From an uncultured Gilliamella sp. (lineage in GTDB: Bacteria; Pseudomonadota; Gammaproteobacteria; Enterobacterales; Orbaceae): a DNA stretch of 48,669 nt. Below are positions 1 through 48,669 of the stretch, in pieces (positions within the stretch are counted from its first letter, which is position 1; each line of letters starts with the position of its first letter). The stretch covers positions 1 to 48,669 of the forward strand of contig CALYPG010000020.1 of the NCBI GenBank assembly GCA_945271295.1, written 5' to 3'. A program made the position numbers and the translations under genes. Below the pieces are notes generated by a model. It saw nothing but the letters and a program-made list of their open reading frames with translations. It was not told where the DNA came from and made no database searches.

Positions 1-34
1 AAAATTGTATTTTGAAAGGATTAAGGAATAACTT

Positions 35-199
35 ATGAAATATTCATTTTATATTAGCATTATTTTTTCTTTGTTTAGTACATATTGTTATAGCCAATCC
101 TTTGATATAGATGAAAAATATCGGGGAGATCTATTTTTTAGTAAAATAGATATGCAAAAATTGGGACAAGATTGTATACGACATTTAACTCCCCCATGA
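35..199 (+). CDS. Short secreted peptide, possibly a truncated gene
   Basis: ATG at 35 follows a good Shine-Dalgarno sequence (AAGGA). The reading frame encodes 54 residues. Residues 1-20 look like a Sec signal peptide: Lys2, a hydrophobic core rich in Ile, Phe and Ser, then a polar stretch around YSQS. The mature part would be only about 34 residues, with Cys47 near its end, and it stops abruptly at TGA 197-199. That is short for a secreted protein, and the sequence just after the stop (about 200-345) has an inverted repeat. The peptide may therefore be the 5' remnant of a longer gene. It faces the DKNYY lipoprotein gene convergently. No family is recognised, and a genuine small secreted protein is possible. 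Confidence 0.45.
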   Translation: MKYSFYISIIFSLFSTYCYSQSFDIDEKYRGDLFFSKIDMQKLGQDCIRHLTPP

Positions 200-206
200 G
201 TGTTTA

Positions 207-265
207 ACCGCATTAGATATAAAGCGCTCATTAAGCCGTAAAGGTTGCCTGTAATATAATGCGGT
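207..265. repeat. Inverted repeat in a possible inserted or decayed segment
   Basis: A perfect 9-bp inverted repeat, ACCGCATTA at 207-215 and TAATGCGGT at 257-265, brackets about 41 bp. It lies between the end of the short secreted peptide and the end of the convergent lipoprotein gene. It has no T-run typical of a terminator. It may belong to a dispersed repeat that truncated the upstream gene, but nothing else in the window matches it. Confidence 0.35.
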
Positions 266-344
266 AGTTGAAATGACATTTAAAGCGATTAAAACCGAAT
301 TTGTTTCAAACACGGTATTTGATTCAAAACGCGTGGACATGCCA

Positions 345-1613
345 TTATTGTTTTTTATTGCTAAAATATTTTTTGATAAGGAATGCCTTAAATTTTTCAT
401 CTATATCTAATTGAACAAAATCATCATAACTTAATTCATGATTACCATAATAAATCTTGTTATTATCATAACCAAGCTCTGTGGTTAAAGTTCCCTCATC
501 ACAAGTTTCTTGAATAAGGAAAACATTAAATTCCTGAGCATTTGCTCCGAGTACTTCTCTATCAATAAAATAGATTCTATTATCATCTTTTATATAGTTA
601 CCAATTATTTGACTTTTTTGTGGTTCAAGATCAAGTATTCGCATTTGGATATCTGTTGCAAAGCTTTCAACAGCAATATAAATATGCTGATTGTCACTAT
701 AATATATGGAATTATTAATTTGATGAAATTCTTTCGCATTAATGATATCTTTCAACTCAATTATTTTATTGGTTTTTAAATCCCTAGCCCTACTTTCATA
801 ATTATAATGTTTCAAATCATCTGTGCGCCAATAACGAAAATATTGCAAATAATAATTACCTTTATTATCTGTATATAGAATATCTTTTATATGAGAATAT
901 GGAATAATAGCAGCTTGTTTAGCAAAATATTTTGCTTTTAATTTTGCTATTTCTTCTGGTGCAAAATAATATGTATTAACTAAATTTTTAAAACAGTCAT
1001 AATTACAATTTTTGCTAAACCAATAAATATTGTTTTTATCTGTAGCAAATATATACACTTGTTGGTCTTTTATTGAAGGTATAAGGGATTTTGATTCCGT
1101 GGTAAATGAATTTATATCTGCTTGAATAACTTCAACTCCGTCACAGTATATTTTATTTGCTGCACGTAAATAACAACCTCCTAAAACTTCATAGTCAGCT
1201 ATCGAACTGGCAATAAAAAATTGTTTTTTTTGCGGATCAAAAATATAAACATAGTTTTTATCTTTATAATAATAAATATCATGGCCATTTTTTAAATAGT
1301 TTGTGTCTATAATTTTTAATTTATCTGCAGGGAAATGATATAACTTAGCAAAGGTATCCACATCTATTATATCTTTTAAAAACACTAATTTTTGCGTTTT
1401 GGGATCGATGATCTTGGAAAAATGTACAATGCTTTCATCTATTGGCTGTGATGGTTCAGGGATATTAATTGTTAATTCATTATTTTTGTTATAGGTTAAT
1501 AAATCAATATTGGGTTTTGGGTTTGATATTTTATCTGCGTCATTTTTATCACAGCCATAAACAAGTAACGATAAAAAGCAAAAAAATATTACTCGACAGC
1601 CTAAGTGTTGCAT
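345..1613 (-). CDS. DKNYY-type lipoprotein
   Basis: This 422-residue protein starts at an ATG with AGGAG about 7 bases upstream. Residues 1-21 form a lipoprotein signal peptide with the lipobox L-V-Y-G-C, so Cys21 should be lipidated. The mature part contains several degenerate repeats with Asp/Lys-Asn-x-Tyr/Ile-Tyr patterns, such as YYYKDKNYVYIFD, DKNNIYWFSKNC, YSDNQHIYIA and DDNRIYFIDRE. These are characteristic of the DKNYY family, whose biochemical role is unknown. Such proteins are predicted to be envelope-exposed repeat proteins. The gene is monocistronic. Its C-terminus is intact and ends in a Lys-rich tail. Family assignment is fairly secure; function is not. Confidence 0.75.
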   Translation of the reverse strand: MQHLGCRVIFFCFLSLLVYGCDKNDADKISNPKPNIDLLTYNKNNELTINIPEPSQPIDESIVHFSKIIDPKTQKLVFLKDIIDVDTFAKLYHFPADKLKIIDTNYLKNGHDIYYYKDKNYVYIFDPQKKQFFIASSIADYEVLGGCYLRAANKIYCDGVEVIQADINSFTTESKSLIPSIKDQQVYIFATDKNNIYWFSKNCNYDCFKNLVNTYYFAPEEIAKLKAKYFAKQAAIIPYSHIKDILYTDNKGNYYLQYFRYWRTDDLKHYNYESRARDLKTNKIIELKDIINAKEFHQINNSIYYSDNQHIYIAVESFATDIQMRILDLEPQKSQIIGNYIKDDNRIYFIDREVLGANAQEFNVFLIQETCDEGTLTTELGYDNNKIYYGNHELSYDDFVQLDIDEKFKAFLIKKYFSNKKQ

Positions 1614-1919
1614 AAATTACTCCTTATTGAAAACCTAAAATTATGTTATTCCTTTTTTTTAAAATTAGATTAGTATTAGCTCAGACCTAAAATCGTTTTT
1701 ATTGCTATTTTAAGTTCGGAAATTATTCGTACAAGTTCAAATTGAGTTTGATGGTCACAAATTATTTTATAGCCATGAAATATATGAGTAACATTGTTTT
1801 ATTAGACTCAGAGTTATTACTATATAACTTAAAATTATAAATGATTAATTAATAATATTGTTACCACCTTGCCATAAAATGATATGATTCTCACCGTTTT
1901 AATTTTTATAGAAATGAAT
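1614..1919. other. Divergent intergenic region
   Basis: About 300 AT-rich bases lie between the divergent DKNYY lipoprotein and the next lipoprotein gene. They must carry both promoters. I see no convincing operator, RNA gene or hairpin here. Confidence 0.4.
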
Positions 1920-2873
1920 ATGATGAAACGAATAAAATTTTTGCTTATTATTTTAAGTAGTATGCTGACTTTAACAGCTTGTTCTAAACCAGATTCTACC
2001 GAACATTGGATAGATAACCCAACAGCTAAAGAGATTAAATTAAAGATAGATGATAAGGAATTAACTATTCCAGCGAAATCAGGCATTAATTATAAGATTG
2101 AATATGGTAAACATACCTTATCTTACAATAATGATTCAGTTAATTTTTTTGTGAAACCTTTATTTTCTAAATCTCTCAAAAATATTGTACAACCTAAAAT
2201 TACTGGTTTTATTAATCCAACGCAAAGTAACTATATTTTTTATAAAATAGTCTATATTGATGACTCTAGTTCAGTAGCAACTGATAAATTTATTGAAGAT
2301 ATACAAAGGAATACTGAATATAAAACGCAAGTGATATTTGATGGTGAATTGCAAGAAGTGGAGGTACCTTTTACAGTAACTAATGAGCTATTTATTGAAA
2401 GAGATAAATATCCTTGGGAATTTTTTCTTGGAGAAAAAGTGCCAGATATTGTGGAACAAGATAAGGTAGCTACTGTGAAAGGAAAAATATTTCGGGAAGA
2501 TGAATTTTATGAATATATGAAAGATGATGTTGATTTCGAAAATCATATTAGTCTGCCTTCTAATCCTAAAAAATTTAATCAACTTTCTAAAATTGTCATT
2601 CCTGCTATTGATTTAGATAATATTAATTGTCCTGAAGGACGAGCCGATGTCGAGAAAAAAATAGCTACTTGGAATCATGTTTTAACTTTAACAGGTAGTG
2701 AATTTGCTAAGGAATATGACGATATGACATCAATGAATAATAGGGTTGCTACAAGTGAGATAAGCAATAAATGTTATCAAGATTATCAGAACGAAAGTTA
2801 TACAACTCAAGTGGAAAAAATTACTGATATTTATAATCAAAATCATAATTTAAATTTCTTTATAACAGATTGA
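1920..2873 (+). CDS. Unknown lipoprotein
   Basis: The frame is open from 1884, but the sensible start is one of the tandem ATGs at 1920/1923. From there a short basic N-terminus (MMKRIK) precedes a hydrophobic core and the lipobox L-T-A-C. No strong Shine-Dalgarno is visible. The mature N-terminal region, about 60 residues, reads as a small beta-rich domain (DNPTAKEIKLKIDDKEL followed by IPAKSG). The rest is charged, with a possible disulphide pair (NCPEG and NKCYQ) in the C-terminal third. I do not recognise the family. It is the second consecutive lipoprotein gene here but is transcribed away from the first, so a shared role is not indicated. Confidence 0.65.
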   Translation: MMKRIKFLLIILSSMLTLTACSKPDSTEHWIDNPTAKEIKLKIDDKELTIPAKSGINYKIEYGKHTLSYNNDSVNFFVKPLFSKSLKNIVQPKITGFINPTQSNYIFYKIVYIDDSSSVATDKFIEDIQRNTEYKTQVIFDGELQEVEVPFTVTNELFIERDKYPWEFFLGEKVPDIVEQDKVATVKGKIFREDEFYEYMKDDVDFENHISLPSNPKKFNQLSKIVIPAIDLDNINCPEGRADVEKKIATWNHVLTLTGSEFAKEYDDMTSMNNRVATSEISNKCYQDYQNESYTTQVEKITDIYNQNHNLNFFITD

Positions 2874-3051
2874 TTTTTATAATCAGGTAAGTGTATTGTT
2901 TAATGAAAAGATAATTATGGTAAATTATACCTTTCACAAAGGTAATACAGAAAATTATCATCTAATATTATTTTAATGAAAATGTGATTAAGATGCACGG
3001 TTTATAAAGATACAAATATTATTTGCCAGATTTACTAAGTAATTAACCTAA

Positions 3052-3084
3052 AAAGCCAATGATAAAATAACAATCATTGGCTTT
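3052..3084 (-). terminator. Terminator downstream of the GH43 gene
   Basis: A perfect 12-bp stem (AAAGCCAATGAT / ATCATTGGCTTT) has a 9-base loop. On the minus strand it ends in GGCTTTTT, a rho-independent terminator for the GH43-symporter operon, which ends at 3161. On the plus strand the tail is weaker (CTTTATAAA), but it may also stop the convergent lipoprotein transcript. Confidence 0.75.
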
Positions 3085-3160
3085 ATAAACTATGAATTTA
3101 TTGAAAAACAGGTCTATATAAATGTAATTATAGGCTTATCTTGCAATGTTATTTATTCTT

Positions 3161-4687
3161 TTATATATGAGTGATATTAAAATATTTAAATTCACATTTA
3201 CCCTGACTGTTTTGTTTTGATTCGGTAGAGGCAAAAATACCAATTTTAGCACCAACCCATTTACCTTTACCGGCGGCAAAATTACGTACGATTTGTTGCC
3301 ATTCACTATTTTGTTCCTGGTAGTAAAATTGACATATGCCGTTTAATCCTACCGTAACTTTAAATAGGCAATTTGGTGAACTTAAAGTTGTAATTTTTTC
3401 TCGATACTCATCAACTTTACCTGAATCTTTCATCCAACCATAGCGATAATATAAACTATATTCTCCATTGTAATAACTTATTACGAGCGCTGCATAGCGT
3501 TCACCATATATAATTAACCCTGCAAAATCACCAGATTGTTCGGCATTTAAATTTAATTCTGTTTGCGCTGTAAATTGAAACGATGAAAATTTTTGCAATA
3601 ACAAGTTTGGTGCAAAATAGAGTGTTTGTTGTTCATTACGATAAGGAAGGGGATAACAATTTAAGATTAATGCTTGATTATTATCGGTTAACCACTGCTT
3701 TTGTGGATTTGCTTGCCATTGCCATTGTAACCCATATTTCCCATGTGCAAAACTATCACTTGTTTGAATTGTATAGTCATCGGTATTACTAATAGATAGC
3801 GGTTTTTTCCAAGTTAACACGGGTTGCCCTGCATTATTATCTTTGATTTCACCGATTCTTGGCCAATCATCATCTGCCCAATACATCGGTTGTAAATGCA
3901 CAATTCGTCCATACAAATTTGCATCTTGAAAATGGACAAACCAACACTCTTTATTATCTAATTCAACCCAGCCACCTTGATGCGGTCCATTAATTGCTGT
4001 ATTACCTTGAAAAAGGACATTACGGGCAGTCCACGGACCTTTTATGTTTTTGCTACGTAATACTGTTTGCCAGCCAGTTTCAACCCCTCCTGCTGGTGCA
4101 AAAATATAATACCAACCATTTCTCTTATAAATTTTTGGACCTTCCAGTGTTGGCAAATCAGCAGTTCCGTCATAAATGATTGTACCTTCATCGATTAGTG
4201 CTGAACCATCACTTTTCATTTCAAATAATTGTAATTTATGTTTTATACCACTGCGGCTTTGTGCAAAAGCATGGACTAACCATGCACTGCCATCCTCATC
4301 CCAAAAAGGACATGGGTCTATCCAACCTAGAGCTGATTGTACACAATGAGGTTTACTCCATTCCCCCCATGGATCTTCGGTATGACACATGAAAATACCT
4401 TCATCAGGGGTACTAAAAAATACCCATAATTTATGATCATGATAGCGAATGGAAGGTGCCCAAACTCCTTTACCTGGCTGAACTTGGTCATAACCAGGTA
4501 GATCAAGTGATGAAAAAACATGATTGATAATGTGCCAATTGACCAGATCTTTTGAATGCAATATCGGTAATGCTGGCATATGATTAAAGCTTGATGACAC
4601 CATAAAAAAGTCATCATCAACTCTAACTATGTCCGGATCAGAATAATCGGCACAAATAATAGGATTTTTATAAAAATTAAGACTCAT
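3161..4687 (-). CDS. Glycoside hydrolase family 43 (beta-xylosidase / arabinofuranosidase type)
   Basis: This 508-residue enzyme has a five-bladed propeller GH43 domain at about residues 5-310. A C-terminal beta-sandwich (about 325-505) is typical of GH43 xylosidases. The catalytic triad can be placed: Asp17 in SDPD (general base), Asp124 in GWIDPCPFWDEDG (pKa modulator) and Glu182 in LEGPKIY (general acid). There is no signal peptide, so it acts in the cytoplasm on short oligosaccharides after import. It lies 46 bp downstream of a GPH symporter gene and is probably co-transcribed with it under the CRP site upstream. Xylo- or arabino-oligosaccharides are the likely substrates. Exact specificity cannot be read from sequence. 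Confidence 0.88.
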   Translation of the reverse strand: MSLNFYKNPIICADYSDPDIVRVDDDFFMVSSSFNHMPALPILHSKDLVNWHIINHVFSSLDLPGYDQVQPGKGVWAPSIRYHDHKLWVFFSTPDEGIFMCHTEDPWGEWSKPHCVQSALGWIDPCPFWDEDGSAWLVHAFAQSRSGIKHKLQLFEMKSDGSALIDEGTIIYDGTADLPTLEGPKIYKRNGWYYIFAPAGGVETGWQTVLRSKNIKGPWTARNVLFQGNTAINGPHQGGWVELDNKECWFVHFQDANLYGRIVHLQPMYWADDDWPRIGEIKDNNAGQPVLTWKKPLSISNTDDYTIQTSDSFAHGKYGLQWQWQANPQKQWLTDNNQALILNCYPLPYRNEQQTLYFAPNLLLQKFSSFQFTAQTELNLNAEQSGDFAGLIIYGERYAALVISYYNGEYSLYYRYGWMKDSGKVDEYREKITTLSSPNCLFKVTVGLNGICQFYYQEQNSEWQQIVRNFAAGKGKWVGAKIGIFASTESKQNSQGKCEFKYFNITHI

Positions 4688-4733
4688 ACAAATACCTTTT
4701 AATAAAACAACAGCAATAACATAAATAACTAAC

Positions 4734-6119
4734 TTATTGGTTACTTTCTAAATTCTTCTGTCTTGCTAGTAGATCACTTTGAATTTTTTCCATCATCTTG
4801 TCATCTAATTTATAAAAACGCATTAACCACCAAAGTAATAAATAGGAGAATGCAGGCCCAATTGTTAACAAGCCAATAATTCCCATTGTTGCTAGTGGGG
4901 TTTGTACATCAATACCGGCTTGATAGCCTAATAATCCTAAACAGATACCTACTAAAGCACCTGCGACAGCCATACCTAATTTTAAAGCGAATAGATTACC
5001 TGAAAAAGAGAGCCCTGTTGCTCGTACTCCAAATTTCCATTCACCATAGTCAGCTGCATTTGCCATCATATTCCATTTAAATGGTTGATACATTGAATGG
5101 AAAAAGCCTATTAAGAAATAAAGTGGAAAGACGACAGATAACCAAACTGGCGGGATAAAAAACATGATTACACCGATAGCAAATAAGATTAAGTTAATAT
5201 TTTTGAATAATTGAATAGCGGTAAAACGTTTAGCGAAAAAGCCCGCCGTCATAGCACCTAAAATTGTACCAACAACTGAAGTTGATACAAAAGCGGATTT
5301 CATAGCTGTACCTGCTGCTGAGCTTATACCTCCCATCATTAAATAAGTTGCATAATAAAGTGTTGCTGAACTACGCATTACTCCAGCCATACTGGAAAAA
5401 AATGTAATAATTGCAACAATACACCATTGATCATTCGCTAATAAACATTTTAAGTCTTTTTTTACACTGACCTTCTTATCTTCAATAGGCATAACACGTT
5501 CTTTGGTCGTGGCAAAACAGAAGATTAACATGCCAATAGCCATGACTCCCATAACCGCCATAGTTAGTTGGAAACCAAGTTGTTTGTTTTCCTTACCAAA
5601 CCAATCGACTAAAAATAAAGTACCAATAGATACCATTAAACCTGAGGCTGAAGAGATAGTAAAACGAAAAGACTGAGCAGAAAGGCGATCTTTTTCATCA
5701 CGTGTAATGACACCACCTAATGCACAATAAGGAATATTAATAAAGGTATAACACATCATTAATAATGCATAGGTAATGTAGGCATATAAAAGTTTACCGG
5801 AATCACCAAAATCAGGAGTTGTGTAGGTCATAACAGCCAAGACTGCATAAGGAATAGCAAACCAAATTAACCAAGGCCGAAATCGCCCCCATCTGGTTTT
5901 GGTACGATCGGCAATCATACCTGTTATAGGATCGATGATTGCATCAAAAATACGAGTTGCAAGAAACATTATTCCTACAGCTGCAGCTGAAAGCCCATAA
6001 ATATCGGTATAAAAAAAAGTTAAGAACATTGTTACAGATGAATAAACAATTCCACATGCTGCATCACCCATTCCAAAACCTATTTTCTCCATGACTGATA
6101 ACTTTTTATTATTATCCAT
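4734..6119 (-). CDS. GPH-family (glycoside-pentoside-hexuronide:cation) sugar symporter
   Basis: This 461-residue membrane protein has about 12 transmembrane segments. I place the start at ATG 6119 because AGGAG lies about 6 bases upstream, and the protein then begins MDNNKKLSVMEKIGFGMGD, as in the family. An upstream in-frame start at 6149 has no support. The family's signature loop is visible as DAIIDPITGMIADRTKTRWGRFRPW. GPH proteins import sugars with Na+ or H+, and members such as XynT, XylP and YicJ import xylosides. The GH43 gene directly downstream suggests a xylan-derived oligosaccharide as cargo. The gene is first in the operon, behind a near-perfect CRP site. Confidence 0.9.
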   Translation of the reverse strand: MDNNKKLSVMEKIGFGMGDAACGIVYSSVTMFLTFFYTDIYGLSAAAVGIMFLATRIFDAIIDPITGMIADRTKTRWGRFRPWLIWFAIPYAVLAVMTYTTPDFGDSGKLLYAYITYALLMMCYTFINIPYCALGGVITRDEKDRLSAQSFRFTISSASGLMVSIGTLFLVDWFGKENKQLGFQLTMAVMGVMAIGMLIFCFATTKERVMPIEDKKVSVKKDLKCLLANDQWCIVAIITFFSSMAGVMRSSATLYYATYLMMGGISSAAGTAMKSAFVSTSVVGTILGAMTAGFFAKRFTAIQLFKNINLILFAIGVIMFFIPPVWLSVVFPLYFLIGFFHSMYQPFKWNMMANAADYGEWKFGVRATGLSFSGNLFALKLGMAVAGALVGICLGLLGYQAGIDVQTPLATMGIIGLLTIGPAFSYLLLWWLMRFYKLDDKMMEKIQSDLLARQKNLESNQ

Positions 6120-6500
6120 CACAATCTCCTTATCACAATATAAAAACAATTTATAAATTTCTATTTATTAATAATTTATTAGTACTTACAAATTATCAAA
6201 AAATAACGGTAAATTGAGTTTATAAAATTAGTTTTTAAAACAATATTATGATTTTACGTACTGCAATTACGTTATATTGTTAATGTGATAGATATCACAA
6301 TTTTCTTTATGATATTTATTCGTCGATGTGATCGCTTTTTGGATAAAAAATTGGGCAATTTTAAGTGCTAAGTTTAAAAGAGTAAGTAATTAGAACAGTA
6401 CTATTGCCGCTAATCAAAAGATAGAAGTATTAGATTGATAGCCAAATCAATGAGTTAAAACCTTTAAGGTATGGGTTATTGATTGAGTAGCTTTGAATGC
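6120..6500. other. Promoter region of the sugar operon
   Basis: This stretch of about 380 bp upstream of the symporter holds the CRP site at 6284-6299. Near the MATE gene end there is a possible weak terminator: AATCAAT at 6445-6451 pairs with ATTGATT at 6478-6484 around an ACCTTTAAGGT palindrome. No gene is seen. Confidence 0.45.
6284..6299. promoter_or_regulatory. CRP-cAMP binding site
   Basis: TGTGATAGATATCACA matches the CRP consensus TGTGA-N6-TCACA in both half-sites. Its centre is about 172 bp upstream of the symporter ATG, which leaves room for a class I or class II promoter and a leader. Catabolite control fits a plant-sugar uptake operon. Confidence 0.8.
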
Positions 6501-7913
6501 TTAAATTCGCTTTTGATGACGCCATAGCCATTTTCCACTGATTAAACGATAATAGAAGAATATGCTGCGTATAATCCAATCAAGGAACATGCCAAACCAA
6601 ACGCCAATTACCCCAAAACCGAAATAAACGCCTAAAAAATAACCAGCTACAATTCGGCACATCCACATACTACCAATTGCTACCCACATAGTGTAATTGG
6701 CATCTTTAGCGCCTTTAAAGCCATATGGCAAAACAAACGAGGATGCCCAAAATGGTGTAAATAATGCATTAAACCAAAGTAAATATTTAGCAATTTCGAT
6801 TACTTCTTTATCATTTGTGTAGAGTGAACTTAAAAAGCCCGCAAAAGGAATGGATAGAAGTGCCAAAAAGCATAATAAAAAAGTCGTTAAATGAAAGATG
6901 AATTTCAACTGCCGGGTTGGTTGATAAATTTGCCCCATACCAATACGTTTGCCAACGATTATAGTTGATGTTGCACCTAAAGTGTTACCAGGTAAATTCA
7001 ATAAGCCTGCAATTGAAAATGCAATAAAATTAGCGGCTATGGTTGATGTTCCCATTCCTGCTACAAACGTTTGGGTTAACAGTTTGCCGATATTGAACAT
7101 GACTGATTCAACACTCGCGGGAATTCCAATACTAAGAATATCTATAAGAATTTTACCATTAAATGAGTGAAAGTAACTGCGAAAAGGTATAAATAAAGCT
7201 CTGCTTGGTTTGATTGTTAACACCAGTAATATAAAAAACATACCACAATAACGAGCAACCGTTATGCCTATCCCTGCACCTACAAACCCTAGACCGTTCC
7301 AATCAAAAATACCATAAATTAAGATATAACTTATTATTAGATTAAGAATATTCATTATGATATTTAAATACATGGGTAATATGGTATTGCCTGCTCCCCG
7401 CAGCGCACCACAACCCACTAAAATAAATGCTAAAGCAGGGTAACCTAATACTGTTAGTCTAAGAAAGGTTAAGGAAAGATTTTTTACGTCAGGATCAGCC
7501 TTTCCAGCAATGAGATCAATAATCCAATAACCTGAAAATTCTACTAAAATGAATAGCAAAATCGAAATTAAGACCAATAATGTTATAGATTGTCTAGCGG
7601 CAAAAACCGCTTTTTTTTTGTTATGGCGACCTAGACTAAAAGCGACCACCACGGATGTTCCAAGCGCAACTGCCATAAAAAATGACATAATAATCATATT
7701 GAAACTTTCGGCTAATCCTACAGCAGCCATTTCAGCTTTGCCGATCCAACTTACTAAAAAGGTACTAAAAATTCCCATTAATATCACTGACAAGTTTTCA
7801 ATGAAAATAGGAAAAGCTAAAGGATAAATTTCTCTCCATAGTAATACATTGTTTGAATGCCGTTTTTTATATAATTGTGACTTTTTTATGCATTCAATAA
7901 AGTGTACATTCAA
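6501..7913 (-). CDS. MATE family multidrug/Na+ exporter
   Basis: This 470-residue protein has about 12 transmembrane helices in two related halves, typical of MATE exporters. Family features include a long hydrophilic N-terminus leading into REIYPLAFPIFIENL, the segment GVGxAxSFN-like EMAAVGLAESFN, and the helix-7 region GIPASVESVMFNIGKL that restarts the second half. MATE proteins expel cationic compounds using Na+ or H+ gradients. There is no other in-frame Met for about 45 residues, so the ATG at 7913 is the best start, although its Shine-Dalgarno (AAGG) is rather distant. The gene is divergent from queH. The substrate cannot be inferred. Confidence 0.88.
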   Translation of the reverse strand: MNVHFIECIKKSQLYKKRHSNNVLLWREIYPLAFPIFIENLSVILMGIFSTFLVSWIGKAEMAAVGLAESFNMIIMSFFMAVALGTSVVVAFSLGRHNKKKAVFAARQSITLLVLISILLFILVEFSGYWIIDLIAGKADPDVKNLSLTFLRLTVLGYPALAFILVGCGALRGAGNTILPMYLNIIMNILNLIISYILIYGIFDWNGLGFVGAGIGITVARYCGMFFILLVLTIKPSRALFIPFRSYFHSFNGKILIDILSIGIPASVESVMFNIGKLLTQTFVAGMGTSTIAANFIAFSIAGLLNLPGNTLGATSTIIVGKRIGMGQIYQPTRQLKFIFHLTTFLLCFLALLSIPFAGFLSSLYTNDKEVIEIAKYLLWFNALFTPFWASSFVLPYGFKGAKDANYTMWVAIGSMWMCRIVAGYFLGVYFGFGVIGVWFGMFLDWIIRSIFFYYRLISGKWLWRHQKRI

Positions 7914-8038
7914 TTTTAGACCTTAACTTTGATACCTTGAAATGTGGACGCCATTATAACTCCATTATTTAATAAAAATGAATTTATGTTTTAAAAATAA
8001 TTGATAAATCTTATAAATAAGTACTATTAATGTTGAAC

Positions 8039-8067
8039 TTGAATGGTGAATGGCTTCACTATATTAT
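8039..8067 (+). promoter_or_regulatory. Candidate sigma-70 promoter for queH
   Basis: TTGAAT (8039-8044) and TATTAT (8062-8067) are separated by exactly 17 bp. This places the transcription start near 8075, about 40 bases before the queH ATG. Confidence 0.5.
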
Positions 8068-8112
8068 AGCGTGGATAAAAAACTTTAATCATCAAAGTAA
8101 ATTTGAGTCTTT

Positions 8113-8826
8113 ATGCTAATTAATGCCAAAACTATTCTTGAAAAATTAAATCCACATAATAAAGTGAATTATGATTCGGTGTTAAAAGAGGTCATTACAG
8201 ATTGGCAATCGGGATCAATACGACCTAAATTGTTAATACATAGTTGCTGTGCGCCTTGTAGTACCTATGTTTTAGAATATTTGGCTCAATATGCTGACAT
8301 TACTATTTATTTTGCTAATTCGAATATTCATCCTCGGGTCGAATATGAATATAGAAGCGTGGTTCAACAAAAATTTATCACTGATTTCAACCAAAAAACG
8401 AATAATAATGTTCAATTTTTGCAGGCACCTTATCAACCAGCAGAATTTATAAAGCAAGTTGAACATTTACGTGATGCACCAGAAGGTGGTGAGCGTTGTC
8501 ATATATGTTATAAAATGCGCTTAGATTTAGCTGCAATTAAAGCGCTAGAACTCGGATTTGATTATTTTGCGAGTGCTTTGACTTTAAGTCCTAAAAAAAA
8601 TAGCCAAAAAATCAATGAAATTGGTTTTGAAATTCAAGAGATTTTTTCGGTTAATTATCTTCCTTCAGATTTTAAAAAGAACAATGGATATAAGCGATCA
8701 ATTGAACTTTGTAAAGAATATGATGTTTATCGTCAGTGCTATTGTGGATGTATTTTTGCTGCTAAAGCGCAGGGAATTGATATGAAAAATGTAATTACTC
8801 TGGCAAAACAAAGTTTACAAAAATAA
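8113..8826 (+). CDS. queH: Epoxyqueuosine reductase QueH
   Basis: This 237-residue protein is of the DUF208/QueH family, which catalyses the last step of queuosine synthesis in tRNA (epoxyqueuosine to queuosine) and is unrelated to QueG. The expected cysteines are all present: the SCCAPCS motif (Cys45, Cys46, Cys49), GGERCHIC (Cys129, Cys132) and a C-terminal CYCGC cluster. These ligate the iron-sulphur cluster and form the redox-active pair. It is cytoplasmic, of normal family length and monocistronic behind its own promoter. QueH is most common in Firmicutes and anaerobes, though it also occurs in gammaproteobacteria. A copy of the 37-bp dispersed repeat lies 43 bases after the stop. Confidence 0.93.
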   Translation: MLINAKTILEKLNPHNKVNYDSVLKEVITDWQSGSIRPKLLIHSCCAPCSTYVLEYLAQYADITIYFANSNIHPRVEYEYRSVVQQKFITDFNQKTNNNVQFLQAPYQPAEFIKQVEHLRDAPEGGERCHICYKMRLDLAAIKALELGFDYFASALTLSPKKNSQKINEIGFEIQEIFSVNYLPSDFKKNNGYKRSIELCKEYDVYRQCYCGCIFAAKAQGIDMKNVITLAKQSLQK

Positions 8827-8868
8827 AGAACAATTAGCTTAATTTTTGAGATGATTTGCATTATTAAA

Positions 8869-8905
8869 TATACTAAAACGTATGCTATTCCTGAAACTTT
8901 TTGTC
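8869..8905 (+). repeat. 37-bp dispersed repeat, copy 1
   Basis: The unit begins TATACTAAAACGTATGC and continues through CCTGAAACTT. It is 32/37 identical to copy 2 (45903-45939) and about 28/37 identical to the inverted copy 3 (23916-23952). It lies just after queH. A 38-codon open frame runs across it (8851-8967) but is not supported as a gene. Confidence 0.7.
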
Positions 8906-9068
8906 ATAAAGTGCATTTAGAAGTAAGATTATTTTTATCTGACATATTAAAAAATAAAAAGTTTTAGATATAATATTTGATTATTTTAATGGACTAGAAT
9001 TAATTAAAACAATTTTTCTAAATTTGTATCCATAGGCTAGCAATCATTTTTAACTATGAGTTTGTTTT

Positions 9069-12000
9069 ATGTCAAAAATTTATAAGCTTGGATTAGATGT
9101 CGGTTCAACCACTGCAAAATGTGTGGTTATTGATGAACATGATAATTTTATTTATACCAATTATGTTCGTCATAATACCCATATTGTTGCAACTGTTCTT
9201 GAATTGCTTGATGAGATAAAACAAAAGATTGGTGAAAATACTGTTTTATCAGTCAAAGTCACAGGTTCAGCTGGTATGGGCATTTCTGAAAAAGCAGGTA
9301 TTGCTTTTATTCAAGAAGTGGTTGCGGCTTCTGAAGTGGTGCAAAGGAAGTATCCTGATGTTCGCACTTTAATTGATATTGGTGGCGAAGACAGTAAGAT
9401 GATTTTTTTCTTTCCTGATCGCCCGCCTGATATTCGGATGAATGGTAGCTGTGCAGGTGGAACAGGGGCATTTATCGACCAGATGGCTACCTTACTTAAT
9501 ACGCCTGTTCAAGAATTTGATCGCCTTGCTCAACAACATGATCAAGTTTTCCCCATTGCTTCCCGCTGTGGTGTTTTTGCCAAAACTGATGTTCAAAATC
9601 TGATTAGTCGTAATGTATCTAAAGAAAATATCGCTTATTCTGTTCTCCATGCAGTCTGTATTCAGTTAATTAATACTCTGGCTCGTGGCTATGATATTGT
9701 ACCGAAAGTCATGTTAATCGGTGGACCTTTTTCGTTTATTCCAACTTTAGGTAAAGCCGCTTTAGAAACACTAAAATTAGATGAAGATCAAATTATCAAA
9801 ACTCAACATCCCACTTTATTATCAGCATGGGGAGCGGCAATTCATGCTATTGAGCGTACTGAACTACCACTATCTGAATTCATCCAAAAATTAAATGATT
9901 CAAGTAAAATTAAAGTTAATGAATCGTTCAGATTAAAACCGCTATTTAATGAATCACTCTCATTTGATAATTGGAAAAAGAAACGCAAATATATTGAAAT
10001 TCCACGAATTGAGCTTGTGAATTATCAAAAGCAGACTGCCTTTTTAGGTATTGATAGTGGATCAACCACCACCAAAATAACCTTAATTAGTGAAGATGAT
10101 GAGTTACTTTTTACGTATTATGCACCGAATAATGGTCAGTCTATTACTGCGTTAATTACTGGTTTAGCTAAGTTAAAAGAAGAGATTGATGCATCTGGCA
10201 AAAATATTGTAATTGCTCGGAGCGGTGTAACCGGATATGGTGAAGAACTTTTAAAAGCTGCGTTTGCTATTGATGACGGTTTAGTTGAAACTATGGCTCA
10301 TTTTGCTGCTGCCAAACATATTGACCCCGAAGTGAGTTTTGTCATGGATATTGGTGGTCAAGATATGAAAGCCATTTTCATTTCAAATGGTGTGGTGAAT
10401 CATATCGAATTAAATGAAGCTTGTTCTTCTGGTTGCGGTTCATTCATTGAAACATTTGCTAAATCGCTCAACTCTAATACCATTGATTTTGCTGATGCAG
10501 CTTGTAAATCGAGTAGTCCATGTGACTTAGGGACGCGCTGTACCGTCTTTATGAATTCAAAAGTGAAACAAGCATTACGTGAAAATGCCACTATGGGGGA
10601 TATTTCGGCAGGCTTAGCTTTTTCAGTGATTAAAAATGCCATTCATAAAGTTCTTAAATTACATGATATGCGCAAGCTTGGTGATCATATTGTTGTACAA
10701 GGTGGAACATTTAAAAATCCTGCGGTATTTCGAGCTTTAGAACAGTTAACAGGTGCACAAATTGCGAGTTCCAACATTCCCGAATTAATGGGGGCATATG
10801 GTTCAGCTTTAGTTGCTAAAAATCATTATCAACAAGATAGGTCTCCATCACAATTTATTGGTTTAGATCATTTAGAAAAAGCACTAGATAACAAGGCTAA
10901 ACCGTCCCGCTGTAAAGGGTGTGAGAATAATTGCGATATTATGATTTATCGCTTTGCTAATGGGCAACGTTACTATTCCGGTAACAAATGCGAACGTTTT
11001 TTAAGTAATAATCAATACAAAGATAATAATTCGTTTAACATGTTTGATTATAAAAATGCGTTGTTATTCGATCGTACTACTCAGTCAAATCCAGATGCAA
11101 AAATAAATATTGGTATTCCTCGTGTATTAGGACAATATGAAAACTTTCCATTTTGGCATACTTTATTAACCCAATGCGGTATTAATGTTACACTTTCACC
11201 TTATTCAACTCATCGTATTTATGAAAAAGGTGCTGGAACAGTGATGTCTGATAGTATCTGTTTCCCGGCTAAATTGGTTCACGGTCATATTATGGAACTT
11301 ATCGAACAAAAAGTTGACCGAATTTTTATGCCGATGGTGGTTTTTGAATCAGCTCAATTTGGTAATGCGGTAAATAGTTATAACTGCCCGATTGTCAGTA
11401 GTTATGCCGAAGTTATGCATAGTGCCATTAATCCTGAGTTGAAATATGGTGTACCAATTGATTATCCAGTTATTAATTTTACCGATATTAAATTACTCAA
11501 AAAAGGTTGTATCAATTACCTTCAATCATTAGGTATTGTAAAAAAAATCGCGACTAAAGCGTTTACTGCCGCTTTAAATGCGCAAGCTGAATTTAAACAA
11601 GCGTTATATAAAAAAGAGGTAGAAGTATTAAATAATGCTAAACAAACAGGACGCGATGTTTTTATATTAGCTGGTCGTCCTTATCATAGTGATAGTTTAA
11701 TTAATCATAAAACCCCAGAGATATTAAACGCTTTAGGTTGTGATGTAATCACTGAAGATTCAGTATTAGGTTCAATCAATCAATTATCACCAGAGTTACA
11801 GATTTGTTCGCAATGGAGTTATCCTAACCGCTTATATGCTTCGGCAACATTTGTTGCTGAACAGGCAAATAATGTGCAATTTGTACAACTGAATTCATTT
11901 GGTTGTGGTCCTGATGCAATCGTCACCGATGAATGTAAAGCAATATTAGAATCAAAAGGTAAAACCTGCACCGTTATTCGGGTAGATGAAATTACGGCTA

Positions 12001-13343
12001 CCGGTTCAGTAAGATTACGTTTACGTTCAATTATTGAATCTATCAGGATGAATCGTAATCAACCGCTTAAAACAACTGAACGTAAGAAAACGGCTGTTTT
12101 TGAATTACAAGACAAACAACGACGCACTATTTTGGCACCGTTTATTTCTGATTTTTATTCGCCGATTTTACCGCCAATTTTTGCTTTATCTGGTTATAAA
12201 CTTGAAACTTTACCAAAACCTGATAAAAGTTCAGTTGAATGGGGATTAAAATATTGTAATAACGAAATTTGTTATCCTGCAACGATTATTGTTGGCGATA
12301 TCATCAAAGCATTAAGATCCGGTAAATATAATCGCGATGAAGTTGCAATAGGTATTACCCAAACCGGTGGTCAGTGTCGCGCAAGTAGTTATTTGTCATT
12401 GATAAAAAAAGCGATGATTAGTAATGGTTTTGAGGATATTCCCATTATTTCGCTCAGTACCGGCAATATTAACGAAATTGAACAACCCGGTTTTAAAATC
12501 AATTGGTTAAAAACGTTACCCATTACTTTCTTTGCTATGTTATTTGCAGATTCACTGTCAAAAATGTACTACGCTACGGCGCCGAGAGCACGGGTAAAAA
12601 AACAAGCCGATCAGCTTAAAGAGTACTATACTAGAAAGTTGCAACAACTAATTACTGAGCGCAAAGGGCATAAAGCCATTTATGCTCTTTTAGCCTATGC
12701 AGTTAATCATTTTAACCAAGTTGAAACGCTCAATAAAGAGTGTCCGCAAATTGGTATTGTTGGTGAAATCTATGTTAAATATAACAGTTTTGGGAACCAA
12801 CATAGTGTTGAATGGTTAGTTGAACAAGGTATTGAACCGGTTATTCCGCCAATGATTGAATTTTTTGCTCAATGCTTTGTGAATTATGATAGTAATATTG
12901 ACAATTACTTGTCAGCAAAAAATTATGTTTCTTATTTATTGTACTTTTTTGAAAAAGTGGCACAAAGGTATATTAATAAAACTAACCAAATATTAGCTGG
13001 ATTCAAATATTATCAGCCTTTTCATAGTATTCGAGATATGGCGAAAAAAGCACAAGAAATCCTTAATCTATCTAATCAATTTGGTGAAGGATGGCTTATT
13101 CCAGCCGGAATTATGACTTTTGCCGAACACGGCATTAACAATGTCATTAGTTTACAACCATTTGGTTGTATTGCTAATCATGTCGTTTCTAAAGGCGTCG
13201 AAAAACGTATGCGTGATCTTCATCCCAAGTTAAATTTATTGTATTTGGATTTTGATGATGGGGCCGGAGAGGTAAACGTCCTTAATCGTTTACATTTTAT
13301 GGTTAGTTCATTAAAGTATACACAACTACAGAGAATTGTATAA
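9069..13343 (+). CDS. Giant 2-hydroxyacyl-CoA dehydratase activase-related protein (BadF/BadG + DUF2229)
   Basis: This 1424-residue protein has two tandem ASKHA ATPase domains of the BadF/HgdC type. The first begins GLDVGSTTAKC (residue 8) and the second GIDSGSTTTK (residue 327). Domain 1 has the cluster-bridging cysteines Cys128 (NGSCAGGTG) and Cys167 (ASRCGVF). Domain 2 has NEACSSGCGSF and LGTRCTVF. A DUF2229 domain starts near residue 680 (IGIPRVLGQYENFPFW), and the C-terminal region has further conserved Cys motifs (GGQCRASSY). HgdC-type activases use ATP to inject a low-potential electron into a dehydratase via a [4Fe-4S] cluster. No dehydratase subunit gene is in the window, so the partner is unknown. 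Homologues of this length are typical of anaerobes. Confidence 0.9.
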   Translation: MSKIYKLGLDVGSTTAKCVVIDEHDNFIYTNYVRHNTHIVATVLELLDEIKQKIGENTVLSVKVTGSAGMGISEKAGIAFIQEVVAASEVVQRKYPDVRTLIDIGGEDSKMIFFFPDRPPDIRMNGSCAGGTGAFIDQMATLLNTPVQEFDRLAQQHDQVFPIASRCGVFAKTDVQNLISRNVSKENIAYSVLHAVCIQLINTLARGYDIVPKVMLIGGPFSFIPTLGKAALETLKLDEDQIIKTQHPTLLSAWGAAIHAIERTELPLSEFIQKLNDSSKIKVNESFRLKPLFNESLSFDNWKKKRKYIEIPRIELVNYQKQTAFLGIDSGSTTTKITLISEDDELLFTYYAPNNGQSITALITGLAKLKEEIDASGKNIVIARSGVTGYGEELLKAAFAIDDGLVETMAHFAAAKHIDPEVSFVMDIGGQDMKAIFISNGVVNHIELNEACSSGCGSFIETFAKSLNSNTIDFADAACKSSSPCDLGTRCTVFMNSKVKQALRENATMGDISAGLAFSVIKNAIHKVLKLHDMRKLGDHIVVQGGTFKNPAVFRALEQLTGAQIASSNIPELMGAYGSALVAKNHYQQDRSPSQFIGLDHLEKALDNKAKPSRCKGCENNCDIMIYRFANGQRYYSGNKCERFLSNNQYKDNNSFNMFDYKNALLFDRTTQSNPDAKINIGIPRVLGQYENFPFWHTLLTQCGINVTLSPYSTHRIYEKGAGTVMSDSICFPAKLVHGHIMELIEQKVDRIFMPMVVFESAQFGNAVNSYNCPIVSSYAEVMHSAINPELKYGVPIDYPVINFTDIKLLKKGCINYLQSLGIVKKIATKAFTAALNAQAEFKQALYKKEVEVLNNAKQTGRDVFILAGRPYHSDSLINHKTPEILNALGCDVITEDSVLGSINQLSPELQICSQWSYPNRLYASATFVAEQANNVQFVQLNSFGCGPDAIVTDECKAILESKGKTCTVIRVDEITATGSVRLRLRSIIESIRMNRNQPLKTTERKKTAVFELQDKQRRTILAPFISDFYSPILPPIFALSGYKLETLPKPDKSSVEWGLKYCNNEICYPATIIVGDIIKALRSGKYNRDEVAIGITQTGGQCRASSYLSLIKKAMISNGFEDIPIISLSTGNINEIEQPGFKINWLKTLPITFFAMLFADSLSKMYYATAPRARVKKQADQLKEYYTRKLQQLITERKGHKAIYALLAYAVNHFNQVETLNKECPQIGIVGEIYVKYNSFGNQHSVEWLVEQGIEPVIPPMIEFFAQCFVNYDSNIDNYLSAKNYVSYLLYFFEKVAQRYINKTNQILAGFKYYQPFHSIRDMAKKAQEILNLSNQFGEGWLIPAGIMTFAEHGINNVISLQPFGCIANHVVSKGVEKRMRDLHPKLNLLYLDFDDGAGEVNVLNRLHFMVSSLKYTQLQRIV

Positions 13344-13363
13344 TGGATGATAAGTTTAAATAT

Positions 13364-13402
13364 TACTGCTTATTTATTTTATAAAATAAATAGATAAGCG
13401 GT
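13364..13402. other. AT-rich palindrome between the activase and ynbA
   Basis: The sequence from ACTGCTTAT (13364) to ATAAGCGGT (13402) is an imperfect palindrome centred on TTTTATAAAA. It lies between the stop of the activase gene and ynbA. It could act as a weak terminator or processing site, or be an operator for the ynb operon. There is no following T-run. Confidence 0.4.
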
Positions 13403-13423
13403 ATTAAATGATTAGGATTATTT

Positions 13424-14032
13424 GTGTTATCAATTTATCAATTAAAACCGAAGTTTCAATCACTACTCCGTCCTTATGCGAAATCACTTTTTGATGCCAA
13501 AATAACCGCTAACCAAGTAACTCTAAGTGCCTGTTTAGGTTCAATAATAGTGGCACTGTTGGTTGGCTGGTTAGCACAATATCAAATGATATTTATACTA
13601 ATACCACTATGGATGTTTATCCGTATGGCACTTAATGCAATTGATGGTATGTTAGCGCGCGAATTTAATCAAAAATCGAATTTAGGTGCGTATTTAAATG
13701 AGATCTGTGATGTGATCTCTGATAGTGTATTGTTATTCATTTTTACACAAATTAATGATGTCAGTGTAAGTTTAGTCATTTTTGTTGTGCTGCTCTCATT
13801 TTTAACTGAGTTTGTTGGTGTCTTAGCCGTCATGATTGGCGCTTCAAGACGCTACGATGGACCAATGGGTAAAAGTGATCGTGCTTTTATTTTTGGTGTA
13901 ATTAGTTTCGGGATAGCAACGCATTTATTACCCTTGCATTGGATCAATGCCATGTTATGGATTATTAGTATATTACTTATTTATACGGTAATTAATCGAA
14001 TCAGGAAAGGTTTGCAAAACGTTGCAAAATAG
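13424..14032 (+). CDS. ynbA: YnbA-like CDP-alcohol phosphatidyltransferase
   Basis: This 202-residue integral membrane protein closely resembles E. coli YnbA from its first residues (LSIYQLKPKFQSLLRP) to its end. The start is a GTG at 13424 with a weak AGGAT upstream, supported by alignment with YnbA. The CDP-alcohol phosphotransferase motif is present but altered: Asn71-Ala-Ile-Asp74-Gly, Ala78-Arg79, Gly88, Asn92 and Asp96. Two of the four metal-binding Asp positions (71 and 92) are Asn. From memory the same two Asn occur in E. coli YnbA, so this looks like a subfamily trait. The enzyme should join a CDP-activated lipid and an alcohol at the inner membrane; the products are unknown. It is first of five genes. 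Confidence 0.85.
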   Translation: MLSIYQLKPKFQSLLRPYAKSLFDAKITANQVTLSACLGSIIVALLVGWLAQYQMIFILIPLWMFIRMALNAIDGMLAREFNQKSNLGAYLNEICDVISDSVLLFIFTQINDVSVSLVIFVVLLSFLTEFVGVLAVMIGASRRYDGPMGKSDRAFIFGVISFGIATHLLPLHWINAMLWIISILLIYTVINRIRKGLQNVAK

Positions 14033-14045
14033 TATGGAGAACATT

Positions 14046-15797
14046 ATGCGTCAACATGAAGAAAAATCATTTATTAGTCATGATGGTTGCAAGTTATTTT
14101 ATCGTTATTGGCCAGCTGTTGAAAGTGGAACTAATACTTCTCAAGCAATAGTTCTTTTTCATCGTGGACATGAACATTCTGGACGTGTTGCTCATTTGGC
14201 TGATGAATTTAATCTACCTGATTATCAATTTTTTGCGTGGGATGCTAGAGGTAACGGACAATCCGAAGGTGAACGTGGGGATGCTGAAAATATTGCAACT
14301 TTAGTGAAAGATGCACATTGTTTTATTGAGCATATTACACAAGAATATTCTATCCCTCCAAAAGATATAGCCATTATCGCTCAAAGTGTTGGTGCCGTTA
14401 TCGCGGCTGCTTGGGTGCATGATTATGTACCCAAAATTCGTGCCTTAGTATTAGGTTCGCCAGCTTTTAGTGTCAAACTTTATGTTCCTTTAGCAGTACC
14501 AGGATTGAAATTACTTTATAATTTTAAAGGTAATTTTTTTGTTAATAGTTATGTTAAACCTAAATTATTAACTCATGATACCCAAAGAGCAGAGTCATTT
14601 GCAAAAGATCCTTTAATTACCAGACGTATTTCGGTTCGTCTGTTACTTGATTTATATACGGTATCAGATCGCATTATTCAAGATGCTAATGCTATTACCG
14701 TACCTACACAATTATTAGTCTCAGGTTCAGATTATGTGGTCAGGCGCAAACCGCAAAGACAATTTTATGAAAATTTGGGAACGGTACAAAAAGAGTTCCA
14801 TGTATTACCAGGATTTTATCATGATACCTTTGGTGAAAAAGATCGTCAGATCGCAATTGATCGAGCAAGACGCTTTATTTTAGGGTGTTTTGCTAGTGAG
14901 CCTCATCAGCCATGTTTACTTAATGCCGATCAGGTAGGGTATACCAGATTAGAGTCGGATAAGTTAGCATTGCCACCATCAGGTTGGATTAAGCCTTTGT
15001 ATTGGAAGTTTATTAAAGCAAATTTAAAATATGCTAGCAAACTATCAGAAGGTATAAAACTTGGCGCTGAAACTGGTTTTGATTCGGGAAGTACACTTGA
15101 TTATGTGTATCGTAATCAACCCTCCGGTACTTCTAAACTTGGACAATTTTTTGATTATATTTACTTACAAGCAATTGGTTGGAAAGGCATTCGCCAACGC
15201 AAAGTTCATCTTGAAGAATTAATAAAACTGGCTATCAATCAATTACAGCAGCAAAATAAAGTTGTTAATATTGTTGATATCGCTGCTGGGCATGGTCGTT
15301 ATATTTTAGAAACGATCAATCAAATAGCAAATAAACCTAATTCAGTTTTACTTCGAGACTTTAGTGATCTTAATGTCGAAAAAGGTAAAATATTAATCGA
15401 AGAAAAAGGGTTGTCAGATCTGGTGCATTTTGAACAAGGTGATGCATTTAATCGGCAACAGCTTAGTGAATTATCGCCTAAACCAACTTTAGCTGTGGTT
15501 TCTGGTTTATATGAGCTTTTTGGTGATAATCATCTGTTAAATGAATCTTTGTCAGGATTAGCTGATGCAATACCAGTCGGCGGATATTTTATTTATACCA
15601 ATCAACCTTGGCACCCACAATTAGAGTTTATTGCAAGAACATTAACCTCTCATCGTGATGGTCAACCTTGGATCATGCGTAGACGAACTCAACTTGAAAT
15701 GGATCAATTAGTGGCTAATGCAGGTTTTAAAAAGGTCACTATGCTTATAGATCAATGGGGAATATTTACGGTATCACTAGCTCAACGTGTTAGCTGA
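14046..15797 (+). CDS. ynbC: YnbC-like alpha/beta hydrolase-methyltransferase fusion
   Basis: This protein has about 583 residues. I place the start at ATG 14046 because GGAG lies 6 bases upstream and ynbA stops at 14032; an ATG at 14034 is less well placed. The N-terminal half is an alpha/beta hydrolase of the monoglyceride-lipase type, with FHRGHEHSGR (oxyanion region), WDARGNGQSEG and the nucleophile elbow AQSVG with Ser114. The C-terminal part carries a class I SAM-binding motif, VDIAAGHGRYILE. This fusion is the architecture of E. coli YnbC. It presumably acts on the acyl chains and head group of the lipid handled by YnbA and YnbB. It has no signal peptide. The coupling to ynbA and ynbD is tight. 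Confidence 0.85.
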   Translation: MRQHEEKSFISHDGCKLFYRYWPAVESGTNTSQAIVLFHRGHEHSGRVAHLADEFNLPDYQFFAWDARGNGQSEGERGDAENIATLVKDAHCFIEHITQEYSIPPKDIAIIAQSVGAVIAAAWVHDYVPKIRALVLGSPAFSVKLYVPLAVPGLKLLYNFKGNFFVNSYVKPKLLTHDTQRAESFAKDPLITRRISVRLLLDLYTVSDRIIQDANAITVPTQLLVSGSDYVVRRKPQRQFYENLGTVQKEFHVLPGFYHDTFGEKDRQIAIDRARRFILGCFASEPHQPCLLNADQVGYTRLESDKLALPPSGWIKPLYWKFIKANLKYASKLSEGIKLGAETGFDSGSTLDYVYRNQPSGTSKLGQFFDYIYLQAIGWKGIRQRKVHLEELIKLAINQLQQQNKVVNIVDIAAGHGRYILETINQIANKPNSVLLRDFSDLNVEKGKILIEEKGLSDLVHFEQGDAFNRQQLSELSPKPTLAVVSGLYELFGDNHLLNESLSGLADAIPVGGYFIYTNQPWHPQLEFIARTLTSHRDGQPWIMRRRTQLEMDQLVANAGFKKVTMLIDQWGIFTVSLAQRVS

Positions 15798-15800
15798 TTT

Positions 15801-17126
15801 ATGGTGAACCTGTTGAAGCTCAAATTTAACCAACTTACTTTATACAAATGTGTTTGGTTGGTTGGTTTGTCGATTTTTTTCTTTGTGAGCTATAATTTTG
15901 CTAATTGGTTTACCTCAACTCGCGCCGATGTAGGAAGTTTAGTTTTTACTTGGGAAGTTTCAATTCCATTATTGCCTTGGTTCATAATCCCTTATTGGTC
16001 AATAGATATTATGTATGGTCTGGCAATTTTATTGGCCAATTCTAGACAATCCCTCAAAACTCTGTGCTTGCGGTTGTTATCTGCCCAAATTATTTGTATT
16101 CTCTGTTTTTTGCTTTTCCCGCTTAAATTTAGTTTTGAACGACCTATTGTAAACGGCTTATCAGGCTGGTTACTTGATATTTTGATGGGATTTGATAAAC
16201 CTTTTAATCAAGCACCTTCGTTGCATATTACCTTACTCGTGATTTTATGGGCATTTTATAGTAACTATTTGCGTAGTTATTGGCGTTATGTATTACATAT
16301 TTGGTGTTTATTAATAGGCATATCAGTGTTAACTACCTGGCAACATCATTTTTTTGATATTCCGACAGGAATTTGGGTTGGATGTTTGTGTATTTGGTTA
16401 TGGCCAGATAATGGATTATCACCGTTAAAAAATTACCAATTACCTAAACAATATTTATGGTGCGGTATCTATTTTGTCTGCTACTTATTGTCATTTGGTT
16501 TAGCTATTTATTTTCATGCATGGGGACTTTGGTTGTTATGGTTGTCAGGCTCTTTCTTGCTAGTATCAGCTAATTATTGCCTATTTGGTGCCACTGGATT
16601 TCAAAAACAAGCTAACGGAAGTTTCAATTTTGCGGTAACTATTCTATATTTGCCGTATTTTTTGATTATGTGGCTAAATTCACGCTTATGGACCTATAAA
16701 AAACAAGCCATAAATCACATTTGCGAGAATATTTATCTTGGCAGAATTCCATCAAATAATCTATTAAGCCAAAATCAATTTACTTCAGTTGTTGATCTTT
16801 GTGCTGAGTTACCCATTAGTAAGTTTGCCGGCAATTATTCGTTGATACCAGTGCTCGATATGACACCATTGACGGCTAAAGTGTGCCAGAAAGCCGCATC
16901 AATTATCGAACAATATCATCAGCAAGGGAAAGTATTAGTTTATTGCGCATTAGGTTATTCTCGAAGTGCGACTGCCATTATTGCTTGGTTATTATGGAGT
17001 AATCGAGCAAACAATGTTGATAATGCCATCAATATAGTCAAGAAAAGTCGTCAAAATATTGTTATTTCAGCGCAACAACGACAAATTTTAATAAATTGGT
17101 TTTTACAAACCAAAAACAGGAAATAG
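15801..17126 (+). CDS. ynbD: YnbD-like PAP2 / dual-specificity phosphatase fusion
   Basis: This 441-residue membrane protein starts 3 bases after the ynbC stop. The first ~310 residues form several transmembrane helices containing a PAP2-type site: His142 in APSLH, then His183 and Asp186 in QHHFFDIPTG. The soluble C-terminal ~120 residues are a tyrosine/dual-specificity phosphatase-like domain with the P-loop YCALGYSRS, catalytic Cys382 and its Arg. The residue before Cys is Tyr rather than the usual His. The architecture matches E. coli YnbD. By analogy, PAP2_3 domains can be head-group transferases and PTPMT1-type domains remove phosphate from phosphatidyl-glycerophosphate. A lipid phosphatase/transferase role is therefore reasonable but unproven. 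Confidence 0.82.
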   Translation: MVNLLKLKFNQLTLYKCVWLVGLSIFFFVSYNFANWFTSTRADVGSLVFTWEVSIPLLPWFIIPYWSIDIMYGLAILLANSRQSLKTLCLRLLSAQIICILCFLLFPLKFSFERPIVNGLSGWLLDILMGFDKPFNQAPSLHITLLVILWAFYSNYLRSYWRYVLHIWCLLIGISVLTTWQHHFFDIPTGIWVGCLCIWLWPDNGLSPLKNYQLPKQYLWCGIYFVCYLLSFGLAIYFHAWGLWLLWLSGSFLLVSANYCLFGATGFQKQANGSFNFAVTILYLPYFLIMWLNSRLWTYKKQAINHICENIYLGRIPSNNLLSQNQFTSVVDLCAELPISKFAGNYSLIPVLDMTPLTAKVCQKAASIIEQYHQQGKVLVYCALGYSRSATAIIAWLLWSNRANNVDNAINIVKKSRQNIVISAQQRQILINWFLQTKNRK

Positions 17127-17128
17127 TT

Positions 17129-17608
17129 ATGTGTAAAACTCAACATAGCGAAATAACTGATAACATAAATAAAACCACATTAGTAACCTTTTGTAGTTTA
17201 CTCACCATCAGTAAACCAATTGATTGCTTTTCACAGTTATTGACAGTGTTAGCTTTAGGCATTGCGATAATTTCAAGTTGGTGGACTGACACAGTATTGT
17301 TAACAATTTTATGTTGTGCAGTGTTTGTTAGCGGTTTAATGGCTAAATATTATGCTCTTCGACTTTATTTGGATAAGAAGCTATTTGATTACTTAGTTAA
17401 TCACCTAGATCAATTGCCTAAAACACTCGTTGAATTGGATGAAGCATTAATAAAATTAAAATTAATCAAAAACACTCTCACTTCACGAACATTAAACGAG
17501 CGTCAGTATGGTACAGTTAAATTATTAAAGAAACAAATAATAGCGTTGGCTATACAGCTGCTACTACTGATAATTTCAGTATTTATTGGCATTTTTTATA
17601 TTAAATGA
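17129..17608 (+). CDS. Small membrane protein of the ynb operon, unknown family
   Basis: The frame is open from 17096, but ATG 17129 has AGGAAA a few bases upstream and starts 2 bases after the ynbD stop, so it is chosen. The product is 159 residues. Two adjacent hydrophobic segments (about residues 36-52 and 56-78) form a hairpin. A charged, probably helical stretch follows, then a C-terminal membrane segment (about 138-157). No family is recognised, and the gene is absent from the E. coli ynbABCD operon as I know it. Its position inside an otherwise conserved operon makes a scaffold or accessory role for the lipid enzymes likely; that is inference. Confidence 0.7.
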   Translation: MCKTQHSEITDNINKTTLVTFCSLLTISKPIDCFSQLLTVLALGIAIISSWWTDTVLLTILCCAVFVSGLMAKYYALRLYLDKKLFDYLVNHLDQLPKTLVELDEALIKLKLIKNTLTSRTLNERQYGTVKLLKKQIIALAIQLLLLIISVFIGIFYIK

Positions 17609-17660
17609 AGTTATAGTATTTACCATGAATTTTATGCTGAATTAGTTATGGGGGTATTTA

Positions 17661-18599
17661 ATGTCAAGCTATCAACGCGATACTATACTGCTTTTTGTAG
17701 GCATAGGATTATTACTGGTTGTCGCCTCCGTTATAGGTTGGTTATTAAAACATCGCATAAGTACCCCAAATAAAGTAATTGATAATCTCAATTCTCGCAT
17801 CAATTCTTGGTGGGTAATGGTGGTCATCATTGGTTTTACTTTTTTATTGGGTAAATTAGCGGTAGTTTTTCTATTTTTTGTTGCATCGGGATTTGCTTTA
17901 CGCGAATTTCTTATCTTAACGCCCATAACACGTTATGATTATTATGCACTACTATTTGCTTTTTATGTGGCACTACCGTTGCAATATATTTTGGTGGCTA
18001 TTTCATGGTATGGTTTATTTAGTATTTTTATTCCGATATATGCTTTTTTGTTATTGGCTATTTTGGCTTCAATAACTGGATCGACAAATAATTTTTTAGA
18101 AAGAACAGCTGAGGTGCAATGGGGACTTATGATTACTGTTTATTGTATTTCTTGTGTGCCAGCACTGTTGACATTAGAAATCAATAACTACCAAGACCGC
18201 AATTTATTACTTATTGCTTTTTTAATCTTGGTCGTGCAACTCTCTGATGTATTGCAATACGTATTTGGTAAGCTATTTGGCAAACATAAAATTGCACCAA
18301 ATTTATCACCGTCAAAAACCATTGAAGGTTTTTTGGGAGGAATTTTAACAGCAAGCATGATTGGGGCTTGTCTTTTTTGGATTACACCATTTAGCTTTAT
18401 TCAGGCTGGTTTGATTTCTTTGCTAATTACTTTGTTTGGTTTTATGGGGGGATTAGTTATGTCTGCCATAAAACGCGATAGAGGGGTAAAAGATTGGGGT
18501 AAAGTGATAAGCGGACATGGAGGTGTGCTTGATCGTTTAGATTCAGTTTGTTTTGCTGCACCCATTTTTTTCCATATTGTACGTTATTTTTGGGTATAA
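17661..18599 (+). CDS. ynbB: YnbB-like phosphatidate cytidylyltransferase (CdsA paralogue)
   Basis: This 312-residue polytopic membrane protein carries the CdsA signature in full near its C-terminus: Ser268-Ala-Ile-Lys-Arg, Lys-Asp, then GHGG-VLDRLD with the last Asp at 294. The family makes CDP-diacylglycerol from CTP and phosphatidate. YnbB is the E. coli CdsA paralogue. GGGGG precedes the ATG at 17661. The gene closes the operon, 52 bp after the small membrane protein, whereas in E. coli ynbB is second. The genome presumably has a housekeeping cdsA elsewhere, so this copy likely supplies a dedicated activated lipid for YnbA. Confidence 0.87.
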   Translation: MSSYQRDTILLFVGIGLLLVVASVIGWLLKHRISTPNKVIDNLNSRINSWWVMVVIIGFTFLLGKLAVVFLFFVASGFALREFLILTPITRYDYYALLFAFYVALPLQYILVAISWYGLFSIFIPIYAFLLLAILASITGSTNNFLERTAEVQWGLMITVYCISCVPALLTLEINNYQDRNLLLIAFLILVVQLSDVLQYVFGKLFGKHKIAPNLSPSKTIEGFLGGILTASMIGACLFWITPFSFIQAGLISLLITLFGFMGGLVMSAIKRDRGVKDWGKVISGHGGVLDRLDSVCFAAPIFFHIVRYFWV

Positions 18600-18746
18600 A
18601 ATATTTAGTTAACTTAAATTTTCAAATAAAACAATGCGATATGACATATGTATAAAAATTCACATCTAAAAAAGAGCAAAACGATTTAATTTATGATATA
18701 AATACATGCATTTAATTAACTTAAAAATATAAATAAGGACTTTAGT

Positions 18747-19010
18747 ATGTTAAAAGAGCAAATGGTAGTAAAAAATTCAACAGGCCTTCATGCACGCCCG
18801 GTTACGACACTGGTTAAATTAGCTGGTCGCTACAAATCATCCATTGAACTTGTATATAATGAAAAAAACATAAAATTAAAAAGTATGATGGGTCTACTTG
18901 GGGCAGGTGTTAAAGGCGGCTCTACGGTTGAAATTATTTGTGATGGTGAAGATGAACAAGCCGCAATGGATGAAATCCGCGAGCTTTTTGCTACAGGTTT
19001 TGGTGAATAA
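18747..19010 (+). CDS. HPr-family phosphocarrier, Firmicutes-like
   Basis: This 87-residue protein carries phosphate in the PEP-dependent sugar phosphotransferase system or a regulatory branch of it. His15 in TGLHARP is the EI phosphorylation site. Ser46 in KLKSMMGLL matches the HprK-regulated Ser46 region of Bacillus HPr (LKSIMG). The C-terminus ends GFGE, like the GLGE of Bacillus HPr. Overall it resembles Firmicutes HPr far more than E. coli HPr (NGLHTRP, KSLFKL). It stands alone, without ptsI, crr or hprK beside it. AAGGA precedes the ATG. It may be a second, acquired HPr. Family call is secure; specific role is not. Confidence 0.88.
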   Translation: MLKEQMVVKNSTGLHARPVTTLVKLAGRYKSSIELVYNEKNIKLKSMMGLLGAGVKGGSTVEIICDGEDEQAAMDEIRELFATGFGE

Positions 19011-19050
19011 TTGCCAGGCTAATTCAGCAATATATTTTTCAAAAATTTGG

Positions 19051-19074
19051 TTCCGTCGATGACAATCGACGGAA
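19051..19074 (+). terminator. Hairpin after the HPr gene
   Basis: A perfect 10-bp stem, TTCCGTCGAT / ATCGACGGAA, has a GACA loop, 40 bases after the HPr stop. It is GC-rich for this genome but has no long T-run (TAGTATAAAA follows). It probably terminates or stabilises the HPr transcript, and may serve the convergent permease gene too. Confidence 0.55.
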
Positions 19075-19130
19075 TAGTATAAAAGATATTATTCAATTTT
19101 AAATAAAGCAGATCTATCAATATAATTAGT

Positions 19131-20492
19131 TTAATTTTTGATAATAGAATTAAGTTCTTTATGATCTATTGACGGTAACATACAAGTGAAACCTTTAGTT
19201 AGGTAAACTAAATAAATAAATCCAATCGCCAACCAAATTAAACCAACAATCATCGCTGTTGCATCAAGACTAGTCCAAAGCCACAATGATAGTAAAACTC
19301 CGATTAAGGGTAATACGCCATATTTAAAAATAGTAGTAGCTGTATTACCTTTAAATTTACCTAAATAGCTTTTAATTACACACAAGTTGACAAAAGTAAA
19401 GGCAACCAATGCGCCAAAACTAATCATTGATACCACTAAACTAAGATCTAATACTAATGATAACAATGAAAAACTGGCCACAAAAATAATAGATAAGTAA
19501 GGCGTTCTGAAACGATGATGAATTTTATAAAAAATTTGTTTAGGTAACACGCCTTCTCGCCCCATTGCATAAAATATCCTTGATACACTCGTTTGAGCGG
19601 TCATTGCTGAAGCAAAAACGCCAGTCAAATAGGCCGCTTGAAAGAAGCTATACATAAAATGACCACTTAAATGGCTAATTTCGCCAACACGACGCACAAC
19701 GTATAAACTTGCAATGTCTTCTTTACCAACTAAATCACTCCATACCGGATAGGCTAAGTGAGCACTATAAGAGACAATTAAAAAGATACCACCCGCTATT
19801 ACTACAGTCCATAATATTGCTCTAGGCAGTGATTTTTGTGCATCATTTGATTCTTCAGCAAGGGTGGCAATCGCATCAAAGCCTAGAAAAGCCAAACAAA
19901 GTACTGCTGCGCCAGAAAGTAAACCACTAAAGTCGCTTGAATTTACTTGAAGTGGTTTTAACATTGCCTCTGATGTAAGATCAACATTAGAAAATGCTAA
20001 GAAAACAAACAATGCAATAAAAATCAATTGCACAATAATTAAAGTAAAATTAACGGAATTAATAAGTTTGATTCCTATAAAATTTAATAGGCTAACACTG
20101 ATCAATGCTCCTAATACAAAAACATAAGCTGGTATAAAAGGAAATGTATCATGTAAATAAATGCCTAATACCAAATAATTCAATATTGGTAAAAACAAGT
20201 AATCAAGGATTTGTGCCCAACCCACTAAAAAACCAATTTTCCCGCCAAACGTATATTGCACATAAGAATAGGCAGAACCCGCAATAGGTAATTTATTTGC
20301 CATACGACAATAACTTAATGCTGTGAAAAAGATCATTGCAAGGGTGATAATATAGGCTATAGGTAAGTGTCCATTGCTTAAAACTGTAACTTGCCCATAA
20401 GTGGTAAAGATTCCTAAAGGAACCATATAAGCTAAACCAAATGCAATCAATGCAGGTGTGGTTAAAACTCGTTTCATTTTTATTGTGGACAT
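19131..20492 (-). CDS. APC-family amino acid/polyamine permease
   Basis: This 453-residue transporter has about 12 transmembrane segments, beginning KRVLTTPALIAFGLAYMVPLGIFTTYG. That pattern resembles the PuuP/PlaP (YeeF) branch of the APC superfamily, which imports putrescine or related amines. The helix-1 break and the GSAYSYVQYTFGGKIGFLVGW region fit the family. AGGAG lies 7 bases before the ATG at 20492. The gene is monocistronic and convergent with the HPr gene. Its leader contains two short hairpins behind a clear -10 element. An amino acid substrate instead of a polyamine is possible. Confidence 0.85.
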   Translation of the reverse strand: MSTIKMKRVLTTPALIAFGLAYMVPLGIFTTYGQVTVLSNGHLPIAYIITLAMIFFTALSYCRMANKLPIAGSAYSYVQYTFGGKIGFLVGWAQILDYLFLPILNYLVLGIYLHDTFPFIPAYVFVLGALISVSLLNFIGIKLINSVNFTLIIVQLIFIALFVFLAFSNVDLTSEAMLKPLQVNSSDFSGLLSGAAVLCLAFLGFDAIATLAEESNDAQKSLPRAILWTVVIAGGIFLIVSYSAHLAYPVWSDLVGKEDIASLYVVRRVGEISHLSGHFMYSFFQAAYLTGVFASAMTAQTSVSRIFYAMGREGVLPKQIFYKIHHRFRTPYLSIIFVASFSLLSLVLDLSLVVSMISFGALVAFTFVNLCVIKSYLGKFKGNTATTIFKYGVLPLIGVLLSLWLWTSLDATAMIVGLIWLAIGFIYLVYLTKGFTCMLPSIDHKELNSIIKN

Positions 20493-20836
20493 GACTTTGC
20501 TCCTCTGTCCAAAAAAACAATAAAAAACTACTAAGTATAGTTTTGCCTTTTTACCCGCTCAAAGCGGCAGGGAATTCTCCCACATTATTATAATTATGCA
20601 AGCTAATTTTTAGCATATGCTTGTAAACAGCCCAATTTGTATGCTTTAAAGTAAAATAGCAATTAAATACCAACCAAATATTAATTGATTTATCTTTTTG
20701 GGAATGCCTCGTCGGTTTTAGCTTGATTTTGAATATACAGAACAAGGATACTGTGATTTAAGTTGATAAAGTGCAACGCAACTTATTAAACTGGTATTAA
20801 TTAGTGTAGCCTATCCATAGTAAGGAGATAACAATT
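20493..20836. other. Intergenic region with the permease promoter and leader
   Basis: This 344-bp region separates the divergent permease and zinc-ribbon genes. It contains the permease leader described separately. A 64-codon minus-strand frame (20551-20745) starts with an unsupported TTG and is not counted as a gene. AAGGAGATA directly before 20837 serves the plus-strand gene. Confidence 0.4.
20552..20595 (-). promoter_or_regulatory. Permease promoter and double-hairpin leader
   Basis: On the minus strand TATAATAAT (about 20586-20594) is followed within a few bases by GGGAGAATTCCC and then CCGCTTTGAGCGG. These two small GC-rich hairpins would sit at the 5' end of the permease mRNA, about 60-85 bases before its ATG. 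They could protect the transcript or sense a ligand. No known riboswitch class was recognised. Confidence 0.4.
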
Positions 20837-21136
20837 ATGGCTAGTTATGATTTTCTAACTGCATATTGTACATGCCCACGATGTAGGACTTCGGGGACAT
20901 TTGAAATAGAGGCATTTTTTCCGTCGGGAGGTTTGTTTGAATATAATTTAGGAGATGAGCTAATTAACCAAACAAAAATAAAGTTGAAAGAAAATTTTAT
21001 TGCCGAAGGATATACTATATGTCCTTATTGTGATAAAGATTTTTTTATTAACATACAAGTGAGAAATAAAACTATTTACGCAATTAATATCAGCGATAAG
21101 AAAGGATATATAGATAATCCGGCCAAAAAACACTAG
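20837..21136 (+). CDS. Small zinc-ribbon protein, unknown function
   Basis: This 99-residue protein starts at an ATG preceded by AAGGAG. Two CxxC knuckles, Cys13-Pro-Arg-Cys16 and Cys62-Pro-Tyr-Cys65, can together bind one zinc ion. The spacing of about 45 residues leaves a beta-rich insert between them. There is no signal peptide or membrane segment, so it is cytoplasmic. It stands alone, without informative neighbours. Family not recognised. Confidence 0.6.
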   Translation: MASYDFLTAYCTCPRCRTSGTFEIEAFFPSGGLFEYNLGDELINQTKIKLKENFIAEGYTICPYCDKDFFINIQVRNKTIYAINISDKKGYIDNPAKKH

Positions 21137-21351
21137 CCAACACAGTTCCCTGTGCTCACGTGATACTTTAGTAATATATGAGTTTTTACAATGTTAAAAA
21201 CTATTCCTTGGCTTAAAGGAATATACTAATGATGATTTTAGTTTTATTAGCCATCAAAACCTATTTTCCCTCTATATAGATTATAAAATCGCTATCAATT
21301 ATTTTATTACCAGCTCATAATAACCAAATTTTTTAATTTAGCTATTAAGTA

Positions 21352-21936
21352 TTAATGTTGAATAAATAATTTATAGTCAGATAAATATGAACCTAATGGC
21401 GTTGTTTTTATCGTTACTAAAGCTTTATTACCATATTGAGTGTTCTCATCTGGAGTAAAACAGAGGAAAAAACTACTGGAAGTATATTCATCATATATTC
21501 TAATGCCATTTTTACAGTGATTATGTCTTGATAGGCTCGGACCTGGTGAGGTAATTAAATATTGTGTAATATAGGTTCTATATTCACCAGGCATAAAATA
21601 TACTGCCGCGTTTGGAAAACAACAAATTGTTATCCAGCAGATTATAAAAATATTTATAAACTTTAAAAAATAGTTTTCTATCCGCTTCCAAATGCGTTGT
21701 TTATTTAGCAATGATTTTGGGGAAAAAGCAAAGATAAAACTAATAAAAAAAGAACTGATAAAAGTATAAGATTCGATAGTTGCAAAGACTATTATTTTTG
21801 ATCTTATTTTTAACAAAAAAAATAAGTTAATAAGTAACATGATTATCAATAATATTACCAGAATTAATATGACTCTTTGTTTTATTTTAATTGGCTTCAA
21901 AAGATCAATCTTATAATTTTTAAAATTCTGCTCCAT
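21352..21936 (-). CDS. Unknown membrane protein
   Basis: This protein has 194 residues if started at ATG 21936; a GTG two codons upstream is less likely. Three hydrophobic segments are visible: about residues 24-46, 50-72 (with an FFISFIFAF core) and 91-112. The C-terminal ~75 residues are hydrophilic with two cysteines and are probably extracytoplasmic. It is very AT-rich, and no family is recognised. Its Shine-Dalgarno region is made of tandem heptamers (GGATAGT on this strand), which could vary in copy number. It is convergent with the zinc-ribbon gene. Confidence 0.55.
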   Translation of the reverse strand: MEQNFKNYKIDLLKPIKIKQRVILILVILLIIMLLINLFFLLKIRSKIIVFATIESYTFISSFFISFIFAFSPKSLLNKQRIWKRIENYFLKFINIFIICWITICCFPNAAVYFMPGEYRTYITQYLITSPGPSLSRHNHCKNGIRIYDEYTSSSFFLCFTPDENTQYGNKALVTIKTTPLGSYLSDYKLFIQH

Positions 21937-21940
21937 ATTC

Positions 21941-21968
21941 ACTATCCACTATCCAATATCCAATATCA
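21941..21968. repeat. Tandem heptamer repeat at the start of the membrane protein gene
   Basis: Four adjacent 7-bp units (ACTATCC, ACTATCC, AATATCC, AATATCA) lie directly upstream of ATG 21936. On the coding strand they read GGATAGT and GGATATT, so they overlap the ribosome binding site. Confidence 0.6.
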
Positions 21969-22272
21969 ACAATGTGATAAATCATTATGAATTACTGATT
22001 ACGCTATTTTTAATAGTTAGATTAAAATAATCAGATTAATTATCAAAACTATAGCAGTGATTTTGTTTATTGGCTAAATTAATTTTGAATTATCATGAAA
22101 CTAACTAAAAAATTCAATTAAGATTTTAATCGGGTATTGCTCTAAATAATTAATTATATTCTTTATAATACACTTCTAATCATAGATGCTAAAAAAAAGA
22201 GTGAAAATAGCGTACAATAGCTCAACTTTAATGTATAGAGCATTCTATATATAACAAAATTAGGAAATTATT
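21969..22272. other. Intergenic region before tmk
   Basis: About 300 AT-rich bases between divergent genes hold the tmk promoter. No gene, operator or strong hairpin is seen. Confidence 0.4.
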
Positions 22273-22914
22273 ATGACCGGTAAATTTATTGTCATTGAAG
22301 GGCTTGAAGGGGCAGGTAAAACAACTGCCATTAATACCGTTGCCACCATATTAAATCAGCATAATATTGACGATTTGCAATTTACTCGTGAACCGGGCGG
22401 AACCCCTATTGCTGAAGCATTACGAAATATTATTAAAAATGGTTTAGACAATGAGTTTTTAACCGATAAAGCAGAATTACTTATGTTATACGCTGCGCGT
22501 ATTCAATTAATTGAAAATGTGATAAAACCCTCGCTTAAATTAGGAAAATGGGTAATTGGTGACCGTCATGATTTATCGACTCAGGCTTATCAAGGAGGAG
22601 GGCGGCAGTTAAATACAGTTTTTATTGAAACATTAAAAAATCAAGTTTTAGGTGATTTTAAACCTGATTTAACGTTATATTTAGATATCGACCCTGAAAT
22701 AGGTTTAATGCGTGCTAAATCCAGAGGTAAATTAGATCGTATTGAACAGCAATCTTTATCATTTTTTAAGCGAATTCGTCAGCGTTATCAAGAACTTGCT
22801 AAACAAGATAGCACTATTATTACTATTGATGCAGAAAAACCAATGGCTAATGTGGTTAAACAAATTGAACAAATTTTAGTAACATGGTTACCAAAACAGG
22901 TGAATCTTTCATGA
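22273..22914 (+). CDS. tmk: Thymidylate kinase
   Basis: This 213-residue enzyme phosphorylates dTMP to dTDP with ATP, an essential step to dTTP. The P-loop is GLEGAGKT at residues 10-17. The DR motif region is [16 protein letters not shown], and [11 protein letters not shown] is the substrate-binding segment. Length is normal. The tmk stop overlaps the holB ATG as ATGA, so the two genes are translationally coupled, the order seen in enterobacteria. Confidence 0.96.
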
Positions 22915-23903
22915 AATTAGATGATTACCCTTGGCTTATTTTACCTTATCAACAATTGACTTTAGGTATATTACAGCAACGTGCTCACCATGCTTTATTG
23001 ATTAATTATGTTCAAGGTAGTGGTGAGGATACGCTTATTAAATTATTGGCCAACCGTTTATTATGTCAATCGACAGAACAGTTAGAACCTTGCTTCAAGT
23101 GTCACAGTTGTCAATTATTTTTAGCGAATAACCACCCTGATTATTATGTGATCATTAATGAACCAAATAAACAATCGATTGGTATAGATCAAATTCGTAG
23201 TTTATCAAGTAAAGTCTATGAAAAATCACAGCAAGGTAATAATAAAGTCATTTGGATTAAACGGGCCGCATTAATGACTGAAGCTGCGGCTAATGCTTTA
23301 TTAAAAACATTAGAAGAACCACCGCTTAATACATATTTTATTTTAAGTGATGAACATAATAGCCAAATGTTACCTACAATTCACAGTCGCTGTTTTTCTT
23401 ATTTTTTAAAAGTACCTAAACTAGAACAATCTATTGAATGGCTAAAAAAGAATCATAATTTAGCATATAGCGATAATGAACTTGCCACAGCACTATTATT
23501 GAGCGAAAATGCGCCATTATCTGCATTAGCTTTATTAGCGCCAGAAAAATGGCAACAGCGAAAAGTATTTTGTGAAAATTTATTAACTGCATTACCACAA
23601 AATAATTATTGGCAATTAGCAAAGACATTTGATCATGAACAATTTTTGGAACGCATTATTTGGTTTTGTGCGTTATTGAGTGATGCACTTAAAGCTAAGC
23701 AAAAAGTTGGGCGTTTTATTATTAATCGCGATCAAGTAACATTGGTTAGATTATTGGCAACGTATAGTTATGAAAAAATTACTGCACTTTATGATCTGTG
23801 GTTACAAGCAAGACAACATCTACTTTCTATAAATGGATTAAATAAAGAATTGATTGTTTGTAATGTGTTTGCCCAATCGGAAGTAATTAGTAACTCATAT
23901 TAA
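22911..23903 (+). CDS. holB: DNA polymerase III delta' subunit
   Basis: This protein has 331 residues from ATG 22911, which overlaps the tmk stop. It is the clamp-loader delta' subunit. It shows the zinc-binding cysteines of the family (CFKCHSCQ), the degenerate ATPase core and the RFC-type motif IHSRC (arginine-finger SRC). The order tmk-holB is conserved, but the usual downstream tatD-type gene is missing and the O-acylation cassette follows instead. One inverted copy of the 37-bp repeat lies just after the stop. Confidence 0.93.
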
Positions 23904-23915
23904 TGTAGATTTTTT

Positions 23916-23952
23916 GACAAAAAGTTTCAGATTAGGTATGCGTTTAAGTAGA
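23916..23952 (-). repeat. 37-bp dispersed repeat, copy 3 (inverted)
   Basis: GACAAAAAGTTTCAG and the following bases to 23952 are the reverse complement of a diverged copy of the unit at 8869-8905 (about 28/37 identical). It fills the gap between holB and the MBOAT gene and ends 10 bases before the GTG start codon. Confidence 0.6.
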
Positions 23953-23962
23953 AAGGATTGCA

Positions 23963-25363
23963 GTGAGTTATTTATCTATTGAATTTGGTTTACTTTTTAT
24001 TATTTTTTTTGCTTTCTATTGGGCATGCTATTTATCACCTAAATTACAAAATAATCTATTACTAATAATTAGTTATTTGATTGTTAGTAGTTATAGTTGG
24101 CAATTTGCACTTATCCTTTTTATTTACACCTGCATTATTTATTTCTTTTCAGTCATAATATCTAAATCTGAGCGTCATGCAAAACTGTGGTTAATTGTCA
24201 GTTTGTTTGTATCGATAACTAACTTAGCCTTATTTAAATATTTTGATTTCTTTAGATATGAAATACAAGCGCTGCTCAACTTCTGGCATTTATCAATTGC
24301 ATTACCTTTGATTTCAGTATTAATGCCTATTGGCATATCATTTTATACATTCCATTCTATTAGTTATTTGGTTTCCGTCAAAAATAAAGAAATACCAGTA
24401 GCTAAATTTTGGGATTTTGTATTATTTTTATCGTTTTTCCCCAGCATTATTGCCGGTCCCATTAATCGAGCTAAAGAATTTTTACCACAAATTGCAATTA
24501 CTCAATCTCGCCAAATTATAGAGCCGTTTCGTGCTTTTACTCTGATTATGCTGGCAGTAATAAAAGTTTACTGTTTTGGTGCTTTGATTAATGATAATTG
24601 GGTTAATCCTATTTTTGCTAATCCAATAGAATTTAATGTTATCGATTTATTAGTTGGTCTTTATGCTTATGCCATTCAACTATATTTAAACTTCTCTGGC
24701 TATACGGATTTAGTGACCGCTATTGCTTTATTGCTCGGTTTTCGTTTACCTATCAACTTTAATTTCCCTTATTTAGCACTGAATTTACGTGATTTTTGGT
24801 ATCGTTGGCATATTAGTTTATCCAACTGGATTCGTGATTATATTTATATCCCTCTTGGTGGCAACCGTTGTGGTTTTATCCGAACACAAATTAATGTTAT
24901 GTTAGCAATGATATTGTCTGGTTTATGGCATGGAGCAGGAATTAATTTCATTATTTGGGGAGCTATTCATGGTTTAGGTATTGTTGCACTCAATATTGGT
25001 GATCGTTATTTAGGACAAGGCTTGGTGACAAAGTATTTACCTACCCTTGCCAGATTATTGACCTGGCATTATGTTTGTTTTACTTGGTTGTTTTTTTATT
25101 GTGAAAGCTTATCGGATGTTGGGGATTATTTTACGGCATTAACCAGTAATTTTTTAATAAAACCACATTACCCAGAAGTATTCCTGATTTTTTGCTTTAT
25201 ATGTGTTATTTATTCGAAGTGTAAAACTTTTCCTGAATGGTTCATAAAACAACTTTCCAAAGTAAATCGAGTTTGTTTGCCTTTTATTTTTATTTTGATA
25301 ATGTGGTTAACTATTTATATAGCGCCGTCAGGCGTACCAAATTTTATTTATGCTAATTTCTAA
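23963..25363 (+). CDS. MBOAT (AlgI/PatA-like) membrane O-acyltransferase
   Basis: This 466-residue protein begins at GTG 23963 behind AAAGGA. It has about 10 membrane segments. The MBOAT signatures are present: RDFWYRWHISLSNWIRDYIYIPLGGNR and the catalytic His323 in GLWHGAG. Relatives such as AlgI and PatA move acyl (usually acetyl) groups across the inner membrane for O-acetylation of alginate, peptidoglycan or other glycans. The two SGNH genes downstream complete a transfer cassette like patA-patB. The acceptor is not revealed: there is no alginate gene nearby, so peptidoglycan or a surface polysaccharide is likely. Confidence 0.9.
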   Translation: MSYLSIEFGLLFIIFFAFYWACYLSPKLQNNLLLIISYLIVSSYSWQFALILFIYTCIIYFFSVIISKSERHAKLWLIVSLFVSITNLALFKYFDFFRYEIQALLNFWHLSIALPLISVLMPIGISFYTFHSISYLVSVKNKEIPVAKFWDFVLFLSFFPSIIAGPINRAKEFLPQIAITQSRQIIEPFRAFTLIMLAVIKVYCFGALINDNWVNPIFANPIEFNVIDLLVGLYAYAIQLYLNFSGYTDLVTAIALLLGFRLPINFNFPYLALNLRDFWYRWHISLSNWIRDYIYIPLGGNRCGFIRTQINVMLAMILSGLWHGAGINFIIWGAIHGLGIVALNIGDRYLGQGLVTKYLPTLARLLTWHYVCFTWLFFYCESLSDVGDYFTALTSNFLIKPHYPEVFLIFCFICVIYSKCKTFPEWFIKQLSKVNRVCLPFIFILIMWLTIYIAPSGVPNFIYANF

Positions 25364-25422
25364 TTATGCTATTTAGTAACAATGATATATAGAGAATAAT
25401 TTTTTAATAATAAGAGTCTAAA

Positions 25423-26676
25423 TTGAGTTTAAAATTCCAATATTATAATTTTTCGAATGAGAATATTGTCCAACAGTCTAATAAATTAGAGAAAACAAAC
25501 AATAATCTATTTATTTCGACTGAGAAATCCTTATCTGCTCGGAACATTTTCGTTCTATTAACTATTACCGCTATTGGGTTAATGGTTGTTTATTACAATT
25601 CAATTTTAATTTATTGGCAACAGACATATCATTTTGAACTTTTAAATACAAATACGCTAACCACACAAAACACTTTAGAAGATGAGCCTAAACCGGTCAA
25701 AATTCATGATGAAAACACCGAGGAAAATAGTTCAGTATCAAAAGATAATATTCTTGTTCAAGTGCATTCTTATATATTACCTCAATTTAGGAAAAAAAAA
25801 TCTAATACAGCTGCTTTACCAAGTAAAACTGCTGACAAAAACAATAAAACCAAAGAATCAGTTGAACAAAATGCTATAAAGAATGAAACCGTTAATAACC
25901 ATTCCAATCCCAATTCTCAGGAAACAAAGGATGACAATAATATCAATCAACCAATGTTACAGAGCACCGCTTTACCGGACAAAATATCAGAAATTATCGC
26001 AATTTATAAACCATTACCGATTTTTTTGACTGAAAAAGATAAGGTTTTATTTGCTGGCGATTCTTTAATGCAAGGTGTTGCACCTCATGTTAAAAAAATG
26101 TTATTTAAAAAGTATAAAATAGAAAGTGTTAATTTCAGTAAGCAAAGCACTGGACTTGCTTACCCCAGTGCTTTTGACTGGCCAAAAACAATTAATGATA
26201 ACATAGTAGCAGATCCTTCAATTAAATTACTCGTTATGTTTTTGGGCCCTAACGACCCTTGGGACTTTCCGGTTAAAGGTTATGCTAAATTTGCAAGATT
26301 CAAGTCTGAGCTCTGGGAGCAACAATATCGTTTGCGAATAGCTACAATTTTACATATCGCCAAAGAACATAACGTTCAAGTACTTTGGCTTGCAGCACCT
26401 TGTATGCGTAAACCAAAACTAAATGAAGGTATGGTTTATTTAAATACTCTATATAAATCAGAATTAGAAAAAACACAGCAGCACTTTCTAACAACTAATG
26501 AATTATTGGGTTGTACATACGAAAAATTCAGTAATTTTATCGAAACGAATAAAGTTAAAATAAAAGTAAGAGTTGATGATGGTATTCATTTCACACCGTC
26601 AGGTCAAAAAATTTTGGCTAATGCCATTATGGAAAAAATCACTTTTAAAGACTTAGAGGATACCGACAGTGATTAA
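25423..26676 (+). CDS. Membrane-anchored SGNH/DUF459-type acyltransferase
   Basis: This 417-residue protein probably starts at TTG 25423; the next in-frame Met is about 50 residues in. One transmembrane segment (about residues 43-65) anchors it. A low-complexity Asn/Lys/Thr-rich linker runs to about residue 190, followed by a periplasmic SGNH domain. Catalytic positions: Ser214 in GDS, Gly275, Asn277 in GPND, Asp386 and His389 in DGIH. The domain should pass acetyl groups from the MBOAT protein to the glycan or remove them. It is the second gene of the cassette and overlaps the third by 8 bases. Confidence 0.82.
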   Translation: MSLKFQYYNFSNENIVQQSNKLEKTNNNLFISTEKSLSARNIFVLLTITAIGLMVVYYNSILIYWQQTYHFELLNTNTLTTQNTLEDEPKPVKIHDENTEENSSVSKDNILVQVHSYILPQFRKKKSNTAALPSKTADKNNKTKESVEQNAIKNETVNNHSNPNSQETKDDNNINQPMLQSTALPDKISEIIAIYKPLPIFLTEKDKVLFAGDSLMQGVAPHVKKMLFKKYKIESVNFSKQSTGLAYPSAFDWPKTINDNIVADPSIKLLVMFLGPNDPWDFPVKGYAKFARFKSELWEQQYRLRIATILHIAKEHNVQVLWLAAPCMRKPKLNEGMVYLNTLYKSELEKTQQHFLTTNELLGCTYEKFSNFIETNKVKIKVRVDDGIHFTPSGQKILANAIMEKITFKDLEDTDSD

Positions 26677-27853
26677 ATTTATAAAGTATATTTTTACTAT
26701 AATAATAGTAGGAATAATAGTTGGATGTAGTATTGCTGAAAGCAAAACAACAACAACAAACGTTTCAGGTATTGTTGATTTTGGTGATCCTAATGCCAAA
26801 AAATTTGTTAATCGAATAAAATCTTTAATCAGTACTAAAAAAACAGATCAAGTGGTCAATATTATACAATTTGGTGATTCACACTCTGCCGCTGATTTTT
26901 TCACTGGTGAATTTAGAACCTTAATGCAAAAAAAATATGGTAATGCAGGTATTGGCTGGATAACACCTGTTGCTATAAAAGGGCAAAATCATACAGCGGT
27001 TAGTTGGAAAAGCAAAAATTGGGATATTTTAAGTAGTAGAGTATTAAGTAATTTAGATTTTCCAATGGGAGGCTTCATTGCTAAACCGATTAATAATGTA
27101 GCCACAATTCAAATTGAGCCCAAAGTTATTTATAATAAAAATTGGCAAGTCAAATTGACATTTAAAACACATCATAATACAGCTAAATCACTTGAACTTT
27201 TTGATATCAATAATAAACAAGTAAATTTTAACTATACTCCCAAAAAAAATGTATGGCAAACAGCCACCGTTGTCTCTAAAATGCCTTTGGTAATTAAAGC
27301 TCAAAACGATCTTGAATTAGGTGGTATTTGGTTAACACGTTATCATCAGTCAGGAGTCGTCGTTTCAGCGATTGCAACTAATGGAGCCAAACAAAGTATA
27401 TGGCAGAAGTGGCATTCCGGTTGGTTTAAAGAATTAGGTTTTTCACAAAGTGATTTAGTGATACTTGAATATGGTACTAATGAGAGTTTTGATGAGACAT
27501 TAGATGCTGATGAGTACCGAAAAAATTTAGTAAGTAATATTCGTCAAATTCGCAAAACATTACCTAACGCCACAATTTTATTGATTTCACCTCCAGATAC
27601 TATGATAAATGAAAATGAAGCGCCAAAATCATTTTCACAAATAAAAGAAATTCAAAAGCAAGTTGCTAAATCAGAAAAAACATTATTTTGGGATTGGCAA
27701 CAAGCAATGGGTGGAAAGTTTGCTATAAAAGAATGGAAACAACGAGAACTTGCTAAAACAGATTTAGTGCATCAAACCTTGCAAGGTTATAAAGAAAGTG
27801 CCAGAATCTTTTATAAAGATTTAGATAAATTCATTAGAAAAAATAGGTATTAG
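26669..27853 (+). CDS. SGNH/GDSL-family lipoprotein
   Basis: This 394-residue protein begins with GTG 26669, inside the end of the preceding gene. A lipoprotein-type signal ([10 protein letters not shown]) suggests lipidation at the Cys near residue 20. The SGNH catalytic residues are Ser71 in FGDSHS, Asn in YGTNES, and Asp365 and His368 in DLVH. Between the first two blocks lies an inserted beta-rich module (about residues 130-225), as in PatB/Ape1-type peptidoglycan O-acetyl enzymes. It likely works in the periplasm as an esterase or transferase with the two upstream proteins. Assignment of direction (adding or removing acetyl) is not possible from sequence. Confidence 0.8.
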
Positions 27854-27881
27854 TTTATTATTAAGAAGGAATACATCTGCT

Positions 27882-28586
27882 ATGTCATCACCAATAATTG
27901 TTGCTGTTGATTTTGCTGACGTCAAATCAGCATGGAATTTTATAGATAGAGTTGAACCTCAAGATTGTCGCTTAAAAATTGGTAAAGAGTTATTTACTCA
28001 TGCTGGTCCTGACTTTATCAAACAAATTATGCAAAAAGGATTTGATATTTTTTTGGACCTTAAATTTCATGATATTCCAAATACTGTAGCTAAAGCAGTA
28101 ATGGCAGCAGCAGATTTAGGCGTTTGGATGACAAATGTTCATGCCAGTGGTGGTTCACGCATGATGGAAGCAGCGAAAGATGCACTTTATATTTATGGTA
28201 AAGACGCGCCTTTACTTATTGCTGTAACCGTATTGACCAGTATGGAATCTAATGATCTTAACGAAATAGGTATTAATGTTTCACCTCTTGAGCAAGCAAC
28301 TAAACTAGCTATCCTGGCTAAAAATTGTGGTTTAGATGGTGTGGTTTGTTCAGCTAAAGAAGTGCAGAGTTTTAGAACTCGTTTAGGTAGTGAATTTAAA
28401 TTAGTGACACCGGGAATTAGACCGGTAGGTTCTAATCGAGATGATCAAAGACGCATTATGACTCCTCAGCGAGCTCAAGCTGCTGGATCTGATTATTTAG
28501 TGATTGGACGCCCGATTACCCAAGCAGAAGATCCTAGCAAAGCATTGCAATCAATATTATCTACACTTGATTTGAATAAGAGTTAA
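27882..28586 (+). CDS. pyrF: Orotidine 5'-phosphate decarboxylase
   Basis: This 234-residue enzyme performs the last step of UMP synthesis. The catalytic motif [10 protein letters not shown] is at about residues 59-68, with the Lys and Asp of the charge network. TPGIRP and the phosphate-binding VIGRPIT are near the C-terminus. AAGGA precedes the ATG. It is followed by yciH after 7 bp, as in E. coli. In E. coli lapA-lapB lie upstream, whereas here the O-acylation cassette does. Confidence 0.96.
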
Positions 28587-28593
28587 TCATGTT

Positions 28594-28914
28594 ATGTCTG
28601 ATAATCAATTAGTCTATTCGACCGAACAAGGTCGAATTAAACCCACAAAAACCATAAATTCTCGTCCTAAAGGTGATGGGATTATTCGTATTCAACGTCA
28701 AATATCGGGTCGAAAAGGCAAAGGTGTTTGCGTTATATCAGGTTTTGATCTTGATGATCACCAATTGTTACAATTAGCTGCAGAACTAAAAAAACGTTGT
28801 GGTTGTGGCGGTTCTGCTAAAGAGGGAACAATTGAAATTCAAGGTGATAAACGAGAAATACTAAAGATATTACTTGAAGATAAAGGATTTAAAGTAAAAT
28901 TAGCCGGAGGTTAA
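28594..28914 (+). CDS. yciH: YciH, SUI1-family translation factor homologue
   Basis: This 106-residue protein resembles E. coli YciH and eukaryotic eIF1 (SUI1). The SUI1 fold is marked by GRKGKGVCVISGFDLDD and by KKRCGCGGSAKEGTIEIQGDKRE. YciH can influence start-codon selection and stress-time translation. It is coupled with pyrF, the common arrangement. Length is normal. Confidence 0.94.
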   Translation: MSDNQLVYSTEQGRIKPTKTINSRPKGDGIIRIQRQISGRKGKGVCVISGFDLDDHQLLQLAAELKKRCGCGGSAKEGTIEIQGDKREILKILLEDKGFKVKLAGG

Positions 28915-28930
28915 TTTTACTTCGCATAAA

Positions 28931-28956
28931 TAACTCCCTGTTTGTAATGGGAGTTA
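28931..28956. terminator. Bidirectional terminator between yciH and yeeX
   Basis: TAACTCCC (28931-28938) pairs with GGGAGTTA (28949-28956) around a 10-base loop. It sits between the convergent stops of yciH and yeeX and probably serves both. Confidence 0.65.
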
Positions 28957-28969
28957 TTAATTAGAAAAA

Positions 28970-29293
28970 TTAATTTGATCTACTGTAAGTACGCATTTTT
29001 TTGCTGATTTCACGGCGCTCTTTAGAGATCTCGGCATTTTTAATAATATAATCATCGACACGATCATCATAATCGCTTTTCATATTAGCAATAATCGCTT
29101 GCAGTTCTTCATAAGTCATATTTGGTTTAATGTAATCACTTAAGTTTTCAAGTAATAGTACACGTTTTTGGTTATCTCGGATTTTTTTCTCATTATCTGA
29201 GATTTCACGTTTTAATTTATTAAGGCGACGTGATAAACGAATGTATTCTAAAACATCTTGAAAAGATGGTGCGGTTGCTTTTTCCTTGTCCAT
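28970..29293 (-). CDS. yeeX: YeeX (DUF496) protein
   Basis: This 107-residue cytoplasmic coiled-coil protein is strongly similar to E. coli YeeX along its length, with the blocks [29 protein letters not shown] and [19 protein letters not shown] lies 8 bases before the ATG. The molecular role of DUF496 proteins is not established. It is divergent from accD and separated from it by about 280 bp. Confidence 0.92.
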
Positions 29294-29577
29294 CTATAAC
29301 CCCTTATTTCAAAAAATGGAAAATGAATTTGATAATTATATACTAATAATTTTTTAAGATCATATTAATTATGTCCGAACGATTAAAAGATGTTAGTTAA
29401 TCATCAATCCAATTAAACGTTTTTTTAATATTCATTTTTTTATTTATTTTTATATTATAATGTTAGTTTTTCCTACATGCTTATTTATATGGGCTAAAAA
29501 TAACTATTAAGAATTAGGACAAAGTATTATACAATAGCGCGATATTTATCAAAAAGTATCAAAATGAGAGACTTATA

Positions 29578-30468
29578 ATGAGTTGGATTGAGAAGATTCT
29601 TAGTAAAAATAACATATCATCAGATCATAAAAAAGCGAATATTCCAGGCGGTGTCTGGACGAAATGTGACAACTGTGAACAAATAATATATCAAGCTGAG
29701 CTTGATCGTAATTTAGAGGTTTGTCCTAAATGTGATCATCACATGCATATTCCAGCACGCGTAAGACTATATCGTTTTTTAGATGAAGGTTCTGATGTGG
29801 AATTAGGTTCAGAATTAGAACCCAAAGATATTCTAAAATTTAAAGATACCAAAAAATATAAAGACCGTTTAACAGCAGCACAAAAAGATACTCATGAAAA
29901 AGAAGCAATGGTAGTAATGAAAGGGACACTGTTTGGTATTCCGGTTGTTGTTGCTTCTTTTGAGTTTGCCTTTATTGGTGGTTCGATGTCTTCTGTTGTT
30001 GGTGCATTATTTGTTCGTGCTGCTGAACAAGCGATAGCTGATAAATGTCCATTGATTTGTTTTTCAACTAGTGGTGGTGCACGAATGCAAGAGGCTCTCT
30101 TTTCATTAATGCAAATGGCAAAAACTAGTGCGATTCTTGCCAAAATGCAAGATGAAGGTTTACCTTATATTTCAGTTATGACCGATCCGACAATGGGGGG
30201 AGTATCCGCTAGTTTGGCTATGCTTGGCGATATTAATATTGCTGAACCAAAAGCATTAATTGGTTTTGCAGGACCAAGAGTTATACAACAAACAGTTCGT
30301 GAAACTTTACCTGAAGGATTTCAACGCAGTGAATTTTTGCTTGAAAAAGGGGCCATAGATATGATTGTTCACCGTAAAAATATGCGTCCAAAGATCGCTG
30401 CAATTTTAGCTAAATTAATGAAATATCCTAATCCTTTTAATGAGACGACTATCGACGAGACAGTTTAA
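29578..30468 (+). CDS. accD: Acetyl-CoA carboxylase carboxyltransferase beta subunit
   Basis: This 296-residue subunit pairs with AccA to move the carboxyl group from biotin to acetyl-CoA, the first committed step of fatty acid synthesis. The N-terminal zinc ribbon is Cys30-x2-Cys33 and Cys49-x2-Cys52. The crotonase-like core has [19 protein letters not shown] and [12 protein letters not shown]. It is first in the conserved block accD-folC-dedD-cvpA-purF. Confidence 0.97.
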
Positions 30469-30474
30469 TTGATA

Positions 30475-31746
30475 ATGTCAAACAACAAACCGAATGCCAT
30501 GTCTGACTTAAATACATGGCTTTGTTATTTAGAGCAATTACATCCTACAACAATTGATCTTGGATTAGAGCGCGTTAAAACTGTTGCAAAGCGACTTGAT
30601 GTGTTACAACCTGCGCCTTACGTGTTTACTGTAGCTGGAACAAATGGTAAAGGCACAACTTGTCGAACTCTGGAAATGATTTTACTTGCTGCTAATTATC
30701 GAGTAGGTGTTTATAGTTCGCCTCATTTATTAAGGTTTACTGAACGAGTGCGGATTAATAATCAAGAATCAAATGAGTTAGAAACAGTTAAAGCATTTGT
30801 TGAAATTGAGAGATTGCGTGGTGATATTTCACTTACCTATTTTGAATATGCAACTTTAGCTGCTCTCTATCAATTTAAACAGGCTAAATTAGATGTTATA
30901 GTTCTGGAAGTCGGACTTGGTGGAAGGTTAGATGCTACCAATATTGTTGATGCTGATGTAGCAATTATAACAACTATTGGCATAGATCATGTCGAATATT
31001 TAGGTAATACTCGTGAAAGTATTGGACGTGAAAAAGCCGGAATTTTTAAAGCAAAAAGTGTCGCTATCATTGGTGAGCCAGAAATACCAACAACCATTTT
31101 AGAAGTTGCTAAGACTATTAGTTGTCCATTTTATGCAGTAAACCATGATTGGTTTTATCGAAAAACAGATAAAATGCAATGGCAATTTCAGTCAGCTACA
31201 CAACTTTATCAATCTTTACCGATCCCAAATGTACCCCTTCCCAACGCAGCAACAGCAATTGCAGCTTTAAGTTATTCATCTATAAATGTTAATCAAGATG
31301 CAATTAAAAAAGGATTAGAACAAACAAGTTTAACCGGGCGATTTCAAAAAATACATACATCACCACTTGTTATTATTGACGTAGCACATAATCCCCATGC
31401 TGCAAATTATTTATTTAAACAATTAGAGGAAGTGAAAGCTGAACAACCATCTATTGGTAAAATTCGGTTTGTTATTGGTATGCTTAAGGATAAGGACATA
31501 AAAACTACTTTATCAAAATTAAAAGGTGATGTGTGGTATTGTGCTTCACTTTATGGAGCAAGAGGATGTAGTGCGCAAGTATTAAAACAATATTTAATCG
31601 ATAATGGTATGACTGATATTACCACTTTTGATAAGGTTTCCGATGCTTATCAAAAAGCAATGCAAGAGGCTAATGAAGATGATATTATTGTCGTATGTGG
31701 TTCTTTTCATACCGTATCGGATGTATTAGCAAAATCCAAAGATTAA
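30475..31746 (+). CDS. folC: Bifunctional folylpolyglutamate / dihydrofolate synthase
   Basis: This protein has 423 residues from ATG 30475; a TTG directly after the accD stop (30469) is also possible. The P-loop is GTNGKGT at residues 55-61. VILEVGLGGRLDATN, HVEYLG-TRESIGREKAGIF and DVAHNPHAA are the family landmarks. It adds glutamate to dihydropteroate and folates. It is tightly coupled to accD. Confidence 0.96.
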   Translation: MSNNKPNAMSDLNTWLCYLEQLHPTTIDLGLERVKTVAKRLDVLQPAPYVFTVAGTNGKGTTCRTLEMILLAANYRVGVYSSPHLLRFTERVRINNQESNELETVKAFVEIERLRGDISLTYFEYATLAALYQFKQAKLDVIVLEVGLGGRLDATNIVDADVAIITTIGIDHVEYLGNTRESIGREKAGIFKAKSVAIIGEPEIPTTILEVAKTISCPFYAVNHDWFYRKTDKMQWQFQSATQLYQSLPIPNVPLPNAATAIAALSYSSINVNQDAIKKGLEQTSLTGRFQKIHTSPLVIIDVAHNPHAANYLFKQLEEVKAEQPSIGKIRFVIGMLKDKDIKTTLSKLKGDVWYCASLYGARGCSAQVLKQYLIDNGMTDITTFDKVSDAYQKAMQEANEDDIIVVCGSFHTVSDVLAKSKD

Positions 31747-31758
31747 GTGAAGCCAATC

Positions 31759-32349
31759 ATGGTAAAGAATCAAAAAAACGATAATCAAAATAAAGTTAGA
31801 AACCGACTAGTTGGTCTTGTGTCATTTTTACTTATCTTAGCTATACTAGCGCCGTGTATATTAACGGATAAGTCAAAATTACGAACTTCAACCACGCCTA
31901 TTTTACAACCTGATGTAGTAAATCAACAAAATCAAATAATTGAACCATCAGGTGATACTATTGACAGTTTTACTAATACTACCAATAATAATGTTCCTGA
32001 TATACCTTATATTCCCGATATAGATCAAAATACAGACTCTTTTATATCGTCAGATATATCAGATCATGTTGATATGTCATCGCCAACAACTCAACTTATT
32101 CCACCAGAGCAGGAATCTAAACCTTATATGATTCAACTAATTGCACTAAAAAATAGACAAAAGATAGAAGAGTTAGTCGCGTTATTAAGATTAAATAATT
32201 ATAACGTTAGAGTCATACCGAAAAATCCAGAGCCAGATCAATTAATAAAATTACAGGTCGGACCTTATGCTAAAAAAGAGCAAGTTGAACAAGTGATTAT
32301 TAGTTTGAATAATTTAACAAAATTAAAAGGTATCATCGTTGCTAATTAA
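31759..32349 (+). CDS. dedD: DedD, SPOR-domain cell-division protein
   Basis: This protein has about 196 residues from ATG 31759; a GTG at 31747 would add four residues. A single N-terminal membrane segment (about residues 15-33, VGLVSFLLILAILAPCIL) is followed by a low-complexity periplasmic linker. A C-terminal SPOR domain (about 122-196) begins with YMIQLIALKN and ends at GIIVAN. SPOR domains bind denuded septal peptidoglycan, and DedD helps constriction. The linker is Asn/Asp/Ile-rich rather than Pro-rich, which fits the AT-rich genome. Confidence 0.9.
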   Translation: MVKNQKNDNQNKVRNRLVGLVSFLLILAILAPCILTDKSKLRTSTTPILQPDVVNQQNQIIEPSGDTIDSFTNTTNNNVPDIPYIPDIDQNTDSFISSDISDHVDMSSPTTQLIPPEQESKPYMIQLIALKNRQKIEELVALLRLNNYNVRVIPKNPEPDQLIKLQVGPYAKKEQVEQVIISLNNLTKLKGIIVAN

Positions 32350-32353
32350 AAAT

Positions 32354-32412
32354 CTATAATAGCTAAAAATAGTTATAATAAAAAAATAATGAATAAATAA
32401 AAGCTATTATAG
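32354..32412. repeat. 11-bp inverted repeat upstream of cvpA
   Basis: CTATAATAGCT (32354-32364) and AGCTATTATAG (32402-32412) are exact reverse complements, 37 bases apart. They lie between dedD and cvpA. They could form a long-loop hairpin ending the accD-dedD transcript or mark a regulator site. Confidence 0.5.
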
Positions 32413-32499
32413 TAACATTTTTGCCTCTTTTAGATTAGCAAACGAAGAGTAAAATAAAAAGTAATGTGTAAAAATATTTAACATAGTTGGTGAGTTAAT

Positions 32500-32988
32500 A
32501 TGATGAATTGGGTTGATTTTACTATTATTGGTGTCATTGTTTTGTCAGCATTAATTAGTATTGTGCGTGGTTTTGTTAGAGAAGCTTTATCGCTTATTAG
32601 TTGGGTACTTGCTTTTTTTGTAGCTAGTCGTTTTTACTCCTATATCACGGACTATTTAACTTATTTTGATAGTGATTTGGTACGCAATGCTATTGCAATT
32701 GCTATTCTTTTTATTGCTACTTTGATTGTTGGTTCACTAGTATCTTATATCATTACTAAATTAGTTCAAAAAACTGGATTATCAGGTACAGATCGAGTTC
32801 TCGGTATCGGCTTTGGTGTATTGCGAGGAATACTGGTTGTTGCTGCAATCCTATTTTTCATTGATACGTTCACTCCATTAGCGCGTTCTTCATATTGGAC
32901 TCAGTCAGAATTAATTCCTCATTTTCATTTTATCATCAGATGGTTTTTTGATTATATACAAAACTCGTCTTCATTTTTAGTTCGATAA
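32500..32988 (+). CDS. cvpA: CvpA family membrane protein
   Basis: This 162-residue protein has four predicted membrane segments and the N-terminal motif WVDFTIIGVIVLSALISIVRGFVREALSL typical of CvpA. It is associated with colicin V production and with envelope and bile resistance in enterobacteria. It lies 18 bp before purF, as in E. coli, so it is probably co-transcribed with it. ATGs at 32500 and 32503 are both possible starts behind TTGGTGAG. Confidence 0.93.
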   Translation: MMNWVDFTIIGVIVLSALISIVRGFVREALSLISWVLAFFVASRFYSYITDYLTYFDSDLVRNAIAIAILFIATLIVGSLVSYIITKLVQKTGLSGTDRVLGIGFGVLRGILVVAAILFFIDTFTPLARSSYWTQSELIPHFHFIIRWFFDYIQNSSSFLVR

Positions 32989-33006
32989 CTTTGGAGTAAA
33001 TATCGT

Positions 33007-34524
33007 ATGTGTGGTGTTGTTGGTATAGTAGGATGTAGTGCGGTTAATCAATCGATTTATGATGCACTAACTGTTTTGCAACATCGAGGGCAAGATGCAG
33101 CGGGAATTGTTACCATAGATGAACAGAATCGATTTCGACTACGTAAAGCGAATGGTTTAGTAAAAGATGTGTTTCAAGATCATCATATGCAGCGTTTACA
33201 AGGAAATTTAGGGATAGGACATGTTCGTTATCCTACAGCTGGAAGTTCAAGTCCATCAGAAGCACAACCTTTTTATGTTAACTCTCCTTATGGAATCGCA
33301 CTTGCTCACAATGGAAATCTAACTAATACTGATGAACTACGCAATATAGTTTTTGAACGTGCAAGGCGTCATATTAACACCAATTCTGATTCAGAAGTAT
33401 TACTTAATATTTTTGCTAGCGAACTTGATAAGTTTCCGACTTATCCACTCACCGCAGAGAATATTTTTACAGCAATACGTCAGGTCCATAACATTATAAA
33501 AGGGGCATATGCTTGCGTCACAATGATTATTGGACATGGACTTGTGGCTTTTCGTGACCCATATGGAATTCGCCCTTTAGTGATAGGCAAAAGAGTGCTT
33601 GATAATCAAAAAATCGAGTACATGGTGGCATCTGAAAGTGTCGCATTGGATATTCTTGATTTTGAATTTATGCGTGATGTACTCCCGGGCGAGGCAATTT
33701 ATATAACGCAAAATGGAGAACTATATTCCCAACAATGTACTGATAATCAAAAATATTATCCTTGTATTTTTGAGTATGTTTATTTTGCCAGACCAGACTC
33801 ATTTATGAATGGCGTATCTGTTTATCAGTCACGCATTTTAATGGGGCAAAAATTGGGGAGAAAAATAGCTAGAGAGTGGCAGAATGTAGATATTGATGTT
33901 GTTATTCCTATTCCAGAAACCTCCTGTGATTCAGCACTTGAAATTGCACGTATTTTAAATAAACCTTATAGGCAAGGTTTTGTGAAAAATCGCTATGTAG
34001 GTAGAACCTTTATTATGCCTGGTCAAATGACACGAAAACAATCCGTTCGCCGAAAACTTAATGCAAATCGGATTGAGTTCGAAGGTAAAAATGTACTACT
34101 TGTTGATGATTCGATTGTACGAGGAACCACATCACAAAAAATTTTAGAAATGGTTCGTTCGGTAGGTGCAAAAAAAGTTTATTTAGCCTCAGCTGCACCA
34201 GAAATTAGGTATCCTAATGTATATGGTATTGATATGCCGGTTGCAAATGAGTTAATAGCTTATAATCGTACTGTTGAAGAAATTGCAAAAGCTATTGGAG
34301 CTGATAGGGTGATTTTTCAGGATTTAACCGATTTAATTGATTCGATAACAGAACAAAACCCAAATATAAAAAATTTTGAATGTTCAGTTTTTAATGGCAA
34401 ATATGTTACTGAAGGTATTAATGACAATTATTTGTCATTATTAGAACGACAACAAAATGATCGCGAAAAAAGATCTTATACGAAAGAATCTGAAAATCTA
34501 GAAATTTATAATGAAGATCAATAA
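33007..34524 (+). CDS. purF: Amidophosphoribosyltransferase
   Basis: This 505-residue enzyme makes 5-phosphoribosylamine from PRPP and glutamine, the first step of purine synthesis. Cys2 (MCGVVGI) is the glutaminase nucleophile after Met removal. The PRPP motif [13 protein letters not shown] is at about residues 363-375. The start is fixed by the need for Cys2 and by GGAGT upstream. No good PurR operator was found upstream of cvpA-purF. Confidence 0.97.
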
Positions 34525-34580
34525 ATGATTATTAAATTAAAATAAAAAATAAAATTAAGTCATAATATCCTTATAAATTA

Positions 34581-34621
34581 TAGCGTTATAACAAATAACA
34601 AAAAAGTTATTTTAATCGCTA
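34581..34621. terminator. Possible purF terminator hairpin
   Basis: TAGCG (34581-34585) pairs with CGCTA (34617-34621), and inside it AAATAAC (34593-34599) pairs with GTTATTT (34606-34612). The structure lies 57 bases after the purF stop. It lacks an immediate T-run, so it may be a terminator or another structured element. Confidence 0.35.
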
Positions 34622-34671
34622 AAAATAACAAATAAGTCACTAATAAAATATTTTTTTATTTTTTTGTCTAA

Positions 34672-34685
34672 TTGATAATGATCAC
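34672..34685. promoter_or_regulatory. FNR-like box upstream of the inverse autotransporter
   Basis: TTGATAATGATCAC matches the FNR consensus TTGAT-N4-ATCAA at all but the last position. It lies about 290 bp before the ATG, so control would require a distant promoter. Confidence 0.4.
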
Positions 34686-34933
34686 CGATAGCCTATATTT
34701 ATGCAACTCATTGAAATAAAAAAATATATTTTAAATCAAAAAAGATCAAAAAAAAATTCCATAAATTACTTTCTTGTAATAAAATCTATCATGTACTAAA
34801 CTATTAGTGTGAAAAAATTAAAGAACCTAAGCAAAATTCCGAAAATATAAAGATAACAATGAATGAAATATCATAACTAACAACTATTTGCTTTTAACTA
34901 AAGCATAATTATTGATATTTATTGTTGTAAATT

Positions 34934-34963
34934 AAATATAAGGAAATATAAGGAAATATAAGG
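34934..34963 (+). repeat. Triplicated ribosome-binding repeat
   Basis: Three exact tandem copies of the 10-bp unit AAATATAAGG run from 34934 to 34963, and the last is followed by AACAATTAAG and the ATG. Each unit carries an AAGG(A) Shine-Dalgarno core. Only the third is correctly spaced. Confidence 0.8.
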
Positions 34964-34973
34964 AACAATTAAG

Positions 34974-37658
34974 ATGCGAATAAGTCTTAATTTAATCATT
35001 ATCTCTATGCTTATGATTATTACATTAAGTTATCAATGTGCTTATGCCTCTGATATAACTTCATCAGTGGCAGCTATTGATATTGATAGTAATAAAATAA
35101 TTGAATTAAAGGATGGTACCAAAGTTCGCGAGATTATTAATAATCAACAACGAAGCCTTTATCAAATCGCACTTTTAAGCCATATTTCTGTTGATGAACT
35201 GCGCAACATGAATGCAGGGCGTTATGATAAAAAAGATAAGGTTGAGATTGGTGAACGTCTTGTGCTTCCTTTAAATTCTCCACTTTTACCAGCAATGAAA
35301 AATGCAGATTCCAATGTATCGGACAAATATGCTAATTTACCTAAGTTGGGTTCAGACGATAGCTATGATATCAAACAGGAAAAAGATCCGTTAGCGACCC
35401 AGATCGCTACAGCACTACAGACAATAACATCAGTAAACTGGAAAGAAATAACATCTTCAAAAAATGGTGGCATAGCTGGACATTTAAAAAATAAAGGGAA
35501 AGATTATGCCGAAAATTACGTTCGTAATGGTGTTAAGACGCAGCTTGTTGATCCTTTGCGTAATGCTACTCAAGACTTTTTAGGACTTTTTGGAACAGCC
35601 CAATTACAGTTTGATATAAGTGATAAAGGTGAATTCAATAATCTAAATTTCAAACTATTTAGTCCTTGGTATGATTCCGATAATACCTTGATATTTAGCC
35701 AATTGTCATTTCAAGAATATGAACACAATCGTAAGATTGGTAACTTTGGTCTTGGTCAACGATGGGATGTAGCCGATAAAAAATGGTTACTTGGTTATAA
35801 TGTATTCCTGGATCACGATTTCCAACGTGCACACAATCGTTTAGGTGTTGGTGCAGAAGCTTGGACTGACTATATGAAATTAGCAGTTAACTATTATCAT
35901 CCACTATCAAAGTGGAAAGATTCACGAGATTTTGATGATTATTTAGAACGTCCAGCAAAAGGATATGATATTCGTTTTCAAGGTTATTTGCCACAATACC
36001 CACAATTAGGTGGTTCATTAAAGTATGAGCAATATTTTGGTGACAAAGTGGCTTTATTTGGTAAAGATAATCTACAGAAAAATCCTAAAGCTGCTACCGT
36101 TGGTGTTGATTATACGCCTGTTCCTCTTTTCACCATTAAAGCAGAACATAAAATAGGGCAAAGCAATAAAAAAATGACAAATGCTTCGTTGACTATGAAC
36201 TACCGTATTGGGACACCGTTAAAAGATCAGTTAGATCCTGATATGGTTCAAGCCGCGCGTACTTTAAAAGGTAGTCGTTATGATTTAGTGGATCGTAATA
36301 ATTATATTGTTCTTGAATATAAAGAGAAAAAACTTAGTGTTGATTTAGGTCTTGAACGTCTTCAATTAATTGAAGGCAATGCTTATGGCGTAAATGTTGC
36401 TGTCCACAATGCTAAAGGGCTAAGTAAAGTAGAATGGATTGGAGACATGTTAGAAATTGATGCTGGTGGTGGGTTCTTCTGTCACGCGACCAGTATTTGT
36501 ACTTCATCTAATTGGTCTGTTCCACAAGCGGATGCAAATAATTGGATGATTGTTGCACCTAATTATGTTGATCAAAATGGGGAACGTCTGCCATTAAATA
36601 CCAATGGTAAATATACTCTATCTGTCAAAGTGGTTGACACTAAAGGACGGTCAGCGATTTCTAATTCCGTTACTTTTGAGGTTTTACCTGATTTGGCTTT
36701 ACGTAAACTCTCAGCATACGCTATCGATAACGGTGGAACAAAAACAACTAGTCCAACTCAAACGGCAGATGGTTCGCATGGTTTGACATTATTGGCAAGT
36801 CTTGTTCAACTTAAAACAGCGAATGGTTCTATCGATTCTGATAACGATATCAATGGATTTAGTGATGAAGCACTGATGAATAGTTTACCGGCAACGTTTA
36901 AAACTGTACAACAAAACTGGAAAGTGACAAGTAACGGTACAAAAATTGCGCTAGTTGATGGTACATCCGGAGCAGTAACATCCTGCCCTTCAGCAGATCC
37001 TTGTGTTATTATTAAAGCTATTGAAAAAGTGAAAAATGGTCAACAAGTACCATCTAATTTTGCAACGGCGGCAGGCACAGTAGTTGTAGGTGATACTTAT
37101 ACATTAGATGTGGCTTCAAATGTTGAAGGTGTTGTTGATTTTGCTATGTCGGTAGATCAATTGGGTGAATCAAATAAAGTAAAAGTTGCTTTTACTGGAG
37201 GGCAAGCAAGTGTGATCAAAATTTACAAAGGCGATGTTTTAGTTGCTAGTGAACAAGGGAACGCACTTGTATTTGATGCTAATGGTCCAAAAGAATGGAA
37301 AATTGATAATGATTATCATGTCAAAGCTTTTGCTTCCGACGGTATTACAGAAATTAATAACCCATTTATTATCTGGTCACTTGTTGGTTCAAATGAAACT
37401 GCATGCCCACCATCTCATGCAACTCAATTGCCAGATGCTAATGCAAATCCTTCTGGTCCTTGGTTTAATGTTGCCATGGGGGTAAATGCTCACTATAAAA
37501 TAAGAAATAACACTAATAGTTATGCAACTTCGCGTACAAGTATTTCGCCTATAGGCGGAGCTCCAACTTCTTTGTTTGATTTAAATCCAATAAATTTACC
37601 GCAGTCAGCGTGTGCAGGTGATCAAGGATTTAAATTGCAAGTAGTTGTTAACAATTAA
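34974..37658 (+). CDS. Inverse autotransporter adhesin (intimin/invasin, SinH-like)
   Basis: This 894-residue protein has a signal peptide at residues 1-25 (cut after CAYA). A LysM-like module follows at about 45-105 (SLYQIALLSHISVDELRNMN, GERLVLPL). The inverse autotransporter beta-barrel spans about 155-440, with typical signatures such as FGTAQLQFDISDKGEFNN, GLGQRW and NVFLDHDF. The barrel sits in the outer membrane and the C-terminal ~440 residues are exported as a passenger. The passenger holds Ig-like beta modules and paired cysteines (FFCHATSIC, SCPSADPC). It is probably a host- or biofilm-adhesion protein. It is followed by a secreted companion. The C-terminus is intact. Confidence 0.88.
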   Translation: MRISLNLIIISMLMIITLSYQCAYASDITSSVAAIDIDSNKIIELKDGTKVREIINNQQRSLYQIALLSHISVDELRNMNAGRYDKKDKVEIGERLVLPLNSPLLPAMKNADSNVSDKYANLPKLGSDDSYDIKQEKDPLATQIATALQTITSVNWKEITSSKNGGIAGHLKNKGKDYAENYVRNGVKTQLVDPLRNATQDFLGLFGTAQLQFDISDKGEFNNLNFKLFSPWYDSDNTLIFSQLSFQEYEHNRKIGNFGLGQRWDVADKKWLLGYNVFLDHDFQRAHNRLGVGAEAWTDYMKLAVNYYHPLSKWKDSRDFDDYLERPAKGYDIRFQGYLPQYPQLGGSLKYEQYFGDKVALFGKDNLQKNPKAATVGVDYTPVPLFTIKAEHKIGQSNKKMTNASLTMNYRIGTPLKDQLDPDMVQAARTLKGSRYDLVDRNNYIVLEYKEKKLSVDLGLERLQLIEGNAYGVNVAVHNAKGLSKVEWIGDMLEIDAGGGFFCHATSICTSSNWSVPQADANNWMIVAPNYVDQNGERLPLNTNGKYTLSVKVVDTKGRSAISNSVTFEVLPDLALRKLSAYAIDNGGTKTTSPTQTADGSHGLTLLASLVQLKTANGSIDSDNDINGFSDEALMNSLPATFKTVQQNWKVTSNGTKIALVDGTSGAVTSCPSADPCVIIKAIEKVKNGQQVPSNFATAAGTVVVGDTYTLDVASNVEGVVDFAMSVDQLGESNKVKVAFTGGQASVIKIYKGDVLVASEQGNALVFDANGPKEWKIDNDYHVKAFASDGITEINNPFIIWSLVGSNETACPPSHATQLPDANANPSGPWFNVAMGVNAHYKIRNNTNSYATSRTSISPIGGAPTSLFDLNPINLPQSACAGDQGFKLQVVVNN

Positions 37659-37785
37659 GTCATAAATTAATTAATCAATTATGATTATTAGTTTCTGGTA
37701 ATTAAAAATGGATAAACCCCAATACGGTAATTATACAAAATATAAGGGGAGATAATTCAATAAATGAAAAGTGGGAAGATTAAAA

Positions 37786-38844
37786 ATGAAATATTTGACA
37801 ATTAAAAAAATCGCGTTTGGTTTATTTTTAGCGGTTTATGCTACAAATAGCGTGTTTGCTGCACAAACCGCTACAGCTAGTAAAGCCATTCAAGGTAATG
37901 CACCAGTTCTTAGATGGGAAGCCGGTAAAACAGATCATACTGTTAATGTGGTAATTGGTAGTGATGCAGCAGGGACGTCTATTAATGAAGCTAGAAACCT
38001 AAAAGTTGGTGACTATATTGTTATCAAATATGATCTATATGATGTAGATGGTGATCTCGACAATGGTACCGTAGCACCGACCTTAAAAGTTTTCGTAAAA
38101 AAACCAGGCGAGACTGCTTGGTCCGCACAGAGAGTTACAGCAGAAACCGCTGATGGAAGGATATCATTTAAAATAACAGACGATTTTGCTGGAGTAACAA
38201 AAATCGGTTTTCAACTTTTAGAAACAACACAATATGGAGATCCTGCTGTTAATCAATGGCTAGCTGTTACTGATATTTGGGAATCAACTGCTCCAAAACA
38301 AGTTGCATATGATAAAAATGATGAGACTAACCATGGTGCGCTAACAGACCTTGGTGACGATCTTCATGGTCCTGGTCATCAAGATTTTGGTAGTATTACA
38401 AAGGGGCCTGTTGAATCAAGTAATGTGAAAATTGGTATTTTTAAATATGATACACGTAGTAACGCCCTAGCTGACCCTTTAGTCGATTATTCTCGTAGTA
38501 GTACTGCAATACCAAAATATGGAGATGTATTTAAAGCCATAGTGTGGCTTGAAGATAATCGTGGTACTACTGATAAATATGATCTAAATATAGATACTGA
38601 TTTATCTTCTAACTACAAATATGAATGGAAGCTTACCGGTACTTATCAGACTGTTGCTGCCGTAGATGTTGCATTGACATCAGCACAAGGAGTAAGCACT
38701 AGTCAGGGTGCACCCACAGATTCAAACGATCTAATTAGGTTAGGCGTTGAACAACCTAGCTCTTCTTCTAAACACAATAATATGTATCCAAGTGACTATA
38801 AAGCTGGTGCACAAGGCTACAAACTAAAGGTTTCAACAAAATAA
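37786..38844 (+). CDS. Secreted autotransporter-associated protein (SinI-like)
   Basis: This protein has 352 residues if started at ATG 37786, which gives a clean signal peptide (MKYLTIKKIAFGLFLAVYATNS then VFAAQ). The in-frame GTG at 37771 is less likely. The mature protein is beta-rich without cysteines and contains two Ig-like stretches (for example VGDYIVIKYDLYDVDGDLD). It lies about 130 bp after the inverse autotransporter, on the same strand and before a shared terminator. The arrangement resembles SinH-SinI in Salmonella, where the second gene encodes a secreted partner. Family membership is judged from memory and moderate. Confidence 0.68.
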   Translation: MKYLTIKKIAFGLFLAVYATNSVFAAQTATASKAIQGNAPVLRWEAGKTDHTVNVVIGSDAAGTSINEARNLKVGDYIVIKYDLYDVDGDLDNGTVAPTLKVFVKKPGETAWSAQRVTAETADGRISFKITDDFAGVTKIGFQLLETTQYGDPAVNQWLAVTDIWESTAPKQVAYDKNDETNHGALTDLGDDLHGPGHQDFGSITKGPVESSNVKIGIFKYDTRSNALADPLVDYSRSSTAIPKYGDVFKAIVWLEDNRGTTDKYDLNIDTDLSSNYKYEWKLTGTYQTVAAVDVALTSAQGVSTSQGAPTDSNDLIRLGVEQPSSSSKHNNMYPSDYKAGAQGYKLKVSTK

Positions 38845-38870
38845 CAATAAAAAGTTGTTTTATGTATAAC

Positions 38871-38902
38871 AAACAAAACCACTCTTTGGAGTGGTTTTGT
38901 TT
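38871..38902 (+). terminator. Strong rho-independent terminator
   Basis: A perfect 14-bp stem, AAACAAAACCACTC / GAGTGGTTTTGTTT, has a TTTG loop and ends in a T-rich tail. It closes the inverse autotransporter operon 27 bases after the last stop. Confidence 0.9.
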
Positions 38903-39770
38903 ATAGAGTCAATTTATGCTTTTATGTTTCAGATATAATTATTAGTAACTTTTCTAAGTTTATCTGCAACAAAAAGATATTAGTCTCCTACTATATCAAA
39001 TTATTAAATAGTTGTTCAGGATTTTAACTACTATAATCTGTTGGCAATCTTTCCATTATTTCTTATTCTTTATTCAATATTTGCACAAGTAACAATTATC
39101 AAATGATAAGCAAAAATCAGCTATTAAACTGAGAGACATTCAAATCCAATTAGATCAAGTTAAACAGTTATAACGTCATGTAATAATCCGCTTGTTTGTT
39201 CTAAGTACTATTATATTGCCATGAAATATAAATCATGGTGGGTTGACAATATGACAGGAATCTTTTGTTACGCCTAATCTAGCACAACGAATATAATTGG
39301 TAACGGATATGGAAAATGGATCAAATTAACTATAGGTAATTAAATATAAGCCAAACCTTTTATATCTAGAAAATGAATAATACTTAAATTTGTAGCAATT
39401 TTCTTTTTAAGAATCGCATTTTGATTCAATTAGAACTAGCAAAAATATAGAATTATTCATTATAAAATAAGCCCGTTTATGTATTTTAGTGCTATAATGC
39501 TATTAATTCTTATTGTAGATAAAGTATGTTGGTATGCAATTGGGATTGAAGCCTACTAAAACAGCACAAAAATAGAAGACCTGCTGTTTAACTGATTAAT
39601 TTTTTAACTTATTAAATTTGATTATTTTATTCTTAATCAATATACAACAGTATTAATCTTGATATAGCCTACCATCTAATATCTTTATTTCGATTTGTCG
39701 CATTGAGTTATTCATTTTTCATTTTGGTTGTATAAAAGTTAAAATCTTTTCAATATTTAAAGGTATCAAA
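38903..39770. other. Long non-coding region with vestigial coding traces
   Basis: About 870 bp hold no intact gene. A 26-codon stop-to-stop frame at 39093-39170 (begins QLSND, ends QVKQL) looks like the helical C-terminus of a lost protein. A short frame after ATG 39222 (MKYKSWW) stops after 18 codons. A hairpin at 39559-39589 (AAACAGCA / TGCTGTTT) precedes a T-run. The region looks like a decayed insertion, but its origin is not recognisable. Confidence 0.45.
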
Positions 39771-40103
39771 ATGCATTCATATTTATTGCTTTTTTTAGCT
39801 ATTATTTGTGAAGTTATTGCAACTTCTTCATTAAAATTATCCAATGGTTTTACCAATCTTATCTTTTCAATTGTTACCATTATTGGTTATAGTGCATCAT
39901 TTTATATCCTTTCATTAGCATTAAAGACTATCCCTGTTGGCATTGCTTATGCAATTTGGTCAGGAATTGGCATTGTTTTAATTAGTATAATTGCTTGGCT
40001 TTTTTTAAAGCAAACGTTAGATTTAGCTGCTTTAATTGGGATGGGGTTTATTATGTTTGGGGTGATTATTATTAATATATTTTCAAAAGTATCTGGGCAC
40101 TAA
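39771..40103 (+). CDS. EmrE-like small multidrug resistance transporter
   Basis: This 110-residue protein has four membrane helices of the SMR family. The essential proton- and drug-binding Glu14 is present in LAIICEVIATSSLK. GIAYAIWSGIGIV is helix 3 of the drug-exporting branch, with the conserved Trp. It works as an antiparallel dimer that exports quaternary cations in exchange for protons. AAAGG lies before the ATG. The gene is monocistronic, between two long non-coding regions. The guanidinium-exporter (Gdx) branch is less likely. Confidence 0.92.
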   Translation: MHSYLLLFLAIICEVIATSSLKLSNGFTNLIFSIVTIIGYSASFYILSLALKTIPVGIAYAIWSGIGIVLISIIAWLFLKQTLDLAALIGMGFIMFGVIIINIFSKVSGH

Positions 40104-40537
40104 CCATCAAATTTAAACAGATTATATATATACTGTTAAAAATGTGATTGAATATGAGTTTGTAACTTTCGTGATTATGATTTACTTTTGAAGTAAGCTG
40201 TTTAAATACTCAAAACTAATTGTTTTTATATATATATTAATAATAGATTTTGTTAATCTCTGGTTTTTAGCATTCAATTCTAGATTTTCATCATCATCAA
40301 ATTTAAATTAACTACAATCAATAATAATCATTGTTCTCTCTTACTGACTAAAATCAAATGGTCACAGTTTATATTTGGATTATTTTATTTACTCACTTAT
40401 TAATAATTGATCTATAAAAAAATATTGCTTAAGTATATACTCTTTCTAATCTAATAGGTTTCCATACTTGTTAGTTAAGTAAGGAACATTACAATTTTAA
40501 TGCATAGTTTTAACTAATATTTCAAGGATTAAGTAGT
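40104..40537. other. Non-coding region before the YhcH gene
   Basis: About 430 very AT-rich bases hold no gene. I found no KdgR, CRP or ExuR-type operator and no clear hairpin, so the regulation of the following sugar-acid pair is not visible. Confidence 0.4.
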
Positions 40538-41008
40538 ATGATTATAGGCAATATTAATCATTTAGAATTAGTACCATATTTACCAGCTAAAATTAAACAA
40601 GCAATTGAGTATATAAAAGATAACATTAATAATAATACTCCAGTAGGACGTTATGATATTGAAGGCGACAAAATCTATTTAATGGTATCTGATAGTACTA
40701 CTCGTTACATTTACGAAGCAAATCCGGAGTACCATAATAAATATATTGATGTGCAAATTGTCTTAGCGGGTAAAGAGGGTATGGCAATTAGTACCTTACC
40801 TCCGCATACAAACATATCAGATAACCAATTAACGGACAATGATATTGCTTTTGTTGAAACGCCTAACGAAGAGACCATGCTAGTATTACAATCAAACGAT
40901 TTTATTGTAATTTTTCCCCATGAAGTGCATAAGCCTCTTTGTGCTATTGATAATAAAATTGCAACTGTACGTAAAGTTGTGGTAAAAATTGCATTGGATT
41001 ATTTGTAA
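40538..41008 (+). CDS. YhcH/YjgK/YiaL family sugar-processing protein
   Basis: This 156-residue cupin-like protein is of the DUF386 (YhcH/TabA) family. It shows GRYDIEGDKIYLMVSD near the N-terminus, EYHNKYIDVQIVLAGKEGM in the middle and FPHEVHKP with the metal-binding His near the end. Members are proposed anomerases or isomerases that help sugar-acid or sialic-acid catabolism. It is 26 bp upstream of kdgK, suggesting a role in the 2-keto-3-deoxygluconate branch. Confidence 0.9.
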   Translation: MIIGNINHLELVPYLPAKIKQAIEYIKDNINNNTPVGRYDIEGDKIYLMVSDSTTRYIYEANPEYHNKYIDVQIVLAGKEGMAISTLPPHTNISDNQLTDNDIAFVETPNEETMLVLQSNDFIVIFPHEVHKPLCAIDNKIATVRKVVVKIALDYL

Positions 41009-41034
41009 TTAAAGCAAGGATAAAAGGTAATAAC

Positions 41035-41970
41035 ATGACGACCCAAATCGCTGTAATTGGCGAATGTATGATTGAACTATCCATCAAACCTGATTCAACA
41101 ACCCGCAGTTTTGGTGGTGATACACTTAATACTTCAGTTTATTTATCACGTTTATTGAAGGATAAAGATTTTTCGATTCATTATGTGACAGGACTAGGAA
41201 CCGATCCGTTTAGTCAAGAAATGCTCGATAGTTGGCAACAAGAAAACATCAAAACGGATTTGGTACAAAAAATGCCAGACAAAATGCCAGGACTTTATTC
41301 AATTGTCACTGATGAACAAGGTGAACGTTCCTTTTATTATTGGCGTAATGATGCAGCAGCAAAATTTTGGTTAAAAACAGCCCAAACAGCTAATATTTCC
41401 AAGCAAATTGCTCAGTGTGATTATGTTTATTTAAGTGGTATTAGTATTGCGATTCTTGATGCGGACAGTATTCTTAAATTGCTTGATGTACTCAAAAAAG
41501 TTAAGGCAAATGGTGGAAAGGTTATTTTTGACAATAACTTTCGTCCGCGTTTATGGGCTAGTTTAGATTTAGCCCGCAGTGTTTATGCAGATATTCTTTC
41601 CTATACAGATATTGCTTTTTTAACGTTAGATGATGAGGACTTGTTATGGGGTAAATTACCTTATGAACAGGTTATTGAACGGACTAAAAATTATGGTGTA
41701 AGCGAAATTGTTATTAAACGTGGTAGTGATAGCTGTATAATTGAAGCAACAGAAGGGCGTTTTGATGTTCCTGCTAATAAAATAGCTAAAGAACAAATAG
41801 TGGATACTACTGCAGCAGGTGATTCATTTAGTGCAGGTTATTTAGCTGCAAGGCTCAGTGGCAAAACTCCATCACAATCAGCCGTTCAAGGTCACTTGGT
41901 GGCGGGTACTATTATTCAGTATCGTGGGGCCATTATCCCATTAAATGTCACACCAAAATTACTCGATTAA
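41035..41970 (+). CDS. kdgK: 2-dehydro-3-deoxygluconokinase
   Basis: This 311-residue PfkB-family kinase phosphorylates 2-keto-3-deoxygluconate to KDPG for cleavage by an aldolase. The N-terminal GECMIELS and FGGDTLNTSVYLSRL segments match KdgK. The PfkB C-terminal signature is DTTAAGDSFSAGY, with catalytic Asp263. The N-terminal Gly-Gly motif for sugar binding is present. It is co-transcribed with a YhcH-family gene. No kdgA or uronate isomerase gene is in the window. Confidence 0.92.
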   Translation: MTTQIAVIGECMIELSIKPDSTTRSFGGDTLNTSVYLSRLLKDKDFSIHYVTGLGTDPFSQEMLDSWQQENIKTDLVQKMPDKMPGLYSIVTDEQGERSFYYWRNDAAAKFWLKTAQTANISKQIAQCDYVYLSGISIAILDADSILKLLDVLKKVKANGGKVIFDNNFRPRLWASLDLARSVYADILSYTDIAFLTLDDEDLLWGKLPYEQVIERTKNYGVSEIVIKRGSDSCIIEATEGRFDVPANKIAKEQIVDTTAAGDSFSAGYLAARLSGKTPSQSAVQGHLVAGTIIQYRGAIIPLNVTPKLLD

Positions 41971-41980
41971 ATCAATCTGA

Positions 41981-42012
41981 TAACAACGGTTACTTATTAA
42001 TGACCGTTGTTA
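41981..42012 (+). terminator. Terminator after kdgK
   Basis: TAACAACGGT (41981-41990) and ACCGTTGTTA (42003-42012) make a perfect 10-bp stem with a 12-base loop, 11 bases after the kdgK stop. Confidence 0.65.
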
Positions 42013-42139
42013 ATTTGAATTAATAGCGATAAAAATTATTAAAATCCTTATCAATATATAAACTGCCAAAGATTACCAATATAGATATTTTAATAGTACT
42101 ATCAGCAATAAAATTTAGCTTAAAGTGACAGTTATTTTC

Positions 42140-42176
42140 GTAAAGAAGTTTCAGGAAAGCATTATGTTTTAGTATA
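42140..42176 (-). repeat. 37-bp dispersed repeat, copy 4 (inverted)
   Basis: The sequence GTAAAGAAGTTTCAGG and on to AGTATA is the reverse complement of copy 2 at 33 of 37 positions. It lies between the kdgK terminator and the uvrA promoter. Confidence 0.75.
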
Positions 42177-42227
42177 AATTGCATAAAAAACATATTCTAA
42201 GATTTAATAGTATATTTCAATTATTAA

Positions 42228-42247
42228 TACTGGTATAATATACAGTT
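42228..42247 (+). promoter_or_regulatory. LexA (SOS) box over the uvrA promoter
   Basis: TACTGGTATAATATACAGTT fits the LexA consensus (CTGT-N8-ACAG) with one change (CTGG). It also contains an extended -10, TGGTATAAT, at 42231-42239. LexA bound here would block the uvrA promoter, as in E. coli. The ATG is 45 bases downstream. Confidence 0.8.
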
Positions 42248-42292
42248 AATCTATTATTTAAATTGTCTAAAAAACATACTTAAGAAGAGATC

Positions 42293-45133
42293 ATGTCAAT
42301 TAAAGATATCGATATTCGTGGTGCGAGAACGCACAATCTAAAAAATATAAATGTGATTATTCCTCGGGATAAATTAGTAGTGATTACTGGACTTTCCGGA
42401 TCAGGGAAGTCTTCACTAGCATTTGATACACTCTATGCAGAAGGTCAACGGCGCTATGTAGAGTCATTATCAGCTTATGCTCGCCAGTTTTTATCGCTAA
42501 TGGAAAAACCAGATGTTGATCATATTGAAGGATTATCACCAGCGATTTCAATTGAACAAAAATCGACATCGCATAATCCTCGTTCAACAGTGGGAACCAT
42601 AACAGAGATTTATGATTATCTGCGTTTGCTTTTTGCACGGATTGGTGAGCCTCGTTGCCCGAATCACAATTTACCATTAGCGGCGCAAACAGTATCGCAA
42701 ATGGTCGATAGCATTATGGCATTACCCACTGAAAACCGTTATATGCTGCTTGCGCCAGTTGTTACTGAACGTAAAGGTGAGTTTGTAAAATTATTTGAAC
42801 AGCTTGCCGCCAGTGGTTATATTCGGGTAAGAGTTGATGGTGATGTCTATGATCTTTCCGATCCGCCTACGCTTGAATTACAAAAAAAACATACTATTGA
42901 AGTTGTGGTTGACCGATTTCGTATCCGTGACGACCTCAAATTAAGGCTAGCAGAGTCGATCGAAACCGCACTTGCAATTACCAATGGTATTGTCAAAGTA
43001 GCTAATCTAGATGATCCAAATGCCGAAGAGCAGATATTTTCCGCTAATTTTGCTTGTCCAATATGTGGATATAGCATTTCTGAACTTGAACCAAGATTGT
43101 TCTCATTCAATAATCCGGCTGGTGCGTGTCCTGAATGTGATGGTTTAGGGGTACAACAATATTTTGATCCTAAGCGGATAGTATTAATGCCAGAAGTATC
43201 ATTGGCTGCGGGTGCAATAAAAGGTTGGGATCGCCGTAATTTTTATTATTTTCAAATGATAAAGTCATTAGCTGATCATTATAAGTTTGATATTGATCAA
43301 CCTTATGCCAAATTACCTGAAAAGATCAAAGATATTTTATTAAATGGCTCAGGAACGAATGAAATTCAGTTTGTTTACACCAATGATCGTGGTGATGTTG
43401 TCAAACGCCAACATCCATTTGAGGGAATTATCAATAATCTAGCTCGTCGTTATAAAGAAACAGAATCCCAAACAGTGCGTGAGGAACTTGCTAAGTATAT
43501 CAGTAATCGGCCTTGCCCAACTTGTGGTGGTTCGCGGTTGTGTACTAATGCACGACATGTGTTTATTAATGATACCAATCTACCCACTATCAGTGATCTA
43601 AGTACTCAACAAGCAAAAGATTTTTTTGATAAATTACATTTAACCGGCCAACGCGCACAAATTGCCGAAAAAATCTTAAAAGAAATTAATGACCGGTTAC
43701 AATTCTTGATCAATGTTGGACTTAACTATTTAACCTTATCTCGCTCTGCTGAAACACTTTCTGGTGGTGAAGCGCAACGAATTAGATTAGCTAGTCAAAT
43801 CGGTGCCGGACTGGTTGGCGTGATGTATGTGTTAGATGAACCTTCAATTGGGTTACATCAGCGCGATAATACTCGCTTAATCAATACATTAACCCATTTA
43901 CGTGATCTAGGTAATACCGTGATTGTGGTTGAGCACGATGAGGAAGCGATCATGGCCGCTGATTATGTCATCGATATTGGACCAGGAGCAGGTGTACATG
44001 GTGGTGAAGTGGTTGCACAAGGCACACCTAAGCAGATTATGGATTGTAAAACATCATTAACGGGGCAATATTTATCAGGTGAACAATGTATTGATATTCC
44101 AAAAACTCGTACTCCGATTGATAAAAAGCGCATGTTATCGTTAATTGGTGCAACAGGAAATAACCTCAAAAATGTTACTTTAAATATTCCTGTCGGTTTG
44201 TTTACTTGTATTACAGGGGTATCAGGATCAGGCAAATCGACACTTATCAATGATACTCTTTATCCTTTAGCTCAAAATGAGTTAAATGGTGCCGAAAAAA
44301 GCGAAATTGCACCATATAAAGCAATTAAAGGACTTAATTTCTTTGATAAAGTGATTGCTATTGACCAAAGTCCAATAGGGCGAACACCACGTTCTAACCC
44401 TGCCACTTATACAGGATTTTTCACTTCTATTCGTGAGCTGTATGCAGGTGTGCCAGAGTCTAGGGCTAGAGGATATAATCCAGGTCGTTTTAGTTTTAAT
44501 GTGAAAGGTGGTCGCTGTGAAGCTTGCCAAGGCGATGGTTTAATCAAGGTAGAAATGCACTTTTTGCCAGATATCTATGTGCCTTGTGATCAGTGTCATG
44601 GTGCTCGATACAATCGTGAAACACTCGAAATCAAATATAAAGGTAAATCAATTAACGAAATTCTTAATATGACCGTCGAAGAAGGACGAGAGTTTTTTGA
44701 TGCAGTACCTATGATTTCGCGAAAATTACAAACGTTAATTGATGTCGGGCTTTCTTATATTACTATTGGACAATCTGCAACCACCTTATCCGGAGGCGAA
44801 GCACAACGTGTTAAACTGGCCAAAGAGCTATCTAAACGTGATACCGGTAGTACATTATATATTTTAGATGAACCAACGACAGGCTTGCATTTTGCAGATG
44901 TTAAACAATTACTTGCGCAATTACACTCACTCAGGGATAAAGGTAATACCATAGTAGTAATTGAACACAACTTAGATGTTGTAAAAACAGCTGATTGGAT
45001 TATTGACTTAGGGCCAGAAGGGGGCGATGGTGGTGGTGAAATTATTGCTGAAGGTACTCCAGAAGAAGTGATTAAGTCCAAAAAATCATATACAGGTCAA
45101 TATTTAAAACCAATATTGGAAAAACATAAATAA
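42293..45133 (+). CDS. uvrA: Excinuclease ABC subunit A
   Basis: This 946-residue damage-recognition ATPase handles nucleotide excision repair. The first P-loop is GLSGSGKS (residues 33-40) and the second GVSGSGKST (about 640-648). Both ABC signatures are SGGEAQR. Zinc-module cysteines include CPICGY with CPECDG, and CEACQGDG with CPxQCHG-like CDQCHG. Full length and intact. SOS control is shown by the LexA box directly upstream. In many relatives ssb is divergent from uvrA, but here kdgK precedes it. Confidence 0.97.
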
Positions 45134-45303
45134 AAATAACGATGATTATTTAAATAATTAAAAGATGAGTGAGCAATAATTTTGTTTGCTTTGGTAATGA
45201 TATGATTAATGACTAAAGTTGATTGTTTATGTTAAACTGCATAGGCTAATATCAATCATGATTATTAACCGAAAGTAAATTAATTTTATGAAGAGAGGTT
45301 ATT

Positions 45304-45900
45304 TTGACATTATACATTGTGATGATGATCATCATCGCCTACCTTTGTGGTTCTCTTTCAGGTGCAATGATTATTAGTCGTATCATGCATTTACCTAATC
45401 CTTCTGAATGTGGCTCACATAATCCTGGTGCAACAAATGTTTTTCGTATTAATGGCAAGTTACCTGCATTAATTGTATTAATATTTGATATGCTCAAAGG
45501 CGCTATACCTGTTTATATTGCTTACCGTTTGGGTATTACTTCTTTCTTTTTAGGTATTATTGGTATTGCTGCTTGCTTGGGCCATATCTTTCCTTGCTTT
45601 TTTCATTTTCGAGGCGGTAAAGGTGTAGCAACCGCATTAGGCATGATGATGCCAATTGGGGTGGATTTTTCTGGTTGTTTTATTCTGACATGGTTACTTG
45701 CTTTGTTAATCACGGGGTATTCATCAGTCGCTGCAATAGTCAGCTTTCTTTGTGCACCATTTTATGTTTGGTTATTTAAACCAGAGCTTACTTTACCAGT
45801 AACTATGCTTTCATGCTTAATTATTATTCGTCATAGTAGTAATATTATGCGGCTATTAAAAGGTGAAGAACCTAAAAGTTTAAATCGAAAGAAAGCATAA
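45304..45900 (+). CDS. plsY: Acyl-phosphate glycerol-3-phosphate acyltransferase
   Basis: This 198-residue, multi-helix membrane enzyme makes lysophosphatidate from acyl-phosphate and glycerol-3-phosphate, an early step of phospholipid synthesis. The three PlsY motifs are visible: [21 protein letters not shown] and the C-terminal [10 protein letters not shown]. The start is a TTG at 45304 with AGAGG upstream, and alignment with E. coli PlsY supports it. The 37-bp repeat copy 2 begins 3 bases after the stop. Confidence 0.93.
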
Positions 45901-45902
45901 CC

Positions 45903-45939
45903 TATACTAAAACGTATGCCTTTCCTGAAACTTCTTTAC
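45903..45939 (+). repeat. 37-bp dispersed repeat, copy 2
   Basis: The unit starts TATACTAAAACGTATGC immediately after the plsY stop codon and runs to CTTCTTTAC. It is 32/37 identical to copy 1 and 33/37 to the inverted copy 4. Confidence 0.75.
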
Positions 45940-46050
45940 AAAATTAGACGCGATTAAATTGATACAATAGTGCAAATTGTATTTTATAGATTAATAAAAC
46001 GCGTTATTATTAATAACATAATTTATTGTGAGTAATAACTAAATAAATCC

Positions 46051-46656
46051 ATGCAAATTAGTCCTTTATTAGAATCACTTATCCAAGCGCTTCGCTGTTT
46101 ACCGGGAGTAGGGCCAAAATCAGCGCAACGAATGGCCTTCCACTTATTACAACGTAATCGTTCAGGTGGTAATAACTTAGCTCAAGTATTACATGAGGCA
46201 ATGAGCAATATTGGTCATTGCACCCAATGTCGAACTTTTACTGAACAAGAAATTTGTACCATTTGTGCCAATATTCGTCGCCAAAATAGTGGACAATTGT
46301 GTGTTGTTGAAACGCCTGCTGACATAGTTGCCATTGAGCAAACTGGCCAGTATAGTGGTCGCTATTTTGTGCTACTAGGACATCTTTCACCCTTAGATGG
46401 TATTGGACCAAATGATATCGGTCTTAATATCCTTAAACATAAATTAGAATCAGAATCCATTGATGAAGTTATTTTAGCAACAAACCCCACTGTGGAAGGT
46501 GATGCTACTGCCAATTATATTGCGCAAATGTGTGCTGATTTTAATGTTATTGCAACTCGCATCGCGCATGGGGTTCCGGTTGGTGGTGAGCTTGAAATGG
46601 TCGATGGTACCACACTTTCACATTCATTTGTTGGTCGCCAAAAAATTGAATTTTAA
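46051..46656 (+). CDS. recR: Recombination mediator RecR
   Basis: This 201-residue protein works with RecO and RecF to load RecA at gaps. The N-terminal helix-hairpin-helix has [17 protein letters not shown]. The zinc finger uses Cys57, Cys60, Cys69 and Cys72, and a Toprim domain follows ([24 protein letters not shown]). Unlike the usual dnaX-ybaB-recR order, plsY is upstream here. A separate promoter is likely in the 150-bp gap. Confidence 0.96.
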
Positions 46657-46750
46657 GTCTGATTTAATTAAATTACTGGGTATATTTTAAAACTTGGTTA
46701 ATTTTAAAAATGAGTTTTAAATAACTTAAAAGAATACAAAGAGGAATTAT

Positions 46751-47569
46751 ATGAAATATAAAGCTGTTGCTTTTGATATGGATGGAACATTATTAACCAA
46801 TGAACGCTTAATATTGCCAGAAACCGTCAAAATGATTGAGAAAGTTACAACGAAAGGTATTAAAGTTATTTTAGTTTCTGGTCGTCATCATACGATAATG
46901 CATCCTTATTATTATCAGCTTAAATTATCAACACCGGTAATTTGTTGTAATGGTTCTTATTTATATGATTTTGGTAAACAGCAATTTTTTGCAGCTAAAC
47001 CGATGTCAAAAATGCAAGCTAAGAAGTTATTAAAATTGGTTAATACCTATGGTATTCATACGCTAGTTTATACTGATAAAGTTATGACCTATGAGGTACT
47101 TGATGATCATCTTGAAAGCTTTTCTGAGTGGGTCACTTCACTACCAAAATTTTTGCAACCAGAAATCAAAAAAGTAGACAGTTTTGAAAAAGTAATTGAT
47201 GAAGCTAATGTTATATTCAAATTTGCGACGAGTAGCCATAATCTAACAGCGTTAAAGCAATTTTCTCAGGCCGCTGCTGCTGAAAATGAATTTTCATGTG
47301 AATGGTCTTGGTCAAATCGTGTTGATGTTGCCATAAAAGGCAATACCAAAGGTAATGGTTTAGCACATTGGGCAAAACATGAACAAATTGAATTAAGAGA
47401 AATCGTTGCTTTTGGTGATAGCTATAACGATATTAGTATGTTATCACTTGCAGGACTTGGTATTGCAATGGGGAATGCAGATGATGAAGTGAAAGCACAC
47501 GCTGATTATGTTATTGGAGATAATAATAGTCAAAGCATTGCTACCGAGTTAGAAAAACTGTTTTTGTGA
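46751..47569 (+). CDS. ybhA: YbhA-like HAD phosphatase (Cof type)
   Basis: This 272-residue cytoplasmic HAD-IIB phosphatase has the nucleophile Asp9 and acid Asp11 in FDMDGTLL. VSGRH is motif II and GDSYNDISML motif IV. The segment IMHPYYYQL-ST-PVICCNGSYLYD closely matches E. coli YbhA, which removes phosphate from pyridoxal 5'-phosphate and some sugar phosphates. GAGGAA precedes the ATG. The gene is monocistronic; a decayed truC follows it. Confidence 0.88.
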   Translation: MKYKAVAFDMDGTLLTNERLILPETVKMIEKVTTKGIKVILVSGRHHTIMHPYYYQLKLSTPVICCNGSYLYDFGKQQFFAAKPMSKMQAKKLLKLVNTYGIHTLVYTDKVMTYEVLDDHLESFSEWVTSLPKFLQPEIKKVDSFEKVIDEANVIFKFATSSHNLTALKQFSQAAAAENEFSCEWSWSNRVDVAIKGNTKGNGLAHWAKHEQIELREIVAFGDSYNDISMLSLAGLGIAMGNADDEVKAHADYVIGDNNSQSIATELEKLFL

Positions 47570-47592
47570 TTTACTTAAAATTGAGATAATTT

Positions 47593-47903
47593 GTATTAGA
47601 AATTGTTTATCAAAATAGTGATTTAATTGTGATTAATAAACCATCTGAATAGCGGGTTTACCGTCGTTGGTTAAATAAAAATGAACGTGAAGTTGTGATG
47701 CAAACTTTATGTGATCAAATTAGTCAACGTGTGTTTTCTATCCACCTTTTAGTTTGCCTTGCTTAGGGTTTTATTGTTCGCGTTATCAAGTAATATAAAA
47801 CTGTTTGTTGGTAAATAATTTGTGACAAAGTAAATAATCAAAAATCAACCATGTAATTGTGTGTGGTTATGTTAATGCTGAGGTTATGATTAACTATCCA
47901 CTT
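47593..47903 (+). pseudogene. truC: Decayed tRNA pseudouridine synthase TruC
   Basis: The translation from 47593 matches the start of TruC: LEIVYQNSDLIVINKP, then a stop at 47650, then EVVMQTLCDQISQRVFSIH. A second stop is at 47764 and the active-site region is lost. Matching sequence resumes in another frame at 47838-47903 (HVIVCGYVNAEVMINYPL), so at least one frameshift is present. The likely start codon reads GTA. TruC modifies U65 in tRNA. This copy cannot be functional, and no intact copy is in the window. Confidence 0.8.
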
Positions 47904-48627
47904 ACATGATTTATTGTGATAAGGGTTAGACTTTCATATGTATGATGATAAAAGACAATGTTAATTAGTTGCACAAGGGATTACCACTTGGGAAGGAATG
48001 TACAGTGAAACCAAAAGGCTCGGTTACATGCCTAATCGCGATGAAGATTTTTGGTTATATACAGTATATAAATGATATTGAAACAGAATTTTTAGCTGAC
48101 CCAGATACAGAAGATTTTGCAATGAATACCAAAATTGTAAAACGTTTATATTTGATGCATTTTTTAAATGTATTTTTTTACAAGAAAAGTACAATGTGGA
48201 AAAATAAGATTTTAAAAAAAGTGGGAAACTAATTATCCCAGATATTAATCTGTATAAACTCAAACTCAAACTCAAACTCAAACTTAATAAAAATATAACT
48301 CTCAAAAATTAACGGTATTTCTAATCGGTATAAATAAAAGTTCCGATTGGTCATCACTCATTATTATTTTTTCATACCATATATTTCGCTCAATTCGCTA
48401 ATATAAGCGCTTTATTGAAGTTAAGTTATTTCTTTGTTTTGGTTAACTATATGATTATTAAAACTATATTTAATATTTTTAATTATATTTTTACGCAATG
48501 CTATATATACTAAATGTTATCTGATATTATATAAGAATATCGAATTGTTATTGAATGTTGTAACTGACTAATGGCTAATAAGCATAAATAATAATAAAAA
48601 AAGACAAAGCTTGAAAAGGAGATTCAT
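47904..48627. other. Gene-remnant and non-coding region
   Basis: Beyond the TruC match a frame near 47968-48060 (VAQGITTWEGM ... PNRDEDFWLYT) looks like protein sequence but stops and shifts. An ORF at 47969-48232 in another frame is not supported by an RBS or similarity. The rest is AT-rich and holds the hexanucleotide repeat and the promoter of the next gene. It is probably debris of one or two lost genes. Confidence 0.5.
48256..48284. repeat. Hexanucleotide microsatellite (AAACTC)n
   Basis: Nearly five exact tandem copies of AAACTC run from 48256 to 48284, with the last unit ending AAACT. It lies in non-coding sequence after the gene remnants. Confidence 0.85.
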
Positions 48628-48669
48628 ATGGCCAAAGTGATTAATCATCTTGTTAACCAATTAGGTGAA
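48628..48669 (+). CDS. Start of a gene cut by the window end
   Basis: ATG 48628 follows a strong AAAGGAG at 48616-48622. The 14 visible codons read MAKVINHLVNQLGE. The product cannot be identified from this. About 390 bp of AT-rich upstream sequence probably holds its promoter. Confidence 0.6.
   Translation, partial: MAKVINHLVNQLGE

What the first reader, a model, noticed from the sequence alone, without database searches (positions are those of the whole stretch)
13424..18599. Rearranged ynb-type lipid operon with an extra membrane protein
Five tightly packed genes encode a CDP-alcohol phosphotransferase, a hydrolase-methyltransferase fusion, a PAP2-phosphatase fusion, an unknown membrane protein and a CdsA paralogue. 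E. coli has the order ynbA-B-C-D; here ynbB is last and an orphan precedes it. Together they could activate, transfer, dephosphorylate and methylate or deacylate a lipid head group, i.e. make a lipid whose identity is not known. This is the best candidate for an uncharacterised pathway in the window.
Basis: partly seen in the sequence, partly recalled or inferred. Interest (0 to 1): 0.72.

Follow-up and report, generated by a model that had tools for sequence, protein, structure and literature searches.

The report
Arc1/Ynb lipid operon in Gilliamella
A bee-gut bacterium carries a five-gene version of a widespread lipid-making gene set that, in Pseudomonas, helps cells survive rivals' lipid-cutting toxins; the lipid it makes is still unknown, and one of its enzymes has an unusual but conserved active site.

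Summary
The five genes are real and correctly placed, in a Gilliamella genome. The "rearranged, with an orphan" reading is turned round. A-C-D-X-(acyltransferase)-B is the common order, and the "orphan" X is a conserved core member. E. coli ynbABCD is a reordered form lacking two genes. In an even sample of 398 genomes of the phylum, 27 carry gene C; of the 26 besides the window's own, 22 hold all six genes within 18 kb.

The set is homologous to arc1A-F (PA2541-36) of Pseudomonas aeruginosa, shown by mapping published deletion-primer sequences onto a fetched genome. There arc1 protects against type VI secretion attack, and arc1A (in one of two studies) against lipase effectors. So a phenotype is published; the lipid product is not. 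The Gilliamella copies seen lack the arc1E acyltransferase.

New to me, and in none of the passages I read: all 107 CDP-alcohol phosphotransferases of this type that I aligned have Asn for two of the four metal-binding Asp (N/D/N/D). Best explanation: an inducible operon making a special anionic lipid from CDP-diacylglycerol that helps membranes withstand lipase damage. Linking ynb to arc1 makes its chemistry testable in E. coli K-12.

The parts
13424..14032 (+). A (arc1A / ynbA homologue): CDP-alcohol phosphotransferase, 202 aa, GTG start, with an N71-D74-N92-D96 metal-site motif instead of D-D-D-D
   Evidence: Pfam PF01066; nearest NCBIfam models are archaetidylinositol-phosphate and phosphatidylinositol-phosphate synthase, both far under cut-off; nearest solved structures PIP synthases 6h53/6h5a; motif counted in 107 sequences
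14022..15797 (+). C (arc1B / ynbC homologue): alpha/beta-hydrolase fused to Methyltransf_20; probable true start ATG 14034
   Evidence: Pfam PF12146 and PF12147; nearest solved structures monoacylglycerol lipases; NCBIfam lysophospholipase L2 38.6 bits, cut-off 362
15801..17126 (+). D (arc1C / ynbD homologue): membrane PAP2-type domain (PSLH, HHxxD) fused to a dual-specificity phosphatase domain (CX5R)
17096..17608 (+). X (arc1D homologue): small helical, probably membrane, protein with a conserved [RL]xFDxxLF motif; probable true start ATG 17129
   Evidence: profile finds it between D and the acyltransferase/B in most loci; alignment of 28 with invariant F97, D115, L123, R136, G139; model of five helices, pLDDT 86.5; no PDB match with E <= 0.001
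17661..18599 (+). B (arc1F / ynbB homologue): CdsA paralogue, 312 aa, with the complete CdsA signature
   Evidence: Pfam PF01148; solved structure 4q2g/4q2e CdsA; strict signature in 111 of 115 relatives, the 4 misses differing by a residue or so

Best explanation
The five genes are the Gilliamella form of one widespread operon, called arc1A-F in P. aeruginosa and ynbABCD in E. coli. Most likely it is a dedicated, inducible membrane-lipid pathway. B (Arc1F/YnbB) activates phosphatidic acid with CTP to CDP-diacylglycerol. A (Arc1A/YnbA) transfers the phosphatidyl group to a phosphorylated alcohol, most likely glycerol-3-phosphate or a relative. The dual-specificity phosphatase domain of D removes the terminal phosphate. 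The hydrolase and methyltransferase domains of C, and perhaps the PAP2 domain of D, remodel or cap the product or clear lysolipids. X is a membrane partner. The acyltransferase arc1E normally feeds phosphatidic acid from lysolipids; Gilliamella lacks it and must use its general acyltransferase. The end result is an anionic lipid that helps the membrane withstand phospholipase damage, such as lipase effectors of rivals' type VI secretion. Shown here: homology, gene set, order, conserved catalytic motifs. Shown in P. aeruginosa by others: the defence phenotype. Inferred: every chemical step, the identity of the lipid, and the role in bees.
Confidence: 0.55

Rival explanations
1. A second route to ordinary phosphatidylglycerol: acyltransferase, CdsA, PgsA-like and PTPMT1-like steps rebuild normal lipid after damage; C only clears lysophospholipid.
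For: PMC8926400 states four products resemble phosphatidylglycerol-synthesis enzymes; C's hydrolase is nearest to monoacylglycerol lipases and its nearest curated model by score is lysophospholipase L2; no inositol-phosphate synthase in the genome.
Against: A is nearest to inositol-phosphate-type synthases, not PgsA, and has a different metal site from the genome's own PgsA-like enzyme. The methyltransferase and X would have no role.
Confidence: 0.22
2. The operon makes or tops up an MPIase-type glycolipid precursor (GlcNAc-PP-diacylglycerol).
For: PMC6362211 (passages): YnbB overproduction raises MPIase in E. coli while YnbB does not replace CdsA.
Against: The same passages report no clear change of MPIase in a ynbB knockout and do not mention ynbA. 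A CDP-alcohol phosphotransferase plus phosphatase is not needed for that product, and no glycosyltransferase was seen among the operon genes.
Confidence: 0.08
3. A is a regulatory or scaffold pseudoenzyme, and protection comes from C (lysophospholipase) and the acyltransferase alone.
For: Both D1 and D3 are Asn in 107 of 107; in PMC6506517 D3 bridges both metals (passages).
Against: The other motif residues and the basic acceptor-site residues are invariant in 107 of 107, which suggests catalysis is kept; arc1A is one of the genes whose loss gives the phenotype.
Confidence: 0.12

Closest known systems
arc1A-F (PA2541-36), Pseudomonas aeruginosa antagonism resistance cluster 1
   Same: Homologous A, C, D, X and B genes in the same order; window identities to locus L192 57, 57, 48, 32, 67%
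   Different: Gilliamella lacks arc1E, the acyltransferase (0 of 12 named and 0 of 13 unnamed, overlapping loci; own genome only a 26% match); Gac/Rsm control not tested
ynbABCD of Escherichia coli
   Same: Homologues of A, B, C, D; 47, 38, 53, 37.5% identical
   Different: Order A-B-C-D; X and acyltransferase not found in the locus
Six-gene set on Citrobacter sp. TSA-1 IncF plasmid (L093)
   Same: A, B, C, D, an acyltransferase and a small hypothetical gene after D
   Different: Order A-B-P-C-D-hypothetical; the hypothetical gene was not caught by my X profile
Phosphatidylinositol-phosphate synthases and Bacteroides inositol-lipid cluster (PMC9246714)
   Same: Logic of CDP-diacylglycerol plus phospho-alcohol, then a phosphatase; A is nearest to these synthases
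   Different: Aspartates replaced; no inositol-phosphate synthase in the genome

Membership tests
Arc1 (arc1A-F) | Homologues of PA2541-36 in the same order | tested here: met
   Five of six in order A-C-D-X-B; primer anchors
Arc1 (arc1A-F) | Sixth gene, acyltransferase arc1E | tested here: not met
   Absent between X and B in the window and in the Gilliamella loci; own genome best match 26%, E 1.3e-4
Arc1 (arc1A-F) | Protection against type VI antagonism | not testable with these tools
   Phenotype known only from P. aeruginosa
Arc1 (arc1A-F) | Gac/Rsm control | not tested
   One AGGA lies before the GTG start, indistinguishable from a ribosome-binding site
ynbABCD | Order A-B-C-D | tested here: not met
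   Order is A-C-D-X-B
CDP-alcohol phosphotransferase | D1xxD2GxxAR...GxxxD3xxxD4 | tested here: not met
   N/D/N/D in 107 of 107 aligned; PF01066 is nevertheless over its cut-off, so it belongs to the fold family but not to the canonical active-site class
CdsA-type CTP transferase | C-terminal CdsA signature (K-R-x4-K-D...GHGGxxDRxD) | tested here: met
   Window has it; strict pattern 111 of 115 relatives
PTPMT1-like lipid phosphatase | Fold and CX5R site | tested here: inconclusive
   CX5RS 96 of 96; PTPMT1 ranks first but is tied with protein phosphatases
Inositol-phospholipid synthesis | Source of inositol phosphate (PF01658 synthase) | tested here: not met
   0 of 1 in own genome; rings in 6 of 14 control genomes

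The most novel reading that the evidence does not exclude
The arc1/ynb operon makes a previously undescribed anionic, possibly methyl-capped phospholipid by means of a new N/D/N/D class of CDP-alcohol phosphotransferase, and this lipid makes the membranes of bee-gut and many other proteobacteria tolerant of rivals' lipase toxins.
Probability: 0.3. Interest if true: 0.75.

Novelty: new member of a known kind. Interest (0 to 1): 0.5.

Why it matters
It joins three threads that the passages I read keep apart: E. coli ynbABCD (one gene studied for MPIase), P. aeruginosa arc1 (a defence phenotype without a product) and the uncharacterised sixth family X. The search 'ynb' gives no hit in the main texts of PMC8926400 or PMC12663445. 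The link lets the product be sought in E. coli K-12. The invariant N/D/N/D site predicts a changed metal or substrate chemistry in a well-studied enzyme fold and is directly testable. It also puts a candidate collective-defence lipid in a gut community known for type VI conflict (PMC8125069, passages).

Tried and rejected
Rejected: a rearranged operon with an extra orphan (the window has the common order). Rejected as unlikely here: inositol lipid (no PF01658 synthase in the genome). Not in PADLOC-DB at E <= 0.01 (5 proteins). Association of the operon with own type VI genes or DUF2339 in 35 genus genomes: not significant. Fold of X: no PDB match with E <= 0.001, a weak statement for a helical bundle. 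The PAP2 half of D was barely tested by the fold comparison, so no statement on its relatives. Promoter-like sites: 37 found against 30.4 expected, uninformative. A likeness of PSLH to Aur1-type transferases is recalled, not tested. A regex (HH...D, 1 of 96) was mis-spelled and replaced (HH..D, 96 of 96). Literature: 10 of 10 searches used; a claim that something is not in print goes no further than these and the passages read.

Limits: the 80 named loci are the best of 106 found from B and are biased to its close kin. The named and unnamed Gilliamella loci overlap (same contigs by length). Proteins with a stop inside the domain or of under 150 aa (A) were dropped before the motif counts. Contig-edge loci are counted as they stand.
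Full report
WHAT IS THERE. Five same-strand ORFs lie at 13424-18599 as described. Families: CDP-alcohol phosphotransferase (A), hydrolase plus methyltransferase (C), PAP2-type plus dual-specificity phosphatase (D), no family (X), CdsA type (B). The window lies in a 2.80-Mb genome, G000. Genomes of its genus hold contigs of the same length as named Gilliamella records (for example 76501 and 525183 bases), and the closest named match of B is Gilliamella, 89%. Flanks: a 1424-aa CoA-activase-like ORF upstream, HPr downstream.

THE COMMON FORM HAS SIX GENES. Profiles built from the window's proteins, and from an acyltransferase (P) annotated in a Rhizobium plasmid copy, were run over the loci. Among the 80 named loci that have B, 68 are outside Gilliamella; 52 of these have C, and of those 52 have A, D, P and B, and 51 have X. 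The usual order is A-C-D-X-P-B: 38 loci with A in line and 14 with A turned round, of the named set with L083-085, L093 and L094. That set was gathered through B and is biased, so I also took an even sample: 398 genomes of the phylum searched with C, 27 with a match at 1e-40, in 13 of 213 genera. Of the 26 besides the window's own, 22 have A, C, D, X, P and B inside the stretch of up to 18 kb that I fetched; the exceptions are L165 and L166 (A, C, D, X), L175 (A, C) and L176 (A, C, P, B). Thirteen of the 16 named non-Gilliamella loci without C have P beside B with none or few of the others, four of them A-P-B and two P-B-A (one search list; four of the 16 are short or contig-edge records: L045, L052, L063, L079). 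So A+P+B looks like a core to which C, D and X were added; that is inference.

E. COLI IS THE REDUCED FORM. An annotated E. coli record has ynbA-B-C-D and no gene between or after them on that strand that could be X or P. A Citrobacter plasmid has A-B-P-C-D plus a small hypothetical gene, an intermediate. C was detected at DNA level in 3591 of 5426 E. coli genomes, as partial matches only.

IN GILLIAMELLA. 26 of 35 genomes of the genus have C at 1e-20, two of them partial (G593, G602), and 9 lack it. P was found in 0 of 12 named and 0 of 13 unnamed loci, which overlap; the own genome has only a 26% match at E 1.3e-4. One member, G598, carries the A-B-C-D-X arrangement, and its C groups with Citrobacter with support 100/95, away from the other Gilliamella. 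So at least one horizontal exchange happened within the genus. The window's C groups with the genus's main form; its link to the Pseudomonas-type family f161 is only 86/78.

IDENTITY WITH ARC1. Recall suggested PA2536-41. PMC8926400 names this cluster arc1A-F; I read its sections 5, 6 and 7 and passages. To test the link I used its published deletion-primer strings. One of 25 genomes of genus g215, G614, has the PA2536-start string exactly. In the stretch L192 the PA2541-start (5394), PA2541-end (6033), a downstream string (7015, minus strand) and PA2536-start (10317) match exactly. The upstream string (4413) and the PA2536-end string (11255) match with one mismatch. The profiles give A 5406-6005, C, D, X, P and B 10274-11257 there. 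So arc1A is A and arc1F is B. In PMC8926400 arc1 mutants are unfit under B. thailandensis type VI attack, but removing single effectors (Tle1, Tle3, Tae2, ColA) did not relieve the defect. In PMC12663445 (section 10 and passages) arc1A loss sensitises to Tle1 and TseL lipases, in an auxiliary role beside arc3A. The two studies thus differ on how lipase-directed arc1 is.

THE ODD ACTIVE SITE. CDP-alcohol phosphotransferases share D1xxD2GxxAR...GxxxD3xxxD4; all four Asp hold two metals, D3 bridges them and D4 is the presumed base (PMC6506517, passages). Aligning A to solved PIP synthases puts Asn at D1 and D3. Over 107 distinct sequences (window included; 100 from loci with C and 7 without) the residues at D1, D2, D3 and D4 are N, D, N and D in 107 of 107. 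K150, R153 and R192 are invariant as well, while the Arg of 'AR' is V or I in three. The genome's own second enzyme has the canonical motif. One search for this (161 papers, 20 listed, passages of two read) showed no report of it.

MECHANISM. B has the full CdsA signature, and YnbB passages report CDP-diacylglycerol-linked activity without replacing CdsA (PMC6362211). Invariant basic residues in A and the presence of a phosphatase suggest a phosphorylated acceptor. No inositol-phosphate synthase was found, which favours glycerol-3-phosphate or another sugar- or alcohol-phosphate. D's phosphatase domain folds like PTPMT1, though tied with protein phosphatases. C's hydrolase is nearest to monoacylglycerol lipases, and its serine motif is kept in 98 of 98. 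The methyltransferase motif I that I wrote down fits 84 of 98. X is a five-helix model without a PDB match at E <= 0.001. Each chemical step is inferred.

CONTEXT. The genome has a type VI sheath gene and a DUF2339 gene of the Arc3A type. Bee-gut Gilliamella are known for type VI systems, and G. apis lacks them (PMC8125069, passages), yet G. apis NO3 keeps the operon (L013). Over 35 genomes neither own type VI genes (p 0.42) nor DUF2339 (p 0.12) is associated with the operon. A defence against others need not track own weapons, but the test gives no support.

VERDICT. A real, conserved operon, a member of the arc1/ynb kind in a five-gene form, with a published phenotype in a relative and an unknown product. 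The invariant N/D/N/D site and the ynb-arc1 link are what is worth following.

Noticed in passing
L093 (Citrobacter sp. TSA-1 plasmid), 3048-8634: Six-gene form of the operon on an IncF plasmid between a Tn3-family transposase/recombinase and repA, so it can travel on mobile DNA.
   Followed up: partly
L085 (Burkholderia ambifaria 19-kb plasmid): Six-gene set with B and P divergent from A-C-D-hypothetical, beside cellulose genes.
   Followed up: no
L016 (Campylobacter MAG contig, 10.7 kb): A-P-B and C-D-X separated by one extra gene in a record labelled Campylobacter; could be real transfer or binning error.
   Followed up: no
L015, L043, L019, L041: Smaller sets of acyltransferase + CdsA paralogue, in three of these four with the N-type CDP-alcohol phosphotransferase, without C and D; in L015 and L043 the AR of the motif is AV.
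   Followed up: partly
L012 (Gilliamella mensalis), L010 (Gilliamella sp. Lep-s35): Decayed copies: L012 keeps A and B and a shortened X but C and D are gone; L010 has A, C and D in pieces.
   Followed up: no
window 23963-27853: MBOAT acyltransferase, DUF459/GDSL protein and Ape1-like O-acetylesterase side by side, perhaps a peptidoglycan O-acetylation set.
   Followed up: no
window 34974-37658: 894-aa ORF with an inverse-autotransporter beta-domain, a likely surface protein.
   Followed up: no
window 9069-13343: 1424-aa ORF of BadF/BcrA-type ATPase and DUF2229 domains (CoA-enzyme activase-like), directly upstream of the operon.
   Followed up: no
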